From: Flavobacterium sp.
GTDB lineage: Bacteria; Bacteroidota; Bacteroidia; Flavobacteriales; Flavobacteriaceae
Length of the DNA stretch: 64,000 nt
NCBI RefSeq assembly: GCF_013822155.1
Contig: NZ_PNJW01000008.1
Coordinates: 18,270 to 82,269, forward strand
Direction: 5' to 3'
Translations under genes and position numbers: made by a program
Notes under the pieces: generated by a model
Database searches by the model: none
What the model saw: the letters and a program-made list of their open reading frames with translations, nothing else
Told to the model about the DNA's origin: nothing
Shown: in pieces, positions 1 to 64,000 of the stretch
Layout of the letters: each line of letters starts with the position of its first letter
Position numbering within the stretch: position 1 is the stretch's first letter

Positions 1-621
1 GATGGTTTTCATTCGTTTGAAACAGATACATTATTACATAAAATATACTTAATTCCTGCCTTGAACCAATCGGATTATGCTTTAAACGGATTAGTTTTAG
101 AAAATAATAATCCGGGAATTATATACCACACAATAGGAGTAAACGGTGCAAAATGCTCTGATTTCACTAAATTTCCTTTGTTTTTTGAACAATTAGCTAT
201 TTTACAACCGGATTTGGTTATCATTTCTTTAGGAACCAATGAGAGTTTTGATAAAATGGTAACTACCAATTTTATAGTTCAGTTGAATTTGATGATGGAA
301 CTTATTTTAGCTAAAAATCCAACTACAACTTTTTTAATTACAACACCGCCACCTTCACAATTTAAACGAAAATTTCCTAATACTTTTGTGGCAGATTATA
401 CAAAAGAAATTTTAGCTCAAGCCGAGTTGAAAAATTATGCTGTTTGGGATATGTTTTCCAATTTTGGTGGACTTTTCGGAGTAAATCAATTGGTAAAAGA
501 AGGAATAATTGGAGCAGATAAAGTACACTATACCAAAGTTGGTTATGAACGTCAGGGACAACTTTTAACTGAAGCTTTTTTGAGTTCATTTGAAAATTAT
601 AATTTAGAGATAAATAAGTGA
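1..621 (+). CDS. SGNH/GDSL hydrolase family protein, 5'-truncated by window edge
   Basis: The frame is open from base 1, so the gene starts before the window; the TTG at 61 in the ORF track is not a real start. About 206 residues are visible. SGNH-type blocks are recognisable: GVNGA (block II-like glycine), the oxyanion asparagine in SLGTNE, and a late D-x-x-H in DKVHYTK for the catalytic Asp/His. The GDS nucleophile block would lie upstream, outside the window. The stop overlaps the GTG start of the MBOAT gene (GTGA), so the two are probably translationally coupled. SGNH plus MBOAT pairs are known in O-acetylation of exopolysaccharides (AlgI/AlgJ type), so I infer a periplasmic or surface acetyl-transfer or esterase role. 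The substrate is unknown. Confidence 0.8.
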   Translation, partial: DGFHSFETDTLLHKIYLIPALNQSDYALNGLVLENNNPGIIYHTIGVNGAKCSDFTKFPLFFEQLAILQPDLVIISLGTNESFDKMVTTNFIVQLNLMMELILAKNPTTTFLITTPPPSQFKRKFPNTFVADYTKEILAQAELKNYAVWDMFSNFGGLFGVNQLVKEGIIGADKVHYTKVGYERQGQLLTEAFLSSFENYNLEINK

Positions 622-2132
622 TACCGCTTTTTAATATAAACCGTTGGGTGGAACAGAATTTTGGACATCTCACTTGGGAACAAGTGCAAAGTTGGTTTGT
701 GTTTGATTCTCAAAAACCACTTTTATTCAATAGTGGTTTGTTTTTGGGATTGTTTCTTATCTTTTATTTCTTTTATATTTTAACACAAAAAACACATCGA
801 TTACGCATTGCTTATGTTGTAGCTTTTTCACTTTTTTTCTATTATAAATCAAGTGGGATTTTCTTTTTACTGATTATTTTTTCTTCTGTTTTAGATTATG
901 TTATTGCCAAATTAATTTATGATGAAAAAAGTAATTTTTATAGAAAATTTTATCTGATTGTCAGTTTATTGGTTAACCTTGGATTACTTGGTTATTTTAA
1001 ATACACTAATTTTTTTATTGATAATACGAACTTAATTTTTGATAGAAATTTTGAGTTTCAAGATATCATACTTCCTGTTGGAATTTCATTCTACACCTTT
1101 CAAACCCTTAGTTATACGATTGATGTTTACAGAAAACAACTTGAACCTACCAAAAGTTTTGTGGACTTTTTGTTTTTCGTTTCTTTCTTTCCTCAATTAG
1201 TAGCCGGTCCAATTGTTCGTGCCAGTGATTTTATTCCACAAATATACAAGCGACTAAATCTGACAAAAGAAGAATTTAATGCGGCTTTGTTTTTGATTGT
1301 TGGAGGATTATTAAAAAAAGCGGTCATTTCCGATTATATTTCTATCAACTTTGTAGATAGAGTGTTTGATGCTCCAAACAGTTATACTTCATTTGAAAAT
1401 CTGATGGCTTCTTATGGATATGCCATTCAGATTTATTGTGATTTTTCGGGTTATTCCGACATGGCGATTGGCTTGGCTTTATTGATGGGATTTTGGCTTC
1501 CGCCCAATTTCAGAACACCATATCAATCCGCTTCAGTTACAGAGTTTTGGCGTCGTTGGCATATTTCATTATCCACATGGTTGCGGGATTATCTTTATAT
1601 CTCTTTAGGTGGAAATCGAAATGGAAAATTAAAAACCTATATTAATTTATTTCTAACCATGTTATTAGGTGGACTATGGCATGGTGCTTCTTGGAAATTC
1701 GTTTTTTGGGGAACTCTTCACGGTTTGGCACTAGCTTTTGAACGTTTCTTTGGTAATTTTATCAAATTACCTAAAAACCATTTTATCAAAACCTTACAAA
1801 TCTTATTGACATTTCATTTTGTGGCCTTTTGTTGGTTGTTCTTCCGAGCAAAAGATTTTCAAACGGCTTTTTTAATTATTGATAATATTGGTAAACTAAC
1901 GTTTAATCCAAATCAATGGTTCATCATTGCTCAAGGATATCAAAATGTGTTTTTATTACTTTTAATCGGATTTGTTTGGCATTTTCTGCCTAATAGTGTT
2001 ATTAAATTATTACAAAAAAGTTTTAATGCTACTCCTCTACTTGGAAAGGCAATTCTTTTGGCTTTTATATATTGGATAGTATATGCTACCGCTTCTGCAG
2101 GACCACAACCGTTTATTTATTTCCAATTTTAA
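618..2132 (+). CDS. MBOAT family O-acyltransferase (AlgI-like)
   Basis: 504 residues, the usual length for AlgI/DltB-type membrane-bound O-acyltransferases, with roughly ten hydrophobic segments. The family signature is clear: FWRRWHISLSTWLRDYLYIS around residue 310, followed by GGLWHGASWKF with the conserved histidine near residue 350. These enzymes move acyl groups across or within the inner membrane onto exported polysaccharides. The GTG start overlaps the stop of the upstream SGNH gene. I infer that the pair acetylates a surface glycan. The last 24 codons have a diverged second copy at 3612-3683 (see findings), which suggests this locus was rearranged. Confidence 0.93.
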   Translation: MIPLFNINRWVEQNFGHLTWEQVQSWFVFDSQKPLLFNSGLFLGLFLIFYFFYILTQKTHRLRIAYVVAFSLFFYYKSSGIFFLLIIFSSVLDYVIAKLIYDEKSNFYRKFYLIVSLLVNLGLLGYFKYTNFFIDNTNLIFDRNFEFQDIILPVGISFYTFQTLSYTIDVYRKQLEPTKSFVDFLFFVSFFPQLVAGPIVRASDFIPQIYKRLNLTKEEFNAALFLIVGGLLKKAVISDYISINFVDRVFDAPNSYTSFENLMASYGYAIQIYCDFSGYSDMAIGLALLMGFWLPPNFRTPYQSASVTEFWRRWHISLSTWLRDYLYISLGGNRNGKLKTYINLFLTMLLGGLWHGASWKFVFWGTLHGLALAFERFFGNFIKLPKNHFIKTLQILLTFHFVAFCWLFFRAKDFQTAFLIIDNIGKLTFNPNQWFIIAQGYQNVFLLLLIGFVWHFLPNSVIKLLQKSFNATPLLGKAILLAFIYWIVYATASAGPQPFIYFQF

Positions 2133-2221
2133 AAATTGAAATAAAAATTCATTTATAGTGACAAAAGCAATAGCAATTTCCTTACTCTTCTTTTAAAAAT
2201 TAATTACTTCCTATAAAAACA

Positions 2222-3322
2222 CTACACTTTTACAATTTTGAAGTATTTTATATTAGATTCACTTTTAACAGAGATAATATAAATGCCATTCGTTAAGTTA
2301 CTTACATCTAAAGTTTTATCGTTTAATGAATTTGACTTTAAAGATTTAATTATTTTACCATCTATATTGAATATTGTAATTTCATCAAAATTTGTAGTAG
2401 AAAAATGGAGTAAGTTGTTTACAGGATTTGGATATATTTTAAACGAATCTTTTTCTAAATCAGTAGTAGATAATAAATTATTAATATTTATACCCCAGAG
2501 AATATTTGATGGAGTGGCTTGAGAAACTCCAATTAATATGGTTTGACCCGGCACTATATCTGAAGACAAAAATGTTCCGCCTGCTAAAGAAGAAGTAACA
2601 CCATTTGAAGACAAATCATTTGCGAAGACATCATAATTTACCAACATTGCTCCGGTACTTAAAGATATACTTGAAATGATATCATTGCTGGGAGCAGATT
2701 GATTATAAACAAATAAAGTATTAGTAGCACTATTTACTGCTGCTCCATACATTCCGGTTAAACCATGTGTTGTTGCCGGTATAACATTAATTTGATTTCC
2801 GGACATGTCAACAGCCACAATATCAGTATTAAAATTGCCAATCCAAAATCCACCCGTATTTCCATTTAAAGTGGCATCATATGTTAAAAATCTAATGTTT
2901 ATTCCAGATGTAGTTGTTGTAGTAATAGTATTTGTTAATGTCTTAGTAATAGGGTTAATAACATATATGTTTGTGTTATTTGCACCTGCATAAACATTAG
3001 TGCCATCAGTTGTTAATGAGCGTGTACCTGTAACCCCAGCAACGGTAAAAGTTTCTACAAATCCACCAGAATTATTTAATACATGAATATTGGAAGAAGC
3101 CCAAGCAGAAACCCAAAACTGATTATTTAAAAATAAAACGCCTGCATTTCCTTGTGTACCGATTGCACTTCCAATATCATATAAAAATTCGGTAGTGTAT
3201 GGATTAAATAAAGAACTATAGTTAGGAAAACTATTATTTGATAAATTAGGCGAAACATCATCTACTTGAGCATTTGCTTCAGCTAAAATTAGCACAAAAA
3301 ATAAAAGAGTAATTTTTTTCAT
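2222..3322 (-). CDS. Secreted protein with T9SS type A sorting domain
   Basis: 366 residues. The N-terminus is a signal peptide (MKKITLLFF, ending near ANAQ). The middle (residues about 40-270) resembles a repetitive beta-propeller, with strands such as GVLFLNNQFWVSAW and NVYAGANNTNIYVINP. The C-terminal ~75 residues form a Por-secretion (type A) tail: FKIYPNPVNNLLHFS, ITIFNIDGKIIKS and the terminal YFKIVKV. Such tails direct outer-membrane export through the type IX system and surface attachment or release. The gene points toward the MBOAT gene and sits inside the segment bounded by the two MBOAT 3' ends, so it may have arrived by insertion or recombination. Its ligand or activity cannot be told. 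Confidence 0.85.
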   Translation of the reverse strand: MKKITLLFFVLILAEANAQVDDVSPNLSNNSFPNYSSLFNPYTTEFLYDIGSAIGTQGNAGVLFLNNQFWVSAWASSNIHVLNNSGGFVETFTVAGVTGTRSLTTDGTNVYAGANNTNIYVINPITKTLTNTITTTTTSGINIRFLTYDATLNGNTGGFWIGNFNTDIVAVDMSGNQINVIPATTHGLTGMYGAAVNSATNTLFVYNQSAPSNDIISSISLSTGAMLVNYDVFANDLSSNGVTSSLAGGTFLSSDIVPGQTILIGVSQATPSNILWGININNLLSTTDLEKDSFKIYPNPVNNLLHFSTTNFDEITIFNIDGKIIKSLKSNSLNDKTLDVSNLTNGIYIISVKSESNIKYFKIVKV

Positions 3323-3611
3323 AATTCATTGGATTTAAATTTTTAGTAACATAAATTTAAGAATATTTTATGAATTCTTTTAAATTATTTACAAATAAAA
3401 GTTTGATTTCCAAAATGGCATTATCTTTTATTTAATTTTTCCCTTTTTTTCGAATTGTTAGGGAACTATTTTTTTATAAAACATTCATTTTTTGAATTAG
3501 TAAAGCTTTGTTTGAGATCAACTGAACAAATCAATTTAATTTTTAAAGCATTTTATAATGACGTAAGTTATAATGAAAATATGTTTTTATTTCTATCAAC
3601 TGAATTTTTTA
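3323..3611. other. AT-rich intergenic stretch with no supported gene
   Basis: About 290 bases between the T9SS gene start and the MBOAT remnant. A 60-codon ORF on the plus strand (3455-3637) ends out of frame with the remnant and has no recognisable protein character. The stretch presumably contains the minus-strand promoter of the T9SS gene, but I could not identify a clear TAnnTTTG box. Confidence 0.4.
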
Positions 3612-3683
3612 GCTTTTATCTATTGGATAGTTTATGAAACTGCTACTTCAGGACCACAACCGTTTATTTATTTCCAGTTTTAA
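3612..3683 (+). pseudogene. Remnant of a second MBOAT gene 3' end (24 codons)
   Basis: In frame this reads AFIYWIVYETATSGPQPFIY and on to FQF-stop. It matches the last residues of the intact MBOAT gene (AFIYWIVYATASAGPQPFIY), with 8 differing bases in 72. Similarity continues a few codons further upstream (I-F-L before A, with an in-frame stop before that) and then fades. The remnant's TAA lies on the same TTTTAA bases as the stop of the convergent TonB receptor gene. I infer an ancestral MBOAT / TonB-receptor junction, later separated by the 1.5-kb segment carrying the T9SS gene. Confidence 0.85.
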
Positions 3684-6226
3684 AAACTAAATTTTAAAAA
3701 GGCATTTGGTGTTCGTTCTAAACTATAGGTATTTACTTCTTCAATTCCGTTGTTATTTTGATTAATACGATAGAATTGATTGATAATGTTTTTATTATTC
3801 AATATATTTTGAACAGAAAACCCCAATTGTAATTTAGATTTTTCACTAACCAAAAAAGTATAAGCCGTGGAAAAATTCAACTGAAAATAATCGTCAAGAT
3901 TAGTTGAGTTCGGCAAACTATAATCTATTTCCGGATTATCTGGAGTGTTGTAAATAGGTGTGTCACTTAATGGAATAGTGCTTGGTCTTCCGGTGAACCA
4001 TTTAGAACCGATTGCAATTTTGAAATTTTTCCAATCATATGTTGTGCCAAAGGAAAGACTATTAGTTACTTCGAAATTGTTAGCAAATTGAGGAGGAATA
4101 TAACCTTCAAATTTATAATCATTAGTATTCCAAGTGTAATTAATCCAAGCTGTAAAATTGTAAATTTGTTTTTGGATTAAGAATTCAGCTCCATAAATTT
4201 CATATTCACCTATAATTTTCACAAATTCTAATTGATTTTGAAATCCTTGACCAGAACTGGTAATTCCGTTTACTTCTTTATAAAAGCCTTCCAAATTCAA
4301 TAACCAATTGTTTTGCTTAAATATAAAACCACAAGAGGCTTGCGTACTTTTTTGTATCGGAATACTCTCATTATTGGCTAAAATCCATCTTCTTTTTTCA
4401 ACTCCTAAAAAATCTTGTTGCAAATCAATAATTTGTGATGTAGTTTGGTTTTTTATTTCACCTAAAAGTTCCACACTTAAAAAATCGGTCAAAGCATAAT
4501 TTAATTGAAAACGAGGTTCAATTAATATCATTTCCCATTTTTCAAAATAATTTCCTCTTAATCCAAATTTTGAAAAGAGTTTGTTGTTTTTTGATTCATA
4601 TTGGATTTCGGCAATTAAAGCATGACTTCTCAAAACTTCTTTGACGCTTCTGTTATATAGTGGGGTATTGATGTCATCATAACTGCGAATCCCTATTTCA
4701 TTGAATTGATAACCATCTAATAACGTAAATGTTTCTGAAAGTTGATGCGAATTTTTTAGTTTGATTCCTGTATCTAAAATGGTATTTTCCTGAACTAAAA
4801 TTTGATTGTTATTAACGGATTGATTGTAAGCATCTAAAAAATAATAGGAACCACTCAAACTAATTTCTGAAAAGTTTTTGGAGTTCCAAGCCGTTTTCCA
4901 TGTAAGATTGCCTCCAAATGTTTGCTGTGCCAATTCACTGTTTTTAGAAATGGATTCTCCATTTGAAAGTGTGCTTTCAGTAAAACTTAAATGATTTGAT
5001 ATACCTATGATATCTACAAAAAACTCATTTTTTTCACCTACTTTTTGTTGGTATTGAATGGAGGCATCATAAAAATAAAAATCTTCCGTATTGTTATAAT
5101 TAATATCTTGATTATTAGTCAAATCGATTACTTCAGTATTTTGAAAAATACGGTTGTAATAATTTTTATACGTAGGTGTTGAAATTAAATCGGTAAATGA
5201 ACGACGGGCTGCTATTTCAATGGATGCATTTTCAGTAGTTTTTAAATGGGTATAAAATTCACCATTAATCATGTTTGCACCAAGAGTTGTACTTGTTTTT
5301 TCTATAACTTTTGATCGAGATGAAATATCTACTACGCTGGAGACACTTTCAGTATAAAAAGCTGAACTTCCGTTTTTTGAGATACTAATTGTGTGTGCTA
5401 AATTTGGATTTAAAGATGATATTAATCCAAAAAAATGACCGGTTTGAAAAAGTCGAATACCATTCCATAAAAATAAATTCTGATCATGCGTTCCACCTCG
5501 AACATTAATATTAGCAACAGTTTCATCGGTACTGATAATTCCCGGGATTTGTTGCATAGTTTGCATAACATCTGGCTCTACAAGACCGGGAAGAATACCA
5601 AATTCTTTTGGTTTAATTTCAAAAATGCCACTCTTTTTTTTTCGTATTCCTGAGGTTAAATATTTTTCGCCTATCACTTCATTTAATTTTTGAATAAAAG
5701 GGGAAAGTACAATATTCGGACAAGTTTCTACATAAACATCCTCAGCTAAAACCGTTTTGTTTTCATAGCTAATGTGTTTTATTTCAATTGGATTAGCGGA
5801 AATAACAGGTAATTGAAAAAAACCTTTTTCGTCCGTTAAAACAAAGGTATTTGTTCCGGAAATTCTAACAGTTGCATTGTAAATAGGTTGGTTGGTTTCA
5901 ATGTCTAACAAATATCCACAAAGTGGTTTATCCAGTTTATGATTATTGGAAATGGTGATTAAAGTTTCTGTTACAAATTTAAATTGCAACTTTGTTTTTG
6001 TTTGAATGTAATCGATTTTGACCTCTAATGTTGTCTTAGAGAGAGGTGGAATGATTTTATGAACAACAATCTCCTCATCAATATAATTGAATTTAACGGA
6101 ATGTTGAATTTCTATTTGATTTAATACTTCTTTTAAAGGCAAAGAAACAGTTTGGTCTTGAGCATAGGATGTCAAGACCAAATTTATATATAAAACGAAA
6201 CAAAAAAATAGCTTCTTTTTAGTCAT
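3680..6226 (-). CDS. TonB-dependent receptor with STN and carboxypeptidase-regulatory domains
   Basis: 848 residues with a signal peptide (MTKKKLFFCFVLYINLVLTSYAQ). In order: an STN signalling domain at about 30-95 (LKEVLNQIEIQHSVKFNY), a carboxypeptidase-D regulatory-like beta sandwich at about 100-180 (GYLLDIETNQPIYNATVRI), a plug domain at about 205-310 (MQTMQQIPGIISTDE, NINVRGG), then a 22-strand-type barrel ending in aromatic NAFLKFSF. TonB receptors bring in large or scarce ligands across the outer membrane. The STN domain is typical of receptors that also signal to a FecR-type anti-sigma factor. Its start overlaps the end of the fecR-like gene by 8 bases, making a sigma-antisigma-receptor operon. 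The ligand cannot be assigned; no SusD partner is present, which argues against a glycan-uptake pair. Confidence 0.93.
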   Translation of the reverse strand: MTKKKLFFCFVLYINLVLTSYAQDQTVSLPLKEVLNQIEIQHSVKFNYIDEEIVVHKIIPPLSKTTLEVKIDYIQTKTKLQFKFVTETLITISNNHKLDKPLCGYLLDIETNQPIYNATVRISGTNTFVLTDEKGFFQLPVISANPIEIKHISYENKTVLAEDVYVETCPNIVLSPFIQKLNEVIGEKYLTSGIRKKKSGIFEIKPKEFGILPGLVEPDVMQTMQQIPGIISTDETVANINVRGGTHDQNLFLWNGIRLFQTGHFFGLISSLNPNLAHTISISKNGSSAFYTESVSSVVDISSRSKVIEKTSTTLGANMINGEFYTHLKTTENASIEIAARRSFTDLISTPTYKNYYNRIFQNTEVIDLTNNQDINYNNTEDFYFYDASIQYQQKVGEKNEFFVDIIGISNHLSFTESTLSNGESISKNSELAQQTFGGNLTWKTAWNSKNFSEISLSGSYYFLDAYNQSVNNNQILVQENTILDTGIKLKNSHQLSETFTLLDGYQFNEIGIRSYDDINTPLYNRSVKEVLRSHALIAEIQYESKNNKLFSKFGLRGNYFEKWEMILIEPRFQLNYALTDFLSVELLGEIKNQTTSQIIDLQQDFLGVEKRRWILANNESIPIQKSTQASCGFIFKQNNWLLNLEGFYKEVNGITSSGQGFQNQLEFVKIIGEYEIYGAEFLIQKQIYNFTAWINYTWNTNDYKFEGYIPPQFANNFEVTNSLSFGTTYDWKNFKIAIGSKWFTGRPSTIPLSDTPIYNTPDNPEIDYSLPNSTNLDDYFQLNFSTAYTFLVSEKSKLQLGFSVQNILNNKNIINQFYRINQNNNGIEEVNTYSLERTPNAFLKFSF

Positions 6227-7133
6227 TCAATGATTCTAAAATAATCTTTTTGTCATTTATTTTGCTATTAACAGGTTTTAAATGATAAGTATTTGTAATG
6301 ATTTCAAGAGCAACGGCTAAATTATCCATTGGAATTGTTCCTGAGAAATCTTGGTTCGAAGGGTTTTCTTTACATTCTACAGTAATATCATATTGACGAC
6401 TAATCTCTTCCAATATGGTTGAAAGTTTTTCTTTAGAAAAAGAAATTTCATTTGATAGCCAAGTTGGTTGAGAACTTGTTGGATTTGAAATAGCTATTTT
6501 TTTCCCATCTTCAAAAGCTACACTCATTCCTTTGGTTAAGATTATTTCTTCTAAATTATAATTTACTTTTACTCTTCCTTCAAAACATGTTACATCTATT
6601 CTTTTGTTTCTGCTTTTTACATTAAACTGAGTACCTAAAACGGTTACTTTTCCTAAATCAGTTGCCACTTCAAATTTTTTGCCTTTAGCTACTTTGAAAA
6701 AGGCCTCTCCTTCAAGATTTAATTTTCGCTCAGTACTCCAATTCCATTTTTTATATTGAATTTCAGAACCTGAATTCAATACAACTTCAGAATTATCAGG
6801 CAATATAAAGCTCGTTTTTTTACCATTTTGTGCTGATTCTGTGAAAGATACAAAATTTCGAGAGGCAAAAATAATTCCGAGGCTAAAAATTAAAACTGCG
6901 GCTATTTTAAACAGCCACGATTTTTGAAAAGGAATCACTTTAGATTCTTTCTTTTTATGAGATAAAATTGTTTTCAATAGTTTATCTTCATCAAAATCTG
7001 GTGTTTTCAGCTGTGCAGAATATTCTTTTATCTTTTGGTAATCAGCAAATTCTTCAGAGGCTTCAAAAGCTTTTAGCTCATCGCCTTCTAATTCATTATT
7101 AAGCCATTTTGCCAATGTGTAATTATCTTCCAT
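6219..7133 (-). CDS. FecR family anti-sigma factor
   Basis: 304 residues. A short cytoplasmic N-terminus (ANTI-sigma part, MEDNYTLAKWLNNEL) is followed by one membrane helix at about 88-105 (FKIAAVLIFSLGIIFAS). Then comes a FecR periplasmic domain (TSFILPDNSEVVLNSGS, RKLNLEGEAFFKV, VTVLGTQFNVKSR) and a C-terminal DUF4974/STN-like domain (LSTILEEISRQYDITVEC). It should hold the neighbouring ECF sigma factor inactive until the TonB receptor reports ligand binding. It lies 41 bases downstream of the sigma gene and overlaps the receptor start. Confidence 0.94.
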   Translation of the reverse strand: MEDNYTLAKWLNNELEGDELKAFEASEEFADYQKIKEYSAQLKTPDFDEDKLLKTILSHKKKESKVIPFQKSWLFKIAAVLIFSLGIIFASRNFVSFTESAQNGKKTSFILPDNSEVVLNSGSEIQYKKWNWSTERKLNLEGEAFFKVAKGKKFEVATDLGKVTVLGTQFNVKSRNKRIDVTCFEGRVKVNYNLEEIILTKGMSVAFEDGKKIAISNPTSSQPTWLSNEISFSKEKLSTILEEISRQYDITVECKENPSNQDFSGTIPMDNLAVALEIITNTYHLKPVNSKINDKKIILESLND

Positions 7134-7174
7134 AATATGGATTTTAGTTTAAAACAAGTTAACTTTAAAAAACC

Positions 7175-7696
7175 CTACTTTAAATTTTTAATTTCTTTGC
7201 GTAATTCAATTAAAGCTAAATGCATTCGCTTTTCAACAGCTTTCACACTGATATCTAAAATTGTTGCAATTTCACTATATTTTTTCCCATCAATACGATG
7301 CATTAAAAAACAAGTGCGTTGACCTTCGGTTAATTTAGCAATAGCATTTTGTAATTTTACCTTAAATTGCTCTTCCTCAATTATATAGTCTGGACTTTCG
7401 TAATTTTTTTCTAATCCAGACGAACTTTTAGCATATTCTAGTACTACTTTTTGATGGGCAATATGATTTAAAGAAGTATTGTTTGCGATTGTATAAATGT
7501 AAGATTTAGCTTTGTCAAGTGGAACTTTGTCACAGTTTTCCCATAATTTGATAAAAGCTTCCTGAGTTACGTCTTCAGCTTGTTCTTCATTACCGAATTT
7601 GTAATACATGTAATTTCGCAAGGCTTTGACATGACTTTTAAAAAAATCGGAAAAAATGAGTTCTTCACAAATTCCGGAAAGTGAAATGTTTTTCAT
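7175..7696 (-). CDS. ECF-type RNA polymerase sigma factor (FecI-like)
   Basis: 173 residues, the normal size for ECF sigma factors. Region 2 is seen at about 25-75 (FGNEEQAEDVTQEAFIKLWEN) and region 4 at about 115-165 (LTEGQRTCFLMHRIDGKKYSEIA, then a helix-turn-helix ending VEKRMHLALIELRK). It is the first gene of the minus-strand operon sigma, fecR-like, TonB receptor, so it most likely drives receptor expression when released by FecR. The divergent lipoprotein gene at 7794 shares its upstream region and may be a further target. Confidence 0.94.
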   Translation of the reverse strand: MKNISLSGICEELIFSDFFKSHVKALRNYMYYKFGNEEQAEDVTQEAFIKLWENCDKVPLDKAKSYIYTIANNTSLNHIAHQKVVLEYAKSSSGLEKNYESPDYIIEEEQFKVKLQNAIAKLTEGQRTCFLMHRIDGKKYSEIATILDISVKAVEKRMHLALIELRKEIKNLK

Positions 7697-7793
7697 TTAC
7701 TTTTATAAAAATTTTTGTGAAAGTATAAAAAAATAGTAAATTAAGGGTAGGGTATTTTACTTTTAAGTTGTTCTTAATATAAATGGATTGAAT

Positions 7794-8822
7794 ATGAAAA
7801 TAGGTTTACATTATTTCTTATTGATTTTAAGCTTTAGTTTGATTTCTTCATGTCAGGAAGAAGAAAGTAGTATCATTCAAGATACTACTCAAAATTTATA
7901 TACTATTTCTCCTGTTTCCAAATTAGTGGAACGAGTGACTCAAAATAATACTTCGATTGATAATGTTATGGATAACACAAGTGTTTTCAGAGTGAAACTA
8001 CCGGTTTCAATAACTTTAAATGGGGTGGATTTAACGGTTTCTAGTGAAGCAGATTATGTTATCATTAAAAATTTAAAAGAAGCTTCAAATTCAGATGACG
8101 ATATTGTGAGCTACACTTATCCAATCGTGGTTTCTTTGCGAAATTATGCAGAAACAACCGTAAGTAGTTTAAGCCAATTAAATGATGTTGTTGCTCAATA
8201 TGAAGATTTAAAAGATATTAGTTGCATTGCTTTTCAATTTCCAATTACGATAAATGAATATGATACATCAAATCAAATAGCAAACACAGTAACCTTTGTA
8301 AGTAATTCACAAGTAATTAATTATTTATTCAATTTACAGTCAAATGTTTACTATAGTTTTGTTTTTCCAATTACTATGACTGATTCAATGAATCAACCGA
8401 TTGTTTTTAATTCAAATTCAGAACTAGAAACTTTTATTGAAAGTTCTATAGATGATTGTGATGATGGAAGTACAACGCCATTAAATTTCGACACAGTTCT
8501 CACAACTGGAACATGGTATGTTTCATACTTTTATGAAGATGGCGATGGCGATGAAACAAGTGATTTTAATGGTTATGTTTTTACTTTTTATGCCAATGGC
8601 ACAAACAAAGTTGTGAAGTCAGCAACAACTGTAAATGGAACGTGGACTACTTTTACAGACAGTGGATTTAATTATATAGAATTGGTATATGATGGTAGTG
8701 ATATATTAAGTGAAATTGAAGAAGATTGGAAAATTATTGAATTTACAGAAACATTAATTCGATTGAAACATGAAAGTGGTGGTGGTGGAGGAACAGATTA
8801 TTTGAATTTTACTAGAAATTAA
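7794..8822 (+). CDS. Hypothetical lipoprotein
   Basis: I chose the ATG at 7794 over the TTG at 7788 because it begins a lipoprotein signal directly (MKIGLHYFLLIL, lipobox SLISSC, cysteine near residue 20). The mature protein is about 320 residues. The first two thirds are beta-rich without a domain that I recognise. The final ~100 residues (TTGTWYVSYFYEDGDGD, VVKSATTVNGTW, IIEFTETLIRLKHE) resemble a lipocalin-like beta barrel, a common tail in Bacteroidetes lipoproteins. A GGGGG run precedes the end. It is divergent from the ECF sigma operon, so it may be co-regulated and help the receptor at the cell envelope. That is inference only. Confidence 0.7.
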   Translation: MKIGLHYFLLILSFSLISSCQEEESSIIQDTTQNLYTISPVSKLVERVTQNNTSIDNVMDNTSVFRVKLPVSITLNGVDLTVSSEADYVIIKNLKEASNSDDDIVSYTYPIVVSLRNYAETTVSSLSQLNDVVAQYEDLKDISCIAFQFPITINEYDTSNQIANTVTFVSNSQVINYLFNLQSNVYYSFVFPITMTDSMNQPIVFNSNSELETFIESSIDDCDDGSTTPLNFDTVLTTGTWYVSYFYEDGDGDETSDFNGYVFTFYANGTNKVVKSATTVNGTWTTFTDSGFNYIELVYDGSDILSEIEEDWKIIEFTETLIRLKHESGGGGGTDYLNFTRN

Positions 8823-8844
8823 TTTTGATTATCTATTTAAATTA

Positions 8845-8976
8845 ATGGAAGAAAATCAACTTAGACAATTTTTTCAGAATTTTTTGTTTGGAAAAAACAA
8901 CTGGATATATTTTATAACTCAATTGGTTATATGGATATTCAATATCATTTTGATTTATATTTTATTTTATAAGTAA
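8845..8976 (+). CDS. Small membrane peptide, 43 residues
   Basis: Not in the ORF track. An ATG at 8845 opens a 43-residue frame (MEENQLRQFFQNFLFG) ending in one hydrophobic segment, IYFITQLVIWIFNIILIYIL, and FYK-stop. It follows the lipoprotein stop by 22 bases in the same direction. The amphipathic start plus a single membrane helix is plausible for a small membrane protein, but in AT-rich DNA a hydrophobic short ORF can arise by chance. I recognise no family. Confidence 0.4.
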   Translation: MEENQLRQFFQNFLFGKNNWIYFITQLVIWIFNIILIYILFYK

Positions 8977-9081
8977 TACTAACCTAAAATATTTTAAACA
9001 TGTGTAAATCGTCAACAAAAAGTGTACTGATTTAGTCAAAAACTAAGAGAGTGTTTTCAAAATCCTTAAATTTGAATTATT

Positions 9082-9434
9082 ATGAAAACACCAAAGAAAC
9101 AAACTGCAGAAAACTACATTAAAGAAATTCGTAGAAATACACGAAGAATCTTTAGCTCTGAACAGAAAATTCAGATTGTCATGGAAGCTTTACGAGCAGA
9201 AATGTCAGTTGCAGAATTGTGTAGAAAGTATTCCATTCATGAATCTCAGTTTTATAAATGGAACAAAGAGTTTTTAGAAGCTGGAAAGAAACGATTGTCG
9301 GTGATACAGTAAGAGAAGCAACTAGTGACGAAGTATCAGAGTTAAAGAAGGAAAATCAACGTTTAAAAGTAATGATTGCCGATTTAGTTTTACGCTACGA
9401 TATTGTAAAAAAAAGCTTGGACATGCTGGATTAA
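9082..9434 (+). pseudogene. IS3-family orfA (transposase helix-turn-helix subunit), frameshifted
   Basis: The start is intact: MKTPKKQTAENYIKEIRRNT, a helix-turn-helix (EMSVAELCRKYSIHESQFYKW) and then AGKKRLS. At about 9300 one G appears to be missing, because TCGGTGATAC reads as SVIQ-stop. Restoring a G gives GDTVREATSDEVSELKKENQ and a leucine-zipper-like C-terminus, RLKVMIADLVLRYDIVKKSL, ending at 9434. The frameshift removes the coiled-coil needed for dimerisation in this family, so the protein is unlikely to work. Confidence 0.82.
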
Positions 9435-9561
9435 CTGAAAAGTTCAAGAAATATATGCGACTTACAGTATCTGAAAAACAAGAAATCATTCACATGGTTA
9501 CTCGTTCTGAAATTGGTGTTAATCGAACACTTCGGGAGATTGGAATCAACAAAATGTCAGT
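9413..9561 (+). pseudogene. IS3-family orfB (DDE transposase), N-terminal fragment only
   Basis: The -1 frame after the A-rich slip site reads KKLGHAGLTEKFKKYMRLT, then EKQEIIHMVTRSEIGVN and LREIGINK, which is typical of the start of IS3-group orfB. After INK the sequence stops resembling orfB and enters the Crp/Fnr fragment in another frame. The entire DDE catalytic core is absent. Confidence 0.75.
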
Positions 9562-9936
9562 AAAAAAAATGAGCCAAGTACTTTTTTTGCCAAAACAGAG
9601 GAAGACAGTGAAATATTATTGTTACCTGCAAATAAGGTGCAAGAATGGATTAAAAAATATCCTTCATTTAATGCAATGTACTTCAATTTATTTAACGAAC
9701 GTTATTTCGATTTAATCAATACACTCAATCATGTTTTGTTTGATCGGTTAGATTCAAGATTGTATTTGTATTTAAAAGATAAAATGGCTATTAATAATGC
9801 TGCAATAATTACTTCTTCTCACAAAGATATTGCCTACGAAATGGGAACTTCCCGCGAAGTAATTACTCGTGTTCTAAAGAAACTTGAGTCTGAATCAAAA
9901 GTGATTCAAACCTCAAAAGGGATACAATTATTTTAG
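9562..9936 (+). pseudogene. Crp/Fnr family regulator, C-terminal fragment
   Basis: The frame can be read upstream of the track's ATG at 9619 as NEPSTFFAKTEEDSEILLLPANKVQEW, i.e. the end of a cyclic-nucleotide-binding-like beta roll. The dimerisation helix follows (FDLINTLNHVLFDRLDSRLYLYL), then the winged helix-turn-helix HKDIAYEMGTSREVITRVLKKL. About 124 residues remain of the roughly 200 usual for the family; the N-terminal sensor is missing at the IS junction. A shortened DNA-binding protein starting at 9619 (105 residues) could still be made, perhaps without sensing. It lies upstream of the DUF2892 gene, which it may once have regulated. Confidence 0.8.
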
Positions 9937-9938
9937 AT

Positions 9939-9960
9939 GTGACTTTAGTCACTTTTTTTT
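9939..9960 (+). terminator. Intrinsic terminator after the Crp fragment
   Basis: A short hairpin GTGAC-TTTA-GTCAC is followed directly by eight T. It lies three bases after the Crp-fragment stop. The stem is only 5 bp, so it is probably a weak terminator. Confidence 0.55.
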
Positions 9961-10012
9961 GCTTTAGATTTATTTATTTTTACAGTAGTAAGATATTTAA
10001 AATCAAAATCGT

Positions 10013-10228
10013 ATGAAAGCAAATGTTGGAAACACAGACAAATTGATTAGAATCGTATTAGCAATCGTATTTGGTACATTGTTTTTTACAAATACAGTTA
10101 CCGGAATTTTAGGGATGGCTCTTTTAATTTTTGGAATAATTCTTATTGCAACTAGTTTAATTAGTTTTTGTCCAATTTATCCATTATTAGGAATAAACAC
10201 TTGTTCCGCTAAAAATAAAAAAATATGA
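10013..10228 (+). CDS. DUF2892 (YgaP-type) small membrane protein
   Basis: 71 residues. The opening MKANVGNTDKLIRIVLAI is the characteristic N-R-x-D/R start of DUF2892 proteins, followed by two membrane helices (about 14-30 and 33-52) and the cysteine motif CPIYPLLGINTC. This domain is found alone or fused to rhodaneses and is often near sulfur-related genes. Its biochemical role is not settled. The stop overlaps the start of the next gene (ATGA), so the two are translationally coupled. Confidence 0.88.
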   Translation: MKANVGNTDKLIRIVLAIVFGTLFFTNTVTGILGMALLIFGIILIATSLISFCPIYPLLGINTCSAKNKKI

Positions 10229-11676
10229 AATACATAGTAAAAATATTGTTTTTCTTCTCTTTTATTTCGCAGGCTCAAGTTAATGTTGAATGGTCTAATT
10301 ATCCCGGTGGTATTTCTGTTGCGGTTGATCAATTACATCAAGTGTATTCGGCAAATTGGGACTATAATCCTGCTGGTGATATTACTTTAACCAAACGAAA
10401 TTCGTCCGGTAGCATTTTGTGGAATTCAACATTTGACAATGTCGATAATACAAGGCACGAAGTTGCAACATGGCTTGAAATAGATAGTCAAAATAACTGT
10501 TTAATTTCCGGTACTATTCGTTCAGGGTATTCTAATCCGGTTAATGCAGTAAGTCTTTTAATGAAGTATAGCCCAGAGGGTGAATTACTTTGGAGAGTTG
10601 TTTTTGAATCATCTTTTGAAGGTTCATCTACAAGGAAAATACTGGTTGATTCTTCAGATAATATTTATGTTTTGGGATTGGGGATGGGACCGAATGGAAT
10701 GGTAACAAGGGTTAAGAAATTTAATTCGAATGGTGAAACAATATGGACCTATTATGATAGTAACGGAATTGGTGCACCCAACAATATCAAATTTACAACG
10801 GACAATGCTTTGGTAGTTTCAGGAAGAGGAATAACTGGTATTATCAATGGTTATTTAAAACTTGGTTTAGAGGGTAATTTAATTTGGAGTAAAGCAGGGA
10901 TAACAAGTTCAACAATTGGAGATATTGCCGGGGATTCTTTTGGGAATTCTTATATCATAAATGGGGAAAATGTTGTTTCAAACGCCGGAAGTATACTTGA
11001 GAAATTGGATGGAGATGGTGCTTCGATTTGGGCTCATACTAATTCCATGGCAGGAAGCAAGGTTGAAGTTGGTTATGATAATAATCCAATCATCAGTGGT
11101 TTTCCTAACACGGGAACCGGAGGAGCAGCTTTTATGAAATATAATTCAGATGGATCTGTACTTTGGCAAAATTTAAATGCTGATGGGCCGGAAATTCTGC
11201 TTCTTCATGGCCAATTGAAATTAGATACAGCAAACAATGCCTATCTTTCTGCAGGAAATTTGTTTAATATGGCAATTTGTAAAATCAATTCTGATGGAAC
11301 AAATGGCTGGGTTGGTTTAGTTTCTGGAAGCAGTTCGGCTAGTTCATTTGTCATTGATACTGATAATTCAGTTTACGTTGTTGGAGGAACAACAGCTAAA
11401 CTTGGACAAACCCCACTAAATATTAATTCGTTTACTATGTCAGATTTTTTAATTTTTCCAAATCCCTTTGAATCAAAATTCACTATCTTATCGAATAATA
11501 TTGGTGACTCAAAAAAAGTGTTTATTTATGATTTTACCGGTAAATTAATTTACAAAGAGAATTTTTCAGGATTAAATACCGATATATTTTTATCCGCTAT
11601 TTCTAATGGAGTTTATTTTATAAATATTGTAGATAGAAACGGAAAAGTTTTTCGTCAAAAGTTGATTAAAAATTAA
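10225..11676 (+). CDS. Secreted beta-propeller protein with T9SS type A sorting domain
   Basis: 483 residues with a signal peptide (MKYIVKILFFFSFISQAQ). The body contains repeated SBBP-like strands with a G-x-x-L-W pattern (SSGSILWNSTF, EGELLWRVVF, NGETIWTYY, EGNLIWSKAG, DGASIWAHT, DGSVLWQNL), spaced roughly 45-60 residues apart, as in a propeller. The final ~80 residues are a type A sorting tail (FLIFPNPFESKFTI, KVFIYDFTGKLIY, NGVYFINIVDRNGKVFRQKLIKN). It is therefore expected to be exported by the type IX system. The ligand or enzyme activity is unknown. It overlaps the DUF2892 gene by 4 bases. Confidence 0.9.
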   Translation: MKYIVKILFFFSFISQAQVNVEWSNYPGGISVAVDQLHQVYSANWDYNPAGDITLTKRNSSGSILWNSTFDNVDNTRHEVATWLEIDSQNNCLISGTIRSGYSNPVNAVSLLMKYSPEGELLWRVVFESSFEGSSTRKILVDSSDNIYVLGLGMGPNGMVTRVKKFNSNGETIWTYYDSNGIGAPNNIKFTTDNALVVSGRGITGIINGYLKLGLEGNLIWSKAGITSSTIGDIAGDSFGNSYIINGENVVSNAGSILEKLDGDGASIWAHTNSMAGSKVEVGYDNNPIISGFPNTGTGGAAFMKYNSDGSVLWQNLNADGPEILLLHGQLKLDTANNAYLSAGNLFNMAICKINSDGTNGWVGLVSGSSSASSFVIDTDNSVYVVGGTTAKLGQTPLNINSFTMSDFLIFPNPFESKFTILSNNIGDSKKVFIYDFTGKLIYKENFSGLNTDIFLSAISNGVYFINIVDRNGKVFRQKLIKN

Positions 11677-11696
11677 TTACTATTCAAATTAAATAA

Positions 11697-11730
11697 AAAA
11701 AAAGCTGCATTTTTTTCTGCAGCTTTTTTT
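11697..11730. terminator. Bidirectional intrinsic terminator
   Basis: A 13-bp perfect stem (AAAAAAAGCTGCA / TGCAGCTTTTTTT) with an 8-base loop lies between two convergent genes. It carries A-runs and T-runs on both sides, so it can end transcripts from either direction. Confidence 0.85.
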
Positions 11731-11767
11731 ACGCATAGTAGGACAAGTGGCATTATTTTAACTAACT

Positions 11768-12577
11768 TTAATCATCTAATAAATCTGTAAATTCTTTAAT
11801 TTTATTTTTAATAAAGTGTGCCAAATTTTGATTTCCATCCGGATCATTTGGGCTAATTTCAATAATACCATCTCCATTTCCATCAACTGCTACAGATAAA
11901 TCAACACTAGCTAAAATAGCATCTAAATTAAAATCGAAAACGATAGTAGCGGTATTATCAGCAATTACTAAACTTTGACCCAAATCTTGGTAGTCAATCT
12001 CAAATTTTTCTTCAGCATTATGCCAAAAAAGGAAAGGGACTCCATCTATTGTTCCTTGAATTTGAATGGATTTATTAAACATAGTACTTAACGTATCACG
12101 GTTTCGATTCATTTTAAATTCTACTTCTTCATAAGAGCCGTTTGGTAAGTTTAAAGAGGTAATAGTGGTTTGACCACTTAATAAATCAATTTCGAAAGGA
12201 CCTCTTAACTCAATTTCTTCTTCGTCACCGTAATAACCGTCATGGTTGCTGTCGTGGTCATCACTATGATTGTCATCATTACCATTGTCATCATTACCAT
12301 TGTCATCATTACCATTATCATCATTACCATCATTACTACCGTAATAATTATCATCTAATTTAAATTCAATTTCCTTTAAATTAATTTTGAATTCTGAAAT
12401 TGTAACGGTACTATTACGTCTAGCACCATTGGAACCACCTCCGGAATAGGTCGCTTTGGCAACAATTTTTAAATTATTAATTTTAGAATCTGTACTAGAA
12501 GCACTATCATCTTTGCTGCACGAGATTGTCAATACTAAAAGTATTAGTAGACTAAGTAACATTTTTTGGGTTTTCAT
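11768..12577 (-). CDS. Lipoprotein with Asp/Asn-rich repeat (DUF4382-like)
   Basis: 269 residues. The lipoprotein signal is clear (MKTQKMLLSLLILLVLTISC, mature from Cys20). The body has beta strands similar to DUF4382 envelope proteins: VTISEFKINLKEIEFKL, FEIDLLSGQTTITSLNLPNGSYEEVEFKM and ATIVFDFNLDAIL. Between residues about 80 and 120 there is a hydrophilic tract (NDDNG repeated, then HSDDHDSNHDGYYGDEEE) encoded by 15-bp tandem repeats. The acidic tract could bind Ca2+ or other cations, as could DGNGDGIIE near residue 230, but this is inference. The DUF4382 assignment is tentative. Confidence 0.72.
   Translation of the reverse strand: MKTQKMLLSLLILLVLTISCSKDDSASSTDSKINNLKIVAKATYSGGGSNGARRNSTVTISEFKINLKEIEFKLDDNYYGSNDGNDDNGNDDNGNDDNGNDDNHSDDHDSNHDGYYGDEEEIELRGPFEIDLLSGQTTITSLNLPNGSYEEVEFKMNRNRDTLSTMFNKSIQIQGTIDGVPFLFWHNAEEKFEIDYQDLGQSLVIADNTATIVFDFNLDAILASVDLSVAVDGNGDGIIEISPNDPDGNQNLAHFIKNKIKEFTDLLDD
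12271..12330 (-). repeat. 15-bp coding minisatellite, four units
   Basis: Four tandem units (three TGTCATCATTACCAT, one with a single change) encode NDDNG-type pentapeptides in the lipoprotein on the other strand. Because the unit is a multiple of three, gain or loss of copies alters tract length without a frameshift. Confidence 0.9.
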
Positions 12578-12664
12578 GTTTATTACGTTTTTAAATTATA
12601 GTACTAAAACAGTTTATGTTGAAGAAACCCTACCATAAAATTTAAAAATTTGCTAAAATCATTT

Positions 12665-12695
12665 TTTGATGCTTATTTGGATTGTGTTATCTTTG
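12665..12695 (+). promoter_or_regulatory. Bacteroidetes-type promoter of ffh
   Basis: TTTG at 12665-12668, a 19-base spacer, then TATCTTTG at 12688-12695. This matches the -33/-7 consensus of the primary sigma factor of Bacteroidetes. It leaves a 5' leader of about 20 bases before the ffh ATG. Confidence 0.75.
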
Positions 12696-12721
12696 CACTT
12701 CATCATTAGAAAATCCATTTT

Positions 12722-14059
12722 ATGTTCAGTAATTTAAGCGATAAACTCGACAAAGCTTTCCATATATTAAAAGGTCACGGTAAAATTACCGAAGTAAACG
12801 TTGCAGAAACCTTAAAGGAAGTGCGTCGTGCCTTACTTGATGCCGACGTGAATTTTAAAATCGCTAAAGATTTTACGACAGCTGTCAAAGAAAAAGCCAT
12901 TGGTCAAAACGTTTTAACGTCTTTGCAACCGGGCCAGTTGATGGTGAAGTTAGTAAAAGATGAACTAACGGAATTAATGGGTGGCTCTGAAGTTGGAATC
13001 AACCTTTCCGGAAACCCATCAGTTATTTTGATGTCGGGATTACAAGGTTCGGGTAAAACGACATTCTCTGGAAAGTTGGCCAACTTTTTAAAAACTAAAA
13101 AAGGCAAAAAACCACTTTTAGTAGCTTGTGATATTTACCGTCCGGCAGCAATTAATCAGTTGCATGTTGTAGGTGATCAAATTGGGGTAGAAGTTTATTC
13201 TGAACCTGAAAATAAAAATGCGGTTGATATTGCTCAAAATGCAATTAAGTATGCCAAATCAAACGGATTTAATGTTGTAATTGTCGATACGGCCGGTCGC
13301 TTGGCTATTGATGAACAAATGATGAATGAAATTGCAAATGTTCATCAAGCAATTCAACCTCAAGAAACATTATTTGTAGTCGATGCGATGACGGGTCAAG
13401 ATGCAGTCAATACCGCAAAAGCGTTTAATGACAGGCTGAATTTTGATGGTGTTATATTAACTAAATTAGATGGGGATACCCGTGGTGGAGCTGCAATTTC
13501 AATTAAATCAGTTGTAGACAAACCAATTAAATTTATTGGAACGGGAGAAAAAATGGAAGCGATTGACGTTTTCTATCCTTCTCGTATGGCCGACAGAATT
13601 TTGGGAATGGGCGATGTAATTTCATTAGTTGAACGTGCTCAAGAACAATATGACGAAGAAGAAGCCCGAAAATTACAAAAGAAAATCGCCAAAAATGAAT
13701 TTGGTTTTGATGATTTCTTAGCTCAAATTCAACAAATTAAGAAAATGGGAAACATGAAAGATTTGGTTGGTATGATTCCCGGAGCCGGTAAAGCGTTGAA
13801 AGATGTAGAGATTGAAGATGATGCCTTCAAACACATAGAAGCAATTATCCATTCAATGACTCCTTTAGAAAGAACGAAACCGGTAGTGATTGACGGTAAA
13901 AGAAAAATTAGAATAGCAAAAGGTTCAGGAACTAAAGTTGAGCAAGTAAACCAACTCATGAAACAATTTGATCAAATGAGTAAAATGATGAAAATGATGC
14001 AAGGCGGAGGCGGTAAAAATCTCGCCAGAATGATGGGCGGAATGAAAGGAATGAAATAA
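12722..14059 (+). CDS. ffh: Signal recognition particle protein Ffh
   Basis: 445 residues, the usual length. N domain about 1-90 (MFSNLSDKLDKAFHILKG), GTPase domain with G1 GLQGSGKTT near 110, DTAGR near 190, TKLDGDTRGG near 247 and the GTGE closing loop, then the M domain from about 300 (IQQIKKMGNMKDLVGMIPG) with a methionine-rich tail (MSKMMKMMQGGGG). Ffh binds signal sequences of membrane and exported proteins on the ribosome and docks with FtsY using 4.5S RNA. It is a single-gene unit between its own promoter and a strong terminator. Confidence 0.98.
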   Translation: MFSNLSDKLDKAFHILKGHGKITEVNVAETLKEVRRALLDADVNFKIAKDFTTAVKEKAIGQNVLTSLQPGQLMVKLVKDELTELMGGSEVGINLSGNPSVILMSGLQGSGKTTFSGKLANFLKTKKGKKPLLVACDIYRPAAINQLHVVGDQIGVEVYSEPENKNAVDIAQNAIKYAKSNGFNVVIVDTAGRLAIDEQMMNEIANVHQAIQPQETLFVVDAMTGQDAVNTAKAFNDRLNFDGVILTKLDGDTRGGAAISIKSVVDKPIKFIGTGEKMEAIDVFYPSRMADRILGMGDVISLVERAQEQYDEEEARKLQKKIAKNEFGFDDFLAQIQQIKKMGNMKDLVGMIPGAGKALKDVEIEDDAFKHIEAIIHSMTPLERTKPVVIDGKRKIRIAKGSGTKVEQVNQLMKQFDQMSKMMKMMQGGGGKNLARMMGGMKGMK

Positions 14060-14067
14060 TACTAATG

Positions 14068-14097
14068 AGACGCGATTTTTCGCGTCTTATTTTTTTT
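14068..14097 (+). terminator. Intrinsic terminator after ffh
   Basis: An AGACGCGA / TCGCGTCT stem (8 bp) with a short T loop, followed by a T-rich run TTATTTTTTTT. It lies 9 bases after the ffh stop. Confidence 0.85.
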
Positions 14098-14159
14098 ATA
14101 AAAACACAACTAACTTTTTATAATGCAAAAGTAAATGCATAACTACTAAACTATATAAA

Positions 14160-15047
14160 ATGGAACTACTGGATGGAAAAAAAATAGCAGAAGACATAAA
14201 AAATGAAATTGCTGCGGAAGTTCTAAAAATGAAAGCTAATGGTGAAAAAGTACCTCACTTAGCAGCCATAATTGTTGGTAATGACGGAGCAAGTCTAACA
14301 TATGTTGGAAGCAAAGTAAAATCGTGTGAGCGGGTTGGATTTGAAAGTACTTTGATTAAAATGCCTAGTACCACTTCTGAAACGGAGCTGCTTAAAAAAA
14401 TTAAAGAACTTAACGAGGACAATAATATTGACGGTTTTATTGTGCAATTGCCTTTGCCAAAACAAATAGATACGCAGCATGTAATTATGTCTATCGATCC
14501 TAGTAAAGATGTAGACGGTTTTCATCCGGAGAATTTCGGAAAAATGGCGTTGGATATGAGTACATTTATTCCGGCGACTCCTTTTGGAATACTGGAATTA
14601 TTAGAACGTTACGGAGTTGAAACACAAGGAAAACATACTGTAGTGATTGGTAGAAGTCATATTGTCGGAAGGCCAATGAGTATTTTGATGGGAAGAAAAG
14701 GTTTTCCGGGAAATTCAACAGTTACATTGACACATAGTTACACTAAAAATATTGCTCAAATAACCACTCAAGCTGACATTATTATCACCGCTTTGGGTGT
14801 GCCAAATTATTTAAAAGCAGAAATGATTAAAGATGATGCCGTTGTAATCGATGTGGGAATCACCAGAGTTTTGGATGAAACCAATGAAAAAGGATACAGA
14901 ATTACCGGTGATGTAGATTTTGAACACGTTAGTAAAAAGGCTTCCTATATTACGCCGGTTCCTGGTGGAGTTGGTCCTATGACCATTGCAATGTTATTAA
15001 AAAACACTTTATTAGCTAGAGAACAAAAACGGATGAAAAGCAAATAA
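14160..15047 (+). CDS. folD: Bifunctional methylenetetrahydrofolate dehydrogenase / cyclohydrolase FolD
   Basis: 295 residues, normal for FolD. Recognisable elements are the active-site region SLTYVGSKVKSCERVG near 42-57 (Tyr, Lys), the conserved QLPLPKQID near 100, PSKDVDGFHPENFG near 120, the NADP-binding VVIGRSHIVGRPMS near 163, and the C-terminal ITPVPGGVGPMTIAML. The enzyme interconverts 5,10-methylene-THF and 10-formyl-THF for purine and formyl-Met synthesis. The usual P-C-T-P motif reads PATPFG here, so that Cys is replaced by Ala. It is monocistronic between two terminators. Confidence 0.97.
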   Translation: MELLDGKKIAEDIKNEIAAEVLKMKANGEKVPHLAAIIVGNDGASLTYVGSKVKSCERVGFESTLIKMPSTTSETELLKKIKELNEDNNIDGFIVQLPLPKQIDTQHVIMSIDPSKDVDGFHPENFGKMALDMSTFIPATPFGILELLERYGVETQGKHTVVIGRSHIVGRPMSILMGRKGFPGNSTVTLTHSYTKNIAQITTQADIIITALGVPNYLKAEMIKDDAVVIDVGITRVLDETNEKGYRITGDVDFEHVSKKASYITPVPGGVGPMTIAMLLKNTLLAREQKRMKSK

Positions 15048-15052
15048 AAACA

Positions 15053-15086
15053 AAAACCCAAGTGTTGAGCTTGGGTTTTATTTTAT
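15053..15086. terminator. Terminator after folD, probably bidirectional
   Basis: A 10-bp stem AAAACCCAAG / CTTGGGTTTT around TGTTGAG, followed by ATTTTAT. It separates the convergent folD and lipoprotein genes. Confidence 0.8.
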
Positions 15087-15100
15087 ACTATTTTTGATAG

Positions 15101-15685
15101 TTAACTACCATTTGAAACACCTCTTCTTAAATTCATAGTAACTTGAATATTTCCTACTTGATCAATATTTTTAAAGTTACCGGTATATTGAATGGTGTAA
15201 TTATTTCCTCCGTTTGAAATGATTTTTAAAGTACCGGTTGGAGCATTTCCACTAACGGACGACTGAGAAATAATATTTGTTTTTGCAATTAAAGAAGTCC
15301 AACCTAAACATGCTCTGTTTTGACTGGCTAATATGTTTTCTAAATCAATTGGGTTGTCATCATCTTGGTCGGTTGAAATTTGATATTCACCATCTAATGA
15401 TAATGAGTCTGATATAAATAGGTCAAATGTAACTGTTGCTACATCGGTCAACCCTTTAATGCCACTGATAATTAAAGTGTTTCGATAATACAAACTGCCA
15501 TTTACTTCTATCGGTTCCGGAGAAACAACATTGACAATTCCTTGTGTTGTAGCTAATTCATAGGTTTCACCATCTACGACAAAAGAAGTTGAGTTTGTAT
15601 TTTGAGGAGTGTCACTTTCGCTATCACTACAACTGTTGAAAAGGAAAGCAGAAGTACAAACCAATAAAAATACTAGTTTTTTCAT
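15101..15685 (-). CDS. Hypothetical lipoprotein
   Basis: 194 residues with a lipoprotein signal peptide (MKKLVFLLVCTSAFLFNSC; lipobox FNSC). The mature part starts with a Ser/Asp/Asn-rich linker (SDSESDTPQNTNS), followed by a beta-rich domain of about 150 residues (TSFVVDGETYELATTQG, ISGNAPTGTLKII, NYTIQYTGNFKN). The general pattern is like small Bacteroidetes lipoproteins of unknown function. No catalytic motif is visible. It stands alone. Confidence 0.65.
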   Translation of the reverse strand: MKKLVFLLVCTSAFLFNSCSDSESDTPQNTNSTSFVVDGETYELATTQGIVNVVSPEPIEVNGSLYYRNTLIISGIKGLTDVATVTFDLFISDSLSLDGEYQISTDQDDDNPIDLENILASQNRACLGWTSLIAKTNIISQSSVSGNAPTGTLKIISNGGNNYTIQYTGNFKNIDQVGNIQVTMNLRRGVSNGS

Positions 15686-15744
15686 ATTTTAAATTTAATG
15701 TTTTCACAAAAATAGAAAATATCTTTAATAACCAAAATGTACGA

Positions 15745-16521
15745 TTAAAATTTACGTTTCGGTTGAATTTTTTGGATTTCTACTTTTGGTAAACTCGCTT
15801 CTTCTGTTTTGCTGGAAGGTTCAATCAACTGATTTAATTCGTTTATTTCGGATGCTGTCAAATCTCGATATCTTCCCAAAGGTATATCAAGTATAATATT
15901 GATAATTCGAATACGTTTTAAAGCGGTTACTTCATAACCTAAATACTCACACATTCTACGAATTTGTCGGTTTAAACCTTGTGTTAATACAATTTTAAAA
16001 ACGTTTGAGTTGATTTGTTCGACTTTACATTTTCGTGTAATGGTATCTAAAATTGGCAGTCCGTTGCTCATTTTTTGAATAAACCGCTCAGTGATAGTCT
16101 TATCAACGGTGACAATATATTCTTTTTCGTGATTATTCCTGGCTCGAAGAATTTTATTGACAATATCACCATCATTTGTCATAAATATCAAACCCTCACT
16201 GGCTTTGTCCAATCGGCCAATCGGAAAAATTCGTTCCGGATAATTAATATAATCCACAATATTATTCCGAACGCTTTGATTGGTTGTACATTCAATTCCG
16301 GCAGGTTTATTAAAGGCTAAATAAATAGGTTTTTCTCTGTTTTCTCGTATAAGTTTACCATCTACCCGAATTTCATCGGTATCAAAAACTTTAGTTCCCA
16401 TTTCCGGAACTTTCCCGTTGATAGTTACACGACCTTCTCCAATTAATTTGTCGGCTTCTCTACGGGAACAAAATCCTGATTCAGATAAAAATTTGTTGAT
16501 GCGTTTTCCGGTTTCTTCCAT
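15745..16521 (-). CDS. rluF: 23S rRNA pseudouridine(2604) synthase RluF
   Basis: 258 residues. N-terminal S4 RNA-binding domain at about 1-65 (INKFLSESGFCSRREADKLI), then the RsuA/RluB/E/F catalytic domain with the active aspartate in FPIGRLDKASEGLIF near 103. The NKILRARNNHEKEY stretch and GLNRQIRRMCEYLGYEV resemble RluF more than the other members. It should isomerise one uridine of 23S rRNA. A TATCTTTG box ends only a few bases before the ATG, so the transcript is likely leaderless or nearly so. The basic tail (KIQPKRKF) is common. Confidence 0.9.
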   Translation of the reverse strand: MEETGKRINKFLSESGFCSRREADKLIGEGRVTINGKVPEMGTKVFDTDEIRVDGKLIRENREKPIYLAFNKPAGIECTTNQSVRNNIVDYINYPERIFPIGRLDKASEGLIFMTNDGDIVNKILRARNNHEKEYIVTVDKTITERFIQKMSNGLPILDTITRKCKVEQINSNVFKIVLTQGLNRQIRRMCEYLGYEVTALKRIRIINIILDIPLGRYRDLTASEINELNQLIEPSSKTEEASLPKVEIQKIQPKRKF

Positions 16522-16525
16522 AGGG

Positions 16526-16533
16526 CAAAGATA
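16526..16533 (-). promoter_or_regulatory. -7 box upstream of rluF
   Basis: TATCTTTG on the minus strand, with only four bases between it and the ATG. The transcript start would fall at or next to the start codon, implying a leaderless mRNA. I could not see a clear -33 TTTG at the right distance. Confidence 0.5.
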
Positions 16534-16535
16534 CT

Positions 16536-17384
16536 CTAAAGCTTTTGAAATAGAAATGAATAAATTGATTCATACAATTTTTCATCATGCATACTGTGTC
16601 CTAATCCATTTGTTTCAATAAAAGTAGCTTTTTCCCAACCTTCCGCAATTTTTTTGCTTTCTGAAAATAGCACAACATCATCCTCACGATCATGCGAAAT
16701 AATTCCGTTCAAGGATAGGGTGGAGGCTAATTTTTTTCCCAGAAATTCTTTCGTCTTAATATTAAATCGTTTTAAGAAATAGGCATCCAGAAGTTGGATT
16801 ACTTTAGTATTTAGTCCAAGTAATTTGGCATAATTCTCCAATAATACTTCTAAATCGGAAGGTGCTCCCATCAAAACCATTTTTTCTAGTGAAAGTGTAG
16901 TATAATGATGTTGAAAATATAAACAAGCCGAACCACCAATGGAGTGACCAATAATGATTTGAGGTTTATGTTTTAAAACTACTTCATGAATAAAATCAGC
17001 ATATTTTGGTACACTGAATTCTACACCACTGGCTAATCCATGTGCGGGTCCATCCAAAGCAATAATGGTGCTTCCTGATTTTTGAAGAAATGGAAAAATT
17101 GGTTCCCAACGAGCGGCATTACTTTCCCAACCGTGGACTAAAAGAATTTTTGTTTCATTTCCTTTCCAAAGATATACCGGAAATTGATAATTTTCCAATT
17201 GTACTATTTCTCGTTCTGCTTGTTGTAAAATGGCAGGAAGTGAATTGGCATTTAATTTTCCAACTCGAGGCTCACTAAAAAACTTATAGGCTAATTTAGT
17301 GGCACTTTTCGGAAAGGTATGGCTCAACAGATTGATGTAGGCACCAATTGATTTTGTAACAATATTTTTGAGCGTTTTATTCAT
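16536..17384 (-). CDS. Alpha/beta hydrolase
   Basis: 282 residues with the alpha/beta hydrolase fold: oxyanion region VHGWESNAARW near 78, nucleophile elbow IIGHSIGGSA near 143 (G-x-S-x-G), the acid likely in SHDREDDVV near 233, and the histidine in TNGLGHSMHD near 265. The substrate is unknown; esterase or lipase-like activity is the general expectation. Its ATG directly adjoins the T-run of the upstream gene's terminator, so its own promoter must overlap that terminator or it depends on read-through. Confidence 0.85.
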   Translation of the reverse strand: MNKTLKNIVTKSIGAYINLLSHTFPKSATKLAYKFFSEPRVGKLNANSLPAILQQAEREIVQLENYQFPVYLWKGNETKILLVHGWESNAARWEPIFPFLQKSGSTIIALDGPAHGLASGVEFSVPKYADFIHEVVLKHKPQIIIGHSIGGSACLYFQHHYTTLSLEKMVLMGAPSDLEVLLENYAKLLGLNTKVIQLLDAYFLKRFNIKTKEFLGKKLASTLSLNGIISHDREDDVVLFSESKKIAEGWEKATFIETNGLGHSMHDEKLYESIYSFLFQKL

Positions 17385-17408
17385 AAAAAAACCCCGAATC
17401 CGGGGTTT
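17385..17408 (-). terminator. Intrinsic terminator after the zinc-ribbon-like gene
   Basis: Minus-strand AAACCCCG-GATT-CGGGGTTT with a T run. It fills the whole gap between the coiled-coil protein gene and the hydrolase start codon. Confidence 0.85.
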
Positions 17409-17414
17409 GTATTT

Positions 17415-18194
17415 TTAAATCTTAGCAAAAATGCTTTCCATTTTTTCTTTCTCTTCTGTTGCTAAAACGTTGTCAACTAAAATTCGTCCACTGTGTTCAT
17501 CGGTTAAGATTTTTTTGCGGGCGGCAATTTCAACTTGCGTTTGTGGTGGAATGGTGAAGAATGATCCGGCAGATGCTCCTCTTTCGATGGAAACTACCGC
17601 TAATCCATTTCTAACACTATTTCTGATTCGGTTATAAGCAGCTAACAAACGAGGCTCAATATTTGAAGCATATTCATTTGATAACTTGGTTAAGTATTCC
17701 TCTTCTTTTTGCGTTTCGGCCATGATATCACCTAACTCCGCTTTTTTGTGTTCTAAATGCGATTGTTTTGCATTTAAACGTTCTTGAGAATCCGCTACTT
17801 GTTGTTTTTTGTATTCAACAGAAGCTTTCATTTCTTTAATGTGCTTCTCGCTCAATTGAATTTCTAATTCCTGAAACTCGATCTCTTTTGTTAAGGAATT
17901 GAATTCTCTATTATTACGAACATTTTTTTGTTGTTCAGTATATTTCTTAATTCCTTCTTTGTGAGCTTCAATAGCATTCTTTTTGCCTTTGATTTGATCA
18001 TCAATTTGCTCTAAATCGGCTTTTAACTTTTCGTTACGTGCTTTCAAACCCGCTACTTCATCTTCTAAATCTTGCACTTCAAGCGGCAATTCTCCTCTTA
18101 CATTTCGGATTTCATCAATTCTTGAGTCGATTAACTGCAAGTCATAGAGTGCTCTTAACTTTTCTTCTACACTCATTTCTTTTACGTTTGTCAT
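17415..18194 (-). CDS. Coiled-coil protein of the C4 zinc-ribbon (DUF164-like) family, cysteines lost
   Basis: 259 residues. From about 8 to 185 it is a long antiparallel coiled coil (LYDLQLIDSRIDEIRNVRG, KKNAIEAHKEGIKKYTEQQ, QVADSQERLNAKQSHLEHK). The C-terminal ~60 residues align by eye with the family's zinc ribbon (IPPQ near 217, SGRILVD near 238), but the positions where paired cysteines normally stand read GASAGSFFTIPPQ and TDEHSGRILVD, so no C4 site remains. Function in the family is uncertain; some members interact with nucleic acids or ribosomes. It lies 3 bases after the Nif3 gene and is probably co-transcribed with it, an arrangement I know from other Bacteroidetes. Confidence 0.8.
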   Translation of the reverse strand: MTNVKEMSVEEKLRALYDLQLIDSRIDEIRNVRGELPLEVQDLEDEVAGLKARNEKLKADLEQIDDQIKGKKNAIEAHKEGIKKYTEQQKNVRNNREFNSLTKEIEFQELEIQLSEKHIKEMKASVEYKKQQVADSQERLNAKQSHLEHKKAELGDIMAETQKEEEYLTKLSNEYASNIEPRLLAAYNRIRNSVRNGLAVVSIERGASAGSFFTIPPQTQVEIAARKKILTDEHSGRILVDNVLATEEKEKMESIFAKI

Positions 18195-18197
18195 AAT

Positions 18198-19292
18198 CTA
18201 AAAGTACTTAACTGGATTTGTATTTTGTTCTGATAAAATGATGGCAAAATTAGGGATTTTTTTGATAAGAAAATCAACAATATAATTTTTTGTGTATCGT
18301 TCGCTTTCATAATGCCCAATATCAGCTAAAAGTAATTGATTTTCAGACTCATAGAACTGGTGATATTTCAAATCAGCTGTTAAAAATGCATCGGCTCCCA
18401 TTTTTTTTGCCTGACTTATAGCAAAACTACCTGAACCGCCTAAAACAGCAACTTTTTTGATGTTTTTATGTGAAAATTCACTGTGTCGAATACTTCCACA
18501 TTGCATTTTATCTTTTACAAATTGAAGAAAATCCAATTCTGAAAGTTCGGTTTCTAATTCACCAATCATTCCTAAACCAATATTTTGATGCTGATTTTGT
18601 AATTCATAAATTTCAAAAGCCACTTCTTCATAACAATGTGTTTTGAACAACGCTTTCAAAATTTTCGATTCTAAATGTTTTTCAAAAGTGACTTCTAATT
18701 TTATTTCTTCGTTTTCTACAAATTCAAATCGTTCTCCAATTTCAGGATTACTATTCTCATTTCCTAAATATGTTCCAATTCCTTTTGAATTAAAACTGCA
18801 ATCTTCATAATTTCCAATATTTCCTGCTCCGGCATCAAAAAGTGCATTTCGGAGTTCTTCATGATTTTCTAAAATAGTATAGGTGACTAATTTTCGAATG
18901 AATTTCTCTTTTGGAATCAATATTTTGGTATTTTTTAATCCTAATTGGTTACAAATAATTTTATTCACACCATTTTGATGATTGTCTAAAGCGGTATGCA
19001 AGGCATAAATTGCAATATCATTTTTAATCGCTTTAATAACTACTCGTTCAACATAGGTTTTTCCGGTAATTTTTTTCAAACCCGAAAAAATAATTGGATG
19101 GAAGCATACAATAAGGTTGCATTTTTTTTCTATAGCCTCGTTTAGAACATTTTCTAACACGTCGTGACAAACCAGGATTCCGTTAATTTCCTGTTCACTA
19201 TTTCCGGTAAGCAAACCTACATTGTCAAAATCTTCAGCATATGAAAGCGGTGCAAGCATTTCTAACTGTTCTATAATAGTGTTGAGTTTCAT
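18198..19292 (-). CDS. Nif3-like dinuclear metal center hexameric protein
   Basis: 364 residues. This is the long form with an inserted PII-like domain in the middle, about residues 125-235 (FIRKLVTYTILENHEELRNALFDAG, GIGTYLGNENSNPEIGE). Metal ligands are visible at both ends: LIVCFHPIIFSGLKK and YALHTALDNHQNGVN near 60-105, and ADIGHYESERYT near 327. Annotated elsewhere as GTP cyclohydrolase I type 2, although the in vivo reaction is not settled. It is the first gene of a two-gene unit with the coiled-coil protein, 3 bases apart, and is divergent from lpxK. Confidence 0.93.
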   Translation of the reverse strand: MKLNTIIEQLEMLAPLSYAEDFDNVGLLTGNSEQEINGILVCHDVLENVLNEAIEKKCNLIVCFHPIIFSGLKKITGKTYVERVVIKAIKNDIAIYALHTALDNHQNGVNKIICNQLGLKNTKILIPKEKFIRKLVTYTILENHEELRNALFDAGAGNIGNYEDCSFNSKGIGTYLGNENSNPEIGERFEFVENEEIKLEVTFEKHLESKILKALFKTHCYEEVAFEIYELQNQHQNIGLGMIGELETELSELDFLQFVKDKMQCGSIRHSEFSHKNIKKVAVLGGSGSFAISQAKKMGADAFLTADLKYHQFYESENQLLLADIGHYESERYTKNYIVDFLIKKIPNFAIILSEQNTNPVKYF

Positions 19293-19361
19293 AATTGAGT
19301 TGGCTAAAAATCCAAATTGAGATTATTTCTCTCAAAGATAAAAAATCCCTACTTTCGTAAC

Positions 19362-20387
19362 ATGATTTTGTTGCGAAAAATACTCTTTCCTTTTGCCATT
19401 TTATATGGATTCATTACTTCTATTCGTAATTGGTGCTACGATATTGGAATTTTAAAATCTTATTCCTTTGATATCCCTATTATTGCGGTTGGAAATCTAA
19501 GCGTTGGAGGAACCGGTAAAACACCACAAATTGAATATTTAATTCGTTTGCTTTCTTCAAACTATCAAATTGCAGTTTTAAGTCGTGGATATAAACGGAA
19601 ATCGAAAGGTTTTTTGTTGGCAGATGCAACATCAACGCCTGAAAGTTTGGGGGATGAACCTTTTCAAATGCATCAAAAATTTCCAGCTATCCAAGTTGCG
19701 GTTGATGCCAATCGAAAAAACGGAATTGAAAAATTACTTTCTTTAAAAAAGAAACCGGAGCTAATTTTATTAGATGATGCTTTTCAACACCGTAAAGTAA
19801 AAGCCGGTTTTTATATTTTATTGACGGCTTATTCAGATTTGTATTCTGAAGATTTTATTTTACCAACAGGAAATCTTCGGGAAAGTAGAAGTGGAGCTAA
19901 AAGAGCCAATATAATTGTGGTGACAAAATGTCCGCCAAATTTATCTGAATTTGAACAAAAAAAATGTTTGAATAAATTAAAAGTTTCTGAAAATCAGTCT
20001 GTTTATTTTTCTACAATTGCTTATGATGAAAGCTTAAGCTCGGAAATAGATTCTCGTTCTGTCGATTCTTTTCGAACTGTTGATAAATTACTTGTGGCAG
20101 GAATTGCGAAACCCAAACCCTTTTTTGCATATTTGCAAAATCCGAATGATGAGGAGCTCGATTATCCTGATCACCATGATTTTTCAGAGACAGATATTCA
20201 AACAATTATAAATAAAGCTAAAAACAAACCAATCATTACAACTGAAAAAGACTATGTGCGTTTAAAAGGGAAATTGCCTAAAAACCAGTTATATTTTTTG
20301 CCTATACAAAGTTCTTTTTTATCTAATAGTGATGATTTCAATAAAAAAATAACCGATTATGTGGAACAAAGTTCAGGAAACCGTTAA
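19362..20387 (+). CDS. lpxK: Tetraacyldisaccharide 4'-kinase LpxK
   Basis: 341 residues from the ATG at 19362. The track's TTG at 19317 adds 15 residues that do not look like LpxK, whereas MILLRKILFPFAILYGF is a typical start. Walker A is VGNLSVGGTGKTPQIEYL near 40, followed by LSRGYKRKSKG, DEPFQMHQKFP and LDDAFQHRKVK. The protein phosphorylates the 4' position of the lipid A disaccharide at the inner membrane, which confirms a Gram-negative envelope. Its last 29 bases overlap the start of the purine nucleoside phosphorylase gene. Confidence 0.95.
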   Translation: MILLRKILFPFAILYGFITSIRNWCYDIGILKSYSFDIPIIAVGNLSVGGTGKTPQIEYLIRLLSSNYQIAVLSRGYKRKSKGFLLADATSTPESLGDEPFQMHQKFPAIQVAVDANRKNGIEKLLSLKKKPELILLDDAFQHRKVKAGFYILLTAYSDLYSEDFILPTGNLRESRSGAKRANIIVVTKCPPNLSEFEQKKCLNKLKVSENQSVYFSTIAYDESLSSEIDSRSVDSFRTVDKLLVAGIAKPKPFFAYLQNPNDEELDYPDHHDFSETDIQTIINKAKNKPIITTEKDYVRLKGKLPKNQLYFLPIQSSFLSNSDDFNKKITDYVEQSSGNR

Positions 20388-21171
20388 CTACTTAAAGAAT
20401 AAAACTAATTATATTCCGGAATTTGGAGTTATACTTGGTTCAGGACTTGGTTCTTTTACCCAAGATATGGAAATTGAATTTACGATTCCCTATGCTGAAA
20501 TTCCAAATTTTCCGGTTTCTACCGTTCAAGGTCATAAAGGAGCTTTGGTTTTTGGAAAAATTGGAACAAAAAGTGTTGTAGCCATGCAAGGCCGGTTTCA
20601 CTTTTATGAAGGTTATGATATGAAAACAGTTACTTTTCCGGTAAGAGTAATGAAATATTTAGGCGTTAACAAACTTATAGTTTCCAACGCTTCCGGTGGT
20701 GTAAATCCTAATTATAAAGTAGGTGATGTGGTACTTATTAAAGATCATATTAATTTTTTCCCTGATCATCCATTACGTGGAACAAATGATGAACGATTTG
20801 GCCCGAGGTTTGTTAATATGAGCGAACCATATTCGAGAAGTTTGATGAAAAGAGCCAAAGAAATCGCGTTACAAAACGAAATTGATCTTAAAGAGGGTAT
20901 TTATTTAGGACTTCAAGGGCCAACTTTTGAAACTCTGGCAGAATATAAAATGGTAAAAAATGTTGGAGCCGATTGCGTTGGAATGTCAACTGTTCCTGAA
21001 GTTATTGTGGCTCGACACATGGAATTGGATTGTTTGGGTATTTCTGTCATTACCGATATGGGTGACGAAGAAAATATTGATGAAGTTAATCACAATGAAG
21101 TGCTTGAAGCTGCCCGAAAAGCAGAACCTCATGTTCGAAAGCTTATCAAAGAATTTATTTTAAGTTTTTAG
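20359..21171 (+). CDS. Purine-nucleoside phosphorylase
   Basis: 270 residues, the size of the trimeric PNP class. Signature elements are GVILGSGLGSFTQ near 24, QGRFHFYEGYDM near 76, SNASGGVNPNY near 107, LQGPTFETLAEYK near 185 and DCVGMSTVPEVIVARH near 201, which contains the M-S-T-x-x-E substrate site. It splits inosine and guanosine (and deoxy forms) with phosphate for purine salvage. It overlaps lpxK by 29 bases and is very likely co-transcribed. Confidence 0.95.
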   Translation: MWNKVQETVNYLKNKTNYIPEFGVILGSGLGSFTQDMEIEFTIPYAEIPNFPVSTVQGHKGALVFGKIGTKSVVAMQGRFHFYEGYDMKTVTFPVRVMKYLGVNKLIVSNASGGVNPNYKVGDVVLIKDHINFFPDHPLRGTNDERFGPRFVNMSEPYSRSLMKRAKEIALQNEIDLKEGIYLGLQGPTFETLAEYKMVKNVGADCVGMSTVPEVIVARHMELDCLGISVITDMGDEENIDEVNHNEVLEAARKAEPHVRKLIKEFILSF

Positions 21172-21172
21172 A

Positions 21173-21315
21173 AGCTACTCCAGCTTTTCACTGCAATCTC
21201 TTGTCAGCAAAACTTTTTTGTTAGGTTCAAAAAGAGCTTCCTTTGGTCGCTTTTTTAAACCTACAAAAAATAGTTTTCCAGTCTGCGAGGATTTTCGTTA
21301 CAATCAGGGCTATGA
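21173..21315. repeat. Probable dispersed intergenic repeat with long imperfect hairpin
   Basis: The 226-base gap after the PNP gene contains a palindromic block. AAAACTTTTTTGTTAGGTT at about 21208-21227 pairs imperfectly with AACCTACAAAAAATAGTTTT at about 21256-21277, and the inner arms also pair. The flanks (CTACTCCAGC, TCAGGGCTATGAA) look like the ends of intergenic elements that I associate with Flavobacterium genomes. I see only one copy in this window, so the repeat status comes from memory rather than from the sequence. Confidence 0.5.
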
Positions 21316-21341
21316 ATCCAATTCAATTATTATTTAAAACA

Positions 21342-21374
21342 TTTGTCTTTCAATCGATAAGATTTGTATTTTTG
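21342..21374 (+). promoter_or_regulatory. Probable promoter of the amidohydrolase gene
   Basis: TTTG at 21342-21345 and TATTTTTG at 21367-21374, with a 21-base spacer that is slightly long for the consensus. The ATG follows 23 bases later. Confidence 0.5.
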
Positions 21375-21397
21375 AAAGACCTTCTAAAAATAATAGT

Positions 21398-22681
21398 ATG
21401 AAAAACAACTTCGCTTTTCTTTTTACATTCCTATTCTCTTGCATTTTATTAGCACAAGATACATATCTTCATTGTGGAAAAATAGTTGATGTACAAACAG
21501 GAAAAATACTCACTGATATGACAATTGTGGTTTCGGGCAATAAGATTATTAAAGTTGTAAATGGGTATGTTGCTCCTATTAATCCGAATGATATAGAAGT
21601 TGATTTAAAAAATAAATTTGTACTACCTGGGCTTATTGATATGCATGTGCATCTTGAAAATGAGTTTAATTCTACTAACTATGATGCTAAATATACTGAT
21701 AATGAGGCTGATGTTGCTTTTGCTTCAACCCGTTATGCTCGAATAACATTAATGGCTGGATTTACCACTGTACGTGATTTGGGTGGTTCAGGAGTAAATA
21801 TTTCTCTTCGCAAAGCTGTTGATAAAGGTATTGTAGTTGGTCCACGCATATTTGCTGCGGGAAAATCGATTGCTACTACGGGAGGTCATGCTGACCCAAC
21901 TAATGGAAGTTCTCGAAAGTTAATGGGTGACCCGGGTCCGATTGAAGGAGTAATTAATTCACCCGAAGATGCTGTAAAAGCTGTTAGACAACGATACAAA
22001 GAAGGGGCAGATGTAATTAAGATTACAGCAACTGGAGGTGTTTTGAGTGTGGCAAAAAACGGAAAAAACCCTCAATTCACACTTGATGAAATTAAAGCGA
22101 TTACGGCTACTGCCAAAGATTATAATATGTTAACGGCTGCTCATGCACATGGAGATGAAGGAATGCAAAGGGCAATTTTAGGAGGAATTAAAACTATTGA
22201 GCACGGTACTTTTATGAGTGAGGAAACAATGGAAATGATGAAAAAGTATGATGCATATTTAGTGCCTACTATTACTGCCGGAAAAGAGGTAGCAGAAAAA
22301 GCCAAAATAACCGGGTTTTATCCGGAAATTGTTAGGCCAAAAGCTTTAGAAGTCGGACCTCAAATTCAAAACACATTTGCAAAAGCATATAATAGAGGAG
22401 TAAAAATTGCTTTTGGAACAGATGCGGGCGTTTTCCCTCATGGTTTAAATGCCAAAGAGTTTGGCTATATGGTTGAAGCAGGAATGCCCGCAAAGGAAGC
22501 TATTCAAGCTGCAACTATAACTAATGCTAAATTATTAGGAATGGAAAACAGTTTGGGGCAACTCAAAGAAAGCTTCTTAGCAGATATTATAGCTGTAGAT
22601 GAAAACCCATTGCAAAATATCAAAACATTGGAAAATGTAATTTTCGTAATGAAAGATGGCTTTATTTTTAAATCGAACTAA
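21398..22681 (+). CDS. Secreted amidohydrolase (imidazolonepropionase-like / prolidase-like)
   Basis: 427 residues with a signal peptide (MKNNFAFLFTFLFSCILLAQ). The metal-dependent hydrolase fold is shown by LPGLIDMHVHLEN near 77 (H-x-H), the lysine in GADVIKITATGG near 207, AAHAHGDEGM near 248, IKTIEHGTF near 266 and FGTDAGVFPHG near 340 (catalytic Asp). Proteins of this kind hydrolyse Xaa-Pro or Xaa-Arg dipeptides or related amides in the periplasm; the exact substrate cannot be told. An F-S-C in the signal resembles a lipobox, but the residue before Ser is unusual, so ordinary signal cleavage after ILLAQ is preferred. It ends 14 bases into the convergent kinase gene. Confidence 0.85.
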   Translation: MKNNFAFLFTFLFSCILLAQDTYLHCGKIVDVQTGKILTDMTIVVSGNKIIKVVNGYVAPINPNDIEVDLKNKFVLPGLIDMHVHLENEFNSTNYDAKYTDNEADVAFASTRYARITLMAGFTTVRDLGGSGVNISLRKAVDKGIVVGPRIFAAGKSIATTGGHADPTNGSSRKLMGDPGPIEGVINSPEDAVKAVRQRYKEGADVIKITATGGVLSVAKNGKNPQFTLDEIKAITATAKDYNMLTAAHAHGDEGMQRAILGGIKTIEHGTFMSEETMEMMKKYDAYLVPTITAGKEVAEKAKITGFYPEIVRPKALEVGPQIQNTFAKAYNRGVKIAFGTDAGVFPHGLNAKEFGYMVEAGMPAKEAIQAATITNAKLLGMENSLGQLKESFLADIIAVDENPLQNIKTLENVIFVMKDGFIFKSN

Positions 22682-24848
22682 GTTGATTGGCAATAACTTT
22701 GTAAAAATTATCAGGATTGAATGGTTTAGTGACAACATCATTCATCCCAAACGAAAGTAACATTTCTCTATTTTCATTTAAAGAAATAGCGGTTAAGGCA
22801 ATTACCGGAATTGTTTTATTGAATACACGAATCTTTTCAGTGGCTTCCGTTCCATTAATTCCTGGTAGGTGAACATCCATTAGTATTAAATCATATTCGT
22901 TGCTTCTAACCATCTCAATAGCTTCTTCACCGTTGTCAACTAACTCACAAATGATTTCCTTATTTTCCAACATTTTCTTGGTAATCATTTGGTTGATTTT
23001 ATTGTCTTCTACTACCAAAACTTTTTTGTGTACAAAAATGCTTTCGTCATACTGTTTTTTAACTTCTACAAATGTTTGTTGACCTAATTTAAAATCAATG
23101 TCAAAAGAGAAAGTGGATCCAATTCCCTGACTGCTAATTAATTGAATTTCACCGCCAAGTAAACTAACTAATCTTTTTACAATGGCTAGACCTAAACCGG
23201 TTCCACCATATTTTCGGTTTATTTCAACAGAACCTTGTGAAAAACTTTCAAAAATAGAACTTTGTTTTTCAATTGGAATTCCAATACCGGTATCAGCAAT
23301 TTCAAAATGTACGGTTGAAATATCATTCTCAGTTTTTACAACTGATGCTCCAATACTAACTTTTCCGTTTTTAGTGAATTTTAAAGCATTGTTGATGAGG
23401 TTAATGAAAATTTGTGAAAGCTTTGTTGGATCTCCAATTAAATGGTCAGGAATTTTTTCGTCAATTTCTAAAATAAATTCATTGTTATTTTTACTGGCTA
23501 AATCTTTAAATGAATTGTGTAAATCACTTAAAAGTTGTTTAACATTTACATTGATACTTTCAATTTCAATGTTTTCACTTTCAACGCGGTTTATTTCTAA
23601 AATATCATTGATAAAAGTGAGTAAATAATCACCGGAAAATTTAAGAGAAGTTAGGTATTGTAATTGTGATTTTTTCGGATTTTCTTCAATTAATAAATGG
23701 GTAATCCCATTGATGGCATTCAATGGTGTTCGCAGCTCGTGACTTACGGTAGATAAAAACTCTGCTCTGGCTTTTGAGGCTTTTTCAGCCTTGTCTTTAG
23801 CAATTTGTAATTCTTGATTTTTGTCTTGTAATTGTTTATTAGATTGACTTCGGATGATATTATTTTTATACAAAGACAAACTTAATAAAGATAAAATCGA
23901 GATTAATGCGATGCTTAAGATGCTTATTAATTTAGAGAATTTATTAGCTCTTTGTTGCTCTTTATTTTCGCGATTCATTTGGTCGATGGACTTTAATTGC
24001 TCTGCTTGTTTAAAGCTCAAGAAATCTTCCGTTCCAACTCTTTTGTTGATTATTTCTTTAATACTATCCCTAATTCGTATATGTTGTTTAATATATTTGA
24101 ATGAATTGTTTATATCAATCATTTTTTCATAAACTTCGCTTAATGATTTTGCTACTTTGGCTTTAAGTTCAAAATTTTTATTTTTTGTACTTAATTCCAT
24201 CGCTTTCGTTAAGTAATTTATAGCTAGATTGTTTCGGTTATTTTCAGCCTCAATTAGTCCAATTTGGTAAAGAGCCTCCGCTTTGGTTTTAAAATGATCT
24301 TCTTCGTCCGGTTTAACGATAATGGTGTTTAAAATAGATAAAGCCAATTGATTTTCACCTTTTGCTCTGTAAACAATTCCCTTTTGAAGGTTGACCATTT
24401 CCTTTGCTTCCGGTATTTCAATAATTTCATAAATATTTTCGGCTCCTTTAAAATAAAATTCTGCTTTAGAATAATCTTTCATTTCAACATAACAAACACC
24501 TAAATTATATAATGCATAGGCTTGATTAGAGGAGGGTTTTTGTGTGCTATACAGTTTGATGCTTTTGTCATAAGTTTGTATGGCATCTTCGATTTTTTTT
24601 AATTCGAAATAAACACTGCCTAGAAAAGAATAAGCATCTGCTTGGGCTTGAATGTCTTTTTTAATTTCAGCAAATTCAATGGCTTTTTGAATATATTCTT
24701 GTGAACTTCTGAAATTATTATTTTTTTTATGAAAATTGGCTAACTCTATATAATAATTAGTGCTGTCTAAAGCTACTTTAGCGTTAGTTTTTTTTTGAGC
24801 ATTTATTGCTGTAGTAAAGAAAAGGATGGTTAAAATAAAATACTTCAT
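22668..24848 (-). CDS. TPR-containing hybrid sensor histidine kinase / response regulator
   Basis: 726 residues. Signal peptide (MKYFILTILFFTTAINAQ), then about five TPR units at 30-265 (AQADAYSFLGSVYFELKK, AYALYNLGVCYVEMKDYSKAEFYF) in the periplasm. One membrane helix follows at about 305-325 (LISILSIALISILSLLSLSLY), a short coiled coil, HisKA with phospho-acceptor in FLSTVSHELRTPLNAI near 370, HATPase with NALKFTKNGK and GTGLGLAIVKRLV near 480-560, and a receiver domain at 608-726 (VLVVEDNKINQMI, DLILMDVHLPG with the Asp). No output regulator lies next to it, so its target is unknown. It is monocistronic. Confidence 0.94.
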   Translation of the reverse strand: MKYFILTILFFTTAINAQKKTNAKVALDSTNYYIELANFHKKNNNFRSSQEYIQKAIEFAEIKKDIQAQADAYSFLGSVYFELKKIEDAIQTYDKSIKLYSTQKPSSNQAYALYNLGVCYVEMKDYSKAEFYFKGAENIYEIIEIPEAKEMVNLQKGIVYRAKGENQLALSILNTIIVKPDEEDHFKTKAEALYQIGLIEAENNRNNLAINYLTKAMELSTKNKNFELKAKVAKSLSEVYEKMIDINNSFKYIKQHIRIRDSIKEIINKRVGTEDFLSFKQAEQLKSIDQMNRENKEQQRANKFSKLISILSIALISILSLLSLSLYKNNIIRSQSNKQLQDKNQELQIAKDKAEKASKARAEFLSTVSHELRTPLNAINGITHLLIEENPKKSQLQYLTSLKFSGDYLLTFINDILEINRVESENIEIESINVNVKQLLSDLHNSFKDLASKNNNEFILEIDEKIPDHLIGDPTKLSQIFINLINNALKFTKNGKVSIGASVVKTENDISTVHFEIADTGIGIPIEKQSSIFESFSQGSVEINRKYGGTGLGLAIVKRLVSLLGGEIQLISSQGIGSTFSFDIDFKLGQQTFVEVKKQYDESIFVHKKVLVVEDNKINQMITKKMLENKEIICELVDNGEEAIEMVRSNEYDLILMDVHLPGINGTEATEKIRVFNKTIPVIALTAISLNENREMLLSFGMNDVVTKPFNPDNFYKVIANQLSSI

Positions 24849-24884
24849 ACCAAAAAATCGAAAAATTTGATGGCATAAAATTAA

Positions 24885-25883
24885 CTATTTATTTGAAATA
24901 TATTCAATTAAGTCAATAATTCTCGATGAATATCCAATTTCATTGTCATACCAACCTACTACTTTTACCATTTTGCCAATAACAGAGGTCAATTGAGCAT
25001 CAAATAAACAAGAATTTTGGTTTCCTATGATGTCCACGGAAACAATTGGGTCTTCAGTGTAAGCTAGTATTCCTTTCAAGTTATTTTGAGAAGCTATTAA
25101 AAAGGCAGTGTTAATCTCCTCAATAGTTACCGCATTGGAAACATAACAAGTAATGTCAGTCAAAGAACCATCGGGAACGGGAACTCGAATCCCACTTCCT
25201 CCTAATTTATCCACTAAGTTTGGAAAAATTTTGGTTAATGCTTTTGCGGCTCCTGTTGTGGTAGGTACAATCGATTGTGAAGCTCCTCGAGCTCTTCTCA
25301 AATCTTTATGGGGTTGATCATGCAAACTTTGATCGGTGGTATAAGAATGGACAGTAGTAATATAAGCTTGTTCGATACCACATAACTCGTCTATGATTTT
25401 AATCATAGGAGCAGCGTTGTTTGTGGTACAACTGGCATTTGAAATAATAATTTCTGAGCCGTCTAAAATGAATTCATTTACACCTAAAACAACAGTTTTT
25501 ATTCGATCGTCTTCGGGTGGTGCAGAAAGAATTACTTTTTTTGCACCGGCCTCAATATGTAAATAGGCTTCATTATATGTTTTAAACTTTCCGGTTGCTT
25601 CAATAACAAAGTCTATAGCTTCCCAATGTTGGTTTTGAATATCTTTTTCTCTGTAAAAGGGAATTTTCTTTTCATTTATAATGATATTTTCTTCATCAAA
25701 CGAAACAGTAGCATTTAAAATACCGTGAATACTATCGTATTTTAATAAATGAGCCATTGTTTTGGCATCGGCTAAATCATTGATAGCAACGACTTCAATG
25801 GTTGGATGATTTAATAATAAACGGAAAACATTTCTTCCGATACGACCAAATCCGTTAATGGCTATTTTTGTTTTTGGTTTCAA
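24885..25883 (-). CDS. gap: Type I glyceraldehyde-3-phosphate dehydrogenase
   Basis: 332 residues. NAD-binding INGFGRIGRNVFRLL at 9-23, the active site SNASCTTNNAAPM near 148-160 with the catalytic Cys, the HSYTTDQSLHD histidine near 178, GAAKALTKIFP near 208 and the C-terminal VVGWYDNEIGYSSR. It catalyses the oxidative phosphorylation step of glycolysis. The usual L-T-G-M-A-F-R-V-P segment reads KLGGSGIRVPVPDGSL here, a moderately divergent form, so the organism may have another gap gene elsewhere. Confidence 0.95.
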   Translation of the reverse strand: MKPKTKIAINGFGRIGRNVFRLLLNHPTIEVVAINDLADAKTMAHLLKYDSIHGILNATVSFDEENIIINEKKIPFYREKDIQNQHWEAIDFVIEATGKFKTYNEAYLHIEAGAKKVILSAPPEDDRIKTVVLGVNEFILDGSEIIISNASCTTNNAAPMIKIIDELCGIEQAYITTVHSYTTDQSLHDQPHKDLRRARGASQSIVPTTTGAAKALTKIFPNLVDKLGGSGIRVPVPDGSLTDITCYVSNAVTIEEINTAFLIASQNNLKGILAYTEDPIVSVDIIGNQNSCLFDAQLTSVIGKMVKVVGWYDNEIGYSSRIIDLIEYISNK

Positions 25884-25913
25884 GTTTGAAGTTTCAGGTT
25901 TCAGGCTGAGATA

Positions 25914-26291
25914 TTATTTTTTCACAGGTACTTTAATGCTTCCAATAAATTCATAAGAATCTTTTTCTCTATCTTTACTAGAAATTTTTATTTCTAAAGT
26001 ATCAGATTTGCTTTTTTCTGATGTATAATTAATTTCAATATATGATCTTGAATTTTTATTTTGAATCAATTTAATTCCTCTACCTATAAAAATAGCATCA
26101 CCTAATTCTATGTTAGTCCAAACCAATTCAGCTTTTGTAGGTATATCATATGTCAAAAAATCGGCTTCATTTTCTAATATTAATTCAACTTTTTTATCAT
26201 CAATTTCTATAACAAAAGGGTTATTAATTTCTTGTTTTTTACAGGAAATTAATGAACAGAATATAACAAAAAAAATAGTTTTAATTTTCAT
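25914..26291 (-). CDS. Small hypothetical lipoprotein
   Basis: 125 residues from the ATG at 26291, which starts a lipoprotein signal (MKIKTIFFVIFCSLISC; lipobox LISC). The track's extension to 26360 runs into lipA and adds an unlikely leader. The mature protein (KKQEINNPFVIEIDDKKVELI, SYIEINYTSEKSKSDTLEIKIS) is a small beta-rich domain without recognisable motifs. It sits between lipA and gap in the same direction. Confidence 0.7.
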   Translation of the reverse strand: MKIKTIFFVIFCSLISCKKQEINNPFVIEIDDKKVELILENEADFLTYDIPTKAELVWTNIELGDAIFIGRGIKLIQNKNSRSYIEINYTSEKSKSDTLEIKISSKDREKDSYEFIGSIKVPVKK

Positions 26292-26301
26292 GGAATAAAA
26301 A

Positions 26302-27174
26302 TTATAAAATATGTTTCTGAGCATGATAGGAAGAACGAACCAAAGCTCCACTTTCCACATGGCGGAAACCTAATTCTTTTCCGTAGTCTTCGTATTTTTT
26401 AAATTGTTCTGGGGTGATAAATTCTTTCACCGGCAAATGTTTTTTACTCGGTTGCAGGTATTGACCAATGGTTACAATATCAACATTTACTGACCGTAGT
26501 TCACGCATTGTTTCCATTACTTCTTCTTCTGTTTCGCCCAAACCAAGCATGATGCCTGATTTTGTACGCTTAATTCCTTGAGCTTTTAAATACCGCAACA
26601 CTTCTAAACTTCTATCAAACTTAGCTTGAATACGAACTTCACGAGTTAAACGTCGGACGGTTTCTATATTATGAGAAACAACTTCCGGATTGGCTTCAAT
26701 AATTCTATCAATATTGCGTTCGTTCCCTTGAAAATCAGGAATCAAGGTTTCCAACGTTGTTTCAGGATTCATACGTCGAATGGCTTGAATCGTTTCGAAC
26801 CAAATTATGGAACCCATGTCTTTCAAATCATCTCTGTCTACACTGGTAATAACTGCATGTTTGATATTCATAATTTTAATAGAACGTGCCACTTTTTCAG
26901 GCTCATCCCAATCTACTGTTTCCGGACGACCTGTTTTTACACCGCAAAAACCACAAGAACGCGTGCAGATATTTCCTAAAATCATGAAAGTTGCAGTGCC
27001 TTCGCCCCAACATTCACCCATATTTGGGCAGCTACCAGAAGTACAAATCGTATTTAGGCTATATTTATCCACTAAACCGCGTAGTTCAGTATATTTTTTT
27101 CCGGTAGGTAGTTTAACACGTAACCATTTTGGCTTGCCAATTGGTGGTTGAACGTTTTCTAAAACAGTATTCAT
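26302..27174 (-). CDS. lipA: Lipoyl synthase LipA
   Basis: 290 residues, typical. The auxiliary cluster cysteines are in [13 protein letters not shown] near 43-55, and the radical SAM motif CTRSCGFC near 70-77 (C-x3-C-x2-C). Further conserved blocks are [14 protein letters not shown] and GLGETEEEV, and the C-terminal SSYHA carries the conserved serine. It inserts two sulfurs into octanoyl groups on the lipoyl domains of pyruvate and other 2-oxoacid dehydrogenases and GcvH. Confidence 0.97.
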
Positions 27175-27193
27175 AGTGCAATTTTTAGAAAAG

Positions 27194-27201
27194 CAAAGAT
27201 A
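27194..27201 (-). promoter_or_regulatory. -7 box upstream of lipA
   Basis: TATCTTTG on the minus strand, 19 bases before the lipA ATG. The -33 element is not clear. Confidence 0.5.
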
Positions 27202-27252
27202 GAAAAAGATTAGGGATTTTAGCAGTTTAATGTTTTTTTAGGCTTTGTTGAA

Positions 27253-27801
27253 TTATCTTTTTAAAATAATTTCTGCCAACAATTTTTTTGCCCGAAGCAA
27301 TTTTATTTTCACATTGTTTAGAGGTTCGTCCAAATGTTCAGCAATTTCCTGATAACTTAATTCCTGAAAGTATCGAAGTTGAATAACTTCCTGATAATGG
27401 GGTTTTAACTCTTTTATGTAGGCTAATAAACGAGACAAATTTTGTTCTGTAATCAACTTATCTTCAGCAGATGGAGTAGTATCGGCAACATTATAAGCTT
27501 GATGGTCTTCTTCGTCATTCATATCCACAAAAAGCGTAGATTTCTTTTTTCTAAGCATGTCAATGTGGACATTTTTAGCAATTGCAATTAACCAAGTGTT
27601 AAATTGAAATTCTGAATTATAACTGGCAATTTTATCAAATGCTTTGGAAAAAGTTTCGATGGTTATATCTTCAGCATCGGTTTCATTTTCTGTTCGCTTA
27701 AGCATAAAACCATAGACTTCATTCCAATACATGTCTAATAATGAAGTAAAGGCAACTTGGTCACCACTAATGGCTTTTTCTATGATTTTTTTTATTTCCA
27801 A
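27253..27801 (-). CDS. ECF-type RNA polymerase sigma factor
   Basis: 182 residues. Region 2: DVAFTSLLDMYW then ETDAEDITIETFSKAFDKI near 42-60. Region 4: LKPHYQEVIQLRYFQELSYQEIAEHL near 130-155, ending IKLLRAKKLLAEI. It resembles SigW/RpoE-type sigma factors of Bacteroidetes that stand without a FecR neighbour. Its start overlaps the end of the glycosyltransferase gene by 10 bases, so the two are co-transcribed. No anti-sigma gene lies next to it. Target genes are unknown. Confidence 0.92.
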   Translation of the reverse strand: MEIKKIIEKAISGDQVAFTSLLDMYWNEVYGFMLKRTENETDAEDITIETFSKAFDKIASYNSEFQFNTWLIAIAKNVHIDMLRKKKSTLFVDMNDEEDHQAYNVADTTPSAEDKLITEQNLSRLLAYIKELKPHYQEVIQLRYFQELSYQEIAEHLDEPLNNVKIKLLRAKKLLAEIILKR

Positions 27802-28898
27802 TGAACAGGTTTTGAAAAAATATTAGTAAAAAACACATTTAATTGAGTGAAAATAAGAGCAATTTCCATGACCGGAAACCAATAGATAACGTCTTTTTCG
27901 TTTAGTTTAGTAGCAGCAAAACCCATTGATATCCAAGCAAAGGTGTAACGAATTAAAACAACAGGCAAAACAAACATCCATTGAAAATTAATGGACAATA
28001 AAAGAATGGCTAATATTAAAAATAATAATTGTGTCAGAAAAAACAACCCTAATTGAAACCGATCAAACATTTTGTAATAAGTAGCAGTTGAAACATGTCT
28101 GCGTTTTTGTGTAAACCACTCTTTATAAGTTGTTTTTGGCATGGAATAAGTGAAACTTTCTTTTGAAAAGCAAACTGCTGTATTTTCTTTTTCAGAAGCT
28201 TGATTGATAAATAAATCGTCATCACCGGAACGCAATTTCATGTGGTCAATAAATCCATTTACTCTAAAAAATTCTTCTCGTTTGTAGGCTAAATTTCGTC
28301 CGACACCCATGTAGGGTTTACCCATTTTTGCCCACCCAAAAAATTGAGTAGCCGTTAACATTGTTTCAAAACGAATCAGTTTATTTAAAAACGAATCAGG
28401 TATTTTTTCATAGGCTCCGTATCCCAATACAATTGTTTTCTTTAGGGTGAAATTAGAACTCATTTCCTTAATCCATTCTTTTGAAGTTGGATAACAATCA
28501 GCATCTGTAAATAACAGATATTCGTTTTTAGCGGCTTTAATTCCGAGGGTTAAGGCAAACTTTTTATTTCCCCAAAAGGCTTCGTTGTTTTTGACTTTAA
28601 CTAATTTTACCCGGGAATCCTGTTTTTCAAATTGTTCAAATAATTCTAACGTTTCATCTGTAGACGAATCGTCAATTAGAACTAATTCAAAATCGGGATA
28701 ATTTTGCTCTAATAAAAGCGGAACAAATTTTTTAATGTTATCCGCTTCATTTTTAGCACAAACAATAACGGATATCGGAATTCGTTTTGGATTATTTTTC
28801 TGGTTTTTTGTAAACGAAAAATTACCAAATACAACAATGTAATAGAATAATTGAATGATTACGACTCCAATTAAACTATAAAATAAAATGTCGAGCAT
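27792..28898 (-). CDS. Family 2 glycosyltransferase with membrane anchors
   Basis: 368 residues. An N-terminal membrane helix (LFYSLIGVVIIQLFYYIVV) is followed by a GT-A domain with PISVIVCAKNEADNI near 40, LVLIDDSSTDET near 73 and LLFTDADCYP near 130 (D-x-D metal site). A Q-x-x-R-W-like QKRRHVST lies near 268, followed by three C-terminal membrane helices. It probably transfers a sugar to a lipid or polymer at the inner membrane. It is translationally linked to the downstream sigma factor gene. The acceptor is unknown. Confidence 0.9.
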   Translation of the reverse strand: MLDILFYSLIGVVIIQLFYYIVVFGNFSFTKNQKNNPKRIPISVIVCAKNEADNIKKFVPLLLEQNYPDFELVLIDDSSTDETLELFEQFEKQDSRVKLVKVKNNEAFWGNKKFALTLGIKAAKNEYLLFTDADCYPTSKEWIKEMSSNFTLKKTIVLGYGAYEKIPDSFLNKLIRFETMLTATQFFGWAKMGKPYMGVGRNLAYKREEFFRVNGFIDHMKLRSGDDDLFINQASEKENTAVCFSKESFTYSMPKTTYKEWFTQKRRHVSTATYYKMFDRFQLGLFFLTQLLFLILAILLLSINFQWMFVLPVVLIRYTFAWISMGFAATKLNEKDVIYWFPVMEIALIFTQLNVFFTNIFSKPVHWK

Positions 28899-28912
28899 TG
28901 TTTGGTTCTGGT

Positions 28913-29116
28913 TTAAGAATGTGAAGGTTCAGAACAATCTTTCATTTGTTCGGAAGTTTTTCCGCAAAAACTACAATTCTCGCCCTCTTTATTTAAAAAC
29001 GGACTTTGACTGGCACAAGTTCCGGAAAATTTTCCATCTTTTTTTGCCCATATTTTAATAGCAATTCCAGCAAAAGCAAGTGCAAGAAGACCAATTGTGA
29101 TTAAGACCAATTTCAT
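28913..29116 (-). CDS. Small membrane protein with conserved cysteines
   Basis: 67 residues. One N-terminal membrane helix (MKLVLITIGLLALAFAGIAI) is followed by a short soluble tail containing GTCASQSPFLNKEG and CSFCGKTSEQMKDC. The four cysteines could bind a metal. I recall similar short proteins in Flavobacteriaceae annotated only as membrane or secreted protein. It lies 14 bases upstream of the glycosyltransferase gene in the same direction, so it likely opens that three-gene unit (this gene, GT2, sigma factor). Confidence 0.72.
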   Translation of the reverse strand: MKLVLITIGLLALAFAGIAIKIWAKKDGKFSGTCASQSPFLNKEGENCSFCGKTSEQMKDCSEPSHS

Positions 29117-29139
29117 TTTTCAAGTGTTTTTTTACGTGG

Positions 29140-29147
29140 CAAAGATA
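29140..29147 (-). promoter_or_regulatory. -7 box upstream of the small membrane protein gene
   Basis: TATCTTTG on the minus strand, 23 bases before the ATG at 29116. It probably drives the three-gene unit that ends with the sigma factor. Confidence 0.5.
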
Positions 29148-29213
29148 CAAAAAAGTGTTCACTTAATGGTTCGTTATTTAAAGTTAATTTTAGAAATAAA
29201 ACCTTTTTAAACA

Positions 29214-30227
29214 TCAAATAATGTTGACTTCTGTCTCAATGGAAATAGAAAAAGTAGCTTGAATTGTTGCTTGAATGTCTTTTGCTACTGCTAATATTTC
29301 CTGACCGGTTGCGTTTCCGTAGTTTACTAAAACTAAGGCTTGATTTCTATGTATACCGGCATCACCAAAACGTTTTCCTTTAAATCCGGCTTGTTCTATA
29401 AGCCATCCGGCCGGAACTTTCACTTCTGTTTCTGAAACTACATAATGAGGCATTTCAGGAAATTTTTGTTGAATTTTTTCAAAATCAGTTTTCAAAATAA
29501 CCGGATTTTTAAAGAAACTTCCACTATTTCCTAACTCTTTCGGGTCCGGTAATTTACTTTGACGGATAGAAATGACCGCATTACTAACGTCTTTTAACGT
29601 TGGATTAGTAATATGTTGTTTTTCCAATTCAGTTTCAATCGCACCGTAAGATGTATTGAGTTTGTGTTCTTTTTTGGTTAATTTAAAAACAACTGAAGTT
29701 ATAATAAATTCATCTTTTACTTCGTTTTTAAAAATACTTTCGCGATACCCAAATTTGCATTTTTCATTGGTAAAAATCATCAACTCTTGCGTTTCACTAT
29801 GAATAGCTTCACATAACACAAAGGTGTCTTTGATTTCTACACCATATGCTCCGATATTTTGAATGGGGGTAGTACCTACATTACCCGGGATTAAAGATAA
29901 GTTTTCTAAACCACCAAAGTTTTGATCAATTGTCCAAATTACAAACTCATGCCAGTTTTCACCGGCTTGACTTTCAACCCAAACAAAATCATCATTTTCA
30001 TCTATGATTTTTTTCCCTTTTAAGTCTAAATGAATGACTAAAGCATCAATGTCTTGTGTTAGCAACATATTACTGCCACCTCCAAGTATAAATTTTTTAG
30101 TTGTTGGATTTTCATTTAATACGGTAATCAATTCATCAACGGAATGAACTGAAACGAATTGTCTGGCTTTGGCTTCAATACCAAAGGTGTTATACTTTTT
30201 TAATGAAAAATTTTTATGAATTTGCAT
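29214..30227 (-). CDS. murB: UDP-N-acetylmuramate dehydrogenase MurB
   Basis: 337 residues, type I MurB. FAD-binding elements are KKYNTFGIEAKAR at 10-22, KFILGGGSNMLLT near 45-57 and NLSLIPGNVGTTPIQNIGAYGVEI near 110-132. The YRESIFK segment near 165, GNSGSFFKNPV near 232 (catalytic Ser) and the late conserved glutamate region complete the fold. It reduces UDP-GlcNAc-enolpyruvate to UDP-MurNAc in peptidoglycan synthesis. It is followed in the same direction by genes unrelated to the cell wall. Confidence 0.96.
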   Translation of the reverse strand: MQIHKNFSLKKYNTFGIEAKARQFVSVHSVDELITVLNENPTTKKFILGGGSNMLLTQDIDALVIHLDLKGKKIIDENDDFVWVESQAGENWHEFVIWTIDQNFGGLENLSLIPGNVGTTPIQNIGAYGVEIKDTFVLCEAIHSETQELMIFTNEKCKFGYRESIFKNEVKDEFIITSVVFKLTKKEHKLNTSYGAIETELEKQHITNPTLKDVSNAVISIRQSKLPDPKELGNSGSFFKNPVILKTDFEKIQQKFPEMPHYVVSETEVKVPAGWLIEQAGFKGKRFGDAGIHRNQALVLVNYGNATGQEILAVAKDIQATIQATFSISIETEVNII

Positions 30228-30236
30228 TTTATTCTC

Positions 30237-30911
30237 TTATTCAATAGTTTCTAAAGCACGGTTCAAAAATACGTTCAAAGGTTTTAAAATTATAAGTTTT
30301 TGAGCCATTTTTTTTGCAAAATTGTTATCTGTAAAGAGCGAATCATCGATTTTTTGAGTGGCAGTGAAACTTTTTAATTTTAAAAATTCAATTGCTGGAT
30401 GATTAGGCTCATAATCTTTTGGAGCTTTTTTAAGCACATTAGATTCGTCTCTGTCTAAACTTCCATATTCTTTTTTAAAGCTTGGATTAGCTAAAATTTC
30501 TTCTAAATCCTCCTGAAAAAAAGCAATTTCTTTACGAATTTTTTTCAAATCTTCCGGTTCCGGACAATGAATTCCGGCGGCAATAAAACTGCTTCCTTTT
30601 TCATAATGGATATAATATCCGGGTGCATTTTTTCGATTTCTATCGGTTGTCATCCAAATTCCCATGTTACTTTTATAAGGCGATTTGTCTTTAGAAAAGC
30701 GAATGTCTCGATTGATTCTAAAAGTACAATGTTTCACTTCCAGTAATTCCAAACTAGCATCTTGGGGTTTCATTTCTTGCAATAAAGCAGCAATCAAAGT
30801 TTGGTATTCTTTTTTAAAAAGATCATACCGTTTTTTGTTTTCATGAAACCATTCTTTGTTATTGTTGTTTTTTAAATCGTCAATAAATTGGAGTGCACTA
30901 GCTTGAATCAT
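30237..30911 (-). CDS. DUF2461 domain-containing protein
   Basis: 224 residues. Typical DUF2461/TIGR02453 features are ALQFIDDLKNNNNKEWFHENKKRYD near 5-30, CTFRINRDIRFSKDKSPYKSNMGIW near 62-86, GYYIHYEKGSSFIAAGIHCPEPEDLKKIR near 97-126 and the mid-part KEYGSLDRDESNVLKKAPKDYE. The family is widespread and has no established reaction. It lies between recF and murB with short gaps (4 and 9 bases), so it is probably part of their operon. Confidence 0.9.
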   Translation of the reverse strand: MIQASALQFIDDLKNNNNKEWFHENKKRYDLFKKEYQTLIAALLQEMKPQDASLELLEVKHCTFRINRDIRFSKDKSPYKSNMGIWMTTDRNRKNAPGYYIHYEKGSSFIAAGIHCPEPEDLKKIRKEIAFFQEDLEEILANPSFKKEYGSLDRDESNVLKKAPKDYEPNHPAIEFLKLKSFTATQKIDDSLFTDNNFAKKMAQKLIILKPLNVFLNRALETIE

Positions 30912-30915
30912 GATT

Positions 30916-31995
30916 TTATAATTTAAAAATTTTATAACTCTGATGTGTCGATTTTACAATATTTTCTGTTCGTTCAGGATGAGTATCAGAAATGAAAAGT
31001 TGACCAAATTCATCGTGGTTAACCATTTCTACAATTTTACTTACTCTAAATTCGTCTAATTTATCAAAAATATCATCAAATAGCAATATAGGTTTTTGAC
31101 CACTATTTTTCTTTAAAAATTCAAATTGAGCTAGTTTTAAAGCAATTAAAAAAGATTTTTGTTGTCCTTGTGAGCCAAATTTTTTAATTGGATAGCCGTC
31201 AATTTCAAACGACAAATCATCTTTGTGAATGCCAACAGAAGTATATTGTAGAGCTTTATCTTTGGCTAAGTTAACTTCTAATAATTTTTCCAAATTATTT
31301 TCAAATAAATGGCTTTCATAGACCAAGTTGACTAGTTCAGCTGAATCGGTTATAGCATGATGATGCTTGTTAAAAATAGGTAGAAAATTCTCGATAAATT
31401 CTTTTCTTTTATCAAAAATAGTTTGCCCTAAAGCTTGTAATTGTTCATTATAAATTTGCAAAGTATCTTTATCAAATGTCTGATTTAAAGCAAAATATTT
31501 CAACAAGGCATTGCGTTGTAAAATAATTTTTTGGTATTGGATGAGTTGATTTAAATAGGATAAATCGAGTTGTGAAATCACGCTGTCCATGAATTTCCGT
31601 CGAGTTTCACTTCCTTCTGTGATTAAATCGCTGTCAGTAGGGGAAATGATTACTAAAGGAATTAAACCTAAATGTTCAGAGAATTTATCATAAACTTTCC
31701 CATTGCGTTTTAAGATTTTTTTGAGTCCTTTCTTTAAACTACAGACAATTTGTTCGTTGCGATTGTTTTTATCAAAATCACCTTCAACAACAAAAAATTC
31801 TTCTCCATGCTTAATATTTTGTACAGCCAACGGATTAAAATAGCTTTTGCCATAAGCTAAATGATAAATTGCATCGAGAACGTTGGTTTTTCCTACTCCG
31901 TTTTTTCCAACAAAACAATTTATTTTGGTGTCAAACTCAAATTGAGTCTCAGAAAAATTTTTATAATTAAAAAGTGAAATTCGTTTTAAAAACAC
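30916..31995 (-). CDS. recF: DNA replication/repair protein RecF
   Basis: 359 residues starting at the GTG at 31995 (read as [14 protein letters not shown]). The track's TTG start adds 16 residues unlike RecF. Walker A is [19 protein letters not shown] near 28-46, the ABC signature region is [20 protein letters not shown] near 275 and Walker B is [14 protein letters not shown] near 306. RecF helps load RecA at ssDNA gaps and supports replication restart. It heads a minus-strand unit with DUF2461 and murB. Confidence 0.94.
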
Positions 31996-32143
31996 AATAA
32001 GACGGATTAAAATGTTCAGTTTGTTTTGTAATATACCCTGCAAAAGTAATCTGATTTAAAGGAATAATTGCAGTACAAAATCAAAGCCATGCAAAATATT
32101 CAAAAATATCTAAAAAATTACTTTCAAATAGGAATAAAAATTT

Positions 32144-32151
32144 TATTTTTG
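32144..32151 (+). promoter_or_regulatory. -7 box of the TPR protein gene
   Basis: TATTTTTG, 22 bases before the ATG at 32174, fits TAnnTTTG. Upstream at the right distance there is only TTTC, so the -33 element is imperfect. Confidence 0.55.
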
Positions 32152-32173
32152 CGGCTCATTAAATTAAATATAA

Positions 32174-32950
32174 ATGGCAACTTACAATAAAAGAGGATTT
32201 AAATCTCCAAAACCAAAGGAAGTAGAAGATATTGAAGAGAATGTTGATATCGATGCAAAAGACAGTACCACAGCTGGTGTTTTTAATAAGTTAGATGAAG
32301 GAGCTTCTAAAACTGAAGAGTGGGTTGTTAAAAATCAAAAATATATTTTTGGAATCGTTGGTGCTATCGCTTTAGTTACTATTGGATATTTAATGTATCA
32401 AAAGTTTATTGTTGAGCCAAAAGAAACAGATGCTGCGGAAGAAATGTTTACAGCTCAACAAAATTTTCAAAAAGCAATTGATGGAACAACCGGTCAAGAC
32501 AGTTTATTTAATGCTGCTTTGAATGGAGTAGACGGAAAATATGGTTTTATTAAAATCGCTGATGAATATTCAGGAACAGATGCCGGAAATTTAGCTAATT
32601 TTTATGCGGGTGTTTCTTATTTGAACCTTGGTAAAAACACAGAAGCTATTGCAAGTTTGGATAAATTCAAATCGGATGATTTAATTTTAAGTACACAAGC
32701 AGTTGGATTAATTGGTGATGCTTTTGCACAAAAAAATCAATTAAAAGAAGCTTTAGAATATTATATAAAAGCTGCCGAAATGAATGTGAATGAAATGACA
32801 ACGCCTATCTTTTTGCTTAAAGCAGGTCAAACTGCTTTAACGTTAGGTCAAAAGGCAGAGGCATTAAAATATTTTACAGAAATCAAAGAAAAATATGAAA
32901 CGGCTCCGGAAGCTCGTAATATTGATGGCTTAATTGGAATGGCACAATAA
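32174..32950 (+). CDS. Membrane-anchored tetratricopeptide repeat protein (YfgM-like)
   Basis: 258 residues. An acidic cytoplasmic N-terminus (KPKEVEDIEENVDIDAKD) precedes one membrane helix at about 58-77 (YIFGIVGAIALVTIGYLMYQ). The rest is TPR-type helices (NLANFYAGVSYLNLGKNTEAI, IGDAFAQKNQLKEALEYYIKA, LKAGQTALTLGQKAEALKYF). The topology resembles E. coli YfgM, an ancillary subunit near the Sec translocon. That function is inference. It is 3 bases upstream of ribH and co-transcribed with it. Confidence 0.85.
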   Translation: MATYNKRGFKSPKPKEVEDIEENVDIDAKDSTTAGVFNKLDEGASKTEEWVVKNQKYIFGIVGAIALVTIGYLMYQKFIVEPKETDAAEEMFTAQQNFQKAIDGTTGQDSLFNAALNGVDGKYGFIKIADEYSGTDAGNLANFYAGVSYLNLGKNTEAIASLDKFKSDDLILSTQAVGLIGDAFAQKNQLKEALEYYIKAAEMNVNEMTTPIFLLKAGQTALTLGQKAEALKYFTEIKEKYETAPEARNIDGLIGMAQ

Positions 32951-32953
32951 ATC

Positions 32954-33436
32954 ATGGCTACCGAAAATAAAAATTTATCGCAGTACGATAAAAACACACT
33001 CCCAAACGTTAGTGATCTTTCGTTTGGGATTGTTGTTTCTGAGTGGAATGAAACAATTACAGAAGGCCTTTTTCAAGGAGCTTTAGCTACTTTATTGGAT
33101 TGCAATGTGAAACCTGAAAATATTATTCGTTGGAATGTTCCCGGAAGTTTTGAACTCATTTACGGTTGTAGTAAAATGATGGAAATAATTCCTAATTTAG
33201 CTGGGATTATTGCCATTGGCAGTGTGATTCAGGGGGAAACTAAACATTTTGATTTTGTTTGTGAGGGCGTCACACAAGGCATAAAAGATTTAAATGTAAT
33301 GGGGAGAGTACCCGTTATTTTTTGTGTATTAACAGATAATAATCTTCAACAATCTATCGATAGAAGTGGTGGTAAACACGGTAATAAAGGTGTTGAAGCT
33401 GCTGTTGCCGCCATTAAAATGTCTCATTTTCAATAG
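32954..33436 (+). CDS. ribH: 6,7-dimethyl-8-ribityllumazine synthase
   Basis: 160 residues. Substrate-binding FGIVVSEWNETIT near 24, NVPGSFELIYGCSKM near 60, AIGSVIQGETKHFDFVCEGVTQG near 86-108 with the active His in KHFDF, PVIFCVLTDNN near 120 and RSGGKHGNKGVEAAVAAI at the end. It condenses the pyrimidine and butanone phosphate precursors in riboflavin synthesis, as a 60-mer shell in many bacteria. It follows the TPR gene directly. Confidence 0.97.
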   Translation: MATENKNLSQYDKNTLPNVSDLSFGIVVSEWNETITEGLFQGALATLLDCNVKPENIIRWNVPGSFELIYGCSKMMEIIPNLAGIIAIGSVIQGETKHFDFVCEGVTQGIKDLNVMGRVPVIFCVLTDNNLQQSIDRSGGKHGNKGVEAAVAAIKMSHFQ

Positions 33437-33576
33437 TTTTTCAATTATTATTTAGATTTTTCAATCTTTTCTTCCTTATTTATTTTTAAATAGTAAGTAA
33501 GCATTGTTTTTTTAATTAATTTTAACAAGAAATGGTGTTTGCGTTTAAAGCAAATAGTTGTTTTTACATTTTGGCT

Positions 33577-36500
33577 ATGAAAAAAACATTTCTATATATA
33601 ATTCCTTTTCTAATTTCATTTTTTGGTTTTGGTCAAAATTTGCCAAATGATTGTATGAATTATATACAGGCTTGTGATAATCAAAATATTGCCTATGATG
33701 TATCAGGTTTCGGTGTGCAAGAAATTATTCCTCAATCTTGTTCATCGCAAGAAAATAATTCATTGTGGATTCGTGTAACTGTTGAACAATGGGGAACTTT
33801 AGGTTTTGATTTGGTTCCTATAAGTTCTGCAATTGAGGAAGATTATGATTTTTGGGTATTTGGTCCGGATGCTTCTTGCTCTAATTTAGGTTCACCGATA
33901 CGATGTTCTACAACTAATCCCGAAGCAATTAATCAAGCAAATAATCATACCGGAATGAATTCGTCTTCCAGTGATTTTTTTGAAGGTCCTGGAAATGATG
34001 GTAACAGTTATGTTCGAAATTTATCGGTTATGTCCGGTCAAAGTTATTTTATTGTTATTGATCGACCAATTGGAAGTTCTCCATTTACCTTAACTTGGAC
34101 TGGGACAGCAACAATAGCCAATCCATTTCAAGCCTATAATTTTCAGGATTTTGATGAAGTAACGTTATGTGATTCCGGGAATGACGGCATAGAAACTTTT
34201 GATTTTTCTACCTTAAGTGCAAGTTATCTTGCCGGAACGAATGGCGAATTTGTTGTTACATATTTCAGTTCTTCAGAGAATGCTATTTTTAATGTAAATC
34301 CTTTAGTTGGTCCAGTTGCCGTAAATTCAGCTACTTATTATGCTAGGGTTTCTAATATTTTAACGGTTTGTTTTGAAGTCAAAACAATCCCGATTGTTTT
34401 AGGTGGTATTGAAGTAAATGATGTTTCTGAAATTGTTTGTGAAAATACTGTTAACCAAGAAGCAATAGTTGATTTAGGAGCTTTTTCGAACGAGATTTAT
34501 ACAGGAAATGATTCAGTTTCTTTTTCCTATTTCCCAACTTTAGCAGATGCTGAAGGAATAACAAACGAATTGACGAATGTGCAATCAATTCCATTACCAA
34601 TTGGAATGCATGCTTTTTTTGTTAGGGTAGTTTCGGGGGATTGTTTTGCAATTGCTGAACTTGCGATTGAAGTTGTTGCAAGACCATTGTTAAATTCGAA
34701 TATTTCTCTTAAACAATGTGATGATAACCTGGACGGATTTAGTGCTTTTAATTTAACGGAGGCTAATTCATTATTGGTTACAAATACTAATGGGTTAGTT
34801 TTTGATTATTTCACAAACCTTACGGATGCTCAAGATAACTTAAATAGAATTCTAAATCCGATGAATTTTGTAAACCAAAATACTGGTTTTGGCGAAGTTT
34901 ATGTTCGAGTAACCAATTTGAATAATTGTTATAACATTGTCAGTTTGAGTTTAATTGTTGCTACAACTTTAATTCCGGCTGGTTATCTGGAAACTTTTAC
35001 GGAATGTGATGATACGGCTTCGGGTTCTAATACTGATGGTATTTCAACATTTGATTTTAGTTCCTTTACGAATACAATTTTAAATTTATTTCCACAGGGG
35101 CAACAATTAATAGTTACTTATTTTGAGTCTATTGAGGATGCTTTAGCAGAAAATAATCCTATTTTGGATACTGCTAACTTTGTGAATAGTAATTCTCCTA
35201 ATTTTCAAAATATTTATGTTAGAATTGACAGTCAGTTGAATAATTCATGTATCGGATTGGGGCATCATATTACGTTGAAAGTAGAACAAATTCCAATCGT
35301 GAACCCTTTTGAAATAGTAACTTGTGACGACGACGATGATGGATTGTTTAGTTTTGATACTACCAATTTAGAAAATAATTTTTTAAATGGATTGACCAAT
35401 GTAACAATCGAATATCGGGATCAAAATAATGTTGTTTTACCTAGTCCATTACCAAATCCATTTGTGTCGGGTACAAAAACACTTCAGGTTACAATTAAGA
35501 ACAATACACTTTTGGCCTGTTCCTTTCAAACTACTCTTTCCTTTGTAGTTGATTATTTGCCGAAAGCATTTGAGGTGCCTACTAGTTTGATTCGAGTATG
35601 TGATGATGAAATTGATCCCTCTGTACAAAACGGAGTTTATAGTTTTGACACATCATCCTTTCAATCGGCAATTTTGGGCGGTCAAACAGGAATGATAGTT
35701 GAATATTACGATGAAAACAATGTGCCACTGAGTAGTCCGCTACCAAATCCTTATGTTAGCAGTTCACAAATTATAACAGCAAAAGTCATTAATCCTACTA
35801 ATCTAAATTGTTTTGCAACTATTCAAATACCATTAACCGTTTTGCCAACTCCAAAGATTATTTTAGAAGGTGATATTCAATATGTTTGTAAAAATAATCC
35901 CGATTATTTTGTTGAGCTTACCGCAGGATTAGAGGATGAAAATTCAACTGGTAATTACAATTATCAATGGTTTTTAAATCAAACTTTAATTCCGAATGCT
36001 GTTAATTATTCAATTTTGGTAAATCAAGCGGGAAACTACACAGTTGAGGTAACTTCATTCGAAGGTTGTGCCAAGACGAGAACCATTCAAGTGATGGATT
36101 CAGAAATTGCAGTAATTGAAGATATTATTATAAATGATTTAATTGATGAAAATTCAATTGTTATAGTTGTTTCTGGAATTGGAAATTATGTTTATAGTAT
36201 TGATGGCGTTTTATACCAGGAGTCAACTATTTTTACAAATGTTGAGCCCGGATTAATTACAGTTTACGTCAAAGATTTATATAATTGCGGAATTGAAACT
36301 AATGACATTAATATTTTAAGCATTCCCAAATTTTTCACTCCAAATTCTGATGGATACAATGATTTATGGAACTTGAGAGGAATAACCCAAGATTCTAATG
36401 TAAAAATACAAATAGACATTTTTGATCGATACGGCAAATTGTTATTTCAAATTACACCCGTCAATCAAGGTTGGAACGGAACAATTAATGGTAATCCTTT

Positions 36501-36579
36501 ACCGGCAGATGATTATTGGTATGTAATCAGTTTAGAAGACAATCGAACAATTAAGGGGCATTTTTCATTAAAAAGATAA
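33577..36579 (+). CDS. Large secreted repeat protein with T9SS type B sorting domain
   Basis: 1000 residues from the ATG at 33577, where a signal peptide begins (MKKTFLYIIPFLISFFGFGQ); the track start at 33532 adds an unlikely leader. An N-terminal beta domain (about 20-185) is followed by about five related units of 85-110 residues, each opening with a C-D-x-x-x-D-G-x-x-x-F-D/N motif (LCDSGNDGIETFDFS, QCDDNLDGFSAFN, ECDDTASGSNTDGISTFDFS, TCDDDDDGLFSFD, VCDDEIDPSVQNGVYSFD). An Ig-like domain then precedes the type B C-terminal domain (FFTPNSDGYNDLW, IDIFDRYGKLLF, GWNGTINGNPLPADDYWY). It is expected on the cell surface via the type IX system and may act in adhesion. It interrupts the otherwise housekeeping ribH to mutL region. 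Confidence 0.9.
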   Translation: MKKTFLYIIPFLISFFGFGQNLPNDCMNYIQACDNQNIAYDVSGFGVQEIIPQSCSSQENNSLWIRVTVEQWGTLGFDLVPISSAIEEDYDFWVFGPDASCSNLGSPIRCSTTNPEAINQANNHTGMNSSSSDFFEGPGNDGNSYVRNLSVMSGQSYFIVIDRPIGSSPFTLTWTGTATIANPFQAYNFQDFDEVTLCDSGNDGIETFDFSTLSASYLAGTNGEFVVTYFSSSENAIFNVNPLVGPVAVNSATYYARVSNILTVCFEVKTIPIVLGGIEVNDVSEIVCENTVNQEAIVDLGAFSNEIYTGNDSVSFSYFPTLADAEGITNELTNVQSIPLPIGMHAFFVRVVSGDCFAIAELAIEVVARPLLNSNISLKQCDDNLDGFSAFNLTEANSLLVTNTNGLVFDYFTNLTDAQDNLNRILNPMNFVNQNTGFGEVYVRVTNLNNCYNIVSLSLIVATTLIPAGYLETFTECDDTASGSNTDGISTFDFSSFTNTILNLFPQGQQLIVTYFESIEDALAENNPILDTANFVNSNSPNFQNIYVRIDSQLNNSCIGLGHHITLKVEQIPIVNPFEIVTCDDDDDGLFSFDTTNLENNFLNGLTNVTIEYRDQNNVVLPSPLPNPFVSGTKTLQVTIKNNTLLACSFQTTLSFVVDYLPKAFEVPTSLIRVCDDEIDPSVQNGVYSFDTSSFQSAILGGQTGMIVEYYDENNVPLSSPLPNPYVSSSQIITAKVINPTNLNCFATIQIPLTVLPTPKIILEGDIQYVCKNNPDYFVELTAGLEDENSTGNYNYQWFLNQTLIPNAVNYSILVNQAGNYTVEVTSFEGCAKTRTIQVMDSEIAVIEDIIINDLIDENSIVIVVSGIGNYVYSIDGVLYQESTIFTNVEPGLITVYVKDLYNCGIETNDINILSIPKFFTPNSDGYNDLWNLRGITQDSNVKIQIDIFDRYGKLLFQITPVNQGWNGTINGNPLPADDYWYVISLEDNRTIKGHFSLKR

Positions 36580-36676
36580 TTTAGTTTACAATTTCTACTT
36601 TTTAATTTTTACTTTTTTTGTTGAAAAGTAACAAAACTTTCACATATTCAAATTTTCAAGTCAATTGAGAATTACT

Positions 36677-36684
36677 TAACTTTG
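36677..36684 (+). promoter_or_regulatory. -7 box upstream of the small membrane gene and mutL
   Basis: TAACTTTG fits TAnnTTTG and lies 19 bases before the ATG at 36704. A T-rich TTTTC stands about 19-20 bases further upstream in place of TTTG. Confidence 0.5.
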
Positions 36685-36703
36685 AAGGTTAATACAAAAC
36701 ACA

Positions 36704-36997
36704 ATGATTAAAAAATCGTTATTCAAATTGCCCAAAAACAGAAGTTTCAATTATACTCCTAGACATTATCAAGGGAAGGAGCATGGCAACTTGTATGATT
36801 TTGATTCTAAGTTTAATAAAAACCGAGAAACGGTAAACTATAATGACTTCAGAGCACATTGGAGTGATGCCAGAAATGACAGCAGACACCGTGGTAACAG
36901 AGAAATAAATTTCAGATTAATTGCCATAATCCTTGTATTACTATTGATTTTTTTATTCATTATCGATTTCGATCTTTCCATATTTATCAAAAGATAA
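36704..36997 (+). CDS. Small conserved membrane protein upstream of mutL
   Basis: 97 residues. A basic, aromatic N-terminal part (LPKNRSFNYTPRHYQGKEHGNLYDF, then NYNDFRAHWSDARNDSRHRGN) precedes one C-terminal membrane helix (LIAIILVLLLIFLFIIDF). I recall relatives annotated as riboflavin synthase subunit beta because of proximity to ribH; nothing in the sequence resembles a flavin enzyme, so that name should not be used. The stop TAATG overlaps the mutL start by one base, so the genes are coupled. Confidence 0.8.
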   Translation: MIKKSLFKLPKNRSFNYTPRHYQGKEHGNLYDFDSKFNKNRETVNYNDFRAHWSDARNDSRHRGNREINFRLIAIILVLLLIFLFIIDFDLSIFIKR

Positions 36998-38847
36998 TGT
37001 CGAGTATTATACAATTACTTCCCGATCATGTGGCTAATCAAATTGCTGCCGGTGAGGTCGTTCAACGACCTGCATCTGTGGTAAAAGAATTGTTAGAAAA
37101 TGCAGTTGATGCAAAAGCTACAGATATTAAACTGATAGTAAAAGACGCAGGAAAATCATTAGTTCAAGTAATTGATAACGGCAATGGAATGAGCGTTACG
37201 GATGCCAGAATGTGTTTTGAACGCCATGCAACTTCTAAAATTCGTCATGCTGAAGATTTATTTACTATTCATACCAAAGGATTTAGAGGAGAAGCCTTAG
37301 CGTCAATAGCAGCAATTGCTCATGTGGAACTAAAAACAAAACAAGAGTTTGACGAATTAGGAACGCATATTATTATTGAAGGGAGTAAATTTATAACACA
37401 AGATCCTTCTGTTTTGCCAAAAGGAACATCCTTTGCCGTAAAGAATTTGTTTTTTAATATTCCGGCACGGCGTAATTTTCTTAAGTCAGAAACTGTAGAA
37501 CATCGCCATATTGTTGATGAATTTCAGAGAGTTGCTTTAGCTCATCCTTCCATTCATTTTACGTTTATTCATAATGGAAGTGAGTTGTTTAATTTGCCCT
37601 CTTCAAATTTAAGACAACGGATAGTCGCTATTTTTTCAGGGAAAACCAATGAAAAATTAGTCCCTATTTCTGAAGAAACTGAAATTGTTCAAGTGAATGG
37701 TTTTATTTCAAAACCTGAATTTTCAAAAAAGAACAGAAGTGAGCAATTCTTTTTTGTTAACAATAGATATATTAAGAGCGGTTATTTGCATCATGCAGTG
37801 ATGGCTGCTTATGAAGGTTTACTCAAAGATGGTATGCAACCGGGTTATTTTATTTATTTAGAGGTATCACCAAATACTATTGATATCAATATTCATCCTA
37901 CCAAAACTGAAATTAAGTTTGATGATGAACACGCTTTATATGCAATTTTACGTTCTACCGTAAAACATAGTTTAGGTCAATTTAATGTGGCTCCCGTATT
38001 GGATTTTGAACGTGACCCCAATTTAGACACACCTTATCATTATCAAAATAAAGATGCTTCGACGCCATTAATTCAGGTTAATTCTAATTTTAATCCGTTT
38101 GCGGAAGAAAAAGCAACAATGAATTTTGGAGGTTCAACTTATAGAGAAAGAAAAACGGAAAATGCTCATTGGGAAAGTTTGTATGTTGGTTTAAAAAATG
38201 ACACTAAGGAAATAGAATCATTTCCATTTGAACAGGAAGCAGTATCAAGCTCCCTTTTTAACGATACAGATATAGAGGAATCTAAAAACAGAACTTATCA
38301 AATTCAGAAAAAATACATTTTGAGTTCCATTAAATCAGGCATGATGGTGATTGACCAAAAAAGAGCTCATCAACGAATTTTGTATGAGCAATATTTGAAA
38401 AACATGACAGTTCAACAAGCCTCCAGTCAGCATTTGTTATTTCCTTTAGAAATTTATTTTTCTACTAATGAAATTCATTTGATGAAAGAGTTAAAAACAG
38501 CTTTAGAAAATACAGGATTTATTTTTGATGCAATTGAAAGTGATAAAATTATCATTTCAGGAATTCCAATTCAAGTAACAGAAAGTGAAGTTTCTATTGT
38601 TTTAGAAGAGTTAGTAAATGATTTACAAGATGGGATTCCGGAAAGTAGCTTTAGTCAAAATGATTCTATTGCCAAATCAATGGCACGAAGTTTAGCGGTG
38701 AAAACAGGAACTTATTTAACTGAAAAAGAGCAGGAAAACATAGTAAATGGCCTTTTTGCATGCAAAGAGCCGGATGTTTCTCCATTTAACAAACCCACAT
38801 TCATCACTATAAGTGTGGATGATTTAGATAAAAAATTTGCGATATGA
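36997..38847 (+). CDS. mutL: DNA mismatch repair protein MutL
   Basis: 616 residues. The GHKL ATPase N-terminus is typical: IAAGEVVQRPASVVKELLENAVDA near 16-39, VIDNGNGMS near 58, RHATSKI near 74, TKGFRGEALASI near 90 and GTSFAVKNLFFNIPAR near 140. Past 350 comes a variable linker and then the C-terminal dimerisation domain (QIQKKYILSSIKSGMMVIDQKRAHQRILYE). I do not see the DQHA-x2-E-x4-E endonuclease motif: the equivalent stretch reads DQKRAHQRILYEQ. MutL couples MutS mismatch recognition to strand removal. It begins a run with two rhomboid genes and overlaps the first (ATGA). Confidence 0.97.
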   Translation: MSSIIQLLPDHVANQIAAGEVVQRPASVVKELLENAVDAKATDIKLIVKDAGKSLVQVIDNGNGMSVTDARMCFERHATSKIRHAEDLFTIHTKGFRGEALASIAAIAHVELKTKQEFDELGTHIIIEGSKFITQDPSVLPKGTSFAVKNLFFNIPARRNFLKSETVEHRHIVDEFQRVALAHPSIHFTFIHNGSELFNLPSSNLRQRIVAIFSGKTNEKLVPISEETEIVQVNGFISKPEFSKKNRSEQFFFVNNRYIKSGYLHHAVMAAYEGLLKDGMQPGYFIYLEVSPNTIDINIHPTKTEIKFDDEHALYAILRSTVKHSLGQFNVAPVLDFERDPNLDTPYHYQNKDASTPLIQVNSNFNPFAEEKATMNFGGSTYRERKTENAHWESLYVGLKNDTKEIESFPFEQEAVSSSLFNDTDIEESKNRTYQIQKKYILSSIKSGMMVIDQKRAHQRILYEQYLKNMTVQQASSQHLLFPLEIYFSTNEIHLMKELKTALENTGFIFDAIESDKIIISGIPIQVTESEVSIVLEELVNDLQDGIPESSFSQNDSIAKSMARSLAVKTGTYLTEKEQENIVNGLFACKEPDVSPFNKPTFITISVDDLDKKFAI

Positions 38848-39653
38848 TGCGAATGACTGAAACCGTAAAGCAATTGGTAATTATCAATGTGATTTTTTTC
38901 ATTGCTTCTAATACAATTGCGACAGCTGCTAATGATCTTTTGGCACTTTATTATCCTTTGAATGATAATTTTCATTGGTGGCAACCCATTACACATATGT
39001 TTATGCATGCTAAATTGCCTAATTTGATGCATATTTTCTTTAATATGTTCGGATTAATCATGTTTGGCTCAGCTTTGGAACATTTTTGGGGATGGAAAAA
39101 GTTTTTGTTTTTTTATATTTCTTGTGGATTAGGAGCAGCTTTACTACACACCGGAATGAACTATTATGAGATTAATTCATTGTTACAACAAGTTTCTGAA
39201 TTAAATATTTCAGCTTCTGATATGCACATATTAATGAATATTGATCATACTAATCAATTTGATGTTAATAATAAAATTATTGACGGGAGTTTAAATAATA
39301 TTCTTGAAAAAGTAAATGCTAATCAAGAGCAATATAATATTATTGTTCGTGCAGCAATCAAATATCAAACCGCCGCTGTTGGAGCATCAGGAGCATTGTA
39401 TGGTGTAATTGTTGCCTTTGCTTTTATGTTTCCAAATGCGGAATTGATGTTGTTGTTTTTACCAATACCCATCAAAGCGAAATATTTTGTTCCGGTATTA
39501 GTTTTAGGTGATTTATTTATGGGATTAAAAGGAGAATCTATTTTCGGAGGTGGCGGAATTGCCCATTTTGCTCACGTAGGTGGAGCTTTAACCGGATTTT
39601 TAATGATGTGGTTTTGGAAGAAAAATCAGTTTAATGAAAAACGGTGGGATTGA
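38844..39653 (+). CDS. Rhomboid family intramembrane serine protease
   Basis: 269 residues, start overlapping the mutL stop by 4 bases. Six or more membrane helices. Catalytic serine in GASGALYGVIVAF near 182 and histidine in AHFAHVGGALTGF near 238, the rhomboid dyad; the N-terminal HMFMHAKLPNLMHIFFNMFG is the conserved HxxxH-type region. A hydrophilic loop of about 60 residues (SELNISASDMHILMNIDHTN and onward) is inserted between the early helices and the serine helix. It cleaves membrane-embedded substrates, which are unknown here. A second, different rhomboid follows. Confidence 0.92.
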   Translation: MMRMTETVKQLVIINVIFFIASNTIATAANDLLALYYPLNDNFHWWQPITHMFMHAKLPNLMHIFFNMFGLIMFGSALEHFWGWKKFLFFYISCGLGAALLHTGMNYYEINSLLQQVSELNISASDMHILMNIDHTNQFDVNNKIIDGSLNNILEKVNANQEQYNIIVRAAIKYQTAAVGASGALYGVIVAFAFMFPNAELMLLFLPIPIKAKYFVPVLVLGDLFMGLKGESIFGGGGIAHFAHVGGALTGFLMMWFWKKNQFNEKRWD

Positions 39654-39701
39654 GAAAGGTAATTAATAAAGGTGGATGGTAATTGGTAAAAGATAATTGA
39701 A

Positions 39702-40574
39702 ATGAGTATTTTAAAGGAATTAAAACAACAATATATTTTAGGTGGAGTAACTGAAAAGTTAATCTACTGGAATGTGGCTTTGTTTGCCATTCCATGGATA
39801 ATAAAAGGTTTGTTGTCTTTATTTGGAATTGGTTTTAATTTTACAGACTATATCAGTTTATCTTCTAACCCAAGTGATTTGGCATGGAAACCTTGGTCTG
39901 TTATTTCTTATGCTTTTTTTCATGCCGATATTTTTCATGTTCTTTTTAATTTGATTATTCTAAACTTTGTTGGGCGATTGTTTTTGACCTTTTTTACTCA
40001 AAAACAATTATTGAGCTTATATTTGATGGGTGCCATTTTTGCGGGATTAATTTATATTTTAAGCTATTTGCTTTTCCCGGCATTGTCGAATCAATTAGTC
40101 ACATTAGTTGGAGCTTCCGGGGCTATTATGGCTGTTTTATTTGCTGTTTCGTCTTATGCTCCCTACATGCAAATTAGGTTGCTTTTAATAGGTAATATTA
40201 AACTCTGGCACATAGCTGTTTTTTATTTGGTTATTGACTTAATAAGTTTGTCCTATACAAATGTTGGCGGTCACATAGCCCATTTAGGAGGAGCTTTATT
40301 TGGCTATTTATATGCTAGTCAACTTAAAAAAGGAACAGATATTACAAAAGGATTCACTTCCTTAATGGATAGTATTGTAAATTTGTTTAAAGCTAAAAAG
40401 AATACACCGTTTAAAAAAGTACATAAAAACACAACATATACAAAACCTAAACCTAGTCCAAAAGATAAATCACAACAGCAGATTGATGAAATTTTAGATA
40501 AAATCAGTAAATCTGGTTATGATAGTTTAACAAAAGACGAAAAAGAATTTTTGTTTAAAGCCGGAAAAAGTTAA
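39702..40574 (+). CDS. Rhomboid family intramembrane serine protease with C-terminal helical extension
   Basis: 290 residues. Catalytic serine in GASGAIMAVLFAV near 147 and histidine in GGHIAHLGGALFGY near 196, with YAFFHADIFHVLFNLIILNFVGR near 69 for the early conserved region. After the last helix there is a basic cytoplasmic tail ending in QQQIDEILDKISKSGYDSLTKDEKEFLFKAG (DUF6576-like), common in Bacteroidetes rhomboids. It differs from the first rhomboid in lacking the long loop. The two, plus mutL, are probably one transcript. Confidence 0.92.
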   Translation: MSILKELKQQYILGGVTEKLIYWNVALFAIPWIIKGLLSLFGIGFNFTDYISLSSNPSDLAWKPWSVISYAFFHADIFHVLFNLIILNFVGRLFLTFFTQKQLLSLYLMGAIFAGLIYILSYLLFPALSNQLVTLVGASGAIMAVLFAVSSYAPYMQIRLLLIGNIKLWHIAVFYLVIDLISLSYTNVGGHIAHLGGALFGYLYASQLKKGTDITKGFTSLMDSIVNLFKAKKNTPFKKVHKNTTYTKPKPSPKDKSQQQIDEILDKISKSGYDSLTKDEKEFLFKAGKS

Positions 40575-40616
40575 TAATTGCAATTAATTTGGTTTTAGTA
40601 ATTGAATAAATAAAAT

Positions 40617-41672
40617 ATGAAAAACCTAAATTGGTTTAATAAAGTGATGTTTTTTTTCAATATAGTATTAACTATAATGACTTTCATTGCTTATGTTTTG
40701 CCTTTTTTGGCTCCTAAATTTTTTCCGTTACTTTCTGTGCTGACTTTAGTTTTACCATTGATGTTGATTTTTAATTTATTATTTTTTGTGTATTGGTTGC
40801 TGCAATTCAAAAAACAAATGTTGCTTTCCGGGATTGTTTTGTTATTAGGAATCACATTCGTAACTAAATTTTATAAATTTTCTGAAACTAATTTACTAGT
40901 CGAAGATGAAGATTTTGTGCTAATGAGTTATAATGTTCGTTTATTTAATTTATATAAATGGATTGAACGTGACGATGTGAGTAGTCAAATTTCTTCCTTT
41001 ATTAAAGAACAAAATCCGGATATTTTATGTCTGCAGGAATATTCCAGAAATAATAATGTTGATTTCAGAATTTATAAACATAAATATATTTTTGTTGAAG
41101 GAAAGAATACTAAATTAGGTCAGGCAATTTTTTCAAAATATCCCATCATTGAAGAGGGAATTATTGAGTTTCCTAATTCAACAAATAATGCTGTTTATGC
41201 TGATATTAAAAGAGGGAAAGATACGATAAGGGTTTACAGCATACATTTACAATCAATTAAAATAACACCTGATGTGCATGAAATTGATGAAAATATTCAA
41301 GGTGTTTCTCAAGATCAATCCAAACGTATTTTCAGACGAATGAGTGCCTCTTTTAAAACGCAACAGCAACAAGCGGAGATAATTAAGAAGCATAAATTAG
41401 ACTGTAAACATCCTGTAATTATCTGTGGGGATTTAAATAATAGTGCTTATTCTTTTGTATATCGAAGTATTAAAGGTGACTTAAATGATACTTTTGAAGA
41501 AGCAGGTTCAGGCTTTGGGAAATCGTATAATTTTAAATATTATCCGGGTCGAATAGACTATGTTTTTACTGACAAACTGTTTTTGGTTAAACAATTTACT
41601 ACTCATGCTGAATTTATTAATTCAGATCATTTTCCAATCGTAACGCGTTTAGCATTTAAGAAAATAGAATAA
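40617..41672 (+). CDS. Membrane-anchored endonuclease/exonuclease/phosphatase family protein
   Basis: 351 residues. Three N-terminal membrane helices (about 8-30, 38-60, 68-85), then an EEP domain: FVLMSYNVRLFN near 100 (Asn), DILCLQEYSR near 138 (catalytic Glu), IRVYSIHLQSI near 207 (His), PVIICGDLNNSAYSF near 268 (D-x-N) and FINSDHFPIVTRL near 338 (S-D-H). All metal and catalytic residues are present. Substrates could be DNA, lipid phosphates or inositides; the membrane anchor makes an envelope role likely. It follows the rhomboid pair in the same direction and ends one base before the convergent WbqC-like gene. Confidence 0.9.
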   Translation: MKNLNWFNKVMFFFNIVLTIMTFIAYVLPFLAPKFFPLLSVLTLVLPLMLIFNLLFFVYWLLQFKKQMLLSGIVLLLGITFVTKFYKFSETNLLVEDEDFVLMSYNVRLFNLYKWIERDDVSSQISSFIKEQNPDILCLQEYSRNNNVDFRIYKHKYIFVEGKNTKLGQAIFSKYPIIEEGIIEFPNSTNNAVYADIKRGKDTIRVYSIHLQSIKITPDVHEIDENIQGVSQDQSKRIFRRMSASFKTQQQQAEIIKKHKLDCKHPVIICGDLNNSAYSFVYRSIKGDLNDTFEEAGSGFGKSYNFKYYPGRIDYVFTDKLFLVKQFTTHAEFINSDHFPIVTRLAFKKIE

Positions 41673-42284
41673 TTATAACTTCTGATTTTTTAAATAATCT
41701 AAGGCATATCGACCTTCATTAAATAGTAAATCTAAAATACTTAAGTTGTTTAAAAAACCATGTTTGTCTTCAAAAACCTGTGTGTAATGTTCACAACTGG
41801 TTTGGTCTTTTTTACCGTTAGTTAAAGTTCGATAATCAATATAATCCGGACTGTTTTGAAAGTACTCTGCTGTTTTTTCGAAAGGTAATGTTATGCCTAA
41901 ACACTGGTTAACTATCTCAAAAACTTCTAGGTTTAAATCTAATAAAAAAGTTTGCTTTTTTTGAAATATCGGAAGAATATCATCTTCAAAATATTCAAAA
42001 AAAGGAGATGTTCGATAGGCAGCTTCTAGTGATTTGAAATGTTGTTTTTGCCAATTGAAATCTTGTTCTATTTTTACTTCTTTCGTTTTTTGGTGAGCTT
42101 CTTTAGAATGTTTTATAGGTATATTGAGCAATTGTATTCCATTCGGACTATAAATATACATTCTGTTCCGATTAGTTTGTTTTTGGAAATTATCTTCCGT
42201 TTCAAAGGTAATCGAATCAGCCTGAACCATCGCTGCATAATGGCTAATTGAAGGAAAGTAGGTTGGATATAATAAAGCCTTCAT
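41673..42284 (-). CDS. WbqC family protein
   Basis: 203 residues. Recognised by the N-terminal LYPTYFPSISHYAAMVQAD, the NRMYIYSPNGIQLLNIPIKHS segment near 40-60 and the YFEDDILPIFQKKQTFLLDLN region near 98. The family is named after an O-antigen cluster gene, but its reaction is not established. It is encoded 8 bases downstream of lepB; this lepB-WbqC pairing recurs in Bacteroidetes. It abuts the convergent EEP gene. Confidence 0.85.
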   Translation of the reverse strand: MKALLYPTYFPSISHYAAMVQADSITFETEDNFQKQTNRNRMYIYSPNGIQLLNIPIKHSKEAHQKTKEVKIEQDFNWQKQHFKSLEAAYRTSPFFEYFEDDILPIFQKKQTFLLDLNLEVFEIVNQCLGITLPFEKTAEYFQNSPDYIDYRTLTNGKKDQTSCEHYTQVFEDKHGFLNNLSILDLLFNEGRYALDYLKNQKL

Positions 42285-42292
42285 ATAGAAAT

Positions 42293-43843
42293 TTATTCAG
42301 CAGATTTTTTCCTTTTTTTTCTGAAATAATCAAAACCAAACCAAGCTACCAAGGCAATTACAAAATAGATAAAATAGGATACGGGTTTTCCGCTACCTCC
42401 AACGGTAGTAAACATTCTTTCCCAACGAACTTTGTCAAATAATTTTCCCCAAGGTTCATTTTGGTCTAAACTCATCCAAATAAATACCGGTTTTCCAACA
42501 ATATGATCGGCTGGAACATAGCCCCAATAACGGCTGTCTTCAGAATTATGACGGTTATCTCCCATCATCCAGTAGTAATCCATTTGAAAGGTGTAAGAAT
42601 TAACTACTTTTCCATTGATTTTAATTTCATCACCGTTTACTTGCAACTCATTTTTTTCATAATCGGTGATTATTTCTTTGTAAAATGGTAACGTTTCTTT
42701 GTTTAAAACCACTGTTTTTCCGGCTTGAGGAATATATATTGGGCCAAAATTATCTGCATTCCAACTTTTTGTGTGTGGAAAAACTTTTGTATTACCAATA
42801 GTATCAATGTTTTTGGTCACTGATTTAACCATTGGATTATTTCTCAAACGGTTTACATTTTCGTCTGTTAATGCTGAAAAAGTATATGAATTTTGTGAAT
42901 TAACATAAATACCATCGGTGATTTGTAATTCTTTAAATATATATTCTTCGTTAAATTGTGAGCCGTCCGTTTCAACATTATAAGAAAATTGTAATCTTTG
43001 ACGGTCATGAAGCGGAAGTAATTTTCCATTAACAAAAACATCTCCTTTTATAATTTGAAGACTATCTCCTGCAATGGCAGTACAGCGTTTAACGTAATTA
43101 GATTTTTTATCAAGTGGTTTGTCTGCTCTTTTTCCCGATCTGTCGAAAAATTTATAAACAGTATCTTTTGGCCAGTTAAAAACCACGATGTCATTGCGTT
43201 CAACACTTTGTATACCCGGAAATCTAAAATAGGGTAGTTGTGGCCAACTAAAATAGGATTTTGTTTTTATAAATGGTATGCTATCGTGAACCATTGGTAG
43301 GGCAACTGCCGTTGTTGGAGTTCGTGCCCCATAATGAAATTTACTTACAAAGAGAAAGTCTCCAATCAATAACGATTTTTCTAAAGATGAAGTAGGGATA
43401 GTATAGGGTTGCATGACATACGTATGCACTGTCGTTGCTACAACTATGGCAAATAAAATAGAGCTTACAAAATCTGCTGTTGGATTTTTAGGATGTAAAG
43501 AACGTTCTTTTATGTGGATAACTTCTTGGGTATAATTCACATAGCCAATATACAATCCAAATGTTATCACCGCCAAAAGAGTATCTAAAGAAGAATGTTT
43601 ACCAAAACTTCTTAAGGTTTCTACCCAAATCACCGGAAACATGATTAAATTGACAATAGGGATAAATAATAAAAAAGTCCACCACCATGGGCGATTAATT
43701 ATTTTCATCAATATAACGGCATTATAAACCGGTATGGCAGCCTCCCAAGATTGTCGACCTGCTTTTTGATATAATTTCCAAGTGCAGATATAATGCACGA
43801 GTTGAATCACTAAGAAAAATATAAACCACTGATATAATGTCAT
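42293..43843 (-). CDS. lepB: Signal peptidase I, long Bacteroidetes form
   Basis: 516 residues, longer than typical LepB (about 320 in E. coli). The N-terminal ~125 residues contain three to four membrane helices. The catalytic serine region is MQPYTIPTSSLEKSLLIGDFLFVSK near 145-169, where the usual S-M-x-P-T is S-L-E-K-S. The catalytic lysine lies in YVKRCTAIAGDSLQI near 250. A long insertion follows, and box E is MGDNRHNSEDSRYWG near 432. One more membrane helix ends the protein (SYFIYFVIALVAWFGF). It removes signal peptides of exported proteins, including the T9SS cargo in this window. Confidence 0.93.
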   Translation of the reverse strand: MTLYQWFIFFLVIQLVHYICTWKLYQKAGRQSWEAAIPVYNAVILMKIINRPWWWTFLLFIPIVNLIMFPVIWVETLRSFGKHSSLDTLLAVITFGLYIGYVNYTQEVIHIKERSLHPKNPTADFVSSILFAIVVATTVHTYVMQPYTIPTSSLEKSLLIGDFLFVSKFHYGARTPTTAVALPMVHDSIPFIKTKSYFSWPQLPYFRFPGIQSVERNDIVVFNWPKDTVYKFFDRSGKRADKPLDKKSNYVKRCTAIAGDSLQIIKGDVFVNGKLLPLHDRQRLQFSYNVETDGSQFNEEYIFKELQITDGIYVNSQNSYTFSALTDENVNRLRNNPMVKSVTKNIDTIGNTKVFPHTKSWNADNFGPIYIPQAGKTVVLNKETLPFYKEIITDYEKNELQVNGDEIKINGKVVNSYTFQMDYYWMMGDNRHNSEDSRYWGYVPADHIVGKPVFIWMSLDQNEPWGKLFDKVRWERMFTTVGGSGKPVSYFIYFVIALVAWFGFDYFRKKRKKSAE

Positions 43844-43934
43844 TTTATAAAAATTTAAGTTTGTTTTTAATAAACTGGCTAAATTGTATTAGTTGTATCT
43901 CAAGAAAAATTGTTACCAATTTAACTTTTAATTA

Positions 43935-44636
43935 TTATTTTAATCCCAAAACATCTTTCATTGTAAAAACACCGGTTTTACCAACAATCCATTCCGCGGC
44001 AATAATTGCACCAAAGGCAAAACCATCCCGATTGTGAGCAGTATGTTTAATCTCGATAGTATCTACTGCTGAGGTATAAAAAATAGTGTGAGTTCCCGGT
44101 ACATTATCCACTCTTTTGACATCAATAAATAAATCATCTTTTAGTGGGTTTTCAATACTCCAACTATTTTTATCGGTATGATTTATAATTGAATTAGCCA
44201 ACGAAATGGCAGTTCCACTTGGTTTGTCAAGTTTTTGAGTGTGATGAATTTCTTCCATCGAAACATTATATTGATTGAATTTTGACATCATTTTAGCCAA
44301 ATAATCATTCAATTCAAAAAATAAGTTAACTCCTAAACTAAAATTAGATCCATAAATAAACGCTGCTTTTTTCGAATGACAAAGCTGAACCATCGTATGG
44401 TAATTTTCTAACCAACCTGTTGTGCCTGAAACTACCGGAATTCCTTGTTCGATGCAATAGGAAATATTTGAAACGGCTGCATTTGGAATACTGAAATCAA
44501 TCGCGACATCTGCTAATTCTAATCCTTCAAACGAATCGGAACTCGATTTTCGCAATACAATTTCATGTCCGCGTTCTAAAGCTATCCGTTCAATAACTTT
44601 TCCCATTTTCCCATAACCTAACAGTGCTATTTTCAT
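43935..44636 (-). CDS. dapB: 4-hydroxy-tetrahydrodipicolinate reductase DapB
   Basis: 233 residues, the short Bacteroidetes form. NAD(P)-binding IALLGYGKMGKVIERIA at 2-18, DFSIPNAAVSN near 48, VVSGTTGWLENY near 68, NFSLGVNLFFELNDYLA near 98 and the active-site segment EEIHHTQKLDKPSGTAISLA near 128 with His-His and Lys. It makes tetrahydrodipicolinate for lysine and diaminopimelate. The start overlaps the stop of the DUF5683 gene by one base. Confidence 0.96.
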   Translation of the reverse strand: MKIALLGYGKMGKVIERIALERGHEIVLRKSSSDSFEGLELADVAIDFSIPNAAVSNISYCIEQGIPVVSGTTGWLENYHTMVQLCHSKKAAFIYGSNFSLGVNLFFELNDYLAKMMSKFNQYNVSMEEIHHTQKLDKPSGTAISLANSIINHTDKNSWSIENPLKDDLFIDVKRVDNVPGTHTIFYTSAVDTIEIKHTAHNRDGFAFGAIIAAEWIVGKTGVFTMKDVLGLK

Positions 44637-45199
44637 TAGAATTTATAGTTTAATACTAACCCTAAATTTTGTTTTCTAGTGATGTCATTTATATTCATGT
44701 CAGGTCTTAAGGATAGATTCTCGTTGACATTAAATTGAATTAAATGGGCATCAACATTCGCGTCTATAATGTTTAATACATAAATACCTATTATAACCAT
44801 CAGTGAAATATCACGATTTCTTTGATAGGTACGCTGAGCATTAATCAATACATTATCAGAGTAAATGCCATAATATTTATCGTCTGTGTAGCCTTCTAAA
44901 CGTCTTTTATAAATATCTCTGAATTCATTATAATAGTTATTATTATCATTATAAAAATAATAACCAATAGCTAATCCACCATAAACAATGGGTATTTTCC
45001 AGTATTTTTTATTATAAGCTTGTCCTAAACCCGGCAGTATGGCAGAATAAAAGGCAGCTTTTGAAGGTGCCAAAGGGTCAATTGGTTTGTATTTTACCGT
45101 GTCTTGGGTTTGACCAAATTCTTCAATTTGAACTTGAGCATTAGCAAAAGTTGTCCCCAAAAGGAAAAAAGCAAAAAATATGATTCTTAAGCTATGCAC
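44636..45199 (-). CDS. DUF5683 domain-containing membrane protein
   Basis: 187 residues with a signal peptide (MHSLRIIFFAFFLLGTTFANAQ). The core PLAPSKAAFYSAILPGLGQAYNKKYWKIPIVYGGLAIGYYFY near 42-83 is the hallmark of DUF5683, with short hydrophobic stretches and later RTYQRNRDISLMVIIGIYVLNIIDANVDAHL. Its role is unknown. It is fused end-to-start with dapB and parB (one-base overlaps), in the conserved Bacteroidetes run parA-parB-DUF5683-dapB-lepB. Confidence 0.9.
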   Translation of the reverse strand: MHSLRIIFFAFFLLGTTFANAQVQIEEFGQTQDTVKYKPIDPLAPSKAAFYSAILPGLGQAYNKKYWKIPIVYGGLAIGYYFYNDNNNYYNEFRDIYKRRLEGYTDDKYYGIYSDNVLINAQRTYQRNRDISLMVIIGIYVLNIIDANVDAHLIQFNVNENLSLRPDMNINDITRKQNLGLVLNYKF

Positions 45200-46101
45200 T
45201 ATCCTTTTATTAAAGCTATAATGCGTTGAAAATCAGCTTCAGATTTGAATGGAATGGTGATTTTTCCTTTTCCTTTCGCATCAATTTTTATATCAACCTT
45301 TGTGCCTAACGTGGTTCCAATTTCCTTTTTATCCATTTCTGAAACGGAAAACGGTGGAATAGCTTTTATTGTCTTTCCTGATTTTGGTTTTAAACTTTCC
45401 TGATAATTTTTTACGACATTTTCAGTTTCCCGCACAGATAGATTTTGACTGATAATTTTATGATAGATATCTGATTGTATATCCTCATTTTCAATTGTAA
45501 TCAAAGCTCGACCATGTCCCATGGAAATAAAACCATCCCGAATACCGGTTTGTATAATTGGGTCTAATTTCAATAACCGCAAGTAATTTGCAATTGTCGA
45601 ACGTTTTTTTCCAACTTTATCGCTCATTTGCTCTTGTGTTAATTGAATTTCATCAATCAAACGTTGGTAGGACAAGGCAATTTCAATAGGGTCTAAATCA
45701 TGACGTTGAATATTTTCAACCAAAGCCATCACCAATGATTCATTATCATCGGCAATTCGAATATAGGAGGGGATGACCGTTAAACCGGCTATTTTTGCAG
45801 CCCGTAGTCTTCGTTCTCCTGAAATTAATTGGTACTTATTAAATTCTAGTTTTCTTACTGTAATAGGTTGAATTACGCCTAATTCTTTAATGGATGAAGC
45901 CAGCTCCTGAAGTGTTTCTTCATTAAAATTACTTCGTGGTTGAAACGGATTAATTTCAATTGCTTCTAATTCAAGTTCGATGATATTACCAACAACTTTG
46001 TCGGCATTTTTATCATTAACTGATTTAATATCGTTTTCAGGATCTTTTAATAAAGCGGATAATCCTCTTCCTAATGCTTGCTTTTTGATGGCTTGTGTCA
46101 T
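45199..46101 (-). CDS. parB: Chromosome partitioning protein ParB
   Basis: 300 residues. N-terminal KKQALGRGLSALL near 5, ParB/Srx domain with INPFQPRSNFNEETLQELASSI near 50-72 and SGERRLRAAKIAG near 94 (CTPase motif), VENIQRHDLDPIEIA near 132, HTH with LTQEQMSDKVGKKRSTIANYLRLL near 153 and MGHGRALI near 193. The C-terminal dimerisation part ends with IDAKGKGKITIPFKSE. It binds parS and spreads as a clamp to load SMC and guide the origin with ParA. I looked for a parS-like palindrome in the neighbouring gaps and did not see one. Confidence 0.97.
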   Translation of the reverse strand: MTQAIKKQALGRGLSALLKDPENDIKSVNDKNADKVVGNIIELELEAIEINPFQPRSNFNEETLQELASSIKELGVIQPITVRKLEFNKYQLISGERRLRAAKIAGLTVIPSYIRIADDNESLVMALVENIQRHDLDPIEIALSYQRLIDEIQLTQEQMSDKVGKKRSTIANYLRLLKLDPIIQTGIRDGFISMGHGRALITIENEDIQSDIYHKIISQNLSVRETENVVKNYQESLKPKSGKTIKAIPPFSVSEMDKKEIGTTLGTKVDIKIDAKGKGKITIPFKSEADFQRIIALIKG

Positions 46102-46107
46102 AAAATA

Positions 46108-46872
46108 CTAGCTATTTTTTTTTATAATCTCTTCTGCCAAACTTAAATAATTGTTTGCTCCTTTACTGGTTGCATCAAAATTAATGATGCTTTCCCCAAA
46201 ACTTGGAGCTTCACTTAATTTTACATTTCGTTGAATAATGGTTTTAAATACCATGTCATTGAAATGTTTTTGTACTTCTTCTACCACTTGATTTGATAAA
46301 CGCAAGCGGGAATCAAACATGGTTAATAATAATCCTTCAATATCTAAATCGGGATTGTGTAATCGTTGAATGCTTTTGATTGTATTTAATAATTTACCTA
46401 AACCTTCTAATGCAAAATATTCACATTGAATAGGAATAATTACACTATCAGCGGCAGTTAATGCGTTCAAGGTCAATAAGCCTAGGGAAGGAGCACAGTC
46501 AATTAAAATGTAATCATATTGGTCTTTTATCGATGCTAATGCTTCTTTCAGCATATATTCTCGATTCTCTTTGTCAACCAATTCAATCTCTATGGCAACT
46601 AAATCAATGTGAGCAGGAATAATATCTACATTCGGTGCTGAACATTTCATTATTGCCTCAGCAGCAGTATTACTGTGTTCTAAAACTTGATAGGAACCAA
46701 TGGCGACAGAATCAACGTCAATCCCCAATCCTGAACTTGCGTTTGCTTGAGGGTCAGCATCAATCAGTAATACTTTTTTTTCTAAAACACCTAAAGAAGC
46801 CGCTAAATTTACGGTAGTTGTAGTTTTTCCAACACCTCCTTTTTGGTTAGCAATTGCAATTATTTTACCCAT
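46108..46872 (-). CDS. parA: Chromosome partitioning ATPase ParA
   Basis: 254 residues. Deviant Walker A NQKGGVGKTTTTVNLAA at 9-25, Walker B DYILIDCAPSLGLLTLNAL near 118, and LSEAPSFGESI near 224. ParA binds DNA non-specifically as an ATP dimer and is stimulated by ParB. It is the first gene of the minus-strand unit parA, parB, DUF5683, dapB (gaps of 6, then overlaps). Confidence 0.97.
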   Translation of the reverse strand: MGKIIAIANQKGGVGKTTTTVNLAASLGVLEKKVLLIDADPQANASSGLGIDVDSVAIGSYQVLEHSNTAAEAIMKCSAPNVDIIPAHIDLVAIEIELVDKENREYMLKEALASIKDQYDYILIDCAPSLGLLTLNALTAADSVIIPIQCEYFALEGLGKLLNTIKSIQRLHNPDLDIEGLLLTMFDSRLRLSNQVVEEVQKHFNDMVFKTIIQRNVKLSEAPSFGESIINFDATSKGANNYLSLAEEIIKKNS

Positions 46873-47011
46873 TGATTTTATAAAATTTTGAGCCGTAAAA
46901 TTACGATTATTTATGGGTTTTTCAACTTCAAGTTGTTAACAAATGTTAATTGTTTTGTCCTTCAAATGATTAGCTTTTAAATCGAAAAACGGGATACAAA
47001 TTCTTATTGAA

Positions 47012-47893
47012 TTAACCGTTTTTCTTCGCTTTAATCATAGCTTCTAACATATCCCACATTTCTTCGGGAATAGCTTCTAAAAGATTAAATTGACCGGCAC
47101 CTTTTAACCATTCACCACCGTCAATGGTAATAACTTCACCATTTACGTAAGCCGAAAAATCAGATACTAAATAAGCCGCTAAATTGGCTAATTCCTGATG
47201 ATCGCCAACTCTTTTCAAAGGTACTTTTTTGGCCATATCAAATTTTTCGGCTAAATCGCCCGGTAATAAGCGGTCCCAAGCCCCTTTGGTTGGAAAAGGT
47301 CCGGGTGCAATAGCATTACTACGAATACCATATTTTGCCCATTCTACAGCCAAACTTCTGGTCATAGCCAAAACGCCCGCTTTTGCCGTTGCACTAGGTA
47401 CAACATAAGCAGAACCTGTCCATGCATAAGTTGTGACAATATTTAAAATTACAGAACTTTCCTGTTTGGTATCAATCCAATGTTTTCCAAAAGCCAAGGT
47501 GCAGTTTTTTGAACCTTTTAAAACGATGTCAATAATCGTATCAAAAGCATTGGCCGATAATCTTTCTGTTGGTGAGATGAAATTTCCGGCAGCATTATTC
47601 AGTAATACATCCGCTTTTCCAAATGTTTTTACTACTTCTTGTAACATTGCTTCCACTTGATCATAATGGCGAACATCACATTGCAAAGGCAAACAAATTC
47701 CTCCGGTTTGTGATTCTAATTCAGCAGCGGTTGTTGTTAACTTGTCTAAATCTCTGGAAGTTATGGCTACTTTTGCTCCTAATTCTAAGAAATATTTTGT
47801 CATCGCTTTTCCGAGTCCGCTACCGCCACCGGTTACAACAATTACTTTGCCTTCTAGGGCATTATCACGAAGCATTTTTGCAGAAAAATTCAT
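47012..47893 (-). CDS. Short-chain dehydrogenase/reductase (2,4-dienoyl-CoA reductase-like)
   Basis: 293 residues. Cofactor site VVTGGGSGLGKAMTKYF near 19-35, NNAAGNFISPTERLS near 99, and the active segment YVVPSATAKAGVLAMTRSLAVEWA near 167-190. The H/P-S-A-x-x-K-A-G-V pattern and the NAIAPGPFPTKGAWDRL loop resemble dienoyl-CoA or trans-enoyl-CoA reductases more than classical SDRs, which have Y-x-x-x-K. It probably acts on unsaturated acyl-CoA in beta-oxidation. It is preceded by a weaker TATCTTTA box and stands alone. Confidence 0.88.
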   Translation of the reverse strand: MNFSAKMLRDNALEGKVIVVTGGGSGLGKAMTKYFLELGAKVAITSRDLDKLTTTAAELESQTGGICLPLQCDVRHYDQVEAMLQEVVKTFGKADVLLNNAAGNFISPTERLSANAFDTIIDIVLKGSKNCTLAFGKHWIDTKQESSVILNIVTTYAWTGSAYVVPSATAKAGVLAMTRSLAVEWAKYGIRSNAIAPGPFPTKGAWDRLLPGDLAEKFDMAKKVPLKRVGDHQELANLAAYLVSDFSAYVNGEVITIDGGEWLKGAGQFNLLEAIPEEMWDMLEAMIKAKKNG

Positions 47894-47965
47894 AAATAGT
47901 TGGTTTTTTGTAAAGATATAAAATAGCTATAATTCTGAAAGTAATTTATAGTTTATGTAACGTTT

Positions 47966-49096
47966 TTATTTTAATTTAAGCAATCGTTCTGCTGCTTTTG
48001 TGAGTGTTTCATCATCTTTGGCAAAGCAAAAGCGAATGCGTTTTAAATCGGTATTATCACCGTAAAAAATAGATAGCGGAATGGTTGAAACACCAAATTC
48101 AGTTACTAATCGTTTGGTAAAATCCAAGTCAGATTCAGTTGAAATGCCTTTGTAAGAAGCAACTTGAAAATAAGTTCCTTCACAGGGTAATAATTCAAAA
48201 GAGGTTTCTTTCATTAAGTTTTGAAAAAAATCACGTTTTTGTTGGTATACTGTTTTGACTGAACTGATGTCGAAAATATCTAAATAATCACTTATGGCAG
48301 CTTGAGATAGACTGTTGACACTAAAAACTAAAAATTGATGTACTTTTTTTACTTCTTTCATCAAATGTTCAGGAGCAACGGCGTAACCAATTTTCCATCC
48401 AGTTAGGTGTAATGTTTTTCCAAAAGAAGAAGTAATAATTGCCCGATGACGCAGTTTTTCTCTTGTATTGACAGAAATGTGGTTGTTTTCAAAAGCTATG
48501 TATTCGTAAACTTCATCGGATAAAAGTAAAACATCAGGAAATTTTTCTAACAAATTTTCTAATTCAACAAACTCTTTTTCACACCACATTTTTCCGGAGG
48601 GATTGTGCGGATTATTTAAAATTAGAAGTTTAGTTTTAGGCGATAAATGATGAGCAATTTTCTCAAAATTTGGGGAATAATCCTCATTTAAAGAAACGCG
48701 AACCGGTTTGGCATTGCTTAATAAAATGGGGGTTTCATAACAATCATAACTTGGATCCAAAATCAATACTTCATCACCAGAATGAACTAAAGCTTGAATG
48801 GTTGCAAAAATAGCTTCTGTAGCTCCCGCAGTAATTAGCAGTTCCGTCAAAGGATTGATGACTCTTTGGTAGGATTGAGCGGTTAGTTTGGCAATTTTTT
48901 CCATCAAAGTCGGATAACCTGCCATTGGCGTGTATTGATGCACATCTGAACCTGCTAATCGTCTTGTAATCTCAGCCATTTTTTCATCAATCGGAAAATT
49001 TGGAAATCCTTGAGATAAATTTATGGCATTGAAATCTACTGCCATTTTAGACATGACAGTGAAAATGCTGGTTTGCAAGTGCGGAAGTTTAGACAT
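47966..49096 (-). CDS. PLP-dependent aminotransferase, methionine aminotransferase-like
   Basis: 376 residues, fold type I. INLSQGFPNFPID near 25, TAGATEAIFATIQALVHSGDEVL near 88, LLILNNPHNPSGKMW near 153 (Asn), LLSDEVYEYIAFEN near 190 (Asp, Tyr), SSFGKTLHLTGWKIGY near 224 (PLP Lys) and RIRFCFAKDDETL near the end (Arg). The pattern is that of the YbdL / kynurenine aminotransferase group, so methionine to its 2-oxo acid is the likely reaction. The exact substrate cannot be proved from sequence. Confidence 0.88.
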   Translation of the reverse strand: MSKLPHLQTSIFTVMSKMAVDFNAINLSQGFPNFPIDEKMAEITRRLAGSDVHQYTPMAGYPTLMEKIAKLTAQSYQRVINPLTELLITAGATEAIFATIQALVHSGDEVLILDPSYDCYETPILLSNAKPVRVSLNEDYSPNFEKIAHHLSPKTKLLILNNPHNPSGKMWCEKEFVELENLLEKFPDVLLLSDEVYEYIAFENNHISVNTREKLRHRAIITSSFGKTLHLTGWKIGYAVAPEHLMKEVKKVHQFLVFSVNSLSQAAISDYLDIFDISSVKTVYQQKRDFFQNLMKETSFELLPCEGTYFQVASYKGISTESDLDFTKRLVTEFGVSTIPLSIFYGDNTDLKRIRFCFAKDDETLTKAAERLLKLK

Positions 49097-49140
49097 ATTG
49101 TAAAAATAGAAATGTTTTAAAACTAATTGAGTTAAAAAGC

Positions 49141-49704
49141 TTATTTCTTAACAAAATTTCGTTTTAAAAGCGAATAGACCGCTGAATCCCAAAACTTGCC
49201 GTCCCAATATTCGTTTTCTAAAAAGTGGGCTTCTTTTACAAATCCATTTTTCTCTAAGACTTTTGCAGAAACATGATTTTCCGGGTCCACAACCGCTTCT
49301 ACTGAATGAAAATTTAGCACATTGAAACCATACTCTAAAATCATATTAATGGCTTCACTTACAATTCCTTGACCTTGGTATTCGGGCAACAACATATACC
49401 CAATTTCCGAACGGTAATTTTCGGTTTGAATGCGATAGTGACCAATAACACCCAGTAATTTTGGATTTCCTTTTACTGTAATTGCCCAATTGATACCGAT
49501 ATTGTTTTCAATTTTTTCGGTAATCATTCCAATATGTTCCAATGCCATTTCTGTAGACGTAACTAAGGGTCTCGGAATGAATTTCATCGTTTCCGGATTG
49601 CCACGAAGTTCCAATATTTCATTAACATCATCAGTTGAAACCGCTCGCAGTAACAAACGATTGGATTCTAGAATGGGGAATGGAGTAAAGGAGAGGGTGA
49701 GCAT
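49141..49704 (-). CDS. GNAT family N-acetyltransferase (RimJ/RimL-like)
   Basis: 187 residues. N-terminal ILESNRLLLRAVSTDDVNEILELRG near 10-34, beta strands WAITVKGNPKLLGVIGHYRI near 74, the acetyl-CoA loop YMLLPEYQGQGIVSEAI near 102 (Q/R-x-x-G-x-G/A) and VEAVVDPENHVSAKVLEKNGF near 136. It probably acetylates an alpha-amino group or a small molecule. It is separated from the neighbours by about 45-75 bases and lacks a specific partner. Confidence 0.88.
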   Translation of the reverse strand: MLTLSFTPFPILESNRLLLRAVSTDDVNEILELRGNPETMKFIPRPLVTSTEMALEHIGMITEKIENNIGINWAITVKGNPKLLGVIGHYRIQTENYRSEIGYMLLPEYQGQGIVSEAINMILEYGFNVLNFHSVEAVVDPENHVSAKVLEKNGFVKEAHFLENEYWDGKFWDSAVYSLLKRNFVKK

Positions 49705-49730
49705 TTTATTTTTTTTGTAAAGATAAAAAA

Positions 49731-49759
49731 AACACCAACCTCTCAGTCAGTGTTTTTCA
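49731..49759 (-). terminator. Terminator after the methylmalonyl-CoA mutase large subunit gene
   Basis: Read on the minus strand, AAAAACAC and GTGTTTTTTTT flank a loop of about 13 bases that can pair internally. It ends the mutase unit. Confidence 0.65.
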
Positions 49760-49777
49760 ATTATGTAATTTCAACTA

Positions 49778-51904
49778 TTAATCTTCCAGTAAAACCTCCA
49801 AAATACTAATCGCTGCTTCACTAATCTTAGTTCCGGGGCCAAAAACAGCAACTGCTCCAGCATCGAATAAAAATTGATAATCTTGATGAGGAATCACACC
49901 ACCCACAATGACCATAATGTCTTCACGACCGTATTTTTTAAGTTCTTCAATTACTTGTGGAACCAAGGTTTTGTGTCCGGCAGCCAGAGAGGAAACACCT
50001 AAAATGTGCACGTCGTTTTCAACGGCTTGTTTGGCTGCTTCGGCTGGCGTTTGAAATAACGGGCCAATGTCCACATCAAAACCAACATCAGCATAACCGG
50101 TGGCAACCACTTTTGCTCCGCGGTCATGACCGTCTTGTCCCATTTTCGCAATCATAATGCGGGGACGACGACCTTCTTTTTTTGCAAAGGCATCGGCTAA
50201 TTGTTTCGCTTTTTCGAAACTTACATCATTTTTAATTTCTTTACTATACACGCCACTAAATGTTCTGATTTGTGCTTTATATCTGCTGAAAACTTCTTCT
50301 AAGGCATCACTGATTTCACCCAAAGTAGCTCTGTTTCTAGCAGCTTCAACGGCTAAAGTTAATAAATTTTCAGTTCCTGTTTTTGCCGCTTCTGTCAATT
50401 TTGCTAAACAAACTTTTACTTGTTCATTATTTCGACTCGCTTTTATTCGGTTTAAACTTTCAATTTGTTGTTTTCGAACCATTTGATTATCAACATCCAA
50501 AATCATCAACGGATCTTCTTTCTCCAAACGGTATTTGTTGACACCCACAATGATATCCTGACCACTGTCAATTCTGGCTTGCTTTCTGGCAGAGGCTTCT
50601 TCAATTCGCAATTTGGGAATTCCGGCTTCAATGGCTTTTGTCATACCGCCTAATTCTTCTACTTCTTCAATCAAAGCCCATGCTTTTTCAGCAATTTCAT
50701 TAGTTAAACTTTCTACATAATAACTTCCTGCCCAAGGGTCAACCGTTTTACAAATTTTAGTTTCTTCTTGTAAAAATATTTGTGTATTTCGAGCAATTCG
50801 AGCTGAAAAATCCGTTGGTAAAGCAATGGCTTCATCCAATGCATTGGTGTGTAAAGATTGTGTTCCTCCAAAGGCGGCTGCGGCTGCTTCAATACAAGTT
50901 CTGGCCACATTATTAAAAGGATCTTGCTCTGTTAAGCTCCAACCTGATGTTTGACAATGGGTTCGTAGAGCCAGTGATTTTTCGTCTTTTGGATTGAATT
51001 GTTTTAATAGTTTTGCCCATAACATTCTCCCTGCTCGCATTTTGGCAATTTCCATAAAGTGATTCATTCCAATTGCCCAGAAAAATGATAAGCGAGGAGC
51101 AAAAGTGTCAATATCCATTCCGGCAGCTAAACCGGTTCGAATGTATTCTAAACCATCGGCTAGGGTATAAGCTAATTCAATATCTGCAGTGGCTCCGGCT
51201 TCCTGCATGTGATAACCGGAAATCGAAATTGAATTGAATTTAGGCATATTTTTGCTGGTATATTCAAAAATATCCGCAATAATTTTCATGGAAGGAGTAG
51301 GTGGATAGATATATGTATTTCTAACCATAAACTCTTTCAAAATATCATTTTGAATGGTTCCTGAAAGTAAATTCGGAGCAACACCTTGTTCTTCGGCTGC
51401 TACAATATAAAAAGCCATGATTGGTAAAACTGCTCCGTTCATAGTCATTGAAACCGACATTTCGCCAAGGGGAATTTGGTCAAATAATACTTTCATATCT
51501 TCTACCGAATCAATGGCCACTCCCGCTTTTCCTACATCACCAACCACGCGTTCGTGATCAGAATCATAACCGCGGTGCGTTGCCAAATCAAATGCAACTG
51601 AAAGACCTTTTTGACCAGCAGCTAGATTTCTACGGTAAAAAGCATTACTTTCTTCCGCTGTAGAAAATCCGGCATATTGACGAACTGTCCAAGGACGACG
51701 GACATACATCGTGGCATAAGGACCTCTAAGATTTGGTGCAAATCCGGCAGCAAAACCTAAATGTTCTAATTTTTCAACGTCAGATTTATGATAAGATTGT
51801 TTTAATTCAATGTGTTCAGCTGTGCTGAAAGGGACAACAGAACTAGTATCAGCTTTTTTTACTGCACTTTTCAAGGTTAACTGTTGTATGTTTTTTCGTT
51901 TCAT
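49778..51904 (-). CDS. scpA: Methylmalonyl-CoA mutase large (catalytic) subunit
   Basis: 708 residues. Barrel with [31 protein letters not shown] near 60-90, [17 protein letters not shown] near 148, [27 protein letters not shown] near 230 and [18 protein letters not shown] near 325. The B12 domain after about 575 has the base-off motif [25 protein letters not shown] (D-x-H-x-x-G) and a late [17 protein letters not shown]. It interconverts succinyl-CoA and (R)-methylmalonyl-CoA, linking propionate, odd-chain fats and branched amino acids to the TCA cycle. The small subunit gene lies 40 bases upstream. Confidence 0.97.
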
Positions 51905-51944
51905 TTTATAAATTCTATTGAAACCGTTTTGTTAATTTATCTAA

Positions 51945-53300
51945 TTATGCTTCTAAGGATAATCGTTCTTGTTCTGTTTTTTCGGCTAAACGTTTTTCAA
52001 TAATTGGCGTTATCAACGTTTTTCGGGCGTTCGTTTTTACAAAAGGAAAAAGTTCTAATTCTTTTGCCATTTTATCATTTTTGTTTGGATATTTATTGGT
52101 TCCCAACAAAACTTCTTTTCCGGAATCAAATAAGTCTTGTTCTTTTTGAGCACTTTCATTGATTTTACGTTGAATTGTTCCTTCTATTAATTGCGTAATT
52201 AATCCGCCGTTTGCTTCAATATCTTTAAATAATTCCAAAGCTTTTTCAGCTAATTGCTCGGTTAATGATTCAATATAATAGGCACCGTCTGCAGGGTTGT
52301 GCACTTGATTGAAATAACTTTCATGCTTTAAAACCAATAATTGGTTTCTGGAAATTCTATCCCCGAATTCATTGTCTTTGTGATAAAGTGCATCATAAGC
52401 CAAATTAGAAATTCCGTCTGCACCTCCCAAAATAGCACTCATACATTCTGTAGTAGTACGAAGCATATTCACATTATAATCGAATAAAGTTTTGTTGCGT
52501 TTGGTGGGAGTAACAATGATATGACAATCAAAGGTATAGTCATATTCTTTTGCTAACGAATCAAAAAGTAATCGCAAGGCACGTAATTTTGCTATTTCGA
52601 AAAAATAATTGGTTCCAACAGAAACTTCAAAAGTTATTGGAGTTGAAATACTATCAATTCGATTGAAATATTCATTCACATGAGCCATGGCATAAGCCAA
52701 TTGTTGAATGATATTTGCTCCTGCATTTTGATATAAATCAATTTTACAACTTAGGAATGGAAAATTTAACGATGCTACAGATTGCAGTTGGTTGAAATCT
52801 TTTTCTAATGATTCAAACCAATTTCCGTCCTTCGCTAATTGCCCTATAGTATCTTGTAAAACAATGATTTTGTAGTTATTTTGAGAGGCAAAAGATGCGG
52901 ATTTCTTGATAAAATCAGCCGAAAGAAATAACACGTTAAAATAATAGATGATGTTTTCCTTCGGAAGATTTTTCATCAGTTTTTCTAAAGAAACAGTATC
53001 AGATTCAAGCGTAAACCGAATTGATTCTGCTCCTCTATTAATCGTTTCTGCTGCTCTTTCATTAGACTTTGAAATATCATAAACATAAATGTTTTGAATA
53101 ATTTTAAATCCGTTTGAAATTGGTGATTCGAATTTTAACTGATTTTCATCGGCGTGGTAAAAAGGTTTTACTTTAATACCTTCCGGACTTTCCCAAACTA
53201 AAGTTTCGTTATAATCAGCCCCTTTGAGTTCGTACTGAATTTGCTGTTTCCATTGTTTGGATGAAACAGATTCAAATTCGTTGAATAGATGCTTAGACAT
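51945..53300 (-). CDS. mutA: Methylmalonyl-CoA mutase small subunit
   Basis: 451 residues, shorter than the large subunit. It aligns with the mutase barrel (QIQYELKGADYNETLVWESPEGIKVKPFYH near 20-50, FFEIAKLRALRLLFDS near 228, DALYHKDNEFGDRISRNQLLVLKHESYFNQVHNPADGAYY near 302). There is no B12-binding D-x-H-x-x-G domain at the C-terminus, as expected for the non-catalytic partner in bacterial heterodimers. It is followed by the catalytic subunit and preceded at 3 bases by the DivIC-like gene. Confidence 0.94.
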   Translation of the reverse strand: MSKHLFNEFESVSSKQWKQQIQYELKGADYNETLVWESPEGIKVKPFYHADENQLKFESPISNGFKIIQNIYVYDISKSNERAAETINRGAESIRFTLESDTVSLEKLMKNLPKENIIYYFNVLFLSADFIKKSASFASQNNYKIIVLQDTIGQLAKDGNWFESLEKDFNQLQSVASLNFPFLSCKIDLYQNAGANIIQQLAYAMAHVNEYFNRIDSISTPITFEVSVGTNYFFEIAKLRALRLLFDSLAKEYDYTFDCHIIVTPTKRNKTLFDYNVNMLRTTTECMSAILGGADGISNLAYDALYHKDNEFGDRISRNQLLVLKHESYFNQVHNPADGAYYIESLTEQLAEKALELFKDIEANGGLITQLIEGTIQRKINESAQKEQDLFDSGKEVLLGTNKYPNKNDKMAKELELFPFVKTNARKTLITPIIEKRLAEKTEQERLSLEA

Positions 53301-53303
53301 CGT

Positions 53304-53651
53304 TTATAGAGATTTATTGTTTTCTTCTTCTAACAAATCCTCTTCAAATTCGATGATATAAATATCTTCGCTGTCGCGTTTCATATAATACTTTTCGCGA
53401 GCATATTTTTCAATTTGATCAGGATTGTTTAATCGTTTAATATCAAGACAGTCTTTTTTAATTTCGTCTTGGTAGTATTTTTTATTGGTTTCAAGTTCAT
53501 CCAATTCTTTATTTAAAACGCGATGTTCAATGTAAGAATAGTTATCAAGGAAAAGCATCCAAACAGCGAAAAAAACAAGTACTAATACATATCGGTTTCC
53601 GACATATTTGAACCATGGGTGTTTTTCCTTATAGCGTTGGATAAAGTTCAT
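53304..53651 (-). CDS. Septum formation initiator family protein (FtsB/DivIC-like)
   Basis: 115 residues. One membrane helix at about 20-37 (YVLVLVFFAVWMLFLD) followed by a coiled coil (LDELETNKKYYQDEIKKDC) and the conserved IEKYAREKYYMKRDSEDIYII segment near 80-103. Such proteins join FtsL/FtsQ in the divisome. It lies 2 bases after udk and 3 before the mutase small subunit, so it is in the same transcript although functionally unrelated. Confidence 0.9.
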   Translation of the reverse strand: MNFIQRYKEKHPWFKYVGNRYVLVLVFFAVWMLFLDNYSYIEHRVLNKELDELETNKKYYQDEIKKDCLDIKRLNNPDQIEKYAREKYYMKRDSEDIYIIEFEEDLLEEENNKSL

Positions 53652-53653
53652 GT

Positions 53654-54262
53654 TTATAATATTCGTTGGTTAATTACGGCTCGAACTACATCGATGGCAA
53701 CTGTATTGTATTTGTCATTCGGAATTATAATATCTGCAAAGGCTTTGGTGGGTTCAATGAACTGTTCGTGCATTGGTTTTAACGTAGTTTGATAGCGATT
53801 TATAACCTCATTCATATCACGTCCCCGTTCTGCAATATCACGTTTTAATCTTCGAATTAGTCGTTCATCAGAATCGGCATGAACATATACTTTAATGTCG
53901 AACATATCACGAAGCTCTGGATTAGATAGGATTAAAATGCCTTCAACAATAATTACCTTTCTGGGATGAGTAATAATTGTGTCATCTGTTCGATTGTGTG
54001 TAACAAAAGAATAAACCGGTTGTTCAATTATATTACCCGCTTTAAGTTCTTTTAAATGGTTAACTAATAATTCGAAATCGATGGCTCTGGGATGATCAAA
54101 ATTAATTTTCGTTCGTTCTTCATAGCTTAAATTATGTGTTTCTTTGTAGTAGGAGTCTTGAGAAATTACTCCAACCTCGGTGTCAGGAAGTTCATTCATG
54201 ATTTGATGAACAACAGTTGTTTTTCCACTCCCGGTACCTCCTGCAATTCCAATAATCAGCAT
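53654..54262 (-). CDS. udk: Uridine kinase
   Basis: 202 residues. Walker A IGIAGGTGSGKTTVVHQI at 4-21, SQDSYYKETHNLSYEERTKINFDHPRAIDFELL near 38-70 (nucleoside-binding), VIIVEGILILSNPELRD near 102 and DSDERLIRRLKRDIAERGRDMNEVINRYQ near 130-158. It phosphorylates uridine and cytidine for salvage. It heads the minus-strand unit udk, divIC-like, mutA, scpA. Confidence 0.96.
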   Translation of the reverse strand: MLIIGIAGGTGSGKTTVVHQIMNELPDTEVGVISQDSYYKETHNLSYEERTKINFDHPRAIDFELLVNHLKELKAGNIIEQPVYSFVTHNRTDDTIITHPRKVIIVEGILILSNPELRDMFDIKVYVHADSDERLIRRLKRDIAERGRDMNEVINRYQTTLKPMHEQFIEPTKAFADIIIPNDKYNTVAIDVVRAVINQRIL

Positions 54263-54454
54263 AATTTATTTATTGTTTTATTCCCTACAAATTTAGGAAA
54301 ATTTAACTACTTAGAATTAGTAATGCAAATCTTTTTTAAAGGAGTTACTAACGAAAACGTTTTAAAAAATGAGATTATTTAAAAAACAGGATTGAATTTT
54401 AAGAAATGTGAAATGGAAGGAAATAAATTCTTTTTCAAAGGAAAATTTACAAAT

Positions 54455-54478
54455 AAAAAATCCCGAACATGTCAGGAT
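54455..54478 (-). terminator. Terminator after trxB
   Basis: Read on the minus strand, ATCCTGA-CATGT-TCGGGAT followed by a T run, 27 bases past the trxB stop. The stem has 7 pairs including one T-G. Confidence 0.75.
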
Positions 54479-54504
54479 AATTTTATTCATTTGGTTTGGT
54501 GTAA

Positions 54505-55452
54505 TTATTCTTTTGACGCTAAATATCTTTCTGCATCTAAAGCTGCCATACAACCTGTACCGGCTGCGGTTATTGCTTGTCGGTAAACATGATCAGCGGC
54601 ATCACCGGCCACAAAAACTCCGGGGACATTAGTTTTAGATGTGCCGGGAATATTTTTGATATATCCTGTTTCATCTAATGTAATAAAATCTTTAAAGATT
54701 GCAGTATTAGGTTCATGTCCAATGGCAACAAAGAATCCGGTAGTCGGAATTTCAGTTTCAACGCCACTTGTTCTTTCTTTTACTAAGACTGAACTAACCA
54801 CTTGACCGTCTCCCTTTACTTCTATGGTTTCGGTATTTAATAAGATTTCTATATTTTCAGTTTTTCTAACTCTGGTTTCCATTATTTTTGAAGCTCTGAA
54901 CTTTTCACTTCGCACTAACATGGTTACTTTTTTACACATTTTAGAAAGGTAATGTGCCTCTTCACAAGCTGAATCGCCGGCACCTACAATCACAACTTCT
55001 TGATTTCGGTAGAAGAAACCATCACAAACGGCACAAGCAGAAACACCACCCCCTAATTTCAAGTAATGTTGTTCTGAAGGTAAACCCAAATATTTTGCTG
55101 ATGCACCTGTAGAAATAATGACCGTTTCACAATGTAATTCTATGGTGTCATTTATCCAAACTTTATGAATAGGTCCGGTAAAATCAACTTTTGTTGCCCA
55201 ACCATCTCTAATGTCGGTATTGAATCTTTTGGCTTGAGCCTGAAGTTGAATCATCATTTCCGGACCGGTAACCCCATCAGGATAACCCGGAAAATTTTCA
55301 ACTTCATTAGTGGTTGTTAATTGACCACCGGGTTGAGTTCCTTGATATAACACTGGTTGCATACTTGCTCTGGCGGCATAAATAGCAGCAGTATATCCTG
55401 CAGGGCCAGAACCTATAATTAAACATTTTACTTTTTCTATCGTATTTGACAT
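54505..55452 (-). CDS. trxB: Thioredoxin-disulfide reductase
   Basis: 315 residues. FAD motif LIIGSGPAGYTAAIYAARA near 11-29, the redox-active CAVCDGFF near 140 (C-x-x-C), NADPH motif VVIVGAGDSACEEAHYLSK near 152-170 and the C-terminal GVFVAGDAADHVYRQAITAAGTGCMAALDAERYL. It uses NADPH to reduce thioredoxin. It is monocistronic, between a TACCTTTG box and a terminator. Confidence 0.97.
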   Translation of the reverse strand: MSNTIEKVKCLIIGSGPAGYTAAIYAARASMQPVLYQGTQPGGQLTTTNEVENFPGYPDGVTGPEMMIQLQAQAKRFNTDIRDGWATKVDFTGPIHKVWINDTIELHCETVIISTGASAKYLGLPSEQHYLKLGGGVSACAVCDGFFYRNQEVVIVGAGDSACEEAHYLSKMCKKVTMLVRSEKFRASKIMETRVRKTENIEILLNTETIEVKGDGQVVSSVLVKERTSGVETEIPTTGFFVAIGHEPNTAIFKDFITLDETGYIKNIPGTSKTNVPGVFVAGDAADHVYRQAITAAGTGCMAALDAERYLASKE

Positions 55453-55478
55453 GACTTAAATTTTTCAATTTCGAAGTG

Positions 55479-55486
55479 CAAAGGTA
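55479..55486 (-). promoter_or_regulatory. -7 box upstream of trxB
   Basis: TACCTTTG on the minus strand, 26 bases before the trxB ATG. No clear -33 TTTG at 19 bases. Confidence 0.5.
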
Positions 55487-55566
55487 AGTTTTAATAGAAA
55501 AAAAATTCTTAATTGTTGATTAGTTTTAATAAATTATAAAAAATGAAATTTTCTTTTGAGTTTTGA

Positions 55567-55597
55567 TTTGTAAAACATTTTATTTGTTTTATATTTG
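55567..55597 (+). promoter_or_regulatory. Promoter of tRNA-Pro
   Basis: TTTG at 55567-55570, a 19-base spacer, then TATATTTG at 55590-55597. A consensus match about 55 bases upstream of the mature tRNA. Confidence 0.75.
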
Positions 55598-55652
55598 CAA
55601 CCTCAAATAAGGGAAATGATTTGAAAATATCCCGATTTTGAAATTTGCTTTT

Positions 55653-55727
55653 CGGGGTGTAGCGTAGCCCGGTTATCGCGCCTGCTTTGGGAGCAGGAGG
55701 CCGCAGGTTCGAATCCTGCCACCCCGA
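55653..55727 (+). tRNA. tRNA-Pro (anticodon TGG)
   Basis: A 75-base cloverleaf: acceptor CGGGGTG / CACCCCG, D-arm GCG...CGC, anticodon arm CCTGC-TTTGGGA-GCAGG with TGG in the loop, and T-arm GCAGG-TTCGAAT-CCTGC, then discriminator A. The CCA end is not encoded (ACAA follows). It reads all or most proline codons. The adjacent tyrosine recombinase implies that the 3' half of this tRNA is the attachment site of the island. Confidence 0.95.
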
Positions 55728-55740
55728 CAACACTTACACT
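55700..55740. other. Probable left attachment site (attL) of the genomic island
   Basis: Inferred position: the tRNA-Pro T-arm and 3' end (CAGGTTCGAATCCTGCCACC), next to a tyrosine recombinase gene that points away from it. Tyrosine recombinases often use tRNA 3' ends. The matching direct repeat (attR) would lie past base 64000, so this cannot be confirmed here. Confidence 0.45.
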
Positions 55741-55751
55741 AAGTAAGGTCT

Positions 55752-55786
55752 AAAACCCTCAAATTCTATGAATTTGAGGGTTTTTT
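55752..55786 (+). terminator. Terminator after tRNA-Pro
   Basis: A stem of about 14 bp, AAAACCCTCAAATT / AATTTGAGGGTTTT, with loop CTATG, followed by more T. Confidence 0.85.
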
Positions 55787-55961
55787 GTTTTATATCATAT
55801 CAAGAAACCCCAATCAATATCAATCTAAATGTGAGTTAAACGGTGAGTCTTTTTAAGTTTTATATTTACTCACTGAATAGCTTATAAATAACTGCAAATC
55901 ATTTATTTACAACATTTATTTTGATGCTATTTATTATTGTTTGACTTCTTTACTGCATCCC

Positions 55962-55976
55962 TTCCAACGGTTGGAA
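55962..55976. promoter_or_regulatory. 15-base palindrome upstream of the integrase
   Basis: TTCCAAC-G-GTTGGAA, 42 bases before the integrase ATG. It could be an operator or a recombinase arm site. Only the symmetry is observed. Confidence 0.35.
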
Positions 55977-56018
55977 TGAGAGAACAGCGCCAAAGAGTAT
56001 GAGTTGAACATAAAATAA

Positions 56019-57260
56019 ATGGATATGAAGAGTAAAAACACCTTTGGGATTCAATTCGTGTTACGGTTGCCCAAGAACAAGAAAGATGAGACGGCCACTG
56101 TTTATGCAAGGATTACAGTAAACGGTCGCAGAGCTGAAATTTCCTTAAAAAGCAAAGTATCGATCAACAATTGGGACGAAGCAAAAGGAAAAGCAAAAGG
56201 GAAACGGCAAGAAATCGTAAAATTGAACAGTCACATGGAACAGGTGCGTTCTTTGATCTTTGATAGCTATCAGGAATTGATACAGCAAAACAAAGTGGTT
56301 TCTGTTGATGCTGTTAAAGCCAAATACCTTGGTGAAGATATAGAGGAAGCAATGACCTTGCTAAAGGTTATTGAATATCATAAGCAAGTAGCTATTACAA
56401 AACTTGCACCAGGCACCATGAAGAACTATTACACGACAGAAAGTTATCTCAAAAAGTTTATACAACATCAATATCGTAAAAATGATATAACACTGGATGA
56501 ACTCAATTATAAGTTCATTCTGGATTTCGAAAACTTCCTTATTAATTATGAGTCGGTTGATCATCATAAATCTCTTAATAATAATGGAGTGATGAAACAC
56601 ATGGAGCGTTTGCGGAAAATGGTAAATATGGCTGTTATGATGGACTGGCTAGAAAAGGATCCTTTTTCCAAATACAAACTCCACTTCGACAAGGTAGAAC
56701 GAGGGCATCTTACAAAGGAAGAATTAAAGGTATTGAGCAATAAAAATTTTAAAATTGAACGGTTGCAATCTGTACTTGATATGTTTCTTTTCAGTTGTCA
56801 CACGGGGCTTGCCTACATTGATATATTCAATCTAACCCGAGAAAACATTGCTAAAGGAATCGATGGCAGGGATTGGTTAATGACCAACCGACAAAAAACG
56901 AACACCACGGTTAGGGTTCCCCTCTTGCCGGAGGCGGTTCAATTGATCAAGAAATATAAAGACCATCCCGTAGCTTTAGCAAAAGTCACCCTTTTTCCAG
57001 TCATTTCCAATCAGCGCATGAACGGTTACTTAAAGGAGATTGCTGAAATCTGTGGAATCAATAAGAATTTTACGTTCCACCTTGCTAGACATACATTTGC
57101 TACCACTGTAACTTTGAGTAACGGTGTTCCGATTGAATCTGTCAGCAAGATGCTTGGGCACACTTCAATACGTACTACACAGATTTATGCAAAAGTTGTG
57201 GAACACAAACTTAGCGAGGATATGCAGAATCTAAGGGAGCGAATGGCTGTAAAGGGTTAG
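56019..57260 (+). CDS. Tyrosine recombinase / site-specific integrase of the island
   Basis: 413 residues, the length of Bacteroidetes mobile-element integrases. N-terminal arm-binding beta domain at about 8-90 (TFGIQFVLRLPKNKKDETATVYARITVNGRR), SAM-like core-binding domain at about 110-215 (LAPGTMKNYYTTESYLKKFIQ), and catalytic domain with the first Arg region MFLFSCHTGLAYIDIFNL near 253, HLARHTFATTVTLSNGV near 358 (H-x-x-R) and the nucleophile Tyr in TSIRTTQIYAKV near 390. GC content looks higher than in the housekeeping genes. It probably integrates the element at the adjacent tRNA-Pro. Confidence 0.93.
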   Translation: MDMKSKNTFGIQFVLRLPKNKKDETATVYARITVNGRRAEISLKSKVSINNWDEAKGKAKGKRQEIVKLNSHMEQVRSLIFDSYQELIQQNKVVSVDAVKAKYLGEDIEEAMTLLKVIEYHKQVAITKLAPGTMKNYYTTESYLKKFIQHQYRKNDITLDELNYKFILDFENFLINYESVDHHKSLNNNGVMKHMERLRKMVNMAVMMDWLEKDPFSKYKLHFDKVERGHLTKEELKVLSNKNFKIERLQSVLDMFLFSCHTGLAYIDIFNLTRENIAKGIDGRDWLMTNRQKTNTTVRVPLLPEAVQLIKKYKDHPVALAKVTLFPVISNQRMNGYLKEIAEICGINKNFTFHLARHTFATTVTLSNGVPIESVSKMLGHTSIRTTQIYAKVVEHKLSEDMQNLRERMAVKG

Positions 57261-57470
57261 CTCGATGCAATGGGTTTATTTTATAGAAGGTTTTTATAAA
57301 GAATGCGTCAGGTAAGCCATGCCTTTTCTAGCCAAATGGTGCCTTTGGATGCCAATTTATTAAAGCCTTTAGTCACTTTCAGTTCATTTGTATTCATAGT
57401 GGCAGAATTGATAACAGAAGACTGTTCTGCCCTTCAGAAAATTATTTTAATAATATCAAAGGAATTGCAA

Positions 57471-57758
57471 ATGAGAGTAGAACTTATCACCCGAGAGGAT
57501 CTTGAAAGTTTTAAAAAAGAACTTTTTGAAGAAATCAAAAGACATTCACCTTATATGAGAAAATCGGCACAAGAACCAAAGGAATGGTTGAAAAGCTATG
57601 AGGTACGTAAATTATTAGGAATTTCGGCAGGTACACTTCAAAACCTCAGGTTAAATGGAACATTACCCTATACTAAAATAGGTGGATTGATGTACTATCG
57701 TTACGAAGATATTCGGAAGTTGTTGGACGGTCATGAAAACCGAAAAGAAAGAACTTAA
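57471..57758 (+). CDS. Helix-turn-helix protein, excisionase-like
   Basis: 95 residues from the ATG at 57471 (MRVELITREDLESFKKELFEEI), which is preceded by a GGA-like spacing and begins the part that resembles known relatives; the track's 56 extra N-terminal residues from 57303 look like translated non-coding DNA. The C-terminal ~50 residues are a MerR/excisionase-type HTH_17 (LKSYEVRKLLGISAGTLQNLRLNGTLPYTKIGGLMYYRYEDIRKLL). Such proteins next to integrases in Bacteroidetes elements commonly act as recombination directionality factors. That role is inference here. Confidence 0.82.
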   Translation: MRVELITREDLESFKKELFEEIKRHSPYMRKSAQEPKEWLKSYEVRKLLGISAGTLQNLRLNGTLPYTKIGGLMYYRYEDIRKLLDGHENRKERT

Positions 57759-57793
57759 TGGTATGGGCAGGTATTTTTATTTTGGTCTATAAC

Positions 57794-57836
57794 AAACATA
57801 AAAATTTGGTATAATATTTACCAAATTTTTATGTTT
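57794..57836. terminator. Long AT-rich hairpin between convergent genes
   Basis: An 18-bp perfect inverted repeat (AAACATAAAAATTTGGTA / TACCAAATTTTTATGTTT) around a 7-base loop, between the helix-turn-helix gene and the end of hsdR. It could terminate both strands, but it lacks a GC-rich stem. Confidence 0.6.
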
Positions 57837-57844
57837 ATAGCAAA

Positions 57845-60820
57845 CTAAACGCTCCTTAAAACTCTGTCATACACCTCATTAAACCAAAGACGCTTAAACT
57901 CTTTATTCACCCTATCGTCAGTAAGTTTATTGTATAGACCCAACTTCCCATCAATAAAATTTAATAATTCATCATCGATCGTTTCGTCAAACTTATCTTG
58001 GATATTCGCTTTAGAGTTATTCTTATTAAAGAATGTCATTAACTCTTCGTTTTGATATACATTCTCTTTCATCTTCATAAATTCGATCTTGTCTTCATCT
58101 TTTAAATCTAAACCAAACGTGTCATTTAATACTTTTATGATTTTCGTCAATAGTTCAAATTCATCTTCTTGAGGACCAATACCACCACCAGGTTTTTGAC
58201 CTTGCATATTGGTTTCAGTACTTTCTAACTGTAAATCCGTGGTATATTGGTGCTGTAGCTTATAGCTATCTAATTCAACATTTTCTAGCACATCAGTTGG
58301 TAAGGACGATCTATTTGAAGGTAATTTCTTAAATAAAGCAGCCAATAATACATAGTATTTTTCTAAATCTACATCAGTAAAGGTGATGATTTGTGATAAG
58401 AATCTATATAAACGGATAAAATCATTGATAGATGCTTTTAAATCTATTTGTACTTCCTCTTCAAAGCCATTATAACGTTCAGCCAAATTATTTAGAATTG
58501 GTTGTAATTTTTCCATATTATCCCCTTTTCTAAAGAAGATTTCTGCAAAAGCATCTAAGTCATTTTTGTAAATTAAATTTGATGACTCAATTTTGTTCAA
58601 TACATCATAGACTGAATTTTGGTCGGTTTGATCTTCAAACTCCATTCTGTTGCTACCATAATAGAATTGAAAATCTAACTGTACTTTTTCAGGATCATTT
58701 ACAAAATCAAGTACCATAGTAGAATCTTTCCCTTTGCGTGTACGATTCAAACGACTAAGTGTTTGCACCGTACTTGAACCACCTAATTTCTTATCTACAA
58801 ACATTGTATGCAACAAAGGTTCATCAAAACCTGTTTGGTACATATTTGCAACAATTAAAATTCTATATTTAGGTAGTTTTAAAGCCTCTGGAACAGATAC
58901 TTTACCTTCTAGTTGGTTCATAGAAGCAGAGGTGTGTTCTGCGCCTGTATCGCCATCTGTAACCGTACCACTAAATGCTACTAAAGCTTCATAAGGCAGA
59001 TTCATTTCACGCATAATTTCATCAAACTTTAGTTTGTAACGAACTGCATGTAACCTGCTTTTTGTAACTAACATAGCACGCGACATTCCTTGAATTTCAT
59101 TTTGCGTTTGTGATGCAAAATGTTCTAGCATTATACGCGTTTTTTTATCAATAGCATGATCCTGTAAATCAACGTAATTAGCTAACAAACGTAACGTTTG
59201 TTTTTTAGAATATTCTTTGTCTTCTACCTCAGAACGTTTCACTAATTTATAGTAACGTCGCCAAGACATGTAATTTTTAAGTACATCTAAAATAAACCCT
59301 TCTTTTATAGCTTGTTCCATTGAGTACAGATCAAACTCAGTTTTATCACCTGCTTGATTTCTAGTCCCAAAGATTTCCAAAGTTTTAGTTTTTGGGGTAG
59401 CTGTGAATGCAAAGAAAGATATATTCTTTTGGTCACCTTTACTTAGGATTTCATCTTCAATAATATCATCTAAACTTTTTTCTACAATATCTTTATCTTC
59501 TGCTTCTTCCAAGGATAAAGCCTTACGAAGATGACGAGCTGATTCGCCTGCTTGTGAACTATGAGCCTCATCTATAATCACTGCAAATCTGCGATCCGAA
59601 AAGTGTGACACAGATTCAGATATAACCGGGAATTTTTGTAAAGTTGTTACAATAATTCTACTTCCATTTTCAATAGCAAGTCTTAAATCTTGTGCTGTTT
59701 TATTTTCATCTATATATGCCACTGCACCAGGAGTTTGCTCGAACTGGCGAATGTTATTTTGGATTTGTTTATCTAATACACGGCGGTCGGTAACTACAAT
59801 AGTGGTATCAAACAATGACTTGGAATCTGATGGTTTTTGATATACATCAGATAAACGGTGTGCTAACCAAGATATAGTGTTAGACTTACCAGAACCAGCT
59901 GAATGCTGAATTAAGTATTTTTGGCCTACACCTTTTTCTTTTACATCTGTCAATAATCGATTTACCGCACGGCGTTGATGAAAACGAGGAAAAATTAACA
60001 CTTCTGATTTCTTTACTTCAATGGCATTAGTTTTTGCATTAAAAACTTTTTCTTCATTGATTTGAAGATTGATAAAGTTCTGTACTAAATCTAGCAAAGA
60101 GTCTTTACGTAATACATCACGATACCAATACGCCGTAGCAAAATCATCTTCACAATAGTTTTCTAAATCTTGATTGAATGGTAAGAAAAATGTTTTCTCA
60201 TCTGCCAAACGCGTTGTCATGGCTACTTTTTCTGTACTTACAGCAAAATGAACCAAACACCGTTGAAATTCGAAAAGCTTTTCTTTAGAATCTCTATCTT
60301 TCCGATATTGCTCTATAGCTTGTGAAAGATATTGTCCCGTTAAAGCATTTTTTAGTTCAGCCGTAACTACAGGGATTCCATTGATAAAGAATGCTAAATC
60401 AAGTGAATTGTTGTTTTTGTTGGAATAAGCTAACTGACGAACAATAGTCAGTTTATTCTTTTTATAGTTTTCTAAATGTTCAGGAGAGCGGTTGTGGTTG
60501 GGCTTAAAGTAAGCCATTTTTAATTTAACACCACGATCTTTCATAGCGCCATCACGTAGCACTTGCAATGTTGTATTATTAGTAATAGACTTTGCTAAAT
60601 TTTCTACAATCTTTTGATTTGTTAAATCCCCGTATTGTTCCTGTAGCCTTGCGTATTCATTTGGTTGAGTATCTTGTACAAAGGCAACAATATCTTCCTC
60701 AATAAGACATAAATCTTTATTGTAAACACTAGTGTGTTTTTCTTGATACTCTTGTACGGTATTTACCAGATAATTTACCACATGCGCTTCGAATGCAGCT
60801 TCGTTCGTTCCTGTAGCCAT
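57845..60820 (-). CDS. hsdR: Type I restriction endonuclease subunit R (HsdR)
   Basis: 991 residues, normal for HsdR. Nuclease domain about 1-230 with SLDLAFFINGIPVVTAELKNALTGQ near 138-162 (the E-x-K site in AELKN). SF2 helicase with Walker A IQHSAGSGKSNTISWLA near 298, IVTTLQKFPVI near 393, DEAH box VIIDEAHSSQAGE near 418, FFAFTATPKTKTLEIFG near 470 and VQTLSRLNRTRKGKDS near 700. It translocates DNA and cuts away from the recognition site. It starts 6 bases after hsdS in the hsdM-hsdS-hsdR operon. The reading frame is intact. Confidence 0.96.
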   Translation of the reverse strand: MATGTNEAAFEAHVVNYLVNTVQEYQEKHTSVYNKDLCLIEEDIVAFVQDTQPNEYARLQEQYGDLTNQKIVENLAKSITNNTTLQVLRDGAMKDRGVKLKMAYFKPNHNRSPEHLENYKKNKLTIVRQLAYSNKNNNSLDLAFFINGIPVVTAELKNALTGQYLSQAIEQYRKDRDSKEKLFEFQRCLVHFAVSTEKVAMTTRLADEKTFFLPFNQDLENYCEDDFATAYWYRDVLRKDSLLDLVQNFINLQINEEKVFNAKTNAIEVKKSEVLIFPRFHQRRAVNRLLTDVKEKGVGQKYLIQHSAGSGKSNTISWLAHRLSDVYQKPSDSKSLFDTTIVVTDRRVLDKQIQNNIRQFEQTPGAVAYIDENKTAQDLRLAIENGSRIIVTTLQKFPVISESVSHFSDRRFAVIIDEAHSSQAGESARHLRKALSLEEAEDKDIVEKSLDDIIEDEILSKGDQKNISFFAFTATPKTKTLEIFGTRNQAGDKTEFDLYSMEQAIKEGFILDVLKNYMSWRRYYKLVKRSEVEDKEYSKKQTLRLLANYVDLQDHAIDKKTRIMLEHFASQTQNEIQGMSRAMLVTKSRLHAVRYKLKFDEIMREMNLPYEALVAFSGTVTDGDTGAEHTSASMNQLEGKVSVPEALKLPKYRILIVANMYQTGFDEPLLHTMFVDKKLGGSSTVQTLSRLNRTRKGKDSTMVLDFVNDPEKVQLDFQFYYGSNRMEFEDQTDQNSVYDVLNKIESSNLIYKNDLDAFAEIFFRKGDNMEKLQPILNNLAERYNGFEEEVQIDLKASINDFIRLYRFLSQIITFTDVDLEKYYVLLAALFKKLPSNRSSLPTDVLENVELDSYKLQHQYTTDLQLESTETNMQGQKPGGGIGPQEDEFELLTKIIKVLNDTFGLDLKDEDKIEFMKMKENVYQNEELMTFFNKNNSKANIQDKFDETIDDELLNFIDGKLGLYNKLTDDRVNKEFKRLWFNEVYDRVLRSV

Positions 60821-60826
60821 AGCGTA

Positions 60827-62128
60827 TTATATATCTATCTTGCCTGTTACGGCTTCTGAGATTAATGATTGACGGTATTCTTTTAGTTTGTCGATTTGAT
60901 TTGATATTTTTTCTTTCGCCTCATCTATTATTTGGAATTGTTTTTCAAAATATAATACAATATTTTTTTGATCCTCATAAGAGGGCAAAATTACTTTTAA
61001 TGATTTTAAAAGAGTTTGGCTTAAGGATGCTCTGGTTACAATATTCATCTCTTTAACTAATGAAACTCTAATATAATTACTTCTAAAAAAGTATTTAGAA
61101 TATTCAGGATATAATTCTTTTAAATTATAAGGTCTAAATCTTATAGTAAAACCTGAAAAAACTGCATTTTCAATTGTTTTTAGACAGGTGGATGCAATTC
61201 CAATCTCTTCAATAGTTTCAGATGTTCTAGTGAAGAAAACATCACCGTATAACACCGAATATGCTTCGCGATCTTCTTCAGAAGATTTTGCTAAACCTTC
61301 AATTTGAGTAGGTAACTCATAGTTTTTATAAATATCTCCATAACTTACAAATGGATAACCTTCACCAAAATAATCACCACCTTTACTTACACCATTTTGA
61401 CAACTTCCTAAATAACCAAGGGGTTTCACCTCCCAATGCTCAGGAATTTCCCCGATCCATTCGATACCAGAATCCTTCATTGAGGCAGATGGATTAAGTC
61501 CTTTGGTTGCCGTTTCATCGATAATGGTTTTTTTCTTTTCTTCTAAAGATAAAAGCATCTGCTCTTTTTTCAGAATAATGGTGTCAATCTCCGACGTTTT
61601 TTTATTCAAAAACTCAGCAATGCGGGCTTGGGTTTGGATTGGAGGAACTGGGATTAAAGAACTATTAATAACCTCTTGATTGAAAATTTTAGCACCATAA
61701 ATATTAATATTAGCATTCTGTTCTAATATAATAGGTAGCATATAATACAAATACCCCAAACATCTGTCATACTTTGGTACAATAGCTAAAATTGCTTCAT
61801 TTGTATATAAATCTTTCCCCGCAAAGGCTACTTTGCCTATACTCAATTTAAATGAATACAATAAGGATCCTTTTTTTACGGGCAATTTGCCTGAATTATC
61901 AACACCCTTTTGGCTTAACTTATTCTTCGTTTCAAAAATAACTTTTGAATTTAAATCAGATATTGTTACCCAATCATAGTCATCAGAGTCATAGAATTCT
62001 GATTTATTTGTTGGAGGTGTAAAACCAACACTAAAATCTAAAATATATTGAAAAGCAACAATCTTCCATGAGTTTGGTACGTTATTAATCCACCTTAATT
62101 TTAAGTATTTAGAATTAGTTACTACCAT
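60827..62128 (-). CDS. hsdS: Type I restriction-modification specificity subunit S (HsdS)
   Basis: 433 residues with two target recognition domains. TRD1 covers about 1-160 (NVPNSWKIVAFQYILDFSVG, ending SLIPVPPIQTQARIAEFLNKK). The central conserved helix region covers about 160-215 (TSEIDTIILKKEQMLLSLEEKKKTII, ETATKGLNP). TRD2 runs from about 220 (GIEWIGEIPEHWEVKPLGYLG) to about 385, followed by the distal helix (IDEAKEKISNQIDKLKEYRQSLISEAVTGKI). The two TRDs set a bipartite DNA target that cannot be read from sequence. The start overlaps the hsdM stop by one base (TAATG). Confidence 0.94.
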   Translation of the reverse strand: MVVTNSKYLKLRWINNVPNSWKIVAFQYILDFSVGFTPPTNKSEFYDSDDYDWVTISDLNSKVIFETKNKLSQKGVDNSGKLPVKKGSLLYSFKLSIGKVAFAGKDLYTNEAILAIVPKYDRCLGYLYYMLPIILEQNANINIYGAKIFNQEVINSSLIPVPPIQTQARIAEFLNKKTSEIDTIILKKEQMLLSLEEKKKTIIDETATKGLNPSASMKDSGIEWIGEIPEHWEVKPLGYLGSCQNGVSKGGDYFGEGYPFVSYGDIYKNYELPTQIEGLAKSSEEDREAYSVLYGDVFFTRTSETIEEIGIASTCLKTIENAVFSGFTIRFRPYNLKELYPEYSKYFFRSNYIRVSLVKEMNIVTRASLSQTLLKSLKVILPSYEDQKNIVLYFEKQFQIIDEAKEKISNQIDKLKEYRQSLISEAVTGKIDI

Positions 62129-63903
62129 TACACAAACAATTCTTTAATTAAATCAGAAATTCCTTTTTCACCATCTTTCCCAAACTCAAGATCTAAGATT
62201 TCTTGTTTGATATCTCTAGATGGACGTAAAGGCACATAATTGTAGAAATATTTAGAGAAATTAATCTCATAGCCAATTTTAATTTTGTTTGCATCTGGCC
62301 AAGCATGGTCTACATGCGGCAAGATGTTTTCTGCAAAATATGTGCGAATATCCGCAGACAATGGAATGCGTTCTGTACTGCGTTTTTTGGAATCGGCAAC
62401 TAATTCCCCTTTTTTATCTTTTTTAAACTCACCATTCTCATCCAAGATTGGTCGTTCAACTGGTACACTATAATAGCCGAAGAATTCATTATCAAAAATT
62501 TTTGAATACTCATTTTCCTCAAAATTTGAGTAGATATCTACTACACTATCAATGTGCTGTTCCAGTATCTCGTTACGTTTATTACCTAAGCTACGTTTAT
62601 TAGATACAGCAAAACCTGTTTTACCCGCACGCTTATCCTCGACATCAGACGAATTTATTAATTGTACTTTACCACGACGATGGGTAGGTTTATTATTGTC
62701 TAAAAACCAGATATAGGTACCAATACCGGTATTATAGAACATGTCTTTTGGTAAAGAAATGATACAATCTAATAAATCGCTTTCAATAATAAATTTACGG
62801 ATATCGCTTTCGCCACCACCAGCACTACCTGAAAATAGAGGTGAACCGTTGGTTACGACAGCTATTTTACCACCCGATGTTTCCATTTTAGAAATCATAT
62901 GCTGCAAGAACAATAATTGTCCATCACCTTTTGAAGGTAAACCTGCATAAAAACGACCAGCAGGGTTGGTACTTTCGTTTAATACAAAATCGTAATCCTT
63001 TGCCCATGTAACGCCATACGGAGGATTAGCAAATTGGTAGTGAAATTTTTTATCTGGGAAACGGTCATTTGTTAAGGTATTTCCGTGTTTAATATTATCT
63101 ACATCACCTCCCGAAATTAAAGCTTCGGCTTTGGCAATCGCATAAGACTGCTCATTGATTTCTTGACCGTAAGTAAAAATGGTTGGTTTTGGTCCTACGG
63201 TGAATAATTCATCAACAATATAATTCTTCGCTAAATTAACCATACCGCCAGTACCCATTGTTGGATCATAGACAGTACGAATGATTCCAGATTGTGCTAA
63301 TTCTTCTTTTTCTGTAGAGAAAACCACTTTATACATCAATTCAATTACATCACGTGGTGTAAAGTGCTCTCCAGCCGTTTCATTGGATTGTTCGTTCGAG
63401 ATTCGTATCAACTCTTCGAATACATATCCCATATTTTGGTTATCGTACTTACTTAAAGATAAATCTACATCGCACATGGCTTTCACCATTTCGTACAATA
63501 ATTTATTCTTTTGTAGACGAGCAATGATTTTTTCGAATTGAAAATTTTCTAAAATTTCAATTACAATAGCATTAAAACCATTTAAATAATTATGGAAATC
63601 GATATCGATTGTTTTCGTACTTTCTTTTAATGAGTCAAATGTGTGTCTGGATGTATTATGAAAATTCAGACCACCAGCTGCTTTTTTTAGGATAGGTGCT
63701 AATTTATCATCTGCTACCTTTCCTTTAAAATTTTCGTAAGCAGTACGTACATTTTCGTTTTTGTCTTTTAAGATACAATCTAAACGACGTAATACGACGA
63801 ATGGTAATAATACATCACCAATTTCGTTTTTCTTGAAAACATTCCATAGTACCTTATCAGTAATATTAAAAATAAAGCTTATATCAGGTCTTTTTATAGA
63901 CAT
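62128..63903 (-). CDS. hsdM: Type I restriction-modification methyltransferase subunit M (HsdM)
   Basis: 591 residues. N-terminal HsdM helical domain (ISFIFNITDKVLWNVFKKNEIGDVLLPFVVLRRLDCIL near 8-45), then N6-adenine methyltransferase with EHFTPRDVIELM near 180, motif I YDPTMGTGGMVNLAKNYI near 215 (the usual PxCGTGG cysteine is Met here), GQEINEQSYAIAKAEALI near 246 and NPPYGVTW near 292 (motif IV). It methylates adenine to protect self DNA and forms the M2S core. It is the first gene of the operon, behind a consensus promoter. Confidence 0.95.
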   Translation of the reverse strand: MSIKRPDISFIFNITDKVLWNVFKKNEIGDVLLPFVVLRRLDCILKDKNENVRTAYENFKGKVADDKLAPILKKAAGGLNFHNTSRHTFDSLKESTKTIDIDFHNYLNGFNAIVIEILENFQFEKIIARLQKNKLLYEMVKAMCDVDLSLSKYDNQNMGYVFEELIRISNEQSNETAGEHFTPRDVIELMYKVVFSTEKEELAQSGIIRTVYDPTMGTGGMVNLAKNYIVDELFTVGPKPTIFTYGQEINEQSYAIAKAEALISGGDVDNIKHGNTLTNDRFPDKKFHYQFANPPYGVTWAKDYDFVLNESTNPAGRFYAGLPSKGDGQLLFLQHMISKMETSGGKIAVVTNGSPLFSGSAGGGESDIRKFIIESDLLDCIISLPKDMFYNTGIGTYIWFLDNNKPTHRRGKVQLINSSDVEDKRAGKTGFAVSNKRSLGNKRNEILEQHIDSVVDIYSNFEENEYSKIFDNEFFGYYSVPVERPILDENGEFKKDKKGELVADSKKRSTERIPLSADIRTYFAENILPHVDHAWPDANKIKIGYEINFSKYFYNYVPLRPSRDIKQEILDLEFGKDGEKGISDLIKELFV

Positions 63904-63931
63904 ATTATTCTAGTGTTTGATTTTGTTAATG

Positions 63932-63961
63932 CAAAGATATGTTTTAATTGTGCAGTACAAA
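63932..63961 (-). promoter_or_regulatory. Promoter of the hsdM-hsdS-hsdR operon
   Basis: On the minus strand, TTTG (63961-63958), an 18-base spacer and TATCTTTG (63939-63932), about 28 bases before the hsdM ATG. It matches the host consensus, so the acquired operon should be readable by the host's main sigma factor. Confidence 0.65.
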
Positions 63962-64000
63962 TGCATTGGTTATGGGAAATGATTAATTAATCTATTTTGT

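Follow-up and report, generated by a model that had tools for sequence, protein, structure and literature searches.

What kind of element lies behind the tRNA-Pro gene of this Flavobacterium sp., where are its ends, and how did a type I restriction-modification (R-M) operon come to stand next to its integrase? The window, that is the whole stretch of 64,000 nucleotides that was analysed, covers positions 18270-82269 of contig C8 (82269 bp) of this genome (G000). The order tRNA-Pro, tyrosine recombinase, HTH gene and hsd operon, proposed in a first-pass annotation, was recovered by ARAGORN, Pfam and PADLOC, and we regard the region as very probably the left end of a Bacteroidota integrative element at tRNA-Pro(UGG) with exchanged type I R-M cargo.

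The tRNA-Pro target and the left end

The sole tRNA gene in the window according to ARAGORN is a tRNA-Pro (TGG), and the features of the element's left end follow directly upon it:

55653-55728, + strand: tRNA-Pro(UGG), integration target, left complete (ARAGORN)
55715-55728, + strand: 14-bp core CCTGCCACCCCGAC, the tRNA 3′ end, found again where related elements end on the right
55729-55800, + strand: leader at the left end of the element, containing a strong terminator hairpin (-23.1 kcal/mol, z -5.97), kept in relatives directly 3′ of the core
55838-55848, + strand: AAACGGTGAGT motif, present once in the window, a putative arm site of the integrase
56019-57260, + strand: tyrosine recombinase, IntCTnDOT-like, 413 aa (PF17293, PF13102, PF00589)

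The hairpin of the leader replaces the tRNA terminator that was displaced by the insertion. The AAACGGTGAGT motif begins 109 bp past the left core in seven left ends, this one included, and stands at a fixed 72 bp ahead of the right core in six right ends, such that the spacing of core and motif at our left end is the same as in relatives; it is missing from the more distant members L064, L070 and L051. Given this position, AAACGGTGAGT should be the arm site of the integrase.

The integrase has the Arm-DNA-bind_5, Phage_int_SAM_5 and Phage_integrase domains (Pfam), and its catalytic Lys, HxxR, LGH and Tyr are all present, the first Arg being replaced by Ala; the same position holds Ala, Ser or Pro in its relatives. 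In CTnDOT the first catalytic Arg is likewise absent and another Arg substitutes functionally (PMC8138268), and judging from its residues our integrase fits the IntCTnDOT subgroup. A tRNA-Pro(UGG) lies directly 5′ of all close integrase relatives with a readable left flank (11/11, from Flavobacteriaceae and Sphingobacteriaceae), and the adjacency of tRNA and integrase is therefore more than chance. Many more distant integrase relatives are also found behind tRNA tails of the tRNA-Pro type, and in Sphingobacterium sp. FBM7-1 the element starts with the tRNA tail alone. With an intact int gene that adjoins the tRNA gene, and a core in the tRNA 3′ end, the locus has the makings of a tRNA-targeting integrative element.

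The closest integrase, 97% identical, is found in a Myroides MAG, followed by those of Daejeonella (92%, partial), Sphingobacterium bovisgrunnientis (90%), S. cellulitidis (89%), Paenimyroides aquimaris and S. phlebotomi (both 82%), S. alimentarium (73%) and S. paludis (63%), and three genus relatives of the window reach 58-60%; each of these copies stands immediately 3′ of tRNA-Pro(UGG). Such near identity to the integrase of another genus, in a draft of 208 contigs where the contig stops just past hsdM, could suggest that the int-hsd segment was misplaced by binning or assembly and is foreign to this organism. However, 55 kb of Flavobacterium-type chromosome run into this segment without a break, the junction falls exactly at the expected tRNA core, and the estimated contamination is 0.09%; we consider an error of this kind highly improbable.

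Right ends, related elements and conjugation

The end of C8 coincides with window base 64000 and does not overlap any other contig of this genome. The earlier statement that only the left end of the element lies in the window is therefore true of the entire assembly, from which the far end is missing. In regards to the predicted attR repeat of the tRNA 3′ end, none was present in this assembly, where the core CCTGCCACCCCGAC is restricted to two tRNA-Pro genes, as is the tRNA tail; the prediction was borne out at the right ends of related elements. The second tRNA-Pro match (contig C32) was discarded as an attR, being a whole tRNA within a Ser-Pro-Arg cluster. A longer attR of 21-25 bp was likewise rejected: such a repeat was absent from this genome and, in most relatives, from the downstream sequence, and the core in fact measures 14 bp. 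Both ends are found on one contig in three relatives, whose elements measure 78.4, 80.3 and 103.8 kb with the 14-bp core at each end, and the right end is conserved among the relatives with both ends. Right ends share GTTCTT..AAAGAAGTCA..TATTGA...ATAGATATTTG ahead of the core; matches to this right-end motif with one mismatch occur in our genome, and no core stands behind any of them. An attempt to place the right chromosomal flank by gene order was also abandoned, the parA and udk neighbours being on the left side in this genome, and a gene that lies 3′ of trxB in many relatives was not found here in a search that had no positive control. Among genus relatives, the trxB-tRNA-Pro unit (window 46108-55728; L176-L195) is found in different orientations and beside different neighbours (parA, udk-ftsB-mcmA), and this tRNA is therefore a rearrangement hot spot.

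The conjugation gene TraM (PF12508) lies inside four related elements (G060, G063, G064 and G065), which are therefore read as integrative and conjugative elements (ICEs), and by analogy with them the whole element here may be, or may once have been, conjugative. The sole TraM of this genome is located on contig C12, in a different element at the tmRNA gene. This other ICE (C12:28958-71728, L259-L261) begins beside the tmRNA gene with a serine-recombinase-like gene, and it was for this reason rejected as the continuation of the tRNA-Pro element. The backbone of the C12 element runs colinear with that of the Myroides and Sphingobacterium tRNA-Pro ICEs, mostly at 72-84% identity, so related backbones use different integration modules, indicating module exchange.

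Two further observations concern the related elements. Those of Paenimyroides aquimaris, a member of the Flavobacteriaceae, and two Sphingobacterium species (L060, L061 and L062) show 99.0-99.6% DNA identity across the compared stretches of 2.6 kb and 11.5 kb, a similarity pointing to what would be a very recent transfer between families. In S. alimentarium, the left end of a second element is found 15 kb on, and such elements can therefore stack.

The tRNA-Pro(UGG) of several genus relatives also carries extra copies, partly as tandem arrays of 350-358 bp units, each of which combines the tRNA-Pro 3′ half with a terminator and an ORF for a small GIY-YIG endonuclease. They were located at:

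L051:396-2240 (G022): GIY-YIG units
L053:16488-18600 (G007): GIY-YIG units
L052:18600-19056 (G024): GIY-YIG units
L179 near 6364 (G036): GIY-YIG units
L252 near 5850-6990 (G005): GIY-YIG units

The last of the G022 units directly abuts the left end of a tRNA-Pro element. Possibly, these units are mini-elements capable of homing into the tRNA and repairing its tail, and no description of them was found in the literature searched. In L253 (G018), near 4804-5336, tRNA-Pro is followed by tandem units about 173 bp long, in each of which the 14-bp tRNA end is accompanied by a terminator.

The HTH gene, the breakpoint and the hsd operon

Past the integrase, the window holds the following features:

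57471-57758, + strand: small HTH_17 protein, 95 aa (PF12728; listed ORF start 57303)
57730/57731, unstranded: cargo breakpoint, where alignments to close relatives end in the last HTH codons
57780-57850, unstranded: long, perfect hairpin in the gap where the HTH gene and hsdR converge (-23.4 kcal/mol, z -7.21)
57845-60820, - strand: hsdR, restriction subunit, 991 aa (PF04313, PF18766, PF22679; PADLOC REase_I)
60827-62128, - strand: hsdS, specificity subunit, 433 aa (PF01420 in two stretches; PADLOC Specificity_I)
62128-63903, - strand: hsdM, N6-adenine methyltransferase subunit, 591 aa (PF02384, PF12161; PADLOC MTase_I, E 6e-210)

The HTH gene likely starts at ATG 57471, since relatives resemble its ORF only from about residue 53-57 of the listed frame onwards; from sequence, its product is a probable excisionase or regulator. 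The hairpin at 57780-57850 is a probable bidirectional terminator.

The operon hsdM-hsdS-hsdR is convergent with int and the HTH gene, and the three genes were rightly called intact, given their open frames and the expected domains and motifs. In translation, HsdR has an HSDR_N domain with ELK, along with GSGK, DEAH and FTATP, and resembles EcoR124 HsdR structures; HsdM shows DPTMGTGGM and NPPY, and the two Methylase_S stretches of HsdS are its target-recognition stretches. Complete hsdR, hsdM and hsdS with their catalytic motifs qualify the operon as a predicted type I R-M system, the one defence system in the available element sequence. The idea of an integrated defence island thus stands as far as a tRNA-Pro-anchored element with R-M cargo is concerned, while "defence island" describes a single system.

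Between the tRNA and 57730, the window shares 93% DNA identity with the Myroides element and 71-80% with other close elements, and the alignments spanning the HTH gene all end at 57730/57731, past which the relatives still align with one another. None of the close element relatives has these hsd genes. Of the 400 genomes searched in the genus, 36 besides this one encode an HsdR homologue (E <= 1e-100); the nearest three hsd homologues are 63-65% identical and located at unrelated Flavobacterium sites, and the 20 kb read around the nearest three HsdR homologues contain neither a tRNA nor a related integrase. HsdS is far more diverged, at 28-34% identity to the HsdS of the nearest operons. Finally, the finding that would have spoken against an island according to the first-pass annotation, namely hsd at this same site in all relatives and without an integrase, was not encountered: in 29 genus relatives, whose surroundings were read up to 20 kb, no hsd gene lies near trxB/tRNA-Pro. 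Since homology ends at 57730, relatives lack hsd and the nearest homologues lie elsewhere, the hsd genes are read as swapped-in cargo.

Three points count against this reading: the two ends of this copy have not been observed together, the sole TraM is elsewhere, and the G+C content of the hsd genes (31-34%) is no different from that of the chromosome (32.3 +/- 2.1%). Together with the end of element-family homology at 57730, the unseen right end, the lack of a TraM assigned to the tRNA-Pro element and the chromosomal composition of hsd could also reflect a decayed remnant, of which only int and the HTH gene are left, with hsd as a chromosomal locus or a separate insertion that abuts them by chance. 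However, int, the HTH gene, the core and the arm motif are all intact, neither a core nor a right end lies between the HTH gene and hsdR, and the 29 genus relatives that were read have no hsd near trxB/tRNA-Pro. A breakpoint at 57730 is moreover to be expected because cargo differs among close elements. A remnant is thus improbable, if less so than an assembly error, and an element with exchanged cargo remains the preferred reading.

In such an element, a CTnDOT-type tyrosine recombinase would insert the DNA at the 14-bp core in the tRNA-Pro(UGG) 3′ end, regenerating a complete tRNA, behind which the element would bring its own terminator. The integrase, presumed active in recombination, would bind to the core as well as to the AAACGGTGAGT arm sites close to either end, and excision would probably be assisted by the small HTH protein. 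The conserved int-HTH module would then be followed by exchanged cargo, here the type I R-M operon, of which HsdM and HsdS would methylate host sites while the full Hsd complex, if active in restriction, would cut unmethylated incoming DNA, so that host and element would be protected together.

Relation to known systems and significance

The element resembles the CTnDOT/NBU1-type elements (IntCTnDOT subgroup; PMC8138268) in the arm-binding, SAM-like and catalytic domains of its integrase and, in the case of CTnDOT, in the missing first catalytic Arg; like NBU1, which uses a tRNA-Leu, it inserts at a tRNA 3′ end (PMC8138268). It differs from them in its tRNA-Pro(UGG) target, 14-bp core and type I R-M cargo. 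ICECspPOL2 and ICEEaIII target tRNA-Glu, with 18-bp repeats in ICECspPOL2 (PMC8694125), whereas ICECleSHZ29-like ICEs use tRNA-Met or tRNA-Glu with 17-bp repeats and have a shared backbone with different integrases (PMC12561888). These are likewise Flavobacteriia ICEs (75-116 kb) in tRNA 3′ ends, with repeats of 17-18 bp, but they have other tRNA targets and repeats, and the cargo described for them is resistance instead of R-M. The hsd operon is like EcoR124-like type I R-M systems in its complete M-S-R set with all domains and motifs, including N6_Mtase/HsdM_N in HsdM, and unlike its nearest relatives in its HsdS. Such a mechanism is known; this member, its target and its combination of cargo may be new.

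No description of an ICE family at tRNA-Pro in this group was found in the literature searched, which does not prove that none exists. There is about an even chance that we are dealing with a perhaps unnamed Bacteroidota ICE family, defined through its 14-bp tRNA-Pro core and through arm motifs that keep a fixed spacing. Such a family would travel between Flavobacteriaceae and Sphingobacteriaceae and exchange the cargo that directly follows the HTH gene, which in our case is a type I R-M system. Elements with R-M cargo that target tRNA genes are well known, and this general picture is unchanged. The exact ends of a tRNA-Pro element family that crosses bacterial families make such elements delimitable in Bacteroidota genomes, and the locus illustrates one route for the spread of type I R-M systems.
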